Assembly (NCBI RefSeq): GCF_041381155.1
Contig: NC_091142.1
Location: 43,870,747 to 43,934,746 of the forward strand
DNA from: Argopecten irradians
Lineage: Eukaryota; Mollusca; Bivalvia; Pectinida; Pectinidae
Direction of reading: 5' to 3'
DNA length: 64,000 nt
In this document: piece after piece, positions 1 to 64,000 of the stretch
Numbering within the stretch: the stretch's first letter is position 1
How the letters are laid out: each line of letters starts with the position of its first letter
Notes under the pieces: generated by a model
What the model was told of the DNA's origin: nothing
The model's input: the letters and a program-made list of their open reading frames with translations, nothing else
Database searches by the model: none
Position numbers and translations under genes: made by a program

Positions 1-663
1 ACTAAAATGTCAATAAAATGGCGAAAAAAGGAGGAAATATGACAGATATGTGAAATTAATGTATTGTAAACCATATATATGGGATAGTGCAATAAAATAG
101 CTTAGTATGTTTCTTATTCTCTGAAATTTGAAAACAACATAGACCAAAAGTCCATTATAATTACTCTGCGAAGTGATTTATAGAGACCACCTTTCGGTGC
201 TCAATCTTTAGATTGAAAAGTATATTTCATTCATTCATTGGACCTGCGTTCTCTTTAGGAATCCAATGTACGCACCATTCCTAATACACCACACTCCCGC
301 ATCCTTATAGTGGTCACAGTTGCTGGGTGTACTGTGTGAACACGAAGAAATTTGAGAGTTGGATAATGAACAGCGAACATTATCTAGCGAGATGCGCCCA
401 AGTCCTGGTGGAGGATGGAATGAAATCCCTGCGCTTTATGTGGTCCAGACGTGGTAGTACCATGAAGATATTAAAAGATGCAAAACACATTTTATGTGTA
501 AACATTTTTACATCAAACTTTTATGTCAAACTTTTGTTAGAAAGAAAACTCAATCGAAGTTACACAAGCATGTTAGGACACAACATTAAGCGTAAATATT
601 TGTTATCATTTTTAATTTGACATAATATAGTTAAATGACAAACAGTGTTTTGATGTATTTACT
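1..663. other. AT-rich stretch with no recognised gene
   Basis: No reading frame here resembles a known family. The longest (327-620, plus) has no recognisable motif. It ends next to the dispersed repeat that starts at about 664. Confidence 0.4.
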
Positions 664-1044
664 TAAAGGGACAATTCAGTCTAAGAGAACATTAGAATTA
701 ATGGCAGTTAGATTACTGCTCACTCTCCTTCATTACATACTGTGGTCGGACGTCGAACCCTGGCCCTTGCTAGTGGAGTAAATCATCTTTTGTCTACAAC
801 TTCTCAAATCGCTCGTGCAGTAGAACTAGTGTGTTTACCTTGTCAGGTGCATTTTCATCAACTCCTCAATGGTTATATAGTGTATTTGTTTAACGTACGT
901 GACGGCATTGGCTTGGTTAACGGTACATATAATATATATTTAAGGCAGCCAGATGTTTCAGTAACTATTAAACTATTAATTATGCTAAATGAAAATGTTA
1001 AAAAAGTGCTAGTCTTTCCAAAAAAATGAAAATAGCTAAAATAC
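664..1044 (+). repeat. Dispersed repeat A, copy 1
   Basis: The left end (GGACAATTCAGTCTAAG, about 668-684) recurs in inverted orientation near 40,449-40,468. An internal segment around 736-800 (CTTGCTAGTGGAGTAAA) recurs inverted near 37,500-37,545. About 55 bp of the left end also resemble 6,319-6,375. The two inverted pieces at 37.5 and 40.3-40.5 kb flank an LTR element, which shows that this is a repeat of a few hundred bp. Its class is not known; no coding capacity is evident. Confidence 0.6.
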
Positions 1045-1396
1045 AAATTGTATGAGCGTCATATAAATTCTTATTGGGGAGAGCTATTGTACTTTATCCT
1101 GTGGATTATTACAACACTTTGTGTGGATTTATTCATATTGCCTGGGAACTTTTACAAATCATCGTGGACATTCAATTTCCTTGTGGATTTGTGATTATTT
1201 TAATTTGAAACCTGGAAGGATCAAGGATTATACCAGGACATTCGCATACAGATAAGTAACACTTTAAATCATCGTATTACTCTTGTACCACCACCAATTA
1301 CTTTAGATATTGTAAACCATCTCTGTATAAATATTGTATATATAATTAAATTGTGTTTTGAATTTAGCTGCTGGTTTCTCTTTCTGTTATTCGTCA
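1045..1396 (+). repeat. Truncated 5' LTR
   Basis: It matches 6,734-7,080 with a few small indels, including the shared block from about 1,080 to 1,390 that ends in a TGCTGGTTTCTC-type sequence. The counterpart of the upstream part of the 3' LTR, with the TATA-like element at 6,669, is missing here and replaced by repeat A, so this LTR has probably lost its promoter. Confidence 0.75.
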
Positions 1397-1477
1397 ATGT
1401 AATTTGTAGACAAACTTGGAGTTTACTATTAGCCAGGCTATTTGAAAACCAACAGCTAGAGTAAACATGACTACTAT

Positions 1478-2800
1478 TTGCAGGTAGAACAGTTTGTTAA
1501 AGCGCCATCCCTGGATGTTCTTTTGCAAGTTACTAAGAAGGATTTATTGTTATTGAGTAAACATTTAGGCCTAGCTATCAAAACTAATTTGAGGAAAGCT
1601 GAAATTAGGAATGTAATTATAAGATATTTTGTTGACAATGGCAAATTTGACTCTAGTGCATTAGATAGTATAGAGGAAACAGTCACTTCAGAAATCCAAA
1701 TTAGACAAATGGAACTTGAACAAAAATGAAAATCAAAACAAATAGTAGAATCGAAATGAGAGAAATACTGATTTAAGAAATAGAAAAGGAGTTAGAGAAA
1801 AAGAAATAGACAAAGAAAGAGAGTTAAGAGAAAAAGAAATAGACAAAGAAAGAGAGTTAAGAGAAAAAGAAATTGAGAAAGAATTAAAAGAAAAAGAGTT
1901 CGAGAATCAGATCAGATGTAAGAGCTAGAGAAGCAAAAATTCAAGCTGAACAGAACTTAGAAGAAAAGAATTAGAACTAGCTTCTCAAGACAGTGTGTTC
2001 AAGTAATCCAATTTTTAGGTGTTTACAAGGGAAACAGAGGTTTTTGATGTCAGTAGAAACATTTAGGTTAGTTCTTCATTTTCAAGAAGAAAGAAGTTGA
2101 CAAGTATTCTGCATTTTGAGAAATAGCTGACAGTATTAAATGGCCTGAAGATAAGCTTACAATGCTTTTTTCAGAGTGTCTTGATTGGTAAATTAGAGAC
2201 ATTTAATCTTCTGTATCCTGTTAGATGAATTTCAAATTACCAAGTAGTCAAAGAAAGCTATTTTGAAAGCTTATGAGTTAGTTCCTGAGGCTTACCGCCA
2301 GAAATTTCGAAACTCGAGAAAGAGAGATTTTGAACAAACTCATGTAGAATTTGCCAGAGAAAAGGTAACAATTATTTAATAGGTCACAATGTGATTCTAA
2401 AGAAAATTGATGAGGATTTCGGTAAATTGAGGCAATTATTGTTGATAGAGGAGTTTAAAAACGTTGTGTCCACACAAACATAAAAACTCATTTAGATGAG
2501 AGAAAAGTTAAAAAACACTTAGTGAAGCAGCTTTACAATGGCTGATGATTACGCTCTCACCCATCAAAGGCTCATTTGTTAAAAACAGTTCTCAAGACAA
2601 AACAGTACCACAGGTACTAGTAAAATTTGGTCAGCCTAGGAACCCAACCTTTTAGTGGCAAACTTCCAACGACAAACCTAAATTAGGTGATAAAACTAAG
2701 TCTGCTTCTAAAACAGATGATAGGGTAGGTGTGGGGTCTCCTTCTGGTCCTGTTTGTAATTACTGCAAGAAAGTAGGGCATGTTATGTCTGAATGTTAAT
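1478..2800 (+). pseudogene. gag: Gag polyprotein remnant with CCHC zinc knuckle
   Basis: The first 83 codons (1,478-1,729) form an open helical N-terminal gag-like segment with a short helix-extension-helix pattern. A Lys/Glu-rich tract with repeated segments follows (about 1,790-1,960), then broken frames. The nucleocapsid zinc knuckle is intact at 2,753-2,799: C-N-Y-C-K-K-V-G-H-V-M-S-E-C, spacing CX2CX4HX4C. Gag would package element RNA in the cytoplasm. Several frameshifts and stops lie between the N-terminus and the knuckle, so no complete protein can be made. Confidence 0.7.
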
Positions 2801-2945
2801 TTCTCTCCAGCGTAAGGAGCAAAGGCGTAAACAGTCAGTTCCTTCTGTGTTAGCTATGTCAAATGGACTAGTCAGCTAAAACTTAGTGATATTGTGGAAG
2901 ATTCTAAAGTGTCTTTGAGATTAAGAGCTCAAGTCTGATAGTGTC

Positions 2946-3566
2946 TTGGAGAAGTACTCTCCCTTCATTTCTGAAGGTTTTGTTTCACTTACTAGTGATA
3001 TTACCAACTTGAAACCTGTGAAGATTTTGCGAGATACTGGGGCTTCTCATTCTTTGATATTAGATGGGCGTAGTGCCTTTGTACTGAGGAGACCTCATCT
3101 GGTAGTAGTGTTTTGCTTCAAGGTGTAGAGTTAGGTTTTGTTAATGTGCCTCTCCATTGGGTTTTATTTAAAGTCAGATTTGGTTACTGGGCCTGTCACC
3201 ATTGGTGTTAGACCGGAACTTCCCATAGAGGGCGTGTTTCATTTTAGGCAATGACTTGGCTGGAGAGAAAGTTAGGGTAGATCTCCTTAGTGTCCAGTAT
3301 CCCTGATAAAACAGAAATCTGAGACTATTCAACAGGAATTTCCTGGTATTTTCCCTTCTTGTGCTGTAACTCGTTCAATGATCCTATTTTTAAGAAGGTT
3401 TCTGAATGATGTTGCAGTAGTTGACATGGTCATTATATCTTTTCCAGTGTTAGGTGACACTTTCTTGGCTCATGATATATTGAATATAGAGGATGTCGGG
3501 AGCAAGTGTGATCTTTTGAGCAATCCTGTAGACTTTGATAGTAATAGAGTTGTTCCTACAAAATAA
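2946..3566 (+). pseudogene. Retrotransposon aspartic protease remnant
   Basis: The segment at about 3,015-3,060 reads K-I-L-R-D-T-G-A-S-H-S, with the D-T-G-A catalytic motif of retropepsins preceded by a hydrophobic strand. Its position directly after the zinc knuckle is standard for gag-pol. The frame is broken at about 3,128. An open stretch at 3,378-3,566 may be a linker between protease and integrase. The enzyme would have matured gag-pol; this copy cannot. Confidence 0.65.
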
Positions 3567-3689
3567 AGTTAAGGGTACTTCTTTGTTGACATGATGAGTG
3601 AAAATCATTTAGTCTAGAGAGGAGCTTATAGTAGAACAGGAGAAAGATCCTGAAATCTCCTTATTGTGTAATCGGGCTTTGAGTGAGGA

Positions 3690-4830
3690 AGAGGCTGAGA
3701 AAGTCCCGGTTTGTTACTTCCGTCAGTCAGTTTGTAATTGATGCGCAAGTGGCGCCTCCCTGTTCAATGCTTGTCTCCCGAGGAAGACTGGAAGGTTGTC
3801 AATCCAAATAGTTGTCCCACCGAGGTATAGGCAAGATATTCTAAGTTTGTCTCATGATTGTACCTATGGCAGGGCATCTAGGTGTGACCAAGACTTATAA
3901 ACAGGATCTTAGATCAATTCTTTTGGCCCAATTGAAACGGGATGTGGCTGATTTTTGTAGGTCTTGTCATACTTGTTCAGGTGGTAGGGAAACCTAATCA
4001 GAAATATTTTTTTTCCCTGTTGCACCTTTGCATCCCAATTCCAGCATTTGAGGAACCATTTTTTTAAGTAGAGTCATTATAGACTGTGTAGGTCCTCTAC
4101 CCAAATTTTACTAAGTCTGGGAATGAGTATCATTTTAACTATTATGTGTGCTTCCACACGCTTTCCTGAAGCCATTCCACTCTAAGGAATATTAAAGCCC
4201 CTAACATATCAATTTTGGTTAAATTCTTTACATTGGTTGGTCTTCCAAAAGCTGTCCATAATCGGACCAAGGTTAAACATGTCTGTATAAATTTTTCAAC
4301 AAGTCATGTACCAGCTTTTTAAAGATCAAGCAGTATAAGTCTAGTGCTTATCATTGTCTCAGTTTGCTTTAGAACGTTTTCATCAGACATTTTGAATATC
4401 TTGAGATCTTATTTTTTTTGAGTAAAACAAAAGAGATTGGGACGAAAGGTATACACATGTTGTTGTTTGGCGTTAGAGAATCTGTACAAGAATCTCTTGC
4501 TTCAGTCCATTTTGAACTTGTGTTTGGACATACTGTAACGTGGTCCTTTGAAAATTTTGAAAGACAAAATTTTGGACGAAGATTCTAAAGTGAATCTCTT
4601 AGATATGTGCTAACTTTAAGCAAAGGTTGACAACATTTGAAATTTAAAAGAAAATTTGGCCTTACTCAAACCAAAATGAAAACATGGTATGATATTTGCC
4701 CGTGCAAGAATTTTATCCCCAGAAATCCAGGTGACGGCAAAATTTTGGCTTATTACCAATACCGGTAGTCAGCCTTTGCAAGCTAGATATAAGAATTTTG
4801 GACCTTATTTTGTATTTCTTTTTTACTAAA
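3690..4830 (+). pseudogene. Integrase remnant, upstream of RT
   Basis: Read across frames, 3,790-3,990 gives a strand segment, then A-G-H-L-G-V-T-K-T-Y and R-S-C-H-T-C, the H2C2 zinc-binding N-terminal domain of Ty3/Gypsy integrases. After it, 4,070-4,110 shows the core-domain start (I-D-C-V-G-P-L-P). Weaker matches to the rest of the rve core continue to about 4,560, and a G-P-Y-F-V-F segment near 4,800 resembles the C-terminal module. At least four frameshifts are needed to follow the domain. It lies about 1.3 kb before the RT. Confidence 0.7.
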
Positions 4831-5079
4831 AGGTGAAATGTTAATGATTTAAATTATAATTACTCTCATGACACGTAAGGATCCCTGCGTGCAATTATTC
4901 ATTTACTTGCATTTCTTAATCATTGATGTCATATCCGGAAGCCTTTACAAAGACCTCTACAACCTATTGTACTTTGGCCAAAAATCATAATCAAAAGTAA
5001 AGTATAAAGCTCATATTGTGACAGCCATAAAACTTAATTAGGACTTATGATGGTGGTTGTACAAGATGTAGGTTTAGAC

Positions 5080-6316
5080 TGTGGTGTTAAGTTACTTGGA
5101 ATTCAGATTTGTGCTCGCGAACTTGGACAAGAAACTATGTCATCTATCTGAAAAGGAACGCAATGAACTGAAAGATTTGATATCAAACTTGAGTTTTAAA
5201 CATTTGTTTCCGGATACACCAGGCAAAACAATGCTATCTATCATGATGTGGATGTAGGTGATGTCGCCACCTGTCAAGCAACATCCTTACCGTGTCATTT
5301 CCTTTGAAAGAAGAACACTTAAAGAAAGAAATTCAATACATGTTGGACAATGATATTATTGAAACCAAGCAAAAGTCCACATGGAGCTTCCATGTGTTCG
5401 TACATTTTAAAAAGCCAGACAAGACATACCGGTTCTGTACTGACTTCAGAAAAAGTAAACTCTGATCAGTAAAACAGACTGAGTTTCAGTCTTATCCAAT
5501 TCCAAGGATTGACAGTTGTATTGACAAAGTTGGCAAAGCCAAGTATAAGCAAGTTTTGACCTGTTGAAAAGGATAATTGGCAGGTGCCATTAACAGAAAT
5601 GAGCTAAAGAAGTGTCGGCACTTTTTGTTACCTCACAAGGTTTGTACCTAGTACAAAGTTATGCCGTTTGGTATGAAGAATGCCCCGGCAACATTTCAAC
5701 GTCTTCTTAACAGCGTGATATCAGACCTGTGGAAGGCCAATGGATACATCGATGACGTCATCGAAACTTACCACGACACGTGGGAAGACCATCTACGCGG
5801 GATTCGTGAATTTTCGAAAGACTCACTACCATGAAATAGACTTAAACTGTAGGGAAATGATGAAAATTTTGTCATGCAACTGTTGAATTTTTAGGCCATG
5901 TATTGTGGCCCGTGGTACCTGGTTAAACCTGTATCAGGGCCAAAATTAGAATCAATTATAGATTTTTCCAACATAGACCAAAATCCAGGCAAGAGAGAGC
6001 TGATGAGATTTCTTGGTAATGGCTGGATACTACAGAAAAATTTTGTCAAAATTTCTCTGTTATAGCAGCTCCACTTACTGCTTATTTGTTAAAGAAAAAT
6101 GTCAAATTGTACTGGACTTTGGTCAGACGAATGTAAGTCTGCATTATTTGAGAAATTGGAAAGCCTCTAATCAAACACCAGTGGTTCTGACTGCTCCAAC
6201 ACATTTTAATAAACATTTTTAACACTGTTTGTTGACGCCAGTGACTCATAGGTTACACAACAATTTTGACAGCGTAAAGAAGGTATTTGAACAAATTGAC
6301 CATCCAATTTGTGCTT
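5080..6316 (+). pseudogene. Reverse transcriptase and truncated RNase H remnant
   Basis: Recognisable blocks in order are a conserved linker with F-P-D-T-P-G-K-T (about 5,206), H-P-Y-R-V (5,281), a leucine/lysine block with M-L-D-N-D-I-I-E (5,340), K-P-D-K-T-Y-R-F-C-T-D-F-R-K (5,413), V-M-P-F-G-M-K-N-A-P-A-T-F-Q-R (5,658) and the catalytic Y-I-D-D at about 5,743. The connection domain shows M-A-G-Y-Y-R-K at 6,019, and RNase H begins with L-F-V-D-A-S-D near 6,228, breaking off after H-P-I-C (about 6,310). Frameshifts are numerous. Confidence 0.8.
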
Positions 6317-6424
6317 ATTTAAAGGACAATTCTTTGACAAACATTAGAATTAATGGCAGTTAGATTTACTGCTAGCTTTGATGTTATGTATGACACTAAA
6401 TACATGTAGTTATGAGATAAGGGG

Positions 6425-7084
6425 GAGATAACTCCTATAGTTTTTTTTTATCAATACATCCTATGAAGGTCATATCATTGATTTAGGTTATAGAACTTTC
6501 TAGAATATAATCATGTATAAACAAATATGTTTGTAAACATGTTGAGTTTAAGTAGAGATCTAGAATGATCTATTTCCAGAAAGTTATGTGTGTTTACTTG
6601 TTTACTGTTTTTAGTTAGATATTTCTAGAAGTAGAAGGTTCTCCAATATTCTTGAATTACGGTTTAGCTATATATACTCCAGCTGTCCAAGGCTAATCAG
6701 AACTGTAATGAGACCTGTAATAAGACATATCAAGAATTGTACAGCGCCATATAAGATTCTATTGGGAGAGCTATTGTGACTTTATCTGTGGATTATTACA
6801 ACACTTTGTGTGGATTTATTCATATTGCCTGGAACTTTACAAATCATCGGTGGACATTCAATTTCCTTGTGGATTTGTGATTATTGTTAATTTGAAACCT
6901 GGAAGGATCAAGGATTATACCAGGACATTCGCATACAGATAAGTAACACTTTAAATCATCGTATTACTCTTGTACCACCACCAATTACTCTAGATATTGT
7001 AAACCATCTCTGTATAATATTGTATATATAATTAAATTGTGTTTTGAATTTAGCTGCTGGTTTCTCCTTTCTGTTATTCTGGGT
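6425..7084 (+). repeat. 3' LTR of the Gmr1-like element
   Basis: A purine tract (AAGGGGGAGA, about 6,418-6,428) that could be the polypurine tract precedes the repeat. The part from 6,734 matches the truncated 5' LTR. A TATA-like box lies at 6,669-6,676. The left boundary is inferred from the purine tract and not from two matching ends. Confidence 0.55.
6669..6676 (+). promoter_or_regulatory. TATA-like box in 3' LTR U3
   Basis: TATATATA precedes the region that becomes shared with the 5' LTR by about 60 bp, the expected place for an LTR promoter. The corresponding site is absent from the 5' LTR. Confidence 0.4.
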
Positions 7085-7820
7085 CATAACAATACCTTAA
7101 CATAATTCTGTGTGTATTATTATTCATATATTCACATTCTATACTGGTCCCAAATCCCCATTTGAAATTAAAGAATTTTTTTTCCGTAACAGATATTCCG
7201 GTTTTTTTTCACCTGATTATATTGAAGGTTTTCTAAATCACTTGAACGCTTGCAAATAAAAGAGCAAGAAAACTGAATGAAGATCACGTTCGTCGGATTA
7301 TAGAAACGTTTGAACCGCTCGATTATATAATGAGCTTACTTCAAAGCATCGCATTCATGCGGATAGGTTTTTTACATACAAAATTGCGGCCGCAAGATGA
7401 AGCTGTCAGTATGTAGGAATGAATTTTGAACATTAGATTTTTCTTGTATTTTCATGTATGTGTTACCTTAGAAGTGCTTCGCAATGCATGCCCTTCGGCC
7501 ACAAAGGGCTGTGCCCTTATGATGTGGAATTTCAACAGTACAATAAGAACACTTAACAATGTCGCTGATTTTGTTAATTTGTTTTGTTTTATGTTTCATA
7601 AGAAACGTAATACATTTTTGCCATATCTATTCATTTATTAACTCATAATAACTATATAACTATACTTATGTTGCGTTTTTACATGATGCATTGCATTAAT
7701 AACAATGGTAATGAAGTGTTTCTAGGTATTGTTTTTCACAAGTGATTGCATGTTGATACCTAACAAAAGCAATTTACACTAGCGATACATATACGTATCA
7801 ATATAATGATTTTTTTTCAC
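7085..7820. other. Non-coding spacer between retrotransposon and SRCR exon
   Basis: AT-rich sequence with an open frame at 7,426-7,641 that lacks any known motif. I looked on the minus strand for the second half-exon of the SRCR domain at 7,821-7,956 and did not find one. Confidence 0.4.
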
Positions 7821-7956
7821 CTGTAACCCAGTGTTCCACAAACAATGTTCACAGCCTTATCATCCCAGTTGTTGTTACATATGGTGCCCCAGGTACCGGC
7901 ACGATTGATCTCTACACGGCCTTGTCCACTTTTACGTCCACCCGCCAGACGTATTT
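7821..7956 (-). CDS. SRCR domain D, first-half exon
   Basis: On the minus strand this 136-nt exon reads E-I-R-L-A-G-G, then G-R-V-E-I, then T-W-G-T-I-C-N-N-N-W-D-D and V-C-G-T-L-G-Y-R. This is the N-terminal half of a scavenger receptor cysteine-rich domain with its first two cysteines. The acceptor is ATATAG and the donor CAG|GTGAAA. The exon ends in phase 2, like the other first-half exons in this gene. It is probably the most 3' SRCR exon in view; its partner exon was not found before the retrotransposon. SRCR repeats are extracellular ligand-binding modules and are strongly expanded in molluscs. Confidence 0.75.
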
Positions 7957-10900
7957 CTATATAACATCAAGCAAAATGTACATCTTTTTAAATGACCCCA
8001 CGGCCGTGAATCTAAATATACAAATTGCCGACGGAATATTAAAGTATTTCACCAATTAATAAAAGTAAAATTGATATTTCATTGCATTAAACTTTGTTCT
8101 GTATTTCGCGCATAGTAAAGTGGTATGTCATATCATGGTCGAAAAGTTGAAGAGAATTTCGTAATACAAAATATATATTCAAATAGATATACGTGTATAC
8201 TTAAAGGAGAAACAGAGCTAACACTGGATTCATCAAAATTCAATGATTAGGTGACTTTTCTTGACTAATGTTACCATTATAACTATATCTTCTAAATTAC
8301 GCAGACGAAATGCAGTGGATATATATTAGTTCATAAATCATTTGTTCTTTCTTCAGTGGAATCGGGTCTAAACTGAGACTAAAAATAGGTAATTATCTCT
8401 TCTTCTTAATGTCTGAAAACTATTTATGTATTAAGGATTTTACATGAGTGGTCATATTCATAACGAGTCCAAAAAGTTTGTAGTTTTGCGAGCCTTAGCG
8501 AGCAAAATTTAAAGCGTCGAGTTTCATAAAATCTCATATGAAATGAACACAAATACAAGATACTTTTAATCACATATCTACAAATACCTACAAAATAAAT
8601 AATGTCACGTCAAAATATTGCAATAGAGCAGAGGACGCCATTTTGTCCCGCCGTCCTCGTAATCCCGACGTCACGCCAGTTAATTATTTCTGTCTGACGT
8701 CACAATGAATTTCTAGCCAATGAAAATTGCTACAGGTCATATTAACCTAGTAACATATGCAAAAATATTACACGGGCGAAATAACTTGATATCAGACGGA
8801 TAATGTTATAAATATTTATTATACACGAATTTTAAAGTTATATGTGCCGTAATGTTCAAAATCACGAATCAAAGAGAGTTTTTGATATGTATATCCCGAC
8901 CAAAAGTTACCAACATTTAGACAATTACAATGAATTTGCAACTACAAAAAGAACTGAAAATTAATTTTGGCGGTACTGCCAAAATCATACAGTCAAATCA
9001 TGAAGCCAATTTGTGGTAAAGAATTTTCTGTCATATAGATAGAGTGTTTTTGGTGATTTTAAAGTGATTTCTACAGGTATGTTTGATTCTAAACTTATAT
9101 AGAATATAAAAACATCATAAATTCTGTGTTAATACTAATGTTAATATGGTATCATGCATGTTTGTCAATTTCAATGCTTTTTACAGTTTAATTTACCAAG
9201 TCAAGCCTTATGGTATTCCTGTTTTCTGAGTTTCAAACCTTAAGCGATATCATAAGCTAATAGCCTTTTTTTTACATTTTAGTTATATCAAAATGATTTG
9301 AGTTATTTAGCAACAAATAAAGTACACTGACCCCCTATTTTTATGCTGATTTTAGAAAGAGCAACGTCATGGGCTTACATTTTAACAAAAACTACGTGAA
9401 TATATGTTTAATATGTACATATATGTGATTTTCAATTATATTTTTCTTGTAACATATTAAAATGTAAATAGAAAACGGTATTCTCACAATTAATCAATTC
9501 TTTTTTTTACTTTTATGTAATAATTATACACTATAATAAAAAAAAACCGCGAGAAATGTTACATTCCCGTCGCTATTTGTTTATCCCGATATCGTCAGTG
9601 GTACATTAGTGCGACCTCGTCTCTTCACTAAGAACAGGTCCTAATCTGAACATAATGTTCCTTGTGAATGTATTGCACTCCCCCCTTTAATATATTATAT
9701 AGTTTTCCATATGTATTGCACCAGTAGACACAGTCCGCATAGAGTAAAATATAGATCTGTTTGTTTTTTGTATCCGTAAAATTAAGTCCTATTCGTAAAT
9801 TAGTCTCGCCCTAAGTTGTGCAACATCTTCCGATTTTTTTAGATGACAGACGACGATACCAATTATAGGCGAGGCCATCGATATTAAAGTCAGTGTTTGA
9901 TTTTGGATGCACTGTCTGTTCTGTTTTACAACTTCTTTTAGAATGTATTTAAACAATCAAGATAACTGTTCATTTGTTTTAAGATACAAAAGAGTATATC
10001 ACACTCAATGTTATAACTGATATTGCCCGATCGAAATTATTGATATTACCAGGACTGACAGTAACAGCTACAGTGACCATGTCTACTGATAAGGCACAAC
10101 TGAAGAACGTATTATTGAAGTGAATACTGTGTAATGGTATGTATATTGTATGTAGTATATATATATCCACGGCAATATCAAACGGAGACTTGTATTTTAC
10201 ATAATGTATATTTGTACACTGTGCTATATCTTTTTTATCTCCTGTTTTTTGCAGATACTGCACATGCATATAGTACGGGTATATTTTAGGGTTTGTCTCA
10301 AACTATCTTGCCGTGGCTCATTAATACTTTTTGTTCATTTCCTGCTGAGGGGTAAAAAGTAGGACTTAAATATAGAAAAAATAACATTATCAATTACTTG
10401 GTTTTGTTTGTTTGTTTGCTTTGTGTTTTTGTTGTTTGTTGTTGATACATATGTACCTAAAATGCACATGTACAAAGAGTATTGCATATTTATAAGAAGC
10501 GTTTTCTTTTGCATATTTTTCCCTCAAAGTTTACCTTATGTTCCATATTTTTTTATTCTCTTTTTTGTATGGAGCAACTTTATTAAACCGGTTTTATGTT
10601 TAGTGAAAGGGAGACAGAAATTTGTCTTTTTTGTCTCATTATATATACTAAAGCAATATTGTATTTTCTTTTTGGGTGGGAATGGGTTGTTTTTTATATG
10701 TAAAATTAGTCATATTCTATGTTTCTGCCATGCCAAATAAAGATTGTTGTACCTAATGTCTACATCAAACTTTAGGAGCTTTGGAATACGCACTGAATTA
10801 AATGTATATTTCTGAAAACAATATTTATTACCTATACATAGTGTTTTTCTTAACACTACCATATATGTAAATGTATAATTGAACAGAACAATAGCAATAA

Positions 10901-11088
10901 CGTATTAAACATGAATGATGAACAAAAATAAAATAAAATTATTGTGAAACACAATGATGAGAAAAAAGAGAAAGTTATAAAAATCGGCAAAAGTAGAAAT
11001 AAAAGTTGGTAAGTATATATATATACATATATATATCAAATATCAAAAAAACAATTTAACAAAGCATGTCAATTTATTGACTCGTGCC
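7957..11088. other. Intron-like AT-rich region of the SRCR locus
   Basis: No SRCR or other domain seen. It includes a GC-richer segment at 8,620-8,710 with two GACGTCA-type motifs and vague similarity to 26,060-26,120. Open frames at 9,979-10,269 (minus) and 10,408-10,740 (plus) are of low complexity and unsupported. Confidence 0.4.
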
Positions 11089-11176
11089 CTATCTGGGACT
11101 CGAACTCACGATCTACGGCACCCAATCACCTAGCCAAGCATAGCTGCGCCTTCTACCACTGCGCCACATCCACATC
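11089..11176 (-). repeat. tRNA-derived SINE head
   Basis: The minus strand reads an A-box-like TGGCGCAGTGGTAG and, about 50 nt later, a B-box GTTCGAGTCCC, the internal RNA polymerase III promoter of tRNAs and tRNA-derived SINEs. The sequence between and after the boxes does not fold as a convincing tRNA (no acceptor stem pairing seen), which favours a SINE. A long tetranucleotide microsatellite lies directly next to it. Confidence 0.65.
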
Positions 11177-11178
11177 CC

Positions 11179-11199
11179 GTATGTATGTATGTATGTATG

Positions 11200-11232
<33 letters not shown>

Positions 11233-11352
11233 GTATGTATGTATGTATGTAAATGTATGTATGTATGTATGTATGTATGTATTATGTATGTATGTATGTA
11301 TGTATGTATGTATGTATGTATGTATGTATGTATGTATGTATGTATGTTGTTG
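11179..11352. repeat. (ATGT)n microsatellite
   Basis: Nearly perfect ATGT repeats, interrupted at a few places. Reading frames on both strands across it are artefacts of the repeat. Confidence 0.95.
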
Positions 11353-11367
11353 TAATGTATGTATGTT

Positions 11368-11369
11368 GT

Positions 11370-11426
<57 letters not shown>

Positions 11427-11440
11427 TGTGGTGTGTATGA
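11368..11440. repeat. (TG)n microsatellite
   Basis: About 28 consecutive TG units (11,371-11,425) followed by degenerate TG-rich sequence. Confidence 0.95.
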
Positions 11441-12663
11441 GTGTATGTGTGTATGTGAGTTGGTGTGAGGGGGTGTTTATGCAAATTTAACGGTAACGAA
11501 TAATTCCATTAGAAATTTAAAAACAAAGAAATAGGGAAATGATTTGTGCTTGCCGCAGTCATATTCCCCTCTTCTGAGTGTAAAAGAAGAGTTGGATACA
11601 GCTCTTTGACTGTGTGTTTGTAAATTTTATTCCTCTGGTAAATGTGGTATATAGATCTTGATTTTCTTTACTGTGATTTATCACTTATTTGGCATTATGA
11701 AGCAAAATGCCAGAGTATACAATTAATCGAAAATATTGAAGCGAATGATTGTAATGTAAGATATTTTGATTAGATTTATTCCCCTTGATTTCCGGAAGTT
11801 TATTATGATTCTTTAATTGATTAATGACTAATCAATGTGCAGGTCTGGGATATTGTAAATAGTTTCTAATTTTACAGTTACACGTAGGAAAGATATATTA
11901 GCAAATTAAAAGTTGATTACAGTTGAAATAAATAAGTATTAATTATTGAAATTCTGTATACCAGGAATAATTTACTGATTCTAAGTTAAGTAGTTCAGAA
12001 TGATTGTCAATGGGGAGCACGATGTAAGAGGCGAATCTCTGCTTCGGCAAGGTTCTGTCAGTGACCAAGCTGAATAAGTTTGGGCCCAGCTGAGTAAGTT
12101 GGGGTTCCACTGTTGCTTTCACTATTGGGTATACGTTACAGGGTACTGCAGTACAGGGCGACGTACTGACGAGTACAGGGTAACGGGGTGTCAGTTCGAT
12201 ACCAGGTGTTCAGCAACACAGGGCGACGTGTTACTTGAACAATGAGACAAGGTTTGCCAAAGCACTCGGTGCCGCGGTAAAAGGGTGACTCGGTATTGTA
12301 GTCACAGGTGTCTCGGTATAGGTGTCGTGATAATGTGTACTTTGTACACGAGGAACTGACTGTCATATTGAAGCAGCCTCTTTACTTAGACCTGTGGTAT
12401 TGAAGATACAGGGTGCTCAAGGTGATTCAGTTGTTGTATTTACCAGGTGTAAATGAATCGGATCATGGTTCGTTACACATGTGGTTATGAGTCAGGTAGA
12501 CTTTAGCCATTTATTTGTATATATTGTCGGCAGTATTTAGTTTGTTGTGTTTAACAGTGCCTGGGTCCAAGATAGAACTTGGTAACGGACCGTACTACAG
12601 TTGTAGTTGCAGCACAGAGTAGCAGCAGGCATAGTCGGTCACGCGACCGTTAAAAATATTTAC
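11441..12663. other. Intron-like region of the SRCR locus
   Basis: No domain recognised. At 12,130-12,360 there are loose repeats of an ACAGGGCGACGT-like motif; otherwise nothing stands out. Confidence 0.35.
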
Positions 12664-13361
12664 CTTCGGATGAACACCATACGCCGACATCCTCTGAGTG
12701 GCTACAGTCATTAATGCCCCAGCCATTAAAGGAAAACAGAGTGTGTCCCCTAACATTAGAGGCGTGTATGGGACGTGTGTATAACTGGGAGTACAAGTCT
12801 AAATTGTCAACATATATCGTCCCAGTACCAGATCCAAAGTATGCCCTGGGGAGTGCTTTGCCGTATCTGACAAAAATAATTCGACATGCTGTATCGTCAG
12901 CCATGATAAAGCTTTATCACATCACTAATCTTACGTATTACCTGAAGTAAGAATGTCAATAGATAAAGTGGGTCATTTTTTCTTGCGTCTACAAGCTTGA
13001 AATATTGTAGAAGTTATTTGCCACAGATCTGAATAATTTGACAGGGTTCCAATCAAATGGAACTAATTCCAATAACAGTATATTTCTGAAACAATTGGCC
13101 ACTGATTTGACTCAGTCACTTTATACTGTGAACTTTTGAATTTTCATTTCGAATGAAATTTTACAAAACATCATGTCTCGTTTGTGCATATAGATGAATT
13201 GAGTAAAGACAATAAATATACCTACTTAAGACCAAAAGTTCTACAAATAACTCTTGCTTCTTCGTCGCTGAAGTTGTCATCACAAACAGTTCCCCATGTG
13301 CCGTTTTGTAGTATTTCCAACCGCCCGGTGTAACTGCCGTGCCCATTTACTAAACGGATTT
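12664..13361 (-). CDS. SRCR domain C, two exons
   Basis: First-half exon 13,226-13,361: [21 protein letters not shown] and V-I-C-R-T-F-G; acceptor TTTTAG, donor AA|GTAGGT, ending in phase 2. Second-half exon 12,664-12,866: acceptor TTTTGTCAG, donor G|GTAAAT; it reads Y-G-K-A-L-P-R, then I-Y-V-D-N-L-D, F-N-G-W-G-I-N-D-C-S-H-S-E-D and V-G-V-W-C. The two join in frame. Where SRCR domains normally have D-x-x-C and a cysteine before the N-G-W-G block, this copy has a roughly 20-residue stretch without cysteine (about 12,755-12,820), so two expected cysteines are missing. The domain may be decaying or mis-assembled there. Confidence 0.75.
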
Positions 13362-14761
13362 CTAAAATCACAAATAAATTACCGTACTCATTATGATACT
13401 AGATTCTATGTTTTAAGAACGATTACTGACATTGAAGTTACAGTGGTACAGTTGCCAGGTACTGGCTGCCGGTCGTTGGGTGTTTTTTGTTAACGGATAC
13501 CTCGGCTTCCCTTCGTCAATAAACCTAATATATCCTTGAATTATCCTGGTTGTTAATAGGACGTTAAACTTTACTTAATCAAACTAAAAAATTGATTTTT
13601 TTAATTTAGTTGTCTTATTTCATTTGTTATCGAGATTAGTCAGTGTATGTCACATCATAAATATGATGAAAGAGTTTACTGACATTAAATGAGAACTGGA
13701 GGCATCTATTGGAAAAATACAAGGGGGATCCTGATTCAAACACAACTACAAACCCATTGCACGATCTTCAAAAAATGTTCCAATATGGGAAATGTCAAGT
13801 TATGTAGTGAGTCGGAGAGATCCAATCATTTAGAAAAGTGAAACCTTTCTTATGCATAATTCATAAACATATATATAAAAGTACACAGTTAGATTCAATA
13901 TCAGTGAAAGTTCTTTTAATCTCAAACCAAAGATTGGCTCATCCATTGTTATAATTAAACAATCACTCACTTACAACAGGACCATCAAAAGTGGTTTGTA
14001 GCTGTATAATTTGCTAATCGTAATCGATGTAAAATATATAAATTTATTAAGGCATATCATCTGAACATTCCCATTTAAAAATACAGTCACATAAATGTAA
14101 GCTCGATTCAACAAATCAACTATTTACTAACAATTCATTTTTTCGAGGTTTCATTCGAATGAGAGACTATGGTTTATGGTTCGTTTAGCGCAAAATTGCA
14201 TATCAAAGTAATATCTTATGGAAAACAAATAAATGTTTTTTTTATTATTAATTATGGTCATGCCCTCTTTCTAAGATTACTAAAACTGTGGTATAAGACA
14301 AGCACTCGGTATTTAAAGCAGGACAGGAAAAGCGCTTAATCAAAAACATTTTCAAAAGTTTCCCATTTTTAATTGCGTTGGTAATACTGATGACAATCAT
14401 AATTATATTGAAATGATGACATTACTATTCCTTCTGACATTATCTACTTTTTAGTAATTGATTATTAGGTTGATAAACGGACAACTATATTGCTTTTATT
14501 TGGCTTAAGAGTAATGAATATAAGAGACCGAATTGCGGTTGCTACGGTAACCTGATAAAAATGCATTATTTTTTATATCGTTTTAATCTGACGTGTATAG
14601 ATAAATATGGGGTTAGTAAGCGAACGTGTTGATTCAAACTGGTGAAAAATTACCTTTAGGCAAAATATTGGATTTTCGTGAACTCCGCTAAAACTTCTTG
14701 GTAGTTAAGGAGTTAAGTAAAAATGGCATGTTTCAATATCTGGAATGAAATAAGTATTTAC
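13362..14761. other. Intron between SRCR domains B and C
   Basis: AT-rich; no exon, RNA or repeat recognised. Confidence 0.4.
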
Positions 14762-15524
<763 letters not shown>

Positions 15525-15902
15525 TTAGCTAAATAATAAGTACTATACCGTCCATGGAGTCATGGGGTTAGCTATTCAGGACAGAATCACCTAACAGTTT
15601 TATCACCCATGTGTAACAAAGGGTGCGACCTGTGAAGTATGATGAAAAATAATCACAGGCATACGTTATCACAAAGAAAACTGCAAATATCCCTCTCTCT
15701 GGGGCTAGCATTCGGAAGTTATTCTCCTAAATGGGAGACTATGATGTTGTTTAGAATGTACATCTTGGTATAAAAAAGTCTCTTTAATAAACAACTAATC
15801 TTTTGTAGTTTATTTACTATTCTTATCAACATTCTCATATATTCATGTAATGGATTTAACCTGAACTATAAAAGTCACCTGTAAATCATACGAACCACAT
15901 AC

Positions 15903-16462
15903 CTAGGGGGTGGGGGGGGGGGGGGGGGGGGGCGAACGTGCCACGTCACCCCTGCGTCCTCATTTATGCCACAGTTATTGGTCCCCCCAACTTAGATGAT
16001 GACAGTTAGAAATGTCAGTCACGTGTACCCCAGTGTAACAGTTGACATTATCTAACCATATCTGACCACTTTCCTTTCGCCGAAATGAGCACTGCTGAAC
16101 GCGGTACCACCCTTTCTGTCAATGCAGTAGTTCGAGATTTTACAGTTAAACATATCTATGCATAAAAAAAGTTAGATGGTTTGGTCCGTACAATGTATTT
16201 TTTATGGACTTTCTACCGGTAATTTGTAACTCAATGACAGCCTGATTAAATTATTACTCAGTCTTAGAAGCTACTGAAGATATTTCGTAAAATGTGGTTT
16301 TACACATATAGGTTTACCTAAAATTGAGCATCCTACATATCACTGACGCGTCATCGTCTGTCCAAAAGTCGTCACACACAGTTCCCCAAGTACCGTTGTA
16401 CAACACCTCGACTCTCCCTCGGTAAGCTGTGCTGTCAGTGCCTCGGAGGCGGACGCTGGTGG
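15903..16462 (-). pseudogene. SRCR domain A, two exons, second half frameshifted
   Basis: First-half exon 16,318-16,462: [32 protein letters not shown]; acceptor CTGTCCAG, donor AG|GTAAAC, phase 2. Second-half exon about 15,903-16,115: starts after GCATTGACAG and reads G-G-T-A-F, then in another frame G-Q-I-W-L-D-N-V-N-C and D-I-S-N-C-H-H-L-S-W-G, then a third frame N-N-C-G-I-N-E-D-A-G. Two frameshifts are required, one in a run of six G. The probable donor lies beside a run of 21 C on the coding strand, so this exon may be poorly assembled and not truly broken. Confidence 0.7.
15912..15932. repeat. 21-base poly-G run
   Basis: Uninterrupted G run on the plus strand at the probable 3' end of an SRCR exon. 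Such runs are prone to length error in sequencing. Confidence 0.95.
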
Positions 16463-17897
16463 CTGGACAGTAAATAAACATGCTGTACAACGGGAACATT
16501 TAGCGTAGGGTTTTAGTGTAGTGATCTATTAGTGCTAAATTAGATTATTCCATAAAAAAGGATGCTTAATAAAGTCTTGCTTACTCATTTTAAATTATGT
16601 AAAACAAACATAACAAACGTTACATCATGATATATAATGATCTATTTTTAGTACAAGAAAAAGAATGTTTCCAATAGTTCCATTAAGTAAAATAAAAACA
16701 TTATTAAATATGTGTGTTTATGTCGTATTTACAACTACACGGAGTGAAACAGGGTTTTCTGTACATCTTGGTACACACTACAATCGAAGACTGGACTATT
16801 ACTTTGATGGCGCTAAACAAATATTTTGATATAAAGGAATTAGTTAATGATTTTGTTATCAAGCTTATATCAGTTTAATGTAAATATTATATATTTCTTA
16901 TTATCAGAATTGAGAAAAGATATGGTTTCTTTCTGATATTATAGGTGATCTTAAAGTGTGAATTTTGTTTGTTTGTTTGATTAATAAATTGTCCTATTAA
17001 TAGCCAGTATGGAGAATTTTTAAGTTAAGGGATTCTTTAAATTTTAAGGAATGTTCATAATGTTCATGAATTTGTGGCTACAGATTGTTTCAGATAGTTA
17101 CTTTACTCACTACATTCATATGTAGACCAAACTGTTTCTATAGACGACACGCTTCAGTGACTGGGTAGTTCTAGATTCTATTAGATGTATAGGTATTTGA
17201 TATTAGATGAAGACCTGTTACAGATATTTTGCTGACTACACACAAGCTAGCGTATCCCTACCTGTGGACCCAGTGTGTGTAGGGTCCAAGCTGGCTAGAT
17301 AAATAATTTTAGCCTGAGAGGATTTCTCCTTCTACATTCCTGAGTCGCCAGTCTAAAAGATAAAATCAATGTTTTATCCCTATCCAACTTTATTCAGCCT
17401 GAAGCAGATTTTCTCTCATTAACATACCTATTCCTGACATGGGGCGGGGCCGCCCGACCCTTTCTTGTGGGCCCAGTGGCTCGTTGGTCTATACAAAATA
17501 ATAAAAAAACAGTGTCCATGGACCACGACTGTCCACTGAATGGCCCAGAGCTCCCATCTTCATTCTTCTCAACATGCAGCAAGACTGTGAAACAACAACG
17601 ACTAACTCCGGAGGATCAGGTCTCGGACCGTCACTGTTAAAACAGCTGGCTTTCATTAGGTTATGTAGTGATGGGAAATGATATTGTCTTCAAAGCCCAC
17701 AAGGTTTCATCTCATAAAATGTCTATATTATCACTATAAGTCTCACATTGAAGACCTAGAGGTTTTGGTTTTGAGTTTGTTATATGAAATGATAATCAAG
17801 ATAACAAAATCCCATCATAAATCTGCTTGTGTTGTCTAATATATACCATTAGTTATGCGGTAATTCGTAAAACAAAATGGTTTAATTTGTGTAACAG
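16463..17897. other. Spacer between SRCR and THOC5-like loci
   Basis: The SRCR gene (minus) and the THOC5-like tail (plus) diverge from this interval. No signal-peptide exon, earlier THOC5 exon or promoter could be identified. The open frame at 17,394-17,582 (minus) has no family resemblance. Confidence 0.4.
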
Positions 17898-18091
17898 AGC
17901 GTGGATCCATACAAGTCACCAGGGATTACCTCCCCTTGTTTCCTGCCAAAATAGTTGCTCGCCTGATATCATGGAAGCGATCAACATATGAGGATTTCAG
18001 TGTGCTTCCTCACGCACGCTCTGCCATCACTGCCCGGCCTGGCTGGGGAGTCAGATCTCTACTTTACAGCTGTCATGGAGAGATCTTCGGG
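17898..18091 (+). pseudogene. THOC5: THOC5-like exon n-3
   Basis: THOC5 is a subunit of the nuclear THO/TREX complex that couples transcription to mRNA export. This exon reads I-Q-V-T-R-D-Y and L-F-P-A-K-I-V-A-R-L-I-S-W, closely matching the C-terminal part of animal THOC5. After R-S-A-I-T-A a one-base insertion in CCCGG shifts the frame; in the other frame it continues G-L-A-G-E-S-D-L-Y-F-T-A-V-M-E-R-S-S, again THOC5-like. The acceptor is GTGTAACAG. Two donors in tandem (18,092 and 18,135) follow; the second, TCTTCTG|GTGAGT, has the phase that joins the next exon. No earlier THOC5 exon was found upstream, so this could be a partial gene copy. Confidence 0.75.
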
Positions 18092-18159
18092 GTGAGTCTA
18101 TTCTCTTTTACCCCATTCATGGAGAGATCTTCTGGTGAGTCTGTTCTCTTTTACCCCAT
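18073..18159 (+). repeat. Tandem duplication of an exon end plus donor
   Basis: A unit of about 44 bp, covering the last coding bases (TCATGGAGAGATCTTC), the GTGAGT donor and the start of the intron, occurs twice: 18,073-18,116 and 18,117-18,159. The copies differ by a few bases. Confidence 0.9.
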
Positions 18160-18542
18160 CCGACCTATTTTTGTAGTTACATAATTTCATATTTTCATGT
18201 CTAAGAGCTTTCTTCACTGTGATTCAGTTTAATGATTAAGAGATAAAGATTCAACTGTACCTGTGCTTGAAATATTTTTACAGAGATGATATTTTTTGCT
18301 TTACATCTGTAATTGCTTGCTAAATATGCAAAAAAAAAATGCATCCTAAAATAAGTTGGTGGGCGTAGAGTGTTGGTACATTTGTACATCACGTCCTAGT
18401 GGTATTCATCAGCTTTTACACCATCAGAACACCGACATCTGTGAGATGGAAATCAGTAATAGACAGAGTTATTTAGGTGGTGAACTATTGCACAATTTTT
18501 TTGCACAATTTTTCTACAATTGCTTAATATTTACCTTTTCAG

Positions 18543-18660
18543 CCAAGATGACAGTACAGGTGGTGCTAACAGCTAACTATCCAGAGGTAGTGCCCGTGGT
18601 TTGTTGTTAGTGTTACAGTGGCAGACAAATAGGACAGCCCTGAATGACTCTCATATACAG
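18543..18660 (+). pseudogene. THOC5: THOC5-like exon n-2
   Basis: The exon follows the acceptor CCTTTTCAG and reads A-K-M-T-V-Q-V-V-L-T-A-N-Y-P-E-V-V-P-V, then after a 2-nt insertion or 1-nt deletion L-L-V-L-Q-W-Q-T-N-R-T-A-L-N-D-S-H-I-Q, ending at ATACAG|GTAAGA. This matches the THOC5 segment between the LFPAK block and the last helical block. Without the indel the frame stops at TTAG (18,607-18,610). The exon ends in phase 0, as the next one requires. Confidence 0.75.
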
Positions 18661-18718
18661 GTAAGATATACACAGATAATATAGGTAATACACTACAGGT
18701 AATATACATACAGGTAGA
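18651..18718 (+). repeat. Four-fold donor-like microrepeat
   Basis: The exon end and donor (ATACAG|GTAAGATAT) are followed within 60 bp by three more similar junctions: ATATAG|GTAATACAC, CTACAG|GTAATATAC and ATACAG|GTAGACC. Confidence 0.7.
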
Positions 18719-18799
18719 CCACAAGTTGGCTTCATGGTCGGATCATTTCTTTTTATTACACTTGACATAACATCTTATATGTTTCTGTAAAATTTAAAT

Positions 18800-19170
18800 T
18801 AATGTGATATAAGTATTGTAATTTTCAAAAAATAAATATAAAATTACTGATGCATTATATAAGTATTGTAATTTAAATTAAAATAAAAAAAACATAAAAT
18901 TACTAACCCTATTGTAATTTTAAAAAAATAAACCCATAAAATTTCTAATGTGTTATAAGTATTGTATATTTAAAAATAAACCCATAAGATTACTAATGCA
19001 TTAGAAGTATTGTAGATTAAAAAAAAAACATAAAAATTACTAATGCATTATAAGTATTGTAATTTAAAAAAACCCACAAAATTATTAACCTTATTGTAAA
19101 ATTAAAAAAAGCAACAACATAATATTACTAATGCATTACAAGTATTGTAAATATAAAAAGAAAAAACATA
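18800..19170. repeat. Degenerate AT-rich tandem repeat
   Basis: About six copies of a roughly 60-bp unit containing TAATGCATTATAAGTATTGTA and an A-rich tract ending in CATAAAATTAC. It lies within the intron after exon n-2. Confidence 0.8.
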
Positions 19171-19204
19171 GAATTACAGCACATATAACTTTAATGGGTA
19201 ATGC

Positions 19205-20232
19205 ATGCTTTAGTATATAACAACATTTGTGTATCCAGAGGTTTGGCGATATATTGAGTGTTGACAAGAATGATAACAACATTTGTGTATCCAGAGGTTT
19301 AGACATATATTGAGAGTTGACAAGAATGATAACAACATTTGTGTATCCAGAGGTTTAGATATATATTGAGTGTTGACATGAATGATGAAACAACATTGTG
19401 TATCCAGAGGTTTAGACATATATTGAGTGTTGACAAGAATGATAACAACATTTGTGTATCCAGAGGTTTAGACATATATTGAATGTTGACAAGAATGATA
19501 AGAACAATTTGTGTATCCAGAGGTTTAGACATATATTGAGTGTTGACAAGAATGATAACAACATTTGTGTATCAGAGGTTTGGCGATATATTGAGTGTTG
19601 ACAAGAATGATAACAACATTTGTGTATCAGAGGTTTGGCGATATATTGAGTGTTGACAAGAATGATAACAACATTTGTGTATCAGAGGTTTGGCGATATA
19701 TTGAGTGTTGACAAGAATGATAACAACATTTGTGTATCAGAGGTTTGGCGATATATTGAGTGTTGACAAGAATGATAAACAACATTTGTGTGTATCCAGA
19801 GGTTTGGCCATAAATTGAGTGTTGACAAGAATGATAACAACATTTGTGTATCCAGAGGTTTAGACATATATTGAGTGTTGACAAGAATGATAATAACATT
19901 TGTGTATCCAGAGGTTTGGCCATAAATTGAGTGTTGACAAGAATGATAATAACATTTGTGTATCCAGAGGTTTAGACATATATTGAGTGTTGACAAGAAT
20001 GATAACAACATTTGTGTATCCAGAGGTTTTGGCCATAAATTGAGAGTTGACAAGAATGATAATAACATTTGTGTATCCAGAGTTTATCCATATATTGAGT
20101 GTTGACAAGAATGATAACAACATTTGTGTATCCAGAGGTTTAGACATATATTGAATGTTAACAAGAATGATAACAACATTTGTGTATCCAGAGTTTTAGA
20201 TATATATTGAGTGTTTGACAAGAATGATATTG
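19205..20232. repeat. Tandem array, unit about 56-57 bp
   Basis: About 18 copies of a unit containing AACATTTGTGTATCCAGAGG, then TTTAGACATATATTGAGTG, then TTGACAAGAATGAT. Some units lack one C of TATCCAG. It lies in the same THOC5-like intron. Minus-strand reading frames through it are repeat artefacts. Confidence 0.95.
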
Positions 20233-21089
20233 TTACAGAAGGGATCACTGATATTCTGGTTTTATAGTTATATTATATTTTCTCATACATGGATATCAGG
20301 ATGGTTGGTAGGGGAAAAGATAACTGTCATACACGCTATATAAAAGTTACTTGGTGAAATTGACTAGCTCCCTACTTTTTTGCAAAAACCCCTCACTTTA
20401 CCTGGTGTTAGTCTTTCGAGCTAACACATCCCTGAAAGCTAGCACACACCGCCCAGACTCGGCTAATTCCTTTTAATAACCAATGAGTATTCGAGGTGGG
20501 TGGACTTGTTTCCAATCACGCCATCAGTTGCTAGGTGACCGTAGCAAATTGGCGGAGCTTAGCTTCCGATCACCGCCATCTCCGTTTTGACATAATCAAA
20601 CTGACACTGTTGGTATCGATCAGAAAACAGTTACCCTGAACACGTCGTCATGTTTATCTTGTAAGTGAAAGGTTTGTGAAAAATGAAATGGGGTCAGAAG
20701 ATAATACATTTTATATGTACATGTACGAACAGTTGTTATGTTCATTTTAGGCTACCTGTAAATGGTTTACATCTCAGAAGTTCAACAATACATGTATATA
20801 AATGTAGTAATTATGCCGTGCCAAGTGGTATAAAATGTTGAAATATTGAGAAATCATAGTGGAAACAAATTGTAACCTGCGGTTTGAATAGAAGCAAAAC
20901 AAAATGGAGATGGAATCACAATTATCATCTCGAAATAAATTAAAATGTTTGAAGCTAAGATTATGTAGATCTATTACAATGTTAACTTCTCTCAATCTCA
21001 AATGACCATGACCATACGCCACAGTAATATAGCGTATGAGAGAAAAATATCTTTAGTCAAATCAAAGCTTTTGTATGTATTTGGTATAT
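20233..21089. other. Intron segment with GC-richer island
   Basis: At 20,400-20,660 base composition rises, with two CCAAT-like motifs (20,480 and 20,513) and a strong donor-like CTTGTAAGT at about 20,658. This could be an unrelated first exon, but no coding sequence supports it. Confidence 0.25.
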
Positions 21090-21241
21090 TAAAACAGTTA
21101 AAGTATGGGTTGAGTGTTATAGCAAGTTTCTGGTTTCCCTCCAACTTGCCTATTTCCCTCGGCTCCGCCTCGGGAAATAGACAAGTCTCAGGAAACCAGA
21201 AACTTGCTATATCCCTCAACCCATACATTAACTGTATACTC
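21090..21241. repeat. Foldback hairpin
   Basis: The arm at about 21,091-21,175 (AAAGTATGGGTTGAGTG, then AGCAAGTTTCTGGTTTCC, TTTCCCTCGG) is followed after a few bases by its reverse complement, ending ACCCATACATTAACTGTATA at about 21,237. This is a short palindromic MITE-like element; no target duplication was identified. Confidence 0.8.
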
Positions 21242-21579
21242 TCACATTTTCTTTTTCTCCCACATCCAAAAGAAAAAGTAAAGATCATAGCCTAAACAGA
21301 AGCATTTTCACTGCGACATGAGCATGGTTCCATCGTCTGCACGTTAGTATTGATGAAGTCATCGACAATGCACCCCACAGTCACACCGCATGAAGTCATG
21401 ATGTCATGTATTTGTCTTTTGGGTTCAAAAGGTTAGCGTGTGCAATCTGTCATACCCTAGGGGTTGACAGAGAAATCTCCCACAGCTAAAACCGGTGACA
21501 AATCACTGAATGGTGGGAGAATCTATAAGGCTGCACTACCTTGTGGCTGACGTTCTCTTAACTTCAAATTTATTTTCAG

Positions 21580-21770
21580 GCAATGGAAGAAGAGGTGAAC
21601 TTGCATTATCAGGAACTTATGAAAGAAAAGTCACATGACCAGATTCTGTCCAATCAAATGCAGCGTTTGATGATGTGTTTTGATATCTATCTGGAGACCG
21701 AGGCTCATAACACAGAAAGTGAGGGTCCGGTGGAGATCTCCAAGGAAAAGGTGTTTACCAGGGTCACCAG
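21580..21770 (+). CDS. THOC5: THOC5-like penultimate exon
   Basis: After the acceptor TATTTTCAG this 191-nt exon is fully open: A-M-E-E-E-V-N-L-H-Y-Q-E-L, then L-S-N-Q-M-Q-R-L-M-M, I-Y-L-E-T-E, S-E-G-P-V-E-I-S-K-E-K-V-F and T-R-V-T-R. The order and spacing match the C-terminal helical block of THOC5, whose hallmark is the Y-L-E-T-E segment. It ends in phase 2 at CCAG|GTATGT, the phase needed by the last exon. Its last ~57 coding bases and the donor are the seed of the tandem array that follows. Unlike the two preceding exons it shows no frameshift. Confidence 0.85.
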
Positions 21771-22510
21771 GTATGTATATATCATATAACACAGGAAGTG
21801 AGGGTCCGTCAGAGATCTCCAAGGAGAAGGTGTTTACCAGGGTAACGAGGTATGTATATATCATATAACACAGAAAGTGAGGGTCCGGTGGAGATCTCCA
21901 AGGAGAAGGTGTTAACCAGGGTCATCAGGTATGTATATATCATATAACACAGGAAGTGAGGGTCACCAGGGTAACGAGGTATGTATATATCCTATACACA
22001 GAAAGTGAGGGTCACCAGGGTAACGAGGTATGTATATATCATAATACACAGAAAGTGAGGGTCACAAGGGTAACGAGGTATGTATATATCCTATACACAG
22101 AAAGTGAGGGTCACCAGGGTAACGAGGTATGTATATATCATATACACAGAAAGTGAGGGTCACCAGGGTAACGAGGTATATATATATCATAATAACAAAA
22201 AGTAAGGGTCACCAGGGTAACGAGGTATGTATATATCCTATACACAGAAAGTGAGGGTCACCAGGGTAACGAGGTATGTATATATCATAATACACAGAAA
22301 GTAAGGGTCACCAGGGTAACGAGGTATGTATATATCCTATACACAGAAAGTTAGGGTTACCAGGGTAACGAGGTATGTATATATCATAATACACAGAAAG
22401 TGAGGGTCACAAGGGTAACGAGGTATGTATATATCATATATATAGCACAGAAAGTGAGGGTCTCCGCGGTAACGAGGTATGTATATATCATATACACAGA
22501 ACGTGAGGGT
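21712..22510 (+). repeat. Array of exon end plus 5' splice site, about 14 donors
   Basis: The exon end and its donor are repeated in tandem. The first two intronic copies keep about 80 bp, including the coding block GAGATCTCCAAGG; the others are shortened to 49-50 bp: CACAGAAAGTGAGGGTCACC, then AGGGTAACGAG|GTATGTATAT. About 14 donor-like sites occur from 21,771 to 22,480; 13 read GTATGT and one GTATAT. Most units also contain CACAG before the repeated block, so each resembles a tiny exon with its own acceptor and donor. Confidence 0.9.
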
Positions 22511-22689
22511 CTTTTGAAGATTAGTGATCATCACCAGGGTATCCAAGTGCCAGTTTCACAAACATTCCTTCATTTAATATTCTTTATTGGAAAGCATTAC
22601 AGAAGCAAAATTTCTTTTTTTTCTGGGACCAGATAGGTTCATTTCATGAGATTAAATGGAATGTGTCGGAGTAGACTTTACACTCTACA

Positions 22690-23905
22690 TGATTTTGCCC
22701 TTTATGTTACAGAGGTCCAAACTGTACCAAATCCTTCATGATTTGTCCTTTATGTTACAGAGGTCCAAAACGTACCAAACCTTACATGATTTGTCCTTTA
22801 TGTTACAGAGGTCCAAAACATACCAAACCTTACATGATTTGCCCTTTATGTTACAAGCGAACAAATCGTACCAAATCCTTCATGATTTGTCCTTCATGTT
22901 ACAGAGGTCCAAAACGTACCAAACCTTACATGATTTGTCCTTTATGTTACAGAGGTCCAAAACATACCAAACCTTACATGATTTGCCCTTTATGTTACAG
23001 GCGAACAAACCGTACCAAATCAATCCTTCATGATTTGTCCTTCATGTTACAGGGATCCAAACTGTACCAAACCTTAAAGATTTGTCCTTTATATTACAGG
23101 GGTCCAAACCGTACCAAACCCTTCATGTTTTGTCCTTTATGTTACAGTGGTCAAAACCGTACCAAACCTTACATGATTTGTCCTTTATATTACAGGGGTC
23201 CAAATCGTACCAAACCCTTCATGTTTTGTCCTTTGTGTTACAGGGGTCCAAACCGTACCAAGCCTTACATGTTTTGTCCTTTATGTTACAGGGGTCCAAA
23301 CCGTACCAAGCCTTACATGTTTTGTCCTTTATGTTACAGGGGTCCAAACTGTACCAAACCCTTAATGTGTTTTGTCCTTTGTGTTACAGGGTCCAAACCG
23401 TACCAAACCCTTCATGTTTTGTCCTTTGTGTTACAGGGGTCCAAACCGTACCAAGCCTTACATGTTTTGTCCTTATATGTTACAGGGGTCCAAACCGTAC
23501 CAAGCCTTACATGTTTTGTCCTTTATGTTACAGGGGTCCAAACCGTATTAAACCCTTCATGTTTTGTCCTTTGTGTTACAGGGGTCCAAACCGTACCAAG
23601 CCTTACATGTTTTGTCCTTTATGTTACAGGGGTCCAAATCGTACCAAGCCTTACATGTTTTGTCCTTTATGTTACAGGGGTCCCAAACCGTATTAAACCC
23701 TTCATGTTTTGTCCTTTGTGTTACAGGGGTCCAAACCGTACCAAGCCTTACATGTTTTGTCCTTTATGTTACAGGGGTCCAAACCGTACCAAACCCTTCA
23801 TGTTTTGTCCTTTATATTACAGGGGTCCAAACCGTACCAAACCTTACATGTTTTGTCCTTTATGTTACAGGGGTCCAAACCGTACTAAGCCTTACATGTT
23901 TTGTC
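22690..23905 (+). repeat. Array of 3' splice site plus exon start, about 25 units
   Basis: The unit is about 48 bp: a pyrimidine-rich tract (TTTGTCCTTTATGTTACAG) followed by exon-like sequence (GGGTCCAAACCGTACCAAAC, then CTTACATG). About 25 units are present; at 24 of them the tract ends in AG. Only the last unit continues into the real terminal exon. Because most units are a multiple of three, the terminal frame is open from about 22,712 to 23,934, encoding roughly 16-residue repeats of the type R-G-P-N-R-T-K-P-Y-M-F-C-P-L-C-Y. Confidence 0.95.
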
Positions 23906-23934
23906 CTGAGGTGGGAATCTTTACACATCGGTGA
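23871..23934 (+). CDS. THOC5: THOC5-like terminal exon
   Basis: After GTTACAG the exon reads, with the phase-2 carry-over, R-G-P-N-R-T-K-P-Y-M-F-C-P-E-V-G-I-F-T-H-R and stop at 23,932-23,934. Animal THOC5 proteins end with the same kind of R-G-P-x-R-x-K-P-(F/Y) ... G-(F/I)-F-x-H-R tail, so this is the natural C-terminus. Polyadenylation signal candidates (AATAAA) lie at about 24,043 and 24,199. Use of an upstream acceptor in the preceding array would lengthen the protein in frame by multiples of about 16 residues. Confidence 0.85.
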
Positions 23935-24387
23935 GATAGTCGGCGACATCCGCTCTTGATAAAAAGACCAGACATCTTGTGTTCAGTGACGGCTTCATCC
24001 AAGAAAATGCTGCTCAAGAGTACTGTACTGTGAATTTGGTTAATAAAGGCAAACTAAGGACAAGACATTTATTTTAAAACTGACTTACACTTTCTGATTT
24101 TTTTTTTTTTTTTTTTTTTGTTCTGAGAGGGATCAGAGAAGATTGTTGTGAATGTCAGAATCCTATTATTGTCTTGTTGTCACAGATGGACATGCTGGTA
24201 ATAAAGTAAATAACAAGTACGTTATTATTTTGTTGGTTTTCTGTTCCCGGGCAGCTCCTTCAGTGTTTTAATGTTATATAGTGGCTGTATTGTTAGGTGT
24301 CTCTCCTCTGTTATCTGTAAAGGAAATATCTGGAAACCTTTGATTATTTTATAGCTTATCTGTCAAAAGGACAAGAACTTCTACCAA

Positions 24388-24866
24388 ACTGGTCCAGAGA
24401 CCGTATACCAAACTGGTCCAGAGAACTTATACCAAACTGGTCCAAAGAACTTATACCAAACTGGTCCAGAGAACTTATACCAAACTGGTCCAGAGACCTT
24501 ATACCAAACTGTCCAGAGAACTTATACCAAACTGGTCCAGAGAACTTATACCAAACTGGTCCAGAGACCTTATACCAAACTGGTCCAGAGACCTTATACC
24601 AAACTGGTCCAGAGAACTTATACCAAACTGGTCCAGAGAACTTATATCAAACGGGTCCAGAGACCTTATACCAAACTGGTCCAGAGACCTTATACCAAAC
24701 TGGTCCAGAGAACTTATATCAAACGGGTCCAGAGACCTTATACCAAACTGGTCCAGAGACCTTATACCAATTTGGTCCAGAGACCTTATACCAAACTGGT
24801 CCAGAGAACTTCTACCAAACTGGTCCAGAGAACTTCTACCAAACTGGTCCAGAGACCTTAGTTTGG
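24388..24866. repeat. 24-bp tandem array 3' of the THOC5-like gene
   Basis: About 20 copies of CCAGAGAACTTATACCAAAC plus TGGT, with ACCTT/AACTT variation and a few point changes. All plus frames and at least one minus frame stay open only because the unit length is a multiple of three. Confidence 0.95.
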
Positions 24867-26030
24867 ACCTGTAGTACGATGGCATAAGAGTCTACCAGTT
24901 ACAAAAAAATGACATTTACCTCCTGTCAAGATCAGATAGGGTCAAATAGGCTAAAATCTTAAAATTACTTCTTGCCAATAACTAAGAGACTAGAGACCTG
25001 ATGTAAGACAATTGTGTTTTAGGATGAAGGGCTATTATCGAATGAATAAACTTTACCTTTAATCAAGGTCATAGAAATCTCAATGTCATTTTTGTTGATA
25101 ACTAAGGGGCCTTGAGCCATGATATTTGGCCTGTATCATGCAGATACCAGAGCTAACAAGTTTGTTAATATACATGAACTTTATTCAAGGTTACAGAGAG
25201 ATCCAATAGGCTAAAATCAACAACTGTTTGCCCATGAACGTAGAGACCAGATATTGATCGTGTACTAGAAACGAATATGCATACCCAACCTACTATACCT
25301 CTGGGCCGGACGACACCATTATCATTCTATACATGTAAGTCTATAACATGGAGCTGCTCTATTGTAGCCAGTACGTCATGTACGTGCTCAAATGAATGGC
25401 TACAAAGTTTGTTCAAATAGCCTTTACATTTTTCCATTTTAATACATGCACTAAATCTTTACTAGTAAATAATTCCTAGGCCTATAGCCATGATATTGAC
25501 CGATCGCCAGGTGTAATATAGCCACGCCTCGTGCTCCCAAACACACGTGTTTCTGCACACACTATACAAAATACAAAGTCACGTGCGGTTTGATTGACAG
25601 CTGGCGATCCGTCAATTGGGCCTTTACTAGTAACATGCTGGGATGTGAGCTACCATGTCTAATGGAATGAATGACATTGACCTTCACTCAAGGTCACAAT
25701 GATCAACTAGGATACAATCTTGCAACAACTTCTTGTCAATGACTAAAAGACTAACAGTATAAAAAAAGTACAATATCGGGCCGCTAAAATGCATGGATTA
25801 ATAAAAGGTTTAGACATTTGTTTAAAATGACCTTGACCTTCATTGAAAGTCACAGGTTGGTAAATCCCCCCGCTAACCGCACCTAACCTTTTAATTTTAC
25901 TCCCAATATTTCACCTGTCCATAGCATGATGGGATAAGTTGCTACGTTTTATCACATAATCCGCCTGATACATGTATCTAGTGATTGTCACTCGTGTAAT
26001 GTGACCTTAACCATTTATATAACGATCCCA
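24867..26030. repeat. Degenerate ~180-bp repeats with AGGTCA motifs
   Basis: Diverged units share blocks such as CAAGGTCACAGAGATC, TAGGCTAAAATC, TTGCCAATAACTAAGAGAC and ATGATATTGGCCTG. They resemble the sequences at 50.9-51.3 and 61.7-62.1 kb. The motif TCAAGGTCA occurs at 25,063 and 25,688. No gene seen. Confidence 0.6.
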
Positions 26031-27804
26031 TGACAAACAATAGATTAACGTAAAAAAAAAAAACACGACGTGACGTCAGGATTTCGAGGATGGTGGCCAA
26101 CGCCAGAATTTCGCAATATATATTGTAGTTCAGATTCTTTGAGATGTAGGTTTTCATACAACTTATGTGAACAAATGTATCTTACAAGATGTAAATATGT
26201 GTTTATTGGATTGATTAATTTTATGCAACTCGTTTCGAAGTTTTAATTTTTGATTGCTTGGCTCCAAAAATGAAAGCTGCTAAGACTTGTTTCATAAAAT
26301 CGTATACGAGATGAACACACATTTTAAAGTTGTATTTCTGGTAATTTTCACTGTAACGATATGTCGCTTAAACATTTGATACTTGAACATGATATTTTAA
26401 CTTAATGATTAAGCTCGCCAAAAGCATATGTCGGCCTATAAGAGAGCCGAAATCTAGAGATAATATATTCCTGGTTTTGAATACAGCGCCTTCAATCACC
26501 GCCATGTTCAGTGACTGCGGGTTTTGTCGGAATTCCGAATCGTATCACGTGACTTACGTCCACACGTCCTGCACGTGGTGATCCAGGTAACTAGCGTAAG
26601 CGCACATGTGTTTGTTTACGTTTTCCTTCTGGCTAATATGAGCAAATCGTGCTGGTATATGTCCACAGAGCGAATATTTGAAACATCTAATTCACACATT
26701 ACCGTAATTCAATTTTGTGTGTATCAAATACATTGTAATGTGCAAGCATTATTTTCTTTGTAGATCCAGTCTGCTGAGGTCGACCACATGTTTTGTTTAC
26801 GAAAAAAAAATTGTTGACATTTGGTTTCACAACCCTCGTGTTACTTCGAGATTGTCGTGACGATGTTCGGAAGAGTTCGGAATGATTCGGCATCTTTCGA
26901 GCTTATTTTTCACGTGTACACGTTAAAACGATTTTTTACTTCTATAATTAAAAATACTTCCAGTGCTGCAACTTTATAAAAAGTGGTAAAAGTAGAAAGT
27001 TTAAACCTCGGACAGACGGAGAAAAATGTGTATAACACTTAAAAAGTTTTCACTATGACAAAAAGAGCGAAAGTGATAGACCATACAACTTTAACTATCC
27101 TATATATATCTATCAACTTTGGTTCTCTCTATGGACTTGCAAGATTTGCTTAAGAAATCAATGTTTTCTTCCAGGAAAGTAAGAGTTCTCTTCTTAAATC
27201 TGAATATATGTTCACTAGAACGACTTTCACAATTTTCATTAGGCCAGAGACATTATATATAGGGTTTTGGAATGTCTATTATTGAGAGTGTTCGTATGAG
27301 TTGAAGATATTAATTTAAGTGACGTAAAATTTTGTAAATCGTGAGCTTTTAAAATTTATTTCATATGGTGGGCATTATAATTCGAATATAATCGTACGTT
27401 TTCCCAGAGAGTAAGGATCTTTCTGAAACTTTATAATGAGGTTTTTCTTGTGTCTCATTGCGCCGATGGAATTTGCAAACCAATTTGAAAATTACTGTTC
27501 CCACAAAGCTCTGAAGTGACATGTATTCTTTTTCAGATGTTATATCTTGATCCCTGTCCTTCGCTGTTCAGATTTCACTTTGACACTGATAGAAAATCAT
27601 GCTAATTACTTACTTTAATTTATCTTCTGCAACCGGTGCAATACTCTGTGATATACAATAATGTCACGTTGTTGAGCACGTTTCAATAGTAATAAATAAA
27701 ACAGAGTATAGCAACGAAAACAAATTGTAAAATACAATGGTATCTATGTTCACTTCTCTATCTGTTGAGTGTCCAACTAGTAATTAAGATATTCATATTT
27801 CGTT
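26031..27804. other. Non-coding region with a dispersed repeat fragment
   Basis: The segment 26,440-26,535 (TATATTCCTGGTTTTGAATA, then CCATGTTCAGTGACT) matches 31,497-31,568. Open frames at 26,524-26,763 and 26,699-26,893 have no recognisable domain. Nothing else identified. Confidence 0.45.
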
Positions 27805-29610
27805 GGTTTGTCCTTTAGTTGACGACCTCCTATGTACCTGTAATAAAAGCTGTAAGGTTGTCCTTTAGTTGACGACTTCCTATGTACCTGTAATAAAAGC
27901 TGTAAGGTTATCCTTTAGTTGACGACTTCCTATGTGTCTGTAATAAAAGCTGTAAGCATGTCCTTTAGTTGACGACCTCCTATGTACCTGTAATAAAAGC
28001 TGTAAGGTTGTCCTTTAGTTGACGACCTCCTATGTGTCTGTAATAAAAGCTGTAAGGTTGTCCTTTAGTTGCCGACCTCCTATGTGTCTGTAATAAAAGC
28101 TGTAAGGTTGTCCTTTAGTTGACGACCTCCTATGTGTCTGTAATAAAAGCTGTAAGTTTGTCCTTTAGTTGACGACCTCCTATGTGTCTGTAATAAAAGC
28201 TGTAAGGTTGTCCTTTAGTTGACGACTTCCTATGTGCCTGTAATAAAAGCTGTAAGGTTGTCCTTTAGTTGACGACCTCCTATGTACCTGTAATAAAAGC
28301 TGTAAGGTTGTCCTTTAGTTGACGACCTCCTATGTGTCTGTAATAAAAGCTGTAAGGTTGTCCTTTAGTTGACGACCTCCTATGTGTCTGTAATAAAAGC
28401 TGTAAGGTTGTCCTTTAGTTGACGACCTCCTATGTGCCTGTAATAAAAGCTGTAAGGTTGTCCTTTAGTTTACGACTTCCTATGTGTCTGTAATAAAAGC
28501 TGTAAGGTTGTCCTTTAGTTGACGACCTCCTATGTGTCTGTAATAAAAGCTGTAAGGTTGTCCTTTAGTTGACGACTTCCTATGTGCCTGTAATAAAAGC
28601 TGTAAGGTTGTCCTTTAGTTGACGACCTCCTATGTACCTGTAATAAAAGCTGTAAGGTTGTCCTTTAGTTGACGACCTCCTATGTGCCTGTAATAAAAGC
28701 TGTAAGGTTGTCCTTTAGTTGACGACCTCCTATGTGTCTGTAATAAAAGCTGTAAGCATGTCCTTTAGTAAACGACCTCCTATGTACCTGTAATAAAAGC
28801 TGTAAGCATGTCCTTTAGTTGACGACCTCCTATGTACCTGTAATAAAAGCTGTAAGGCTGTCCTTTAGTTGACGACTTCCTATGTGTCTGTAATAAAAGC
28901 TGTAAGGTTGTCCTTTAGTTGACGACTTCCTATGTGTCTGTAATAAAAGCTGTAAGGTTGTCCTTTAGTTGACGACCTCCTATGTGCCTGTAATAAAAGC
29001 TGTAAGGTTGTCCTTTAGTTGACGACCTCCTATGTGTCTGTAATAAAAGCTGTAAGGTTGTCCTTTTGTTGACGACCTCCTATGTGCCTGTAATAAAAGC
29101 TGTAAGGTTGTCCTTTAGTTGACGACCTCCAATGTGCCTGTAATAAAAGCTGTAAGGTTGTCCTTTAGTTGACGACCTCCTATGTGTCTGTAATAAAAGC
29201 TGTAAGGTTGTCCTTTAGTTGACGACCTCCTATGTGCCTGTAATAAAAGCTGTAAGGTTGTCCTTTAGTTGACGACCTCCTATGTGCCTGTAATAAAAGC
29301 TGTAAGGTTGTCCTTTAGTTGACGACCTCCTATGTGTCTGTAATAAAAGCTGTAAGGTTGTCCTTTAGTTGACGACCTCCTATGTGCCTGTAATAAAAGC
29401 TGTAAGGTTGTCCTTTAGTTGACGACCTCCTATGTGTCTGTAATAAAAGCTGTAAGCATGTCCTTTAGTTGACGACCTCCTATGTGCCTGTAATAAAAGC
29501 TGTAAGGTTGTCCTTTAGTTGACGACCTCCTATGTGTCTGTAATAAAAGCTGTAAGGTTGTCCTTTAGTTGACGACCTTCTATGTGCCTGTAATAAAAGC
29601 TGTAAGGTTG
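27805..29610. repeat. 50-bp tandem array, 36 units
   Basis: Highly regular units: TGTCCTTTAGTTGACGACCT, then CCTATGTGTCTG, then TAATAAAAGCTGTAAGG. Variation is confined to a few positions (TGTGCC/TGTACC/TGTGTC; CCTCC/CTTCC; TAAGGTT/TAAGCAT). Every unit carries AATAAA on the plus strand. There are no spacers between units, so it is not a CRISPR array. Confidence 0.97.
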
Positions 29611-30188
29611 TCGTGTGTCCTTGTCCTTTAATAGGTCGGCTTCTAGCTTCCCTTTTGCTCAGTCGGTAGAAGGGCAAACCAGTCGTCTCACTCCTTCTAT
29701 GCTACGTGAAGGAGCAGAAACTACCACTTTTATAGACTATGGTGTGTCTCGTTTGGCCAGGGGATAAAATCCAAAAAATTCCTCACAGGTGCGAACGCTC
29801 AAATCAAGACCAAAAGTGTGGTTGTATTCATGGATGATAAAAGTCAACTAGGAAGATTTACAAGTTCCAAAATTTAGTCACGCATTTGGGGCAGCGACTG
29901 CAATTTTAACGCCCAACGTATACCTGGACATGTAGTTAAACCTTTAAAATTCCGCGCTTTGTTACACATGAAAATAACTTCCGAAAACCGCGAAAATACC
30001 GAATGATAGACCATGTTAAAGAGATTGAAAAATAAACACTTAACAAATGTGTTAGTATGCTAGTATATACAAGTACGTATTCTAATTTAATAACAATTAA
30101 GGAATTTGACAGAATGCATGTAAACCTATATACACATACAGTTCAGAGTCTGCTTTTGACAAATGATCCACCGGACGTTTTGAGTACT
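29611..30188. other. Spacer 3' of the intronless gene
   Basis: A tRNA A-box-like segment (GCTCAGTCGGTAGA, 29,658-29,671) suggests a SINE fragment, but no clear B-box was found. The rest is AT-rich without features. Confidence 0.3.
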
Positions 30189-31031
30189 TTATTTTTTGCC
30201 CTCAGTGTTAAACGTGTCACTGAATCTGACAGAGTGTAGGAGTTTCTCCTTACTGCCGTTTCGTCTCTCCTTACAGCCGTCTGTCTGACCATCGTCTATC
30301 TCCTCGTCCTCGATATTCTGTAGCTTCCTCTGAATTTTCCTCATTGATTTCTTCTCTGTGTAAGACACACGTTTGAACTCCCGCGGGCCCTGGTACGAGT
30401 CCTCCCAGACTGTTGGTAGGGAGTGCGAACTATCGATCTCCCGGGGTAGGGCTTCCTTGCTGTTAGACATTTGGGCGGGGAAAGCCTCCGTGTACTTGAT
30501 GGGCATGGAGGCTGTTACCCCGAGGGCCTGTGAGCCCGTCCCCTGGGACTGAGAACCAACACCCGCTGTACTGATGGGCTGTATTGCTGTATTGGCTACG
30601 ATCACACCATATGAACTTGAAGTCCGTATTTTACTATACCGCTGTTTTTGTCCCGCCGAGTCCAGTGAACGTTCTTCATTATCCTCTTGGAACTCGGAGG
30701 GAAACTTGCCCGTGTCCGAATCTTGCCCATCCAATTCCGATTGGAAATTATACAGAGGATGGTCAGGGAAAAGCCTATCCGACGTATTGGAACCTAATGA
30801 GATTTCAAGCGCCATTTTTGCTACAGCGCGCGCAGTGTGCGTGAGACTCTCAGCAACCTGTTTGACAGACGCCGCTTCACACATGGCTCGTTCGGCCAGG
30901 GCCATGGCATGCCGAGCCTTAAGGTCTGCTTCATGTGCCTGGACACGTGCGTAGTGCGCGAGCGAGCTGACCTGTAAGGCCTCTTTAAACAAATCTGATT
31001 TGGCCGTGCATTCCTCGTCCGCATCAGCCAT
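30189..31031 (-). CDS. Hypothetical 280-residue intronless protein
   Basis: A single open frame of 280 codons from ATG (31,031-31,029) to TAA. I chose this ATG because its context (A at -3, G at +4) is favourable; the frame extends 11 codons further but only from a GTG. I do not recognise the family. Residues 1-80 are Ala- and Leu-rich with many Glu/Lys/His, probably helical (M-A-D-A-D-E-E-C, then A-H-Y-A-R-V-Q-A-H-E-A-D-L-K-A-R). The middle (about 95-220) is Ser/Gln/Gly-rich and likely disordered. The C-terminal part (about 225-265) is basic and acidic, with K-K-S-M-R-K-I-Q-R-K-L. No signal peptide or membrane segment. The stop codon is embedded in AATAAA. Intactness in a window full of broken frames argues that it is real. 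Confidence 0.6.
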   Translation of the reverse strand: MADADEECTAKSDLFKEALQVSSLAHYARVQAHEADLKARHAMALAERAMCEAASVKQVAESLTHTARAVAKMALEISLGSNTSDRLFPDHPLYNFQSELDGQDSDTGKFPSEFQEDNEERSLDSAGQKQRYSKIRTSSSYGVIVANTAIQPISTAGVGSQSQGTGSQALGVTASMPIKYTEAFPAQMSNSKEALPREIDSSHSLPTVWEDSYQGPREFKRVSYTEKKSMRKIQRKLQNIEDEEIDDGQTDGCKERRNGSKEKLLHSVRFSDTFNTEGKK

Positions 31032-31076
31032 GCTTAGTAACCAGACTCTCGACAAGATCGTCACTATGACCTCTTA

Positions 31077-31101
31077 TGACGTCACAATGATGTTGACGTC
31101 A
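31077..31101. promoter_or_regulatory. Two CRE sites upstream of the intronless gene
   Basis: Perfect TGACGTCA palindromes at 31,077-31,084 and 31,094-31,101 lie 46 and 63 bp upstream of the ATG at 31,031. This octamer is the binding site of CREB/ATF bZIP factors. The 17-bp spacing and closeness to the start suggest a proximal promoter element; no TATA box is apparent. Confidence 0.6.
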
Positions 31102-31570
31102 TTTAATTATTCTCGTCATACAACCGATTTTGTTGCAAATATCTTTCTAAAATTAGAAACTTTAGTGATTCTTTAGTTATATAACTTACCCGAACAACTA
31201 GAAAATGGACAAAGGCAGTATGATAAACCTGATGATAGTGGCCGCAACTGGTAGGAGAGTACAGTGCGTGTATAAGGCGATAATAACCACCACACGCAAT
31301 AGGGGGGATGCAAGACAAAAATAATAAAGAAAATAACAGAAATGAAACCTCATTGTTAAACGTTTTCTGCATTCGGCAGGTATAATAGCTTTCTCATGAA
31401 TTCAACATAGGCATTTAAACTACTATACAAGTCACAGCACGAAAAACTATTACTTATATTTGGAACGACAACAAATCGGAAAGAGTCTGCATAAGTCGGC
31501 CGATATCTAGGTATCATATATTCCTGGTTTTGAATAAAGCCTTCAATCACCATGTTCAGTGACTTCGGGT
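31102..31570. other. Upstream region of the intronless gene
   Basis: No gene recognised. Its right part (31,497-31,568) is a copy of the dispersed fragment at 26,440-26,535 and abuts the truncated foldback element. Confidence 0.4.
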
Positions 31571-32227
31571 TTTGTAGAAACTCCATTTAAACATCGTGTA
31601 GCTCACTTACTTTAACCGTCACCGCCATGTTCATTTGTTTTTCGGAACGCTTCTCGAGTTTACCTACAAGCACAACATTACATAATTTGCATAATGTAGT
31701 CACGATATGTAAAGTCGAGAAGCGTTCCGAGAGAAAAATGAACATAGCGGTGACGGTTAAAGTAAGTGAGCTACACGATGTTTAAATGGAGTTTCTACAA
31801 AGTACGGGTCATGACACCTCCAAAGGAGGTTGTGGATGAACACAGTTATGGGTACTGTTTACCACCACAAGCGTAGATTTTGTGGTTTTGGCTTGGTTTT
31901 TGAGGTGCCCATTAGAGCCGAGGAGACGACATTTCGACCGGACAGAGAAATGTCTACCTAGCATATTTTTCGCAAATTTCTCGATTCATCAAGCCATAAC
32001 TTCGTCAATACTTGGCCAATTTTGTTCATCAAGCACTCAATGGAAAGATAAATTATTTCTCTTTAAGGTAAGATATCCGTCAATGTTGTATATAACCCAT
32101 TTATTAAAATAATCATGGTTTTAAAAAAATAGATCCGTTTTTTCTCGACCGCCGAGTTCATACCCTTGATACTATAATATATATATGTATACTGTTAGTT
32201 TAAAAAAAATCGTGCCAGGTCCCTGTG
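31571..32227 (+). mobile_element. Foldback element, truncated copy
   Basis: The right arm (to ...CAGGTCCCTGTG at 32,227) matches the complete copy at 32,541-33,623. The left arm is cut to about 110 bp (31,571-31,680). The centre is the ATAATTTGCATAAT palindrome at about 31,685. Confidence 0.85.
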
Positions 32228-32540
32228 ATTTTAATGGACCGATCTGATGAAATACGCTCTCTTCCATCTAGAAATTTGAAAGCTCGAGATATAATTAAAC
32301 AAATACATGTAGAAATTATACATTAAGTGTCAATCTCTAGTAAACATTAATTCCATTTTTTTTTCTTTCTGAAAACATTACCGTAGTAAACCGAACTATA
32401 TCTGATGAAATTACTACGCTCTCTTCCATCTCGAGATGTAAAATCTCGAGTTGCCTCCCTTTAAACGTCATTGCTATTAGGCCTAACATTCATGCACTGT
32501 ATAGCACTTGCTGTTCGACTTGCTCTAGCTGTGTTTAAAC
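32228..32540 (+). repeat. Host repeat segment interrupted by the foldback element
   Basis: This segment, continuing at 33,632-33,780, parallels 42,670-43,140: shared blocks include TGATGAAATTACTACGCTC, CACTTGCTGTTCGACTTGCT, AAGTATCTGGCCA and GCAAAGCAAAGTGATACAC. In the other copy the sequence is continuous across GTTTAAAC. Confidence 0.8.
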
Positions 32541-33623
32541 CACAGGGACCTGGCACGATTTTTTTTGAAACTAACAGTATACATATATATATATTATAGT
32601 ATCAAGGGTATGAACTCGGCGGTCTAGAAAAACTGACCTATTTATTTAAAACCGTGATTATTTTAATAAATGGGTTCTATACAACATTGACGGATATCTT
32701 ACCTTAAAGAAAAATAATTTATGTTTCCATTGAGTGCTTGATGAATAAAATTGGCCAAGTATTGACGAAGTTATAGCTTGATGAATCAGGAAATTTACGT
32801 CAAATATGCTAGGTAGACATTTCCCTGTCCGGTCGAAATGTCGTCTCGGCTCTAATGGGTACCTCAAAAACCAAGCCAAAATCACAAAATCTACGCTTGT
32901 GGTGGTAAACAGTACCCATAACTGTATTCATCCACAATCTCCTTTGGAGGTGTCATGACCCTTACTTTGTTGAAACCCCATTTAAACATCGTGTAGCTCA
33001 CTTACTTTAACCGTGACCGCCATGTTCATTTGTTTTTTCGGAACGCTTCTCGAGTTTACCCACAAGCACAACACTACATAATTTGCATAATGTAGTCACG
33101 ATATGTAAAGTCGAGGAGCGTTCCGAGAGAAAAATGAACATGGCGGTGACGGTTAAAGTAAGTGAGCTACACGATGTTTAAATGGAGTTTCTACAAAGTA
33201 CGGGTCACGACACCTCCAAAGGAGATTGCGGATGAACACAGTTATGGGTACTGTTTACAACCACAAGCGTAGATTTTGTGATTTTGGCTTGGTTTTTGAG
33301 GTACCCATTAGAGCCGAGACGACATTTCGACCGGACAGGGAAATGTCTACCTAGCATATTTGACGTAAATTTCCTGATTCATCAAGCCATAACTTCGTCA
33401 ATACTTGGCCAATTTTGTTCATCAAGCACTCAATGGAAAGATAAATTATTTCTCTTTAAGGTAAGATATCCGTCAATGTTGTATAGAACCAATTTATTAA
33501 AATAATCACGGTTTTAAACAAATAGGTCCGTTTTTTTTCGACCGCCGAGTTCATCCCCTTGATACTATAATATATATATATATGTATACTATTGGTTAAA
33601 AATTTTCGTGCCAGGTCCCTGTG
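32541..33623. mobile_element. Complete palindromic foldback transposon with 8-bp TSD
   Basis: The element is 1,083 bp and nearly a perfect inverted repeat about position 33,082; ends are CACAGGGACCTGGCACGA and its complement. It is flanked by GTTTAAAC at 32,533-32,540 and 33,624-33,631. The uninterrupted paralogous site at 42,999-43,006 has a single GTTTAAAC in matching flanks, which fixes both the ends and the 8-bp duplication. It encodes no transposase, so it is non-autonomous. An 8-bp duplication fits hAT- or P-type transposases; the family is not determined. Confidence 0.9.
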
Positions 33624-33631
33624 GTTTAAAC

Positions 33632-34739
33632 AAACATACACAACATATTTGTTACAATGTTTCATTACATCAAAGGATTGTTGTAACCAAATTATGACTT
33701 GTTATTTGACAAAAGTATCTGGCCATGATTTATAAGTCAAAACTCGGCAAAGCAAAGTGATACACTAGCAGCCATGTTAGTCTTTCTAACAAGGAAATCA
33801 ATACATAATCCGGAAATCGCAATATTTCTGTTGTTATCAAATGGATATTGCTAGTCATTAAACTTATTTTCTTTTCTTTTAAAGAGACATTGATGAAATT
33901 GATAATTTCAGTAATAATTTTGTGTATATAGAATCGATTAATTACTTACATGTATAAAACGAAAATGGCGCTCATATTTTTACCAGATTTATTAGTTTAA
34001 TAAATCTACTTATTTCAGAAATAAGATATTCTAATATTTAAAATATATTTCAGTCATTTCAGGAAAAAACCTTCAACTTATGGTGGTTGAATCAACTTTA
34101 ATTATAATAAAATGATACATATCTTTTGTTTAACTCCAAAATTCAACATATATACAATGTACAACATGTTTACTAAATTTGATATAAATGATAAACCAAT
34201 TTCTTTATTCCTTTGTTTGAGTCCTTCATTCACAGCATCTATGAGTGGCCTTGGCACTTTGATCTGGGAAAACGACGTGAACTGTGCTTACAAAATAATG
34301 ATATAACAATTGATATCTACCCGCAAGGGAGCTAGCTCTGTACTGTACTTCAATGAAATACATTATCATTTTAAATGTACTATGACCTTTCGATATTACC
34401 ACCAAGTGCTATTAGGAAGTGACCGAAAATGAATGTCTGTTATCTATTAATGTATTATTTGTTCTCAATCATATGTATTTTACTATTGTTACTTGAAATG
34501 CGAATAAAACTTCAAATAATGTAAACGTATCAATACTTCAACATTTTCTTGTATCAATGTTTTGACTTTCACATAGTCGCAATTTTAAAAATATCTGAAA
34601 TGGGATAAAATAATAAATAGATTTTATCCATATATGACAATTGTATCTCTGATAAAAATATACACATGATTTTTTATGAAAATACAGTGTTACACAAATA
34701 ATATGTGTTTTTGTAATGACTACTGTACTGTTCAACTAT
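33632..34739. other. AT-rich non-coding sequence
   Basis: The first about 150 bp belong to the interrupted host repeat (paralogue at 43,007-43,140). The remainder shows no recognisable gene. Confidence 0.4.
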
Positions 34740-35230
34740 TAATAAGGCGTCCATCTTGAAATTACCGGAAGTAGGTACTTTTTTCAGTGGCTCCCGATTA
34801 AATCTTATTTTGAATGTCTAGGCTACTCACATGCCATTTTTTAATGCATTTATCAAAACGTGCAGTCTGTAATTTCGTTATTTCTCTTAGTTTCGCCTAC
34901 AAAAATGGCGTCCATCTTGAAAAATCCGGAAGTAGGCATATTTTGCAATGGCTCCCGATTTTAATTTTATTTTGGTAGTCTTGGCTGTTCAGCGTAATTA
35001 TTCATTACTTCTCATACTTTTCGCCTATTTAAAAAAATATCTTTTACATTGATTACGAAAGAAGTTATGCAACTTATGCAAATTACTCTCGATGACCCAG
35101 ATGTAAGCGAAAATGAAGGCCATCTTGGAAAAAAATCGGAAGAAAATGCATTTTGAAATGGCTCCCGGTTTAAATATTCTTTTGGTAGTGTAGGCTATTC
35201 GCATGCCAAATTTCATGAAGTTTCATGCTT
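34740..35230. repeat. Three diverged tandem units of about 180 bp
   Basis: Each unit has GGCGTCCATCTTGAAA (or a variant), CCGGAAGTAGG, then GGCTCCCGATT and a GGCTA-CATGCC block. Starts are at about 34,745, 34,905 and 35,110. Confidence 0.75.
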
Positions 35231-35639
35231 GAATAAAAAATGTATGATATTTTCCATATGCCGCTCTACGAAACACGCTGAATGGATTTAAATCAGATTA
35301 TGCGAGAAACATCATCGGGTAGAAGAGGATATAGTGGTTTGCATGAATAATGATCCCCTCTGAAAGAAACACCCTGTGCTCATATACGTGTATAACGTTT
35401 CTGTGTTTTACAAGCCAGGCGAGTAAGGTTTATTCTGTTACATAACCGCGACGCAAATAATGGTACATATGTAAAAATGTATTTTTTCCTACATTCTTGT
35501 GAAACATGTAACGGCATTGTGAAGTATTTTAATTGAAACAATACCATTCAGCAGGTACAATATGTACGATGAACTTATACTAGTCCGCTCTACTGCCTAT
35601 TTATTAGGCTTTAAAATTTATTTTGCCTAATATATACGT

Positions 35640-36010
35640 TGTGTATAAGGCAAAAAAATCTACTTTTAGTCGCGGTGACGTTTGTAGTTGGCCTTTTGAC
35701 CCCACATTCAAACCCAAGCTGCGGCATCACCTATGCTACATGTGTAATGAAGGATAAACAAATCAAGTTATCTTCGGAAACTAAAATTCGTGAAACAATC
35801 TACTTTTAGTATCAGTGACCTTTTGACCCCAAATTCAGTTCCAAGCTGTACTTTCTCAAAAGCTACTAATGTGGAGATTGATAAAAATACCTTCAATTTG
35901 TTCTCATGTTATCGTCTGGAAACTGACACTGTGTGAAAAATCATTTGCGTTTATAGATGACTTTTGACCCCAATTATTTGATCTAATGCTGTGTCATCTC
36001 CTTTGCTCTC
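35640..36010. repeat. ~150-bp tandem repeats, left block
   Basis: Units share AATCTACTTTTAGT, GTGACCTTTTGACCCCAAAT and AAGCTGTA. The series resumes at 36,840-37,340 after the retrotransposon fragment. Confidence 0.75.
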
Positions 36011-36196
36011 ATTGTCATCATCAAGCTTTAATTCCCCCGTTAGAGGATATTGAATACAATCAAAATCCACACAAAAATAAAGAAAAGAGTAATGAAAATA
36101 AAAGTTAAATAGGTCGGAGCTCGCTGCTGGAATTATACAACTTATGAATAAGTTATATAGCCGCGCGGTTCAGTAACGTTGGTTAACTTCAATAGT

Positions 36197-36733
36197 TCAT
36201 AAAAGGCGTCGCGTAACGCGTACAACATATTGAATTGACTTTATAAAGAATTGTCTTCGGTCTGCAACACTGGTGAAGGGGATTCCTGTACTGGCTCCTA
36301 AAAGGCTACGGGTGAAGGAGGAATAATTCAAATTTTCAATGAAATTGAAAATAGAAAGGTCAAGTTCAGATTGAATATCTTCCATGAAAGTTTGTCTTAG
36401 GGTGTCGTAGAATGTACATTCAGAACAAAGATGAACTGCAGAGTTGTCAAAAGTCAGCAGTGCAGAGCGGACACTGGTTACCGCAAACACTCTCGGTACT
36501 GCCAAAACTTTACATAAACAGTAGATAGTCTTAATATCGGACAAAGATTCAGCAGCAAGCCACAGTATATATGGGTCGTATGAGGAATGTACAGTTTTAA
36601 AAAAGGATAAGTCATTATCGTTTGCCATACGATCCTCGAGCGCCGAATTTTCACGTAATCTGATATTGGAATTTATGATACGTTTCCATTGGATCTTGGA
36701 AGGAAAAGTGTAAGATCGTAGATAAGACTCCAA
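36197..36733 (-). pseudogene. Probable non-LTR retrotransposon C-terminal fragment
   Basis: A 178-codon open frame. It contains a C-x-x-C followed by a helix (H-L-C-S-E-C-T-F-Y-D-T-L) and a charged helical region like the post-RT tails of CR1/RTE-type elements, and it interrupts a tandem repeat, as an insertion would. The RT itself is not present. The family call is tentative; it could be another mobile-element protein. Confidence 0.35.
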
Positions 36734-36839
36734 ATAAAAATTCTGTTGATGTCAACTAAACTTGTTGAACAATCTATTTTCAGTAATGAATGAATGAAGA
36801 GTTTTACGTACCGTGACGCTATATATAACGTTTCGGGGC

Positions 36840-37340
36840 ACGACATTTTTTTTTATTTTCAGTAACAGTAACAGTGACCTTTATAGTTAACCTTTTGACC
36901 CCAAATTCAATCCAAAGCTGTATTTTCCCATAAGCTACCATGGTGCACAGTCTGATCAATACCCATCAATTTGTTCTCAAGTTATGTTCTGGAAACTAAT
37001 ATTTTGTGAAACAATCTATTTTTAGTAACAGTGACCTTGGTAGTAGTCTTTCAATACCAAATTTAGTCCCATTCTGTATTTTCCCATATGCTACCACTGT
37101 GTGAAGTGTAATTGCAATCCGTAGTTGATATTTATCCTAGTTATTGTCTGGAAACTACAAAATTTGAAACAATCTATTTTTAGTTACAGTGACCTTTTGT
37201 AGTTTACCTTTTGACCCAAAATATAATCCCAAGCTGTATTTTATCATATGCTATCATTTATATATTGTGTGAAGTGATCAAAACCGATCAATTCGTGCTC
37301 AAGTTATCATCTGGAAACCAACTCCGGACAGATAGACAAA
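36840..37340. repeat. ~150-bp tandem repeats, right block
   Basis: About three units with AACAATCTATTTTTAGT, CAGTGACCTT and AAGCTGTATTTT. The same family as 35,640-36,010, so the two blocks were once continuous. Confidence 0.75.
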
Positions 37341-37479
37341 CGGGAACAAACATTATAGTCCCCTCTGGTTTCACCGACAGAGGACTAAAAAACCTATGTC
37401 ACCTAAGTTATACGAATGCAATGCATAACCACCGAGGAGTTGACGAAATAATTTTATTGACAGGGGTATGATACAATAA

Positions 37480-37549
37480 ACAGCTATATGAGTAGTTATA
37501 CAACAAAAGTTGCTTTACTCCACTAGCAAGTGTCAGAGTTCGGCATACA
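37480..37549 (-). repeat. Dispersed repeat A, copy 2, part 1
   Basis: Inverted match to about 736-800, including CTTGCTAGTGGAGTAAA. Separated from part 2 (40,281-40,471) by an inserted LTR element. Confidence 0.65.
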
Positions 37550-38115
37550 TGTATCACAATGAAATTTTGTGATAAAAAGCGTAGTGCTAAAATTGACTTT
37601 GAACTGTTCAAAATAAGTTTACTCATGAGACTCTTTGTTAAATATATTTCTAAGACATCACAATAGCTAGTATTCCTATTGTTAATATTATCAATGTATA
37701 TAATTAGAGTCCGGAAGTCCAGCTTTACTGTACATGTCAACATTTGATCAATTCTTTGTCGTATAGGTATAACAACTCAGCTAACCTGTCCATTATATTA
37801 CGTAATAGGATTATCATATTAGTCCACTGGTCATCTTCAGATTGCCTCAGTCTAATTTTACACCTATAGATAAGCGACATCTGTCATCACAATTCTGTAA
37901 TTGTATTGTCTGTATATGTATTTAACCATGCTATGTTTTATTTCATGTCAGTTAGGTCCCAGACTTTGTACGGAACACATCGGGTACATTCTGGACATTC
38001 CAGAATAGCCCTCCGTCAAGTCAAACGTATCGTTATTAAATTTTAAAGTTGAACTTCAACATTCTCTTACGTCATCTTTACTTCTTGACAAAACGTGCGG
38101 AAGTTCCTTATGTTA
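37550..38115 (+). repeat. 5' LTR
   Basis: Matches 39,718-40,280 with only a handful of differences over about 565 bp, for example AGTCCACTGGTCATCTTC versus GTCAACTTC, which indicates a fairly recent insertion. Confidence 0.85.
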
Positions 38116-38305
38116 ATTGGTGGAGATAATCCTGGTAGTACCCACTTCTACGCTGGGTACGCTTTCCCGTTACCTCAACAGCTAAGCGAAGTATTCCCTA
38201 CGAGCGACACAAAGATCTAGAAGGACCAACTCTATTCGGAATCACACGGACTGGAACCCTACCAAGGCTGTGTTCGTCATACTTTGGATCTAACCAGAGT
38301 AACGC

Positions 38306-39189
38306 TTGTTTATGACAGTAACTGTCAGGATGACGAACGCCGCTTGTTACAGATGCGGTGATAAATGCGTCCCCAATCATGTATTGTGGTGTCCTGCAAA
38401 TGGATGTTACTGTTTCCGGTGTGGAAATATTGGACATTTTTCTCGGATGTGTTTTCGTCGGACCGGATATCGTACTGAAAACATCAGTACTACAGGATCG
38501 TCTCCCTGGACCAGACAGTGTCCCAATTCCTTTGCACGTCCTGTTTCTGCTCCGAAAAATTCTTCGGACAGAGAGTCTGATCGTCCGACATCGCCAAGGA
38601 AAAAGACCAAGTCTACATCTAAACGGCGGCGAGATTCCGAACGACTCAGGAATTACCGAGAGATCAAAAAGGGTACAGAAATCATTTGCTTTTTATGAAC
38701 TTTCTAACATTGAGCTGACAGCCATTTCGAAAACTGATCTGAAACAGGACAATTTAAAATGCCTCACAAAAAAGAACAAAAGACTCGTGGCTACAGTAGA
38801 AACTCTACAACGAGAATGTGATAATTTTCAATCTGAAATCACAAATCTTAAGGACTGTGTCTCCGATCTTCAGAACTCCCAAGGCAACATAGCATCGGCA
38901 TGGGAAAAAACAGTTTATTACCCTTAAGATTGAACATCAGAACACAATAAGGAAATTGCACTCCAGAGATATTTTAATCGAGGACTTGCAGGCATCGCTT
39001 TCTATCCAAAAAGATGAATTTCACAATATCAGTTTGAAAAACAGCAATCTTATCCAACGGAACGCCAACCTCGGCAAGGAAATTTCTAGATTAAAGCGCA
39101 ACAATAAAGAATGTGTAGACTTTACCATCTCATTCAGCAAATTATATGCCAAACCAGAATACGTGTTCTTCAAATGGGTTGCCCCGTGA
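38306..39189 (+). pseudogene. Gag-like zinc-knuckle and coiled-coil protein
   Basis: The frame at 38,306-38,698 has a first Cys cluster (C-Y-R-C-G-D-K-C) and a canonical CCHC knuckle (C-F-R-C-G-N-I-G-H-F-S-R-M-C), followed by Ser/Arg- and Lys-rich sequence resembling a nuclear localisation signal (S-P-R-K-K-T-K-S). A second frame (38,358-38,927) continues with heptad-like coiled coil (L-V-A-T-V-E-T-L-Q-R-E-C-D), and a third (38,956-39,189) extends it. The three pieces overlap or follow one another, so this is probably one protein with two frameshifts. Knuckle first and coiled coil after is the reverse of a typical gag order. Confidence 0.55.
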
Positions 39190-39255
39190 ACCAACAGCAC
39201 CAGTACCCCTACATTACAACCCTGGACCGTACCAAAATAAACGAAGCCGAAGAGG

Positions 39256-39652
39256 CAATCTGATTAAAATACAGATCCTTATTATCACTACGTTTGATAA
39301 GAGGATCTAAGAAAATCCCATTAGGGGTCATGTCCAGGTGACCTTTGGAAATGGCCAATCAAATTGCTACTTGCAAAATTTTGACAGTGAATTTCAGGGA
39401 CGAAATAGTTTGAAAAACTGCCAGAATTATTTTCGTTTTCGTAGTCATCTCGCCCAAAGAGCACAATAAAGCTAATTGTATATGTATACTGGGACGAAAT
39501 ATCGTTTTCAATGGATGTGACAAGGTGTAGAAAATGTATCTGATATGAAGACCACGTGGTATAAAGGTCATCTGGACGTGACCCCCTACGGGATATTGTC
39601 AGATCCTTTATATAACGGAGTGGTTATAAGGATCTGTATTTTAATCAGATTG
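39256..39652. mobile_element. MITE with long TIRs and 9-bp TSD
   Basis: The 397-bp insertion is flanked by CCGAAGAGG on both sides (39,247-39,255 and 39,653-39,661). The ends are perfect inverted repeats of 27 bp, beginning CAATCTGATTAAAATACAG, and continue with mismatches to about 90 bp. Long TIRs with a 9-bp duplication are typical of Mutator-like (MULE) elements. It has no coding capacity. It interrupts the gag-only LTR element, so it is younger. Confidence 0.9.
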
Positions 39653-39717
39653 CCGAAGAGGGAGATTTAAATGACTCTCTGAGACGAGGACGTCTCATTT
39701 TTCGTAGCCAGAGGGAA

Positions 39718-40280
39718 TTATCACAAGGAAATTTTGTGATAAAAAGCGTAGTGCTAAAATTGACTTTGAACTGTTCAAAATAAGTTTACTCATAAGACTT
39801 TTTGTTAAATATATTTCTAAGACATCACAATAGCTAGTATTCCTATTGTTAATATTATCAATGTATATAATTAGAGTCCGGAAGTCCAGCTTTACTGTAC
39901 ATGTCAACATTGATCAATTCTTTGTCGTATAGGTATAACAACTCAGCTAACCTGTCCATTATATTACGTAATAGGATTATCATATTAGTCCACTGGTCAA
40001 CTTCAGATTGCCTCAGTCTAATTTTACACCTATAGATAAGCGACATCTGTCATCACAATTCTGTAATTGTATTGTCTGTATATGTATTTAACCATGCTAT
40101 GTTTTATATTATGTCAGTTAGGTCCCAGACTTGTACGGAACACATCGGGTACATTCTGGACATTCCAGAATAGCCCTCCGTCAAGTCAAACGTATCGTTA
40201 TTAAATTTTAAAGTTGAACTTCAACATTCTCTTACGTCATCTTTACTTCTTGACAAAACGTGCGGAAGTTCCGTATGTTA
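39718..40280 (+). repeat. 3' LTR
   Basis: Partner of 37,550-38,115; it begins after the purine tract AGAGGGAA and ends next to TACATGTA. Confidence 0.85.
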
Positions 40281-40471
40281 CATGTACAAGTCGTCTGGCC
40301 ACAATGTGTAATGGCGGACAGCGAACGAGTTTGAACATTTCACACACATTTTACCACAGTGGGAGCTACTGGCGTATCACAGTAAAACCAACTAATTTCA
40401 ACTTCATTACAATTGATGTGTTTCCCATGTATGTGCAAATTTTAATGTGCTCTTAGACTGAATTGTCCGTT
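40281..40471 (-). repeat. Dispersed repeat A, copy 2, part 2
   Basis: Inverted orientation; includes the end signature (CTTAGACTGAATTGTCC at 40,452-40,468), the reverse complement of 668-684. Confidence 0.65.
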
Positions 40472-42640
40472 TAACCAGAAACATATATTCTAATATATTA
40501 TATAATTATGTGACTGTCGATATATTATACTATCTAAAAGTTAACACGTTATCAACCCTCACGTACATAATGTACCAATGGTCATGTGAATATGGTGTGT
40601 TTTTATATTTAGTAAACAGTTATCAGTTGCTAGGTGACCTTGTTGCACATTTATCTCTAACTCTTTCTCTATATTTATACGTTATTATCATAGTTCATAC
40701 ATCGATCCCAGTAAACAATTAAAGTCTGTGTAATGTGGATGATCATTGTAAAACATCTAAACAATGCCCCTAAATCACCCCATGCTATCGGCCAGATTTA
40801 CTTGGAAATCATCCGGGAACATACGTATCAGTTTAATATCCTATGACCAGAATTTAATCGGTTATCAACACCTATATAAAATAGGGATGCAAGAGGTTCT
40901 TAACTCATAACAATTTCAGATCTGACTTGCACAGCGGTGAGTGGCCTTCTAGTATAAAGTGGCGGAGAGCATGCTACCATCAAAACACCCAGTTGACTTC
41001 GGATCACAACAACGACCTTAAAGAAGCTTCAAAGCTAAGTAAGTTAGTTGTAGTATGGATATTACATCACCTCAAATATTGTGTGAAGAAATGTTACCAA
41101 CAATTCAAAACATCTCATAGTACCAACACAAAACTGTGAGCGATACAAGATTTCTTTCTTTGTGCGTACAGTCAGCCTGGAACCACTTAAGAATATAGAG
41201 TAGTTTGGAGGCATTGAATGATGCTTTTTAAGAGACTTTCTATACCGTAAAATAAATTTATCAAATGAGTTCAATAATTTGATAAGCCACGAGCCTATAA
41301 TATTTCATATTACATAGTCACGAATGTAAGATTCTATTTGTCACATAGCTGTTATAAATAGAAACATAAGTGAAAGCTTTTTTATTTCGTCTCTATGTAA
41401 AACAGTAGAAATCAATCTAGGATGTGACGTTTCCGTCCACTGAGACAATTATTCGACGTCATAAATTATAATTGTTATTACACTTGTGTATTACGATATT
41501 TATGACATGGCCGTATATAGATAACTGCATAGAGTAGGCAGCAACTGTGTCAATATTTACTGTACATAGGATATAGATGATGATTTGTTTGCTTTTGTTT
41601 GTACTGTTTATAAAGGGGGGATTGAATAGGCGCCTAATGTCTGATAATGATAGGGCACTCTCCCGGTGTAAATATGGTGTAATTTTTAAAGTGTTTTAGA
41701 TTGTCTTTTTACGAGGGGAGATCGCTTTTTTACACTATAGAAATGTTTTTTTAAGTTTCTGGAATTTTTCTTGTGGGCAACGAAACGTTGGTCTTAGCCA
41801 TGCGTGTATGTATTTCAGTAGTTATTCCACAAAAACAGTTTTCAGAAAGAAACATCTGTTGAGTTGACACAGATCGGGGAATTCAAGGTGGAAAAAAATC
41901 AACAAGATTTTAGCTAATACGATTATCATTTGGACGGTTACACCGTAATTATACAATTTATGCGACCTATATATTCCTATTTATTACATTACACTTTTCA
42001 TGCTGATATAAAAGTATCTTTGTTGCTCGCTTGCTAGTCCGGTGGCTTATTTCTTGATTTCTTGATTTCTTGAAGATTGACACCATTTACCAAAATGTTC
42101 AGTAGGAATAAGAACAATACTTTTATATCATATTTTGCTTCGTGGTTATGTAACAGAATCAGCTTCATTGAAATGTTCCTTTAAACGACATAATGCTTTT
42201 TTAGATTATATTCTAAACATATATGTACATAGCGGAAGAATCTTTGCTTATGTTATTCGAAAAATATCGGTCATAGCCAAATGATTTTTGATACTGTGAA
42301 ACAGGTACGCTCGGCAAGTCTGAGCTCATAACAATCCGCGATGAAAACTAAATGTTGTTTTGTTACTTTCACACCTTAATTTAAGTTATGAAATAATATT
42401 AAAAAAAAACTCGTGTACAATACATACTTTTCACAACGGTAATCGATGTTCAGAGTTACACAATTAGTGATGTTTTCCGATGTTTACTTCGAAATATTTC
42501 GTTTTCATATTCATGAGCAGAGTGTGTATTCCCAAATATCACACGCAATGCCTTCTCAATTTTTTCCTCCGGAGAATTGTTTTTGAGTGTATCGATCTAT
42601 TCTTGTTAGAATGATTTATAAAAAATAAGATTTAAATGGG
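40472..42640. other. AT-rich region, no gene identified
   Basis: Only a possible promoter at about 40,873 and donor-like GTGAGT/GTAAGT sites at 40,937 and 41,038 stand out. No coding exon is recognised. Confidence 0.35.
40873..40881 (+). promoter_or_regulatory. Possible TATA box
   Basis: TATATAAAA followed by a GC-richer transcribed-looking stretch with donor-like sites at 40,937 (GCG|GTGAGT) and 41,038 (AA|GTAAGT). No downstream exon identified; weak. Confidence 0.2.
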
Positions 42641-43140
42641 TTTGCGAAATTTTTATATTTGGTTAAAATTCATAACTATATATGATGAAATTACTACGCT
42701 CAGCTCTCTTCCATGGAAATGACTTAGCTCGAGTTTCCTTCATTTAAATGTCATTGCTACAAGACCTAACATTCTTAGTAGGAATATATTTTTTACAGAT
42801 ACCTTTTAATTATTTAACTCATATCATTTTCAAACCAAAATACATGTAGAGAGGTATACATGAGAAGATGTCAATCTCTAGGCCTTGTCAACATTAATAT
42901 TATCTTTCTTTTTTTTGCAAACATGGTACGACCATAACAGTGCTATATTTAGTAACAGTACATACAGTAGCACTTGCTGTTCGACTTGCTCAAGCTGTGT
43001 TTAAACAAACATACACAGTGTATATTAAATAATTAACCCAAATTATGTGCCTTTAATTTGGCAAAAGTATCTGGCCACGATTTATAAGTCAAAAGTCGGC
43101 AAAGCAAAGTGATACACATGCAAGCAGCCATGTTCAGTTC
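42641..43140 (+). repeat. Uninterrupted paralogue of the foldback target region
   Basis: Parallels 32,227-32,540 plus 33,632-33,780, with a single GTTTAAAC at 42,999-43,006 where the other copy holds the 1,083-bp element. This is an empty site by comparison. Confidence 0.8.
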
Positions 43141-43892
43141 ATTTCAGTAGATTCATCCGATTATTTGGCCTAGTATCCAAGTATCGGCGAGATCCCTGGA
43201 ATGAATATATTCACAAATGTACATGCGTGGTTCACATATCGGGTATGTACAATATGGGTTGAAGTATACAATAGTCTCTTCTAGTCTAGTCGACTAGTCG
43301 ATAGTAGGGTTGAGTTATGGGTAACATATTTTAAAATTGGGAAGATGCGTCAGTGTTTGCTCAGGGATTGAAGTGGGCAAGAAAACCGGGTCTCTTCTGG
43401 TGTATATTTGTAAGGTACTCATTGGAATATTGATTTTAAACATATTTTTATTGTCGTAAATTATTGACAACAGTGATTGGACACAAGTTTTGCCAACTTA
43501 GTAACGTCGTCTCCCGAATACATAATATGAATATATACATAATGGACAGCAATGAAGACAATACATTTATATATATATGAATCAAAATTTTCTATTTTAA
43601 GAATGAAGGAGAAAAGGGAAAGATAGAGGAGTATAGGAGAGGAGAATAGTTATTTATTAACTTATAATTATTTGTAAAAGTGATAATTGTATACATAGTT
43701 ATCTGACTGGCTGGAAAACACCGATCGGTTACTTCCTTAAAACGTTGTCCAATTATACACATTCCATAGAAAACATTTCACTGGGGATCCACTCGAAGCC
43801 ATTCCTTTCGTTGAAAATCTTTCAACTACACCAGCCAGCAGATACAACTGATTTATACTGTTGACATATGTATAACATGTAATCTATTAATC
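43141..43892. other. Spacer at the 3' side of the non-LTR element
   Basis: AT-rich; part may be the 3' UTR of the minus-strand element. No gene recognised. Confidence 0.35.
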
Positions 43893-44985
43893 AACTAAGA
43901 TACGGGGTAGATATAGGAAATGGGGGTAGGATGCGCATAATGTCAAAACCTGCCAGTACTATCGATATAAATTTGGGCTGCCTTTGCAATATTAAGGTTA
44001 GCATCATTTTCTGCAAATCTGCATCTCCTCTTAGTAATGTATCTAATGTGATGTCACCGGGCCGGGGTACCAATGAAGATCGTTTAATAATGTCTGTCGT
44101 ATAATGTGATATTTTGGGCATGTAAGGAAAAAGTGATAAGAGTCTTCGCACGTGAATCCAAATCCACAGCGGGCTGAAGCCAAAAGATTGGATCTGAAAA
44201 GATCGTAATTTAAAGTACTTGCTCTATTTCTTAATCTACAATGGAGAATATTAAGCCGTCTAGTACCAACATTTAGAAAACACAAATCGGTTTCTGGAAG
44301 GAAAGATTTTCTTAAATTTGATTTGAAGGTATTTAAAGTTGGAGAATTTCTAATAAATATATCTAAATTATTCCAAAGAGAAGAAGTTGAAGGAAAGAAG
44401 GAGTTTAATGTGCGTTGGAGTCTATAACGATGTTGCCTCACGTCCTGGAGATTTCTTAAATCATAGTTTGTCAGGATGTTTTCTGGTAATATATCACATA
44501 AATATGTTGTGTTTAGTATTATAAAAGAGGGTTAATTTTCTTATCTCTCTCCGTTTAGATAATGGAAGCCATCCAATTTCTTTATAAATAAACTCTGTTT
44601 TGGTATATATTGGTAGTCCTGTAATAATACGGGCGGCATCAAGTTGTAAATTTTAAAGATTATTAGAATTTGTGACACCACAATTATCCCAAACTTCACA
44701 TGCATACTCTAAAATAGGTCTTATATATGTTAGATACATTTTTTCTATTTTTTTCCTGCTTAGTAGAAATTTCAATTTGCGAAGTGTTGTTATATATTTC
44801 GAAACCTTCTTAATAATTGTATCTATGTGTTCAGACCATTTAGCATCGCTACTTAAAATTACTCCTAAGTGTTTGTGTTTGTGTGTGATTTCTATTACTG
44901 TATTGTTGAATGTAAAAAGTGGCTGGTAAGGGAGATTTGAAAGAGACACTAATATAATTTCTGTCTTTTTGGGGTTGAAGGACAT
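43891..44985 (-). pseudogene. Non-LTR element: post-RT region and C/H-rich tail
   Basis: 44,653-44,985 has H-L-G-V-I-L-S-S-D-A-K-W and Y-I-R-P-I-L-E-Y-A, the conserved region after the RT fingers and palm in CR1/Jockey elements. 44,043-44,441 has R-L-N-I-L-H-C-R-L-R-N-R-A-S and C-x-F-x-C-E-D-S-Y-H-F-F-L-T-C, a CCHC-like nucleic-acid-binding motif found at the end of these ORF2 proteins. 43,891-44,151 continues in another frame to the stop. At least two frameshifts. Confidence 0.7.
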
Positions 44986-45300
44986 ACGCCAATCATTTGA
45001 CCATTTTTCTAATGTTTTAAAATCAGTATTTACAACACGTGTAATATCTTCTAAATGTTTAGAAGAATATAATAACGAGGTGTCGTCAGCAAAGAGACGA
45101 CATAGTGAAATTAGTTCGGTTGAGATATCATTAATATGAATAGGAAAAAAAAGAGGACCTAGGACAGAACTCTAAAAATAATAATATAATTAATATTTTT
45201 CAAAGAAGAATTTGATATATTTATAAAAAACAGACTGTTTTCTACACGACAAATAATTAGCTATCCATGGCCAGATAAGGAAGTTTCCATTTATTCCATA

Positions 45301-46491
45301 TTATTGAAGTTTGTATAAGATGCCTTTATGCCAAACTTTATCAAAGGCTTTGGAAAAATCGCGAAAAACAAAAGCTATGTGTTCAGGATTTTCTAAAGAC
45401 AGCAACATGGAATGATATAATTCTATTAGCTGATGTGTGCAAGAGTGTTTTGGTAGAAATCCTGATTGTAACTTGTACATAATATTATTTTGGTTGAAAA
45501 AAATGTAAATATGTTTGTATACTAAACGCTCAAAGATTTTTCCAATACAACTTAGTAATGAAATTGGTCTGTAATTAGATACAATGTGTTTATCACCACC
45601 CTTGAATATAGGTATACCATTTGCTATTTTCCAACTTTCGGGATAGGAACAGGTTTGAAGGGACGCATTAAATAATATAGATAAAGGTAGGACAATCTCG
45701 TTCATAATCAATTTCAACATTCTATGGCTTAATCCGCCAGGACCTGTTGCTTTATTTATACTTAAAATGCTTAAAATATCTTTCACTTCATCGGGTGTTA
45801 TAACTATATCGGTGAGTGTGGAGGCAGTTTGTGTATTAAATGTAGGTAGGTGTTTGCCTTGGTCATCTATTGTCGATATGGATGTAAAGTAATCGTTTAA
45901 AAGGTTGCATTTTTGTGTGTCGTCAGAAGTAAAATTCGATGAATGTTCACAATATAGGGGATTTTTCCCTTTAAGTAAGGGTTTAAGTAATGTCCAGTCT
46001 GTTTTGGGGTCAGAATTGGATCTGTCAATAAGGTCATCTACGTTTTCGAAAAATATTTCCTTGGCACATTTGATCATATTCTAAACTTTGTTTCGTGCTT
46101 TCTTGTATTTCGATATGTTGAGATTAGTGTTGTGTTTTATCATTGTATGTTTTAATCTGTTTCGTATACGTATTTGTTTTCTAATGTTGTTGTTAAACCA
46201 TGGTCTGTCGTGTTTGCGTATTTGCACTAATTTAGAAGGTACTTGTATACATATATCCATAGCCATCCTAATACTAACAGTTAAGAAGTTACACATGTCA
46301 TTTACATCACTACACGAGTCAAACTGTTCTTGCCATGGAACATTCTTAATGGTTGTTTTTAGCTGATCTATATCTGCTATATCATAAACCCACACTTTAC
46401 GTTTAACTGATTTTTCAAAATCTCTTTGCACATCAATTATTGCAAAATTATTATTATTATTATTATTGTGAACAGAATACTCAATACACAA
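45301..46491 (-). pseudogene. Non-LTR reverse transcriptase (N-terminal half) and linker
   Basis: 46,081-46,491 is the linker between endonuclease and RT (ending in a basic helix N-N-I-R-K-Q-I-R-I-R-N-R). 45,301-46,077 contains RT blocks: N-K-A-T-G-P-G-G-L-S, N-Y-R-P-I-S-L-L-S-C-I-G-K-I-F-E-R, Q-S-G-F-L-P-K-H-S-C and D-F-S-K-A-F-D-K-V-W-H. The block with the catalytic Y-x-D-D would lie at about 45,100-45,170, where the frame is interrupted. The two pieces are separated by one stop at 46,078-46,080. Confidence 0.8.
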
Positions 46492-46740
46492 GTAATTTTC
46501 TTAAAAAGTTTTTCCTTTTTTCACTTTAACTATAATGGCTCTAAAAATTATATTTATTCGTTTAAATTGATGCATGCTGTGCGAGAGCCCTCCTGTGCGA
46601 GGACATTATTGTTCGGGGAGTTGACCCCAGGGCACCCAAACCCTGGCAGCTCTCATCAAATTATCGATGTGTGTATACATTTGTTGCAATGCCACAAATG
46701 TATATAAAATATTTGTACTGTGAAAAAAAATTATTGCAAA
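46490..46740. other. Interruption of the non-LTR ORF
   Basis: Between the endonuclease end and the linker domain, about 250 bp do not read as the element. The stretch begins at a (TTA)n microsatellite (46,450-46,468) and includes a GC-rich segment around 46,580-46,650. It may be a small insertion; no terminal repeats were found. Confidence 0.4.
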
Positions 46741-46749
46741 AAATGCTTT

Positions 46750-47341
46750 ATGATCACTTATTGAGTTGTCAACTTCAATTACGTCACTTACTAATATAGG
46801 ATCAATCAAACTGCAATGTAGATGAGTTTGCAACCGTTCTGGTATGTTCCAGTATAATATTGGTATGATTAAAAGATGTAAGTATGTTATATAGTTCCCT
46901 TCGGTTTATGTTTACAAAATCTACATTGAAGTCACCCGATAATATTACCTTGTTAGTAAGGTCAAATGCATTATCTAGTGAGTGTTTCAGGCGTTGTCAG
47001 ATACCATTTGAATTTGTTTTATTATGGGATTTGTACAGATTTGCAACAATATATATTGTGTTGTTTGAATGTACTTGTGCCCAGATAATTTCGTCGTTTG
47101 CAAATTCGAGATCATATCTTCGCTTAGCTATAATAGAGTTTGAAAAATACATAATAACGCATCCTCCAAACACATTTCTATCTTTGCGAAAAGGCTCGTC
47201 ACTAAAACCATATACTTGAATATCATCGTTTGGTATTGAACAATCTAAATGACTTTCTGTAATGCAAAGTATATCAACATCGTTAGATATTGATTCAACA
47301 TAATTTATTTTATTGCGTAGACTTCTAACGTTTAATTGCAT
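46750..47341 (-). pseudogene. Non-LTR APE-type endonuclease
   Basis: 46,997-47,341 reads M-Q-L-N-V-R-S-L-R-N-K, I-L-C-I-T-E-S-H-L-D and G-G-C-V-I-M-Y, the N-terminal motifs of exonuclease-endonuclease-phosphatase domains with the catalytic T-E. The region down to 46,750 includes F-V-N-I-N-type sequence and I-S-D-H-K, the S-D-H catalytic end motif. The part between is frameshifted. This enzyme nicks target DNA in target-primed reverse transcription. Confidence 0.7.
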
Positions 47342-47631
47342 TAAGTTAGAGAGTGAAACGTAGATGTGTTTATGTTATCTGGACCAGGGTTTGGATGGAT
47401 GTCTCCGGACATAAGTAAAAGGAGCAGAATAGGGACAGTGATATTAGTGTTTATGGTCGTTTGAAGGATCGACAGTATACAAACAAGGGTAGGGTATTTG
47501 ATATTCGTTGAAAGTATCAAGAGGAAAGATGCCATTTTCGTTTTAAAATAATAGCTAGCACGAATCTTGCACATTTTGGAATAAAAGGAACATATGGAAG
47601 CCTTCCACGAATCAATATCAGTACCCATCAT
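47341..47631 (-). CDS. N-terminal frame with 2A-like motif
   Basis: A 96-codon frame. A hydrophobic segment (I-P... V-P-I-L-L-L-L-L-M) directly precedes S-G-D-I-H-P-N-P-G-P (47,380-47,409). NPGP preceded by a D-x-x-x residue pattern is the signature of 2A ribosome-skipping peptides, known from viruses and from APE-type non-LTR retrotransposons, where the sequence can also act as an exclusion or secretion signal. The frame ends in TAATG: its stop codon overlaps the ATG of the endonuclease frame by one base. Either termination-reinitiation or a single-base deletion would explain this. Confidence 0.65.
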   Translation of the reverse strand: MMGTDIDSWKASICSFYSKMCKIRASYYFKTKMASFLLILSTNIKYPTLVCILSILQTTINTNITVPILLLLLMSGDIHPNPGPDNINTSTFHSLT

Positions 47632-49260
47632 GGTGGATGAAAAAGATAATCACAATCATATGCGAGAGGAACTTCCATAGGGTAGGTAAATGCGACGGTG
47701 CATGTAGGTTTGACAAAATGAGCACAAGACAGGTTAAGCAGAGCAAAGGAATATATTTCGATTCTACAGAGCTTTTCTTTCCTCTCTGCCCTATCATTGG
47801 ATTCCTTTTGGAAGAAATGTGAGCAATCAAGGAAAAGGTGTGTAAAGTTCTCAAGATCCTCCAGGAGATCATGATCTGATAAACCGAGTGTTTGTTGGAG
47901 CTTTAGTTTACAGGTTCTCAGGTAGGGTTCTAGTATAGGGTATTTTGCTATGAAAATGCATCTTGTCTCGGATTCCCCGTCATACAGATTACAGGTTGAG
48001 TCGACCTCAAATTGGTTAAATCGAGCTCGGTTTGATCGCAGGTTGTAGGTTCCAGTGAAAAGTCATCTCGCAAGGTTTGATGTGTCATTTGGTATAATTG
48101 TTGTGGCTCTTTAACTTTTAGAACATCTTTGTTTAGGTATTTGAGTTAAGGCTTATCTTTGATTTATTGCATCTTTCCAGTCAGCCAACATGTTGCTTGC
48201 TATTGACACTTTGGTTCAGTATACGCTTCCATACATGTTTTTATGAGATGTGAAGTAAGAGTTGATGAGCACTTGGTCGTTTGTAGTGATGCAGTAATTT
48301 CTTAATCTCAATGTAGATGCTAGTCTCTTGTGGTGATTAAACAGCAAGTTGTCTGTGGCTAACTGATATTCTTTGGATGCTGGGTTTGTGAGTATGGTAT
48401 GAAACAGGTTGAGCAGGTTTTGGTGTATCACGCTGGTGATAGGCGGAATTCCTAGAAGAGCTAGTACTGCCACGAACGGTGTTCTGTCAGGGAGATATGT
48501 ATTTTCTCGTGTACTTCTCGTGATCACATTTGTACCAGGAGGTCTGTATGGTACGCTTTTCATTGGTTTGAAGTTTGATGTGCAGAGTTGTATACAGACT
48601 GATATGGTCCAAGGTATTATTAATCCGATTTGTCTAGGTATACTCACCGAGAGAGGTTAAACGCCATCCCTTTTATGCGTATGTAGTCAATTTTTGCACC
48701 GGATTCTCCACTGGAGTGTCTTAAAGTAAGGGATTAATCTTGTTTTTTGTATAGCTGGTATTGCTCACAGAATTTAATGAGCAGCATGTCGCTGTCGGTA
48801 CTGGGTATTCTACGTAGATACGAGTTCAGGTACCCACATAGGAATACAGTATGTGTTGAATTAAATTCAGTAGAACCTCCAGTATCTCATTCTGTACTTC
48901 AATAAAGTCAGACTTGGAATTGTTTCCCCTAGAAGGTAGGTATGCATTTAAAATACACACACTGGGGTCAATGCCTAGTTTAAGATGGCAATGTTATCGC
49001 TGCCATCTCGGTGACAGGTGATCTTGATGCTCAAATTATTTCTATGCGCTATGACGGTACCTCTGTAGCCTAGGGGAACTTGGATTGGAGGTATTTGATT
49101 GTTGGAGTCTACAGCCTTTCCAAACGCAGTAAAGTTGTTGGATTGATCATTCAGGAGTGGTACCTCAAAATAATATAGCCAGTTTTCTTGTATGCACACG
49201 GCATCATAATGCTGTAAGAGTCTTTATAGATATGCCTTGTTTCCTTTCACATTTTTTTCC
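47632..49260 (-). mobile_element. Second non-LTR retrotransposon relic, RT missing
   Basis: 48,975-49,199 reads the middle of an APE endonuclease (C-I-Q-E-N-W, G-Y-R-G-T-V-I-A-H-R-N, K-I-T-C-H). Below it, 48,780-48,960 continues in other frames with I-L-N-A-Y-L-P-S-R-G. Then 48,216-48,647 and 47,618-47,872 resemble the region after the RT of such elements (L-P-D-R-T-P-F-V-A-V-L-A-L-L-G-I-P; helical tail with H-L-F-L-D-C-type Cys/His). The RT domain expected between them is absent, so the copy has an internal deletion of roughly 1.5 kb or more. Confidence 0.6.
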
Positions 49261-49483
49261 GTTTAATGTGGCGGTGTTGGTTAGCTGGTTGGTTGTGTTT
49301 ATTCCCATTAGTTTATAGCAGGTGAAACGACATTATCAAAATGAAAGCTCTTAAACAACAATCACCGAAATTATACTTATAATTATCAAATGATGTTTAA
49401 TCGCAATTATAGATATTTAATCAATTGAACGGCAAGTGTCTTATATACAGATATGTCATTGTAACAAAAAATAAAAATGACAG

Positions 49484-50042
49484 TTGTTATAATTGTGACC
49501 CAGGTCATAGTATTTACCTGGACATGTATGGGTACTGTATACCTGTGTACAGGTGCTAGTGTTATGTAATGTACATGTCCTTGTTTACGTGAACTCATGT
49601 TCAGTGTATGTGTACATGTGTTGTGGAATGTCGACGAACTGGTTTGACGTGACACCGACCTGAACTCTATTAACAACTGCCTTGCATGCTTTTGTACATA
49701 TCTACGTCACTTCCCTAGCTTTCCTCCTCTCCTCTCCCCATATCTCTGGCACTCCATCGCTGGACTCCTGCGCGAGCACAGCCCAGCAGATCTGTCTATA
49801 GATATTATACCGAAGGTAGCGATACATAGGTATATTTATATCATAGGATTCACCGTTCCGGAAGCCTGGTAAGTTGACTAGCATGTAAGATGAGTGTAGG
49901 GTCGTGTGAATCTTTTGCGTTGATATTCCGGTGAGTTCGATTGTTTGAATGTTTGTATTGTCTTTTGTAGGTTTTTCTTGCCACTATTAAAACTACTTCG
50001 AACAGATATTACTCTTTGTCATGATGCCACAACCCGATGACA
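49484..50042. other. Insertion flanked by a 14-bp direct repeat
   Basis: AATAAAAATGACAG occurs at 49,470-49,483 and 50,043-50,056; the related sequence at 60.9 kb has it once and continuous. The size fits a retroposon-type insertion with target duplication. No poly(A) tail or coding frame was recognised. Confidence 0.6.
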
Positions 50043-51949
50043 TAATAAAAATGACAGGTTTATTTTCACTCTATTTGTGGTTTTACTAAGATTAACTTCA
50101 CAGTTGCTACTTGCTACGTTATCGTACCATCGTCGCGGCTGTGTACCCTATTAAAATGGCAAATGACACCTATCACAAGCGACTATACTCAAAATGAACT
50201 ACATGGAAATATTACCAACATTGACACCATTAAAACTGTATCTATGTATATCACATTTAGATTAGTCGGCGAAATGCAACATTAAACCCCACGACTTGGT
50301 ACCGTTTACGACACCGCGAATTTAAAGCTCTATATAAAATACATAAATACTTCTTACGGATGCTGCACGCCTTGAGTACAAGTAGATATAAGACTAATAT
50401 ATATTTATGAAGTAACTACCATCTATCTATTTTCTATATTTTCCCGTTATCTTTGTATCTTTGATTACAGCACATGTACCTGTGACTTGATCAATAAAGT
50501 CTTACAATTTAGAAATCTTAGAATTCATTTTACATTTTGAGTACAAATCTTAGTTTAGTTTCACTGGTGCTGGCAACACGTATGATATAACACAATATCT
50601 ACATGTTAACATAATAAAGATTCTTCCTTTGGCACAGTTCCACATAGTTGTAATTGACAATATAACGCAAACAATCGTATACCTTACATGACAGATTAAA
50701 AATAACTACGACTTGGACCTCTATTTGTCAGAGCCAATCTAACTGAGCAACATTGAAGATTATTCCCGTTAATTGTCGGACAAGAGCGTAAGTACTGAAT
50801 AATTTTGTTTTGTTTTGACAGTATTATTTAAAATATGTACTTGTGTTTAGATATGTAAGTATCAAGTGCAGCATTTAAATTATATTATTGAATTAGATGA
50901 TAAAGGCATGATTAATGAATAAAGTAGAAAACGTCATTAGGGTATTCATACTAACACACTTAGTAGCTCTTTATCTCAGCATGATACAGGGCCAATAAAA
51001 GTTCTTTAGACCTTTCAGAACTTGACAAGAAGTAGTTTAAAGATTTTTTTTTTGGGCCATGTGACATTGAATGGCAGTCAAGGTCATTCATATTAACAAA
51101 CTTGGCAGCCTTTTTTATCAGCATGCCGCAGACCAATATTCCGGATCTTAACCAGAATTCTCCTCATGCAACAACAGGACTTCCAATAACAGGACTTCCA
51201 GAACTTCACAAGAAGTCGTTTCAAGATCTTAGGTTTTTTGGCCCCTGTGACCTTGAATTCAGGTCAAGGTCCTTAGTACCAAACAAACTTGGTACCCATT
51301 TATATTAGCATGCTACAGGCCCAATGACAGGTCTCTAGGCCATACGAAATTTGAGAAAAAATTTTTTAATGACTTTTTCGAAAAAAATTCACCTTTGAAC
51401 TTTGACCGTTATTTCAAACCGGAAGTTGACATGTTACATTAGTTGTTTGTTCCAATATTTATTTTTCATGACATATCCAAATAAAGAAATTAAAGATAGA
51501 TAGTTGAACATAAATGTCAAAAGTGAACACAACCGAAAAGAACATAAACCATTTAACCTAACTAATATATAGATAGGAAAAGAATACATATAATTCTAAG
51601 ACACATAGCTCCTCTTGTTTCAATCACTGATAAAATTTGGCCTATAAATAAATACTTGAAATTGATAGGTTTAACTCGAAAGGATTAATGTAATTTCTGT
51701 AATGAAGACATATAAGAACACAATAATTTAAACTGTCAGAAAACACAAGAAATATTGAGAAAACTAGAACATTTGATTCTGCAGAAAACTTACAAAACTA
51801 TAATCTTTACCGTTAAAAATATTTTATTTGGACAGCCAGAAAATTAAGTGACATCATAATCTGTAAGATATTTAAATCCACTTATATAGCATTATATTTG
51901 CTCTTGTTCCAAAAGGCAAAACAGCCTTAGTTTTGAGTTATTGAATACC

Positions 51950-52660
51950 TACTTTTCAGAAAACAAGTAGACGGAATGATAGTTTTTGTGTGGTATTAAT
52001 AGCGACAGGTAAGTCTTGCGTCATGTATATTAAGTGTTGTCGCCATTTATACCACAACATATAGTTATACTGTGATTTATATATATATAAGTATTTGGCA
52101 GCGGTCTTGTAGGGTTTTTAAAGTAGATGGAATGATAATTTGCACAGGGCCAGTAATATGACAGACTTTGACCTTACACCTGGATTTTTCAGAAAACAAG
52201 TAGACGGAATGATAGTTTTTGGGTGGTATTAATAGCGACAGGTAAGTCTTGCGTCATGTATATTAAGTTTTGTCGCCATTTATACCACAACACATAGTTA
52301 TACTGTGATTTATATATATATAAATATTTGGCAGCGGTGTTGTAGGGTTTTTAAAGTAGATGGAATGATAATTTGCACGGGGCCAATAATATGACAGACT
52401 TTGACCTTACACCTGGATTTTTCAGAAAACAAGTAGACGGAATGATAGTTTTTGTGTGGTATTAATAGCGACAGGTAAGTATTGCGTCATGTATATTAAG
52501 TTTTGTCGCCATTCATACCACAACACATAGTTATACTGTGATTTATATATATATATAAATATTTGGCAGCGGTCTTGTAGGGTTTTTAAAGTAGATGGAA
52601 TGATAATTTGCACAGGGCCAATAATATGACAGACTTTGACCTTACACCTGGATAAACGTC
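51950..52660. repeat. Three tandem units of about 233 bp
   Basis: Each starts TTTTCAGAAAACAAGTAGAC and contains GGTAAGTCTTGCGTCATG and TTTGGCAGCGGT. Starts at about 51,953, 52,187 and 52,420. The matching place in repeat X at 62.8 kb has one unit, and 59.63 kb a diverged, shorter one. Confidence 0.9.
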
Positions 52661-52863
52661 ATATCAGTTATATAGACAAACAGAGCAGTATTTCAACAAT
52701 AACTCGTGTGTTATATTAATGAACTTTAATTTCAAGTTACAATGGAATTCCAGCTAATTTTCATAGGATGAATCATGCTACCTTTTCCAAAAACAAATGA
52801 CTAAGAGACTTATCTTGGGATGTAGTATTGTGTAAGTGTAACGTTTAAATCAACTCTAACTTT

Positions 52864-53060
52864 ATAATACAAGTTATTACTACAGAATAACTTGGGTTAT
52901 TTAAGGAACAAGTTCAGGTTTTTTAAATTTGTTTATTTCATAAATTTAGCTTAATTGATATATGAGTTGTCCCCCTTCATAACATTCAGCCCCATCGACC
53001 TTTTGTAGATCACCGGAAGTGACCTTTCCGGTCTTTTTTGTCACGGTGTTAAACGAAAAC
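52864..53060 (+). repeat. A1 split direct repeat
   Basis: 197 bp, from ATAATACAAGTTATTAC to GTTAAACGAAAAC; identical by eye to A2. Confidence 0.93.
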
Positions 53061-53881
53061 GTGTTGAAGAAAAAGCCATCCATAAGTTTTTGTATAATCG
53101 ACGTGCATCCGAAGTCCATTGTGTGGTTTCGACACAGATTTATATTGGTGGTCGGTAATTTGTATGTGCTGATTAATAATTGTGGGGTTTAGCGTGCACA
53201 GGGCGCTGTTAATCCCGTTCTTAAAATATCGAATCTATTCTCACGTGTAAAGATGGTTGGCGTTCGTGATTCTACAACGCCGTTAGCTGTAGCAACTATA
53301 TTTACACGTTTGTATAGTTCTATTGAATCCTTGTTACGTCAATGGGAAATAATTAGACTCGTCAAATGTTAGAATATCGTTTTTTGAATTTATTGAAGCA
53401 GGTCAGTTCGTCCCGCTCGGTCCGAGTTGTCAAACGGCGAGCGTCGTCGGTTTAGATCTGTCTATTGATTACGACTGATATTTGCACTCGTGCAGGTTGA
53501 TGTTGTTTTCGTGTTAATAAAAGTTACAAAAATCGTTAGGAAATTGATTGGAGCTAGGTTTAGATTTAAATGTTTAATTCTTTTAGTGAATGTATTTAAC
53601 ATCTGTATGAAATAATTAGTCGAAATTTTTTGTTAATATTTATTTATTTATAATTTGTCGGTTTTTTAACAATTTTGAGTTCTAACTACTTAACTTGGCT
53701 AGGAATTCTTTGTGGACTGTTTTTGTGTCCAAATTGCTGATGATTAATTATACCAGGTTTTAAGATTCTGTTTAAAAAATAATTACAGTTTATAATTTGA
53801 ATTTCAATTTAATATTCATTAATTTTAGTTTGATCTTGTTCTAATTTATAGCACCTATTACATTTGAGCTAATTGCCCAAC
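53061..53881 (+). other. Ngaro leader region
   Basis: AT-rich 5' untranslated-like segment between A1 and the gag ATG at 53,882. No motif identified. Confidence 0.5.
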
Positions 53882-54926
53882 ATGCCTCCATCCAAGAGAA
53901 GGAAGACTAATAGTCCTTATGCCAGGGCTGCTCGAAGGGGTTCAGGTCCCAGGGGTCGAGGGCGTGGTACCAGTCAGCTGCAGGAGAGTGATCATGAGGT
54001 GTCTGTCATTCCGGAGCTACAGGAGCATGACCGTTCCCCAGACGGAGTCCAGGATGAACAAGCATCAGCTTCCGGTACCAATTTGTTGTCGAGTATGCCA
54101 CTTCAATCCTCGATCTCAGGTACTGATTTCCCTTCCCCATTGATTAGTGTTGGGGACACTGTGGGGGCCCATGTATCCCAGGCAACCAGAGCTCGAATCT
54201 GGAGCTCGGAATATTTAAAATTTGGCTTTGCTTCTTGAAACAAATCAGGAAGCAATAAATTCACAAACGCTAAGTATAGTTGACGGTGCACTTGTTCTAA
54301 AGCAGAAAGGGACCAAAAATAGAATAGATACTATAGAAGCTTGGACAGACGCTTTCATAATATTTAGTGCAATTTTTACACAGAGGCATGATAGGGGGCA
54401 GGAACTGCTTAAGTATATGTCAATTGTTAGATTGGCAGCTAAATCATTCAAGGGAATGGGATGGAAAACATATGATGAGCAATTCAGGCTTCGTCAAGCT
54501 CGCCAGCCTGATAGGTCCTGGGGTGTAGTTGATGGGGAATTATGGTTAACTTGCTTGTCATCTGGCATGTCAAAGGCTGGTGACGGTTCCAATCAAATCA
54601 GAAGTAACATGGCTAGAGGCTGCTGTTATGAATTTAACTATAAGGGATTATGTCAAAGATCAAATTGTAGTTATGCTCATAAATGCATGCAATGTGGTGG
54701 GTCTCATTCAAAGATTTCTTGTTTTCGAGGTCAAGGCCAGGGGTTCAAAGGTCAAGCTGGGATGAATAATATTAGAATGCCTTCTCAATTTAGTGGGGCA
54801 AGCAATATTCGGGGGTCTAATCCACCTCAGGCTAATTTTCGTCCCCAATCAGCATCCTACAGTAGATACCATTATAACAAAGATATGGGATCTGGGAAAA
54901 ACCCCAATCAACAAAATGGCTCTTAA
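53882..54926 (+). pseudogene. gag: Ngaro gag
   Basis: Starts at ATG 53,882 with a basic, low-complexity N-terminus (K-R-R-K-T, R-G-R-G-R-G). The frame ends at about 54,238, while the continuation (L-L-L-E-T-N-Q-E-A-I) lies in the next frame from 54,222; removing one T of CTTTG (about 54,226) would join them. The second part has an aromatic helical core and two Cys/His clusters: C-Y-E-F-N-Y-K-G-L-C-x5-C-S-Y-A-H (CCCH type) and C-M-Q-C-G-G-S-H-S-K-I-S-C. It ends at 54,926, overlapping the RT frame. The single shift could be a sequencing error or a real defect. Confidence 0.75.
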
Positions 54927-56502
54927 TCGTTATTTAGACCTATACCCAAACAAAGCTGTTGCACAGGTATTGAAGGAAGGTTTTGATAGTGGTTTTAAGC
55001 TTCATTTTACAGGCCCTCGTTATCCAAGGGAATCAAAAAACTTGCGGTCTGCATTACAAAATCCTGATATCCTTGTTACTAAGTTACAGCATGAAGTGGA
55101 AGCTGGTAGGATGATAGGTCCATTTAAAACTAAGCCAATTTCTAATCTTAGGGTCTCACCAGTGGGTTTAGTTCCTAAAAAAACAGGGGGTTGGAGGCTG
55201 ATTCAGAATTTGTCATATCCAGAGCATGAGAGCGTCAATGATTTTATAGACGAATCCCTTACTTCAGTACACTACACTACATTTGATCAAGCAATGTCAA
55301 TGGTTCAAAAGCTTGGTAAGGGTGCTTTGCTAGGAAAAAAAGATATCAAATCAGCCTTTCGTTTGCTGCCAATTTTTCCAGGTGATTTTGACTTATTGGG
55401 TATAAAAGCGGGTGAAGATTATTATGTTGACAAGTGTTTACCCATGGGGTGTAGCATCTCTTGTGCTGCCTTTGAAAAGTTCTCAACATTTTTGGAGTGG
55501 CTAGTACGTAGTCAATGTAACAGCAATTCAATCGAACACTATCTCGATGACTTCCTATTTGGGGGTAAGTCTGATGACATTGCTTGTAAACAGGCCATGG
55601 ACAGTTTTGATAATATTTGTCTGGAATTAGGTGTACCTGTCGCAGTAGAAAAGACTGAGGGTCCAGTCACTTGTTTAGTTTTCCTAGGATTAGAAATTGA
55701 CACCCTTGAAGAAATAGTTAGAGTACCACAGGACAAGGTTCAGGAATTAACTCTGATTTTAGCAGACTTGGTTCAACAAAATAAAATTCAGTTAAAAGAC
55801 CTTCAGAGTTTATTAGGTAAACTAGCCTTCTGCGTTAAAGCTATGCCAGGTGCCAGAGCCTTTTCTAGGAGATTGTATGGGTTGTTATCTGGTGCTTCTA
55901 GACCTAATCATTTTATTCGTTTGTCAAAAGGAACAAAAGAAGATATCAGAGTTTGGTTAGAGTTCTTTCAGAGTTTCAATGGTACCTTTCATTTCTTTGA
56001 TCAGAACTGGATTGCTAACTCCGACTTAGAGCTGTTCACTGATAGTGCAGGTAATGTTGAATTAGGTTGTGGCGCTGTGTTCGGAAAACATTGGTTTGTC
56101 TTCAAGTGGCCCAGCAGTTGGCATAACTCGCCTGTGCTGAAAGACATTACCTTTTTAGAATTGATTCCTATTGTTATGGCCCTCTTTACTTGGCAGAGAG
56201 AATTCGGTAACAAAAAAATATTACTACATTGTGATAACGAAGCTTTGGTGGAGATACTTAATAATTCAACTTCTCGTTCAGATCATGTGATGGCACTGAT
56301 TCGTCCATTAGTTTTACATTGCATTAGAAGCAATATTCAGATCAGAGCTAGACATGTAAGAGGTAAAGACAATTCAATTGCTGATGCTTTGTCACGTTTT
56401 CAGTGGTCCAGATTCAGGGAATTGGCTCCCGAGGCCGATCAGCATCCAACAGTCATCCCCCAGGCATTTTGGAGCAATATAAAAAACAGTTTGACAATTT
56501 GA
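54793..56502 (+). CDS. Ngaro reverse transcriptase and RNase H
   Basis: Open for 569 codons; the first likely ATG for the mature domain is 54,915, overlapping the gag stop by 12 bp. RT motifs: S-P-V-G-L-V-P-K-K, W-R-L-I-Q-N-L-S-Y-P, K-K-D-I-K-S-A-F-R-L, L-P-M-G-C-S-I-S-C-A-A-F-E and the catalytic H-Y-L-D-D-F-L-F (about 55,540). F-L-G-L-E-I-D and the Q-S-L-L-G-K-L connection follow. RNase H motifs: L-F-T-D-S-A-G, L-E-L-I-P-I, H-C-D-N-E-A-L and R-H-V-R-G-K-D-N-S-I-A-D-A-L-S-R. All catalytic acids are present. This protein would copy element RNA to DNA. Relative to gag it is in a different frame, suggesting frameshift or reinitiation. Confidence 0.93.
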   Translation: MGQAIFGGLIHLRLIFVPNQHPTVDTIITKIWDLGKTPINKMALNRYLDLYPNKAVAQVLKEGFDSGFKLHFTGPRYPRESKNLRSALQNPDILVTKLQHEVEAGRMIGPFKTKPISNLRVSPVGLVPKKTGGWRLIQNLSYPEHESVNDFIDESLTSVHYTTFDQAMSMVQKLGKGALLGKKDIKSAFRLLPIFPGDFDLLGIKAGEDYYVDKCLPMGCSISCAAFEKFSTFLEWLVRSQCNSNSIEHYLDDFLFGGKSDDIACKQAMDSFDNICLELGVPVAVEKTEGPVTCLVFLGLEIDTLEEIVRVPQDKVQELTLILADLVQQNKIQLKDLQSLLGKLAFCVKAMPGARAFSRRLYGLLSGASRPNHFIRLSKGTKEDIRVWLEFFQSFNGTFHFFDQNWIANSDLELFTDSAGNVELGCGAVFGKHWFVFKWPSSWHNSPVLKDITFLELIPIVMALFTWQREFGNKKILLHCDNEALVEILNNSTSRSDHVMALIRPLVLHCIRSNIQIRARHVRGKDNSIADALSRFQWSRFRELAPEADQHPTVIPQAFWSNIKNSLTI

Positions 56503-57399
56503 TATTGGCTTCAGTTTCTGAAAATACAGCTGAAGCCTACACGTCAGGTTTAAACATGTTCAATACTTTTGTTGTCGACACTGGTCTAACAAGGGTCTGG
56601 CCCCCTCCTTTGAGCCAGATATTGAATTTTGTGCTGTACATGGCTGATAAAGGTTTGTCTCCTGCAACAGTCAATACTTATTTAGCAGGTATTAATTTTC
56701 ATGTTAAGTCTTCTGGCTTTCTTTGTGAGGATTTCTTGTCTAATTTTCTCGTGAAGAAAATGTTAGCTGGTATGAGGAGACAAAGGAAAGTAAGTAACAT
56801 GAGGGCCCCTATTACTGCTGATATACTGGCTAGGATCTTAAAGGCTTTGCCTTTGGTGTGCAGTTCTACATACGAGTCAAAAATGTTTTCTGCAGCATTT
56901 TTAGTAGCATTCTTTGGTTTTTTCCGAGTAGGCGAACTAACTGTCACGAAAATGAGCATGATTCAGAAGGTGGTATCTTTGCAGGATATTAAGATAGGGA
57001 ATATTCTCGAAGTTGCTCTCCGTTTTTCAAAAACTGATCAAGAAGGTAAAGGGTGTACCGTATGTATTCCTCGTTTAGAAGGAACATTCTGTCCAGTTAA
57101 ATGTCTTGAACAGTACATAACAGTAAGGCATAGGAACCCTGGCCCCCTCTTCTGCCATTTTGATCATTCTCCTTTGACTAGGTACCAGTTTGCATCAGTT
57201 TTAAAAAAAAACCTTGCTTTTCTTAGGCTTTGATAGCAATCGGTATAAGACGCATTCATTTAGAATAGGAGCTGCCACTGAAGCAGCAATCAGGGGCTTA
57301 TCTGACAGGGAGATTCAGTTGTTGGGGCGCTGGAGTTCAGACACCTTTAGGCAGTATATCAGAATTCCAGAGAAAGTTATGTTAGAACTAAAATTTTAA
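56403..57399 (+). pseudogene. Ngaro tyrosine recombinase
   Basis: The frame from 56,403 (no ATG near its start) overlaps the RT end by 100 bp in the -1 frame, so it is probably made as a fusion or by frameshift. The N-terminal core-binding part has A-E-A-Y-T-S-G-L and P-A-T-V-N-T-Y-L-A-G-I. Catalytic part: F-F-R-V-G-E-L (Arg I), then H-S-F-R-I-G-A-A-T (His-x-x-Arg), L-L-G-R-W-S and F-R-Q-Y-I-R (the Tyr nucleophile). The frame shifts at a run of about nine A (57,203-57,211) between Arg I and H-x-x-R: 56,403-57,233 and 57,214-57,399 are the two parts. It would integrate a circular DNA intermediate. Confidence 0.85.
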
Positions 57400-57569
57400 G
57401 CTATATTGCTTTGTCTTGATTTAGGTTTTCCTGCCTCTTTGTAAAGACCTAATGTATTACACCTTTCAAAGTATAATGAATAGTATTCTAGAGCACTGGC
57501 GTCCCCTTGCTCTGATTGTTCAAAAATTAGGCTATTTGTTACATGGGCTAATTTTAGCCTTAAGTTTTC
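57400..57569 (+). other. Spacer between recombinase and hydrolase
   Basis: No motif apart from an acceptor-like TTTTCAG|GAAAT at 57,565-57,576, which could allow a spliced mRNA to reach the hydrolase frame. Confidence 0.3.
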
Positions 57570-57570
57570 A

Positions 57571-58177
57571 GGAAATCACAGTCATTCGATCTACATAGTG
57601 GGCTCTTCCATTATTAAGCGAGCCTCCTTTCACGCAGCGACTAGGCCAGGGGGTCGCCCATCTTGGATTACAACGACAGAGTTGTTATATATGGTGGAGA
57701 GGACAGAGTGGGATGAGGTGGGATTCTGTTATTACCAATGTGCAGGATATGATGAATGCTAAGGGGGAACCATCTATGCTAATATTACATTGTGGAGCCA
57801 ATGACCTTATTGAGGTGGGGTCCTACAATTTAAGGGAACAAATCTGTATGGACTTCAGGTACCTAGCTAGCCTCCTTCCCCGTACAGTCCTAGTTTGGTC
57901 ACAGATGTTGCCCCGGTTAAGTTGGCGCGGTTCGGAGAATGTGTCTGCTGCCAATCGGGCCAGAATTAGAGTCAATAGGGACATTGCAAAACAAGTGTTA
58001 GAACTGGGGGGTGGATATATTAAATACAATGATATTCAGGCAAATCGTGTTGCATTTTTAGACACAGACAATGTTCATCTAAATAGCTTAGGCAATGATA
58101 TATTGCTCAATTGTATACAAGGGGCAATCGAGCGAATGCTGTTTTGGGGCGACCGGTTATTCCCACAATTTTCGTAA
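57571..58177 (+). pseudogene. SGNH/GDSL-hydrolase-like ORF of the Ngaro element
   Basis: Block I, I-Y-I-V-G-S-S-I-I-K-R-A (about 57,589-57,624), is in one frame; after the run of five G at about 57,650 the frame shifts and 57,713-58,177 continues: M-L-I-L-H-C-G-A-N-D-L (block III, G-x-N-D), L-V-W-S-Q-M-L-P-R, and D-N-V-H-L-N-S-L-G-N-D (block V, D-x-x-H with the catalytic Asp and His). The catalytic Ser would be the S of G-S-S. Together these define the SGNH fold of esterases and lipases. Removing the frameshift would give about 200 residues, the usual domain length. Its role for the element is unknown; membrane or particle release has been proposed for esterases in other retroelements. Confidence 0.75.
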
Positions 58178-58324
58178 CCAGTTTTAAGTAGTTATGTTTC
58201 AGTAGAAATTATCTATTTGGTTTAATTTCGGCTAGGGTGGTTTGGGATGTTAGCTTCGTTCCCCCATAATATTCCTATCATGTGGCGGAGGCTCATGTAA
58301 ATGAATTCATTTTCATGAGCCTTG

Positions 58325-58733
58325 TGGCAGGACTTCGCTAACATCAGCCCAGGGAATAATTAAAAGCATATTTCACAAGTTAAATTGGCATATTTTGGAT
58401 GATCATTGGATTCTCCTTGATCATCAAATGTCTTGAATTTTCAGTCAATTTAAATTGTTATTGTACTTGTTTTCTACTGGTAGTGATGCCAGTTGGGCAG
58501 TTATTGACGCCCTTTGATTGATGCGTGGGCCGTTATTGACGCCCCTTGAATTGTGTGGGCCGTTATTGACGCCCTTGAATTGTGTGGGCCGTTATTGACG
58601 CCCCTTTGAATTGTGTGGGCCGTTATTGACGCCCTTTGCTTGTTGTGGGCCGTTATTGACGCCCAATATTAAATGGCAAAATAAACACCGTGGCCATTAC
58701 TATCAATATTGTGTTTGTTGTTTTATTAAATAA
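58325..58733 (+). repeat. B1 split direct repeat
   Basis: 409 bp from TGGCAGGACTTCGCTAAC to TTTATTAAATAA, abutting A2. It contains six iterations of GGGC(C/A)GTTATTGACGCC at 58,495-58,665. Confidence 0.93.
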
Positions 58734-58926
58734 TACAAGTTATTACTACAGAATAACTTGGGTTATTTAAGGAACAAGTTCAGGTTTTTTAAATTTGTTT
58801 ATTTCATAAATTTAGCTTAATTGATATATGAGTTGTCCCCCTTCATAACATTCAGCCCCATCGACCTTTTGTAGATCACCGGAAGTGACCTTTCCGGTCT
58901 TTTTTGTCACGGTGTTAAACGAAAAC
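58730..58926 (+). repeat. A2 split direct repeat
   Basis: 197 bp, same as A1; begins in the last bases of B1. Confidence 0.93.
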
Positions 58927-59167
58927 CCTCCCTCCCTATCCCTTTAAATTGAAAGAGATTTCTGCGTTGTTTTATGTCTTTTTCAGCATCGCTGGAATTT
59001 TCCTCATGGTTTGTGTTACACCTGTGAAAGTCGCCATTCCAATAATGCAGTTACAGGAGAATGGACATTTATATTGAATGCTTCAGTAGAGTTTGTGCCA
59101 TGACGTTGGTTTGTATACTTCTGCGCGTGTGTTTCCTTCGTGCTTTTTAATACCATATTAGTTGGGC
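58927..59167 (+). other. Unique spacer between A2 and B2
   Basis: 241 bp, not repeated elsewhere in the element by eye; no open frame with a recognisable motif. A separating segment between A2 and B2 is allowed in split-repeat elements. Confidence 0.6.
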
Positions 59168-59576
59168 TGGCAGGACTTCGCTAACATCAGCCCAGGGAAT
59201 AATTAAAAGCATATTTCACAAGTTAAATTGGCATATTTTGGATGATCATTGGATTCTCCTTGATCATCAAATGTCTTGAATTTTCAGTCAATTTAAATTG
59301 TTATTGTACTTGTTTTCTACTGGTAGTGATGCCAGTTGGGCAGTTATTGACGCCCTTTGATTGATGCGTGGGCCGTTATTGACGCCCCTTGAATTGTGTG
59401 GGCCGTTATTGACGCCCTTGAATTGTGTGGGCCGTTATTGACGCCCCTTTGAATTGTGTGGGCCGTTATTGACGCCCTTTGCTTGTTGTGGGCCGTTATT
59501 GACGCCCAATATTAAATGGCAAAATAAACACCGTGGCCATTACTATCAATATTGTGTTTGTTGTTTTATTAAATAA
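59168..59576 (+). repeat. B2 split direct repeat
   Basis: 409 bp, same as B1, with the same six 17-bp iterations (59,337-59,508). Its end marks the right end of the element. Confidence 0.93.
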
Positions 59577-59624
59577 CTAGGCATGTCAAAGGGAGGTATT
59601 GAAAAGTCTAGTTATTGAAGGTCT

Positions 59625-62600
59625 AGTTTTCAGAAAAAAGTAGATGGAATAATATTTTTTATGAGATATTAATAGTGACAGGTAAGTCTTGCGTCATACA
59701 TATAAAGAGTCGTCGCTAATTATATTTATACATAAATATTTGGCAGCGGTCTAATAAGTTTTTTTTTAAAGTTATATAGACAAACAGAGCAGTATTTTAA
59801 CAATAACTCATGTGTGATATAAATAAACTTAAACTATAAGTCGAAATGACGTTACAATGGAATTCCAGCTAATGTTCATGTGATGAATCATGCTACCTTT
59901 TCCAAAAACAAATGACTAAGAGACTTATCTTGGGGTGTCGTATTACAATTTAAATTAAAAGAATTTGATAATCCTGTGCAATAAGATTAGGTGTAGTACA
60001 GACGAACAATTTTAATTATACTTTTGTTACCAACAAAATAAAAAGGGTTTACGCAGAGATTGCTATGCGCAGAAAAAGACAAAGAAAATATTGAACTTTA
60101 TCTCATATGTGTCTGTGTTGTTCTATGTTCCGTTTTCATTCCGCTTTTAGTATGTACTATCATTCCGCATTCCGAATTTTAGTATGTTCCGTGTTCCGTC
60201 AATATTACCATACTCATTGTCTGATATTTATTGTTACACGATGGTGTTCTAAATAAGAATTATAAAAGTAATGTCTCTAACATGGTATACTGTTCCACCT
60301 GGAAATGGAACCAGATTTTATTAAAACATGCCCGATCAATTTATAGAAAATCCTACTTTAGAATAATTTTACCACGAATGCTTGTTCTACACTAAATTCT
60401 AAACGGATGTAACCGCTGTGTGATCATGATTAATCAGGAAGATGGCGTCCGAATCCGGACAGATTCAAGTCTGTTTCCGTAATTTGTTTTAATATTATTT
60501 CACAGACAATGCTTGTAACACACAGATCAACCGTCTGATTCAAGCGGTCTTGCTACATGACTATCCTGCAAGATGGCGTGAATTGCTTATGAAAAGAACT
60601 GCTACGCATCAAGCGGCGTAGCAATAAACATACCGTTAATTTTGAAGCAGCTTCTCGAACTGTTTGGTTATTGGTAGTTTGGTAGATATCCTCTAGAAAT
60701 CAAGATTAAAAACTGAAATAGTAATTTAATATCAGCTTTATGCATGTGGCAGGTGAAACGACATTATCAAAATGAAAGCTCTTAAACATAAACAATCACA
60801 GAAATTTATACCTAACATTATCACATGATGTATATATCGCATGTATCTAATCAATTGAACAACCAATGTCCTATATACAGATATGTTAATATAACAAAAA
60901 ATAGAAATGACAGGTTTATTTTCACTATATTCGTGGTTTAAATAAAATCAACTTCACAGTTGCTACGTTATCGTACCATCGTCGGGACTGTGTACCCTAT
61001 CAAAATGGCAAATGACACCTCTCACAAGCGACTATACTCAAAATAAATTACAAAGAAAATATTACTAACACCGCGAATTAAAAGCTCTATATAAAATACA
61101 TAAATACTTATTAAGGATGCTGCACGCCAGGAGTACTAGTAGATACAAGACTCTCATTATATATTCATTAAGTAACTACCATCTATCTATTTTCTATATT
61201 TTCCCGTTATCTTTGTATCTTTGATTACAGCACATGTACCTGTGACTTGATCAAATAAAGTCTTACAATTTAGAAATCCTAGAATTCATTTTACATTTAG
61301 AATACAAATCTTAGTTTAGTTTCACTGGTGCTGGCAACACGCATGATATAACACAATATCTACATGTTAACATATTAAAAATTCTTCCTTTGGCACAGTT
61401 CCACATAGTTGCCATTGACAATATAACGCAAACAATCGTATAAATATACCTTATTTGACAGATTAAATACTACTCCGACTTGGACCTCTCGTCGTCAGAG
61501 CCTATCTAACTGATCAACATTGAGGGTCATTCCCGTTAATTGTCGGACCAGAGCGTAAGTACTGAATAATTTTGTTTAGACAGTATTATTTAAAATATGT
61601 ACTTGTGTTTAGATATGTAAGTATCAAGTGCAGCATTTAAATTATATTATTGAATTAGATGATAAAGGCATGATTAATGAATAAAGTAGAAAACGTCATT
61701 GGGGTATTCATACTAACACACTTAGTAGCTCTTTATCTCAGCATGCTACAGGGCCAATAAAAGTTTTTTTTAGACCTTTCAGAACTTGACAAGAAGTAGT
61801 TTAAAGATTTTTTTTTTGGGCCATGTGACATTGAATGGCAGTCAAGGTCATTCATATTAACAAACTTGGCAGCCTTTTTTATCAGCATGCCGCAGACCAA
61901 TATTCCGGATCTTAACCAGAAGTTGTTTAGAGATTAATGATTACTTGGCTCATGTGACTTTAAATGAAAGTCAAGGTCATTCATATTAACAATCTTGGTA
62001 GCCAATTATCTCCTCATGCAACAACATGACTTCCAATAACAGGACTTCCAGAACTTCACAAGAAGTCGTTTCAAGATCTTAGGTTTTTTGGCCCCTATGA
62101 CCTTGAATTCAGGTCAAGGTCCTTAGTACCATTCAAACTTAGTACCCATTTATATTAGTATTCTACAGGCTTTAGGTCATACGAAATTTGAGAAAAAGAT
62201 TTTTTAATGACTTTTTCGAAAAAAATTCACCTTTGAACTTTGACCGTTATTTCAAACCGGAAGTTGACATGTTACATTAGTTGTTTGTTCCAATATTTAT
62301 TTTTCATGACATATCCAAATAAAGAAATTAAAGATAGATAGTTGAACATAAATGTCAAAAGTGAACACAACCGAAAGAACATAAACCTTTTAACCTAACT
62401 AAAATATAGATCGGAATAGAATACATATAATTCCATTTAAAACTACTACAGACACATAGCTCCTCTTGTTTCAATCACTGATAAAATTTGGCCTATAAAT
62501 AAATACTTGAAATTGATAGGTTAACTAGAGAGGATTAATGTAATCTCTGTAATGAAGTCATAGAAGAACACAATAATTTAAACTGTCAGAAAACACAAGA

Positions 62601-62806
62601 AATATTGAGAAAACTAGAACATTTGATTCTGCAAAAAACTTACAAAACTATAATCTTTACCGTTAAAAATATTTTATTTGGACAGCCAGAGAATTTAGTG
62701 ACATCATAATCTGTAAGATATTTAAATCCACTTATATAGCATTATATTTGCTCTTGTTCCAAAAGGCAAAACAGCCTTAGTTTTGAGTTATTGAATACCT
62801 ACTTTT
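59625..62806. repeat. Segmental repeat X, copy 2
   Basis: 59,773-60,740 matches 63,051-63,999, with an offset of about 3,270 bp; 60,749-62,805 matches 49,319-51,950. No gene recognised inside; AGGTCA-containing tracts and poly-T runs are present. Confidence 0.9.
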
Positions 62807-64000
62807 CAGAAAACAAGTAGACGGAATGATAGTTTTTGTGTGGTATTAATAGCGACAGGTAAGTCTTGCGTCATGTATATTAAGTTTTGTCGCCATTTAT
62901 ACCACAACACATAGTTATACTGTGATTTATATATATATAAATATTTGGCAGCGGTGTTGTAGGGTTTTTAAAGTAGATGGAATGATAATTTGCACAGGGC
63001 CAATAATATGACAGATTTTGACCTTACACTTGGATAAACGTCATATCAGTTATATAGACAAACAGAGCAGTATTTTAACAATAACTCGTGTGTTATATAA
63101 ATGAACTTTAATTATAAGTTACAATGGAATTCCAGCTAATGTTCATGTGATGAATCATGCTACCTTTTCCAAAAACAAATGACTAAGAGACTTATCTTGG
63201 GGTGTCGTATTACAATTTAAATTAAAAGAATTTGATAATCCTGTGCAATAAGATTAGGTGTAGTACAGACGAACAGTTTTAATTATACTTTTGTTACCAA
63301 CAAAATAAAAAGGGTTTATGCAGAGATTGCTAAGCTCAGAAAAAGACAAAGAAAATATTGAACTTTATCTCATATGTGTCTGTGTTGCTCTATGTTCCGT
63401 TTTCATTCCGCTTTTAGTATGTACTGTCATTCCGCATTCCGAATTTTAGTATGTTCCGTGTTCCGTCAATATTACCATACTCATTGTCTGATATTTATTG
63501 TTACACGATGGTGTTCTAAATAAGAATTATAAAAGTAATATCTCTAACATGGTATACTGTTCCACCTGTAAATGGAACCAGATTTTATTAAAACATGCCT
63601 GATCAATTTATAGAAAATCCTACTTGAGAATAATTTTACCACGAATGCTTGTTCTACACTAAAATCTAAACGGATGTAACCGCTGTGTGATCATGATTTA
63701 TCAGGAAGATGGCGTCCGAATCCGGACAGATTCAAGTCTGTTTCCGTAATTTGTTTTAATATTATTTCACAGACAATGCTTGTAACACACAGGTCAACCG
63801 TCTGATTCAAGCGTTCTTGCTACATGACTATCCTGCAAGATGGCTTGAATTGCTTATGAAAAAGAACTGCTACGCATCAAGCGGCGTAGCAATAAAACAT
63901 ACCGTTAATTTTGAAGCAGCTTTTCAAACTGTTTGGTTGTCGGTAGTTTGGTAATACCCTCTAGAAATCAAGATTAAAAACTGAAGTAGAAATTTAACAT
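62807..64000. repeat. Segmental repeat X, copy 3, cut by the window end
   Basis: Repeats 59,630-60,740 in tandem after copy 2; differences are scattered point changes and small indels. It continues beyond the window. Confidence 0.9.

Follow-up and report, generated by a model that had tools for sequence, protein, structure and literature searches.

Splice sites that have become part of a minisatellite have been described before. In the human interferon-induced gene 6-16 (IFI6), a minisatellite reportedly contains multiple splice donors, as stated in the title of the 1995 paper of Turri, Cuin and Porter. By that title, it resembles the arrays described here in providing many splice sites in a transcript, but the sites are donors present in the transcript, whereas the scallop array described by the first analysis of this locus offers predicted acceptors.

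The closest described systems are the "mirages" of amphioxus, found in Adh3, in the globin genes BflGb6 and BflGb9, and in TnC and PGBD5 (PMC3087553, PMC3902484). In the available portions of these papers, mirages are presented as minisatellite-like tandem copies of an intron-exon boundary, either 5′ or 3′, which vary in length and are reported to have no effect on regular splicing (PMC3087553, PMC3902484). In human segmental duplications, variable internal tandem repeats occur at exon-intron boundaries, and cryptic sites may form introns; according to the available part of the text, these repeats have an average of 4 copies of 30-bp units and are found in recent primate paralogs (PMC2812944). 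Intron gain via duplicated AG/GT proto-splice sites was put forward by Rogers (as described in the available part of PMC3087553), and an abalone gene contains a minisatellite in intron 3, whose position relative to the junctions is not stated in the accessible text (PMC6905558). We recognized no description of mirages in molluscs in the literature searched.

The arrays found at the THOC5 gene of the scallop Argopecten irradians share with mirages, as these appear in the excerpts available, units that span an exon-intron boundary (here the 48-bp acceptor unit and the 79/49-bp donor unit) and the presence of AG or GT signals in many of the units (24 of 25 acceptor units, plus 14 donors). They differ in scale, as the same excerpts give 6 and 3 units for two BflGb6 haplotypes, whereas scallop THOC5 has ~70 acceptor and ~118 donor units, and in spread, as both boundaries of one intron and five junctions of one gene are amplified. 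The proto-splice model, as far as the source describes it, is similar in that duplication of a splice site can spare the protein, since the extra copy is spliced out; it yields a new intron, however, whereas in the scallop no new intron was seen and the copies lengthen an existing one. The preliminary description of the locus knew of no case of this kind. Given the anatomy shared with mirages, with the 6-16 minisatellite (by its title) and with the human boundary repeats, so far as the accessible parts of these sources go, the arrays are better placed within a known kind, at an unusual scale. We therefore consider the THOC5 arrays to be of the same kind as the amphioxus mirages, and new in scale and spread.

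THOC5 in the analysed window

The window, i.e. the whole stretch of 64,000 nucleotides that was analysed (C9:43870747-43934746 of an 846-Mb assembly), contains the 3′ part of THOC5 on the plus strand. This copy is referred to as B, and a second THOC5 copy, located elsewhere in the assembly, as A. The features of copy B are as follows (source in brackets):

17898..18091, plus strand: THOC5 exon, approximately residues 509-573 (tblastn and frameshift-tolerant alignment; ends read by eye)
18073..18159, plus strand: 43-bp duplication, two copies, of the donor of exon 17898..18091 (TRF, sequence)
18543..18660, plus strand: THOC5 exon, approximately residues 574-611 (tblastn; ends read by eye)
19217..20229, plus strand: 56-bp array of 18 copies within an intron, no junction seen inside (TRF)
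21580..21770, plus strand: penultimate THOC5 exon, P. maximus residues 612-675 (tblastn with Pecten maximus THOC5, 94% identity)
21707..22511, plus strand: donor-side array, 79-bp and then 49-bp units (TRF)
22512..22685, plus strand: intron stretch separating the two arrays (blastn, 88% identity to copy A)
22686..23907, plus strand: acceptor-side array, 48 bp, 25.3 copies (TRF)
23871..23934, plus strand: last THOC5 exon, consisting of one base, GPNRTKPYMFCPEVGIFTHR and the stop (tblastn)
24042..24047, plus strand: AATAAA, a possible polyadenylation signal (sequence; second AATAAA at 24200)

The original assignment to THOC5 was borne out, as matches to both the human and the P. maximus protein identify the last exon as genuine THOC5. 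The last two exons together match human THOC5 600-683 (E 2e-18), and the last exon, its split codon included, is identical to P. maximus THOC5 675-695 at 21 of 21 residues. The peptide joined from the exons matched human THOC5 in the PDB (7znl_E, 499-683; E 3e-40), and the closest of the seven proteins retrieved was P. maximus THOC5 (89% identity).

A complete THOC5 was not found at this locus, since residues 1-433 of the P. maximus protein had no credible match in the window (tblastn, best E 2.9, plus a Pfam search of the plus strand at 8000-17950), and residues 454-499 gave a poor match at 17459-17629 (tblastn, E 0.029). The exon at 17898..18091 requires a change of frame relative to P. maximus THOC5 (tblastn, and the 12 best pieces, score 80 or more, of the frameshift-tolerant alignment). 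More generally, the exons at 17.4-18.6 kb show frame changes, yet high residue identity, with respect to this protein, which would point to sequence errors or early decay.

Several other elements were recognized in the window. Upstream of the THOC5 exons, the minus strand carries a scavenger receptor cysteine-rich exon (15141-15524; PF00530, E 7.6e-9), the frame of which looks irregular by eye. The segment at 33000-33624 is a repeat, which dominated a genome search made with 33000-35500; dozens of copies were found among the 40 of 3949 candidates scored, many of them as inverted pairs overlapping by ~160 bases. A 233-bp tandem repeat of three copies (51953-52653), with TTTTCAG ... ACAG/GTAAGT in its unit, resembles a tandemly copied exon. 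At 54766-57233, a reverse transcriptase is followed by a tyrosine-recombinase-like frame (Pfam RVT_1, Phage_int_SAM_1); the element resembles those of the DIRS or Ngaro type.

Amplification of both boundaries of the last intron

TRF analysis confirmed the 48-bp array that had been noticed before the last exon. It contains 24 exact TTACAG acceptors (22712-23870), one additional unit having TTACAA, in agreement with the earlier count of 24 AG acceptors in about 25 units. The 48-bp unit is composed of 37 exon-derived bases, GGGTCCAAACCGTACCAAACCTTACATGTTTTGTCCT, which come from the last THOC5 exon, and 11 intron-end bases, TTATGTTACAG, which end in TTACAG. The unit is thus the splice junction itself together with the start of the exon, as first described; however, most of the pyrimidine tract proved to be exon-derived, and the length is not fixed at 48 bp, but varies between 47 and 52 bases (47, 49, 50 and 52 besides 48). 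A 25-base junction pattern (3 mismatches or fewer) gave 22 matches in the window and none in 100 shuffled sequences. By eye, groups of three units appear to recur, from which the array seems to have grown in blocks of about 144 bp.

The donor side of the same intron, which like the 43-bp donor duplication is absent from the preliminary description, is amplified as well. The penultimate exon ends in CAG followed by a GTATGT donor, and in each unit of the donor-side array the end of this exon is joined to a donor, either GTATGT or GTATAT, resulting in 14 donors at 21771-22477.

The second THOC5 copy

A genome-wide scan with a 33-base junction pattern revealed 19 occurrences, two of them in the window and the other 17 at C9:42650217-42653227. 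The latter mark copy A, which lies 1.24 Mb from copy B and in which the last two THOC5 exons are surrounded by the arrays seen in B; the two genomic copies are either alleles or paralogs. The acceptor array of A has ~70 units (wraparound alignment), with 62 exact TTACAG, versus ~25 units in B, and the 56-bp intron units number ~95 versus 18. The terminal acceptor of A is TTAAAG, which places a TAA in the THOC5 frame. Within 21529-31184, unique sequence of A could be aligned to B in eight pieces, with identities of 79-96%; the next 22 kb of A, past this region, showed no further synteny.

Two further arrays lie 3′ of THOC5 in the window. The 24-bp array at 24374-24860 has 20 copies, and 18 in copy A; the 50-bp array at 27808-29612 has 36, and copy A has about one unit (~56 bases) at this place.

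It is conceivable, with odds somewhat below even, that the THOC5 copy in the window is a partial, broken duplicate or a haplotig, with an array devoid of any role, and that the other copy is functional, which would be compatible with arrays of the mirage type. The lack of a credible match to residues 1-433 and the frame changes at 17.4-18.6 kb agree with this possibility, as does the presence of residues 1-250 in copy A. On the other hand, the final two exons at the window locus are intact, most of residues 251-608 are missing from copy A as assembled, and residues ~251-504 were absent from the whole assembly at E<=1e-3. These gaps in copy A and in the assembly make an incomplete assembly inside the arrays just as likely, and the absence of the middle exons from both copies speaks for assembly trouble.

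The array, or its length, could also be an assembly artefact. The frame changes in nearby exons would fit this explanation, as would the frame-breaking unit lengths, located partly at homopolymers, and the array mosaics that abut directly in copy A (33501/33502, copy-A local coordinates). However, the array is present at two loci with different variants, and kinase exons carry comparable junction arrays (see below); we regard an artefact as most improbable. Exact unit counts, and the indels that break the frame within arrays, should nonetheless be taken as provisional.

Predicted products of the amplified sites

Choice among the acceptors had been proposed to give a protein ladder, in which every unit lengthens the THOC5 C-terminus by about 16 residues. 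Part of the anatomy is consistent with this proposal: the 24 AG acceptors have nearly equal pyrimidine tracts, and the terminal frame is open through the array, as originally observed (413 codons before the stop, 22693-23931). Of the 24 window acceptors, 16 lead from donor 1 to the THOC5 C-terminus and 8 are out of frame, the number in frame being a consequence of unit lengths of 47-52 bases instead of a constant 48. A clean +16 series is formed by the last four window acceptors only (21, 37, 53 and 69 residues after TRVT). Seven acceptors at 23389-23677, as well as the one at 23052, lead to early stops, and 12 of the first 13 (all but 23052) give 198-407 residues, passing a stretch in another frame. 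The combination of donor 1 with the last acceptor restores the conserved P. maximus THOC5 C-terminus, with the last 21 residues identical; donor 1 alone gives the THOC5 ending, the other 13 donors leading to TRYVYII and a stop.

None of the 62 upstream TTACAG acceptors of copy A reaches the THOC5 C-terminus, which is attained from the last site alone (1 of 63 tested). If the base is correct, the in-frame TAA of this copy makes a C-terminal ladder impossible there, and a protein made from an internal acceptor would carry a different C-terminus.

The long open frame counts for little as evidence, since the consensus unit is stop-free in all three frames and no significant constraint was detected on the unit tree. 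In copy B, pN/pS was lowest in the THOC5 frame (0.47 versus 1.22 and 1.46). A star-phylogeny simulation gave P=0.014 for the frame staying open, but this was rejected as a sign of selection, as shared variants are counted there as independent. On a tree of 65 units (exactly 48-base units only, 18 of B and 47 of A), stops were present in 5 units against a simulated mean of 10.5 (P=0.37). Neutral tree simulation likewise gave no significant pN/pS in the THOC5 frame, either for A and B together (0.67, P=0.25) or for the single copies (B 0.45, P=0.10; A 0.85, P=0.42). A search with the array translation (E<=10, proteins near query length) retrieved seven proteins; each has the THOC5 Pfam domain, and the alignments cover 5-9% of the query. 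No repeat was seen in the three that were read (P0001, P0002 and P0007).

The tree units were cut at the acceptor motif, and conservation of the hexamer was therefore measured separately, by wraparound alignment. Among the unit hexamers, TTACAG ranked 1/48 in B and 2/48 in A; the units of A and B are not independent, and the two ranks are not two tests. The donor hexamers of four donor arrays were not specially conserved (ranks 8/49, 31/49, 28/66 and 25/51). Conservation of TTACAG is the strongest result for some use of the acceptors, and together with the low pN/pS of B it could be taken to favour the protein ladder. Set against this are the 8 out-of-frame acceptors, the result for copy A, the non-significant constraint on the tree and the small part of the query aligned in the protein search, and we regard the ladder as very unlikely.

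The redundant acceptors might instead be kept for a role, either in slowing or buffering the splicing of the last intron or in tuning THOC5 output by replacement of the C-terminus. Such a role, which we think unlikely though less so than the ladder, would account for the hexamer conservation and for the over-representation of junctions among arrays, and in copy A the upstream CAG acceptors are better by consensus than the terminal AAG. It agrees poorly with the very different copy numbers of A and B and with donor sites that show no comparable conservation, and the TTACAG ranks of A and B are not independent.

Other amplified junctions in THOC5

Including the 43-bp duplication, five THOC5 junctions are amplified, namely four donors and one acceptor. 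In copy A, the donor after residue 250 forms a 66-bp array of ~43 units (wraparound alignment), with 39 exact CAGGTAGG. A 51-bp donor array of the same copy has ~118 units (wraparound alignment) over 27314-33501, and 97 exact TAGGTAAGG were found over 25400-33510 (both in copy-A local coordinates). The 51-bp unit encodes KSIKSSVTEI before its donor, identical to THOC5 residues 310-319; this ten-residue match is insignificant alone (E 2.9), but its place in the gene lies between the exons that encode residues 250 and 609.

Under random seeding of eight THOC5 arrays, the probability that at least five fall on junctions was 0.0004-0.002, for a set chosen post hoc and a collapsed model of 6.9 kb with 20 junctions, in which the 51-bp exon is unplaced and parts of the gene are missing. 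Among the 11 junction unit lengths (66, 51, 79, 48 and 43 bp here, and 46, 95, 39, 36, 85 and 50 bp at kinase exons), multiples of three were not significantly enriched (5/11, P=0.29).

A 42-bp array of copy A (C9:42633502-42642819, loci L009-L010, ~220 copies) was rejected as a junction array, because a similar stretch of the window (near 17150-17195), seemingly present about once, lies outside the exons found, as judged by eye. The 42-bp unit resembles AQWLGGLQFLD, sharing 8 of its 11 residues (E 0.14-2.9).

Junction arrays at other genes

We analyzed 40 kinase exons out of at least 142 Pkinase (PF00069) matches (128 of 895 candidates scored), each with 400 bp of either flank. These were short, internal-looking matches, hand-picked and not random, with boundaries taken from the profile match and not from annotation. 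TRF arrays (period 15 or more) were present at 15 of the 40; a boundary-overlapping array or an exon-end duplicate was flagged in 8, and reading of the sequences left 6 clear junction repeats:

L038: acceptor array, 46 bp, 9.1 copies
L074: acceptor array, 85 bp, 2.5 copies
L076: acceptor array, 50 bp, 2.1 copies
L050: donor array, 95 bp, 2.3 copies
L059: donor array, 39 bp, 10.7 copies
L073: donor array, 36 bp, 11.9 copies

A seventh locus (L046) is a diverged two-copy acceptor, and another candidate (L067) was dropped as intronic. When arrays near kinase exons were merged (period 20 or more), 6 of 15 spanned a junction versus 1.07 expected (P=0.0003). Array sequence (period 15 or more) makes up 10.7% of the kinase-exon flanks, and 36093 of 130000 bases of 13 other 10-kb pieces lie in arrays (period 10 or more, at least 150 bp), figures that are only roughly comparable as the cut-offs differ. 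The idea that array units are generally enriched in donor motifs was not upheld, with 2 of 19 arrays outside THOC5 at p<0.05 versus shuffles (KS p=0.29) in a test that made no use of exon positions. The junction pattern had no match in the viral contigs scanned.

One of the other loci (L026, C11:8500001-8510000) contains a 46-bp array of ~197 copies at 941-10000, with TCG/GTAAGT on the minus strand. It is a candidate donor array.

Splice junctions may be preferred sites of minisatellite birth or retention throughout the genome of this scallop lineage, with many exons flanked by arrays, a generalization to which we give slightly less than an even chance. Its basis is the 6 of 40 kinase exons together with L046, the 6 of 15 merged arrays and the 5 of 8 THOC5 arrays. 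The result for donor motifs in the 19 arrays counts against it in its widest form.

Probable origin and tolerance of the arrays

The reading that we favour, with a probability of about 0.7, is that the THOC5 arrays are minisatellites of the mirage type, i.e. the outcome of tolerated growth at splice junctions, with the exon-adjacent sites being used. Two separate tandem duplications may have founded them, one spanning the 3′ junction of the final THOC5 exon and one the 5′ junction of the penultimate exon; both would then have expanded through slippage or unequal exchange, in a genome where minisatellites are very abundant. Growth of this kind could be tolerated if the first donor and the last acceptor still gave the normal protein and the extra units stayed intronic. 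In favour of this reading are the conserved C-terminus encoded by donor 1 with the last acceptor, the differing copy numbers of A and B, the pN/pS values close to neutral simulation, the junction unit lengths not enriched in multiples of three, and the reported lack of effect of amphioxus mirages on regular splicing.

A terminal exon is defined together with its polyadenylation signal, and the last acceptor could be picked in this way. The internal pyrimidine tracts are nearly all equal to the terminal one (12-13 of 16 pyrimidines; exceptions: one with 11 and one with 9, copy A), so the choice of acceptor would hardly come from local strength. We infer that terminal-exon definition directs splicing to the exon-adjacent sites and that the additional units are nearly neutral.

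Three observations stand against mirage-type growth as a full account: (i) conservation of TTACAG exceeds what a purely neutral array need show, (ii) placement on junctions is above that expected from uniform seeding, both in THOC5 and at the kinase exons, and chance is not the whole story, and (iii) the terminal TTAAAG of copy A is weaker by consensus than the 62 TTACAG that precede it and, as the pyrimidine tracts are nearly equal, local sequence gives no reason for the last site to be preferred.

If the exon-adjacent site is always chosen, these arrays would be natural test pieces for splice-site selection, with which factors such as terminal-exon definition, the distance of the polyadenylation site and the order of transcription could be probed. 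If it is not always chosen, the genes would provide a natural series of length-polymorphic isoforms. Should junctions indeed be preferred sites of minisatellites in this lineage, the splicing machinery would have to single out the exon-adjacent site from as many as a hundred similar ones, and the arrays would constantly supply material for new introns and isoforms. Their frequency in a mollusc would show that boundary minisatellites are no oddity of amphioxus, and would offer a living source for intron gain by tandem duplication.
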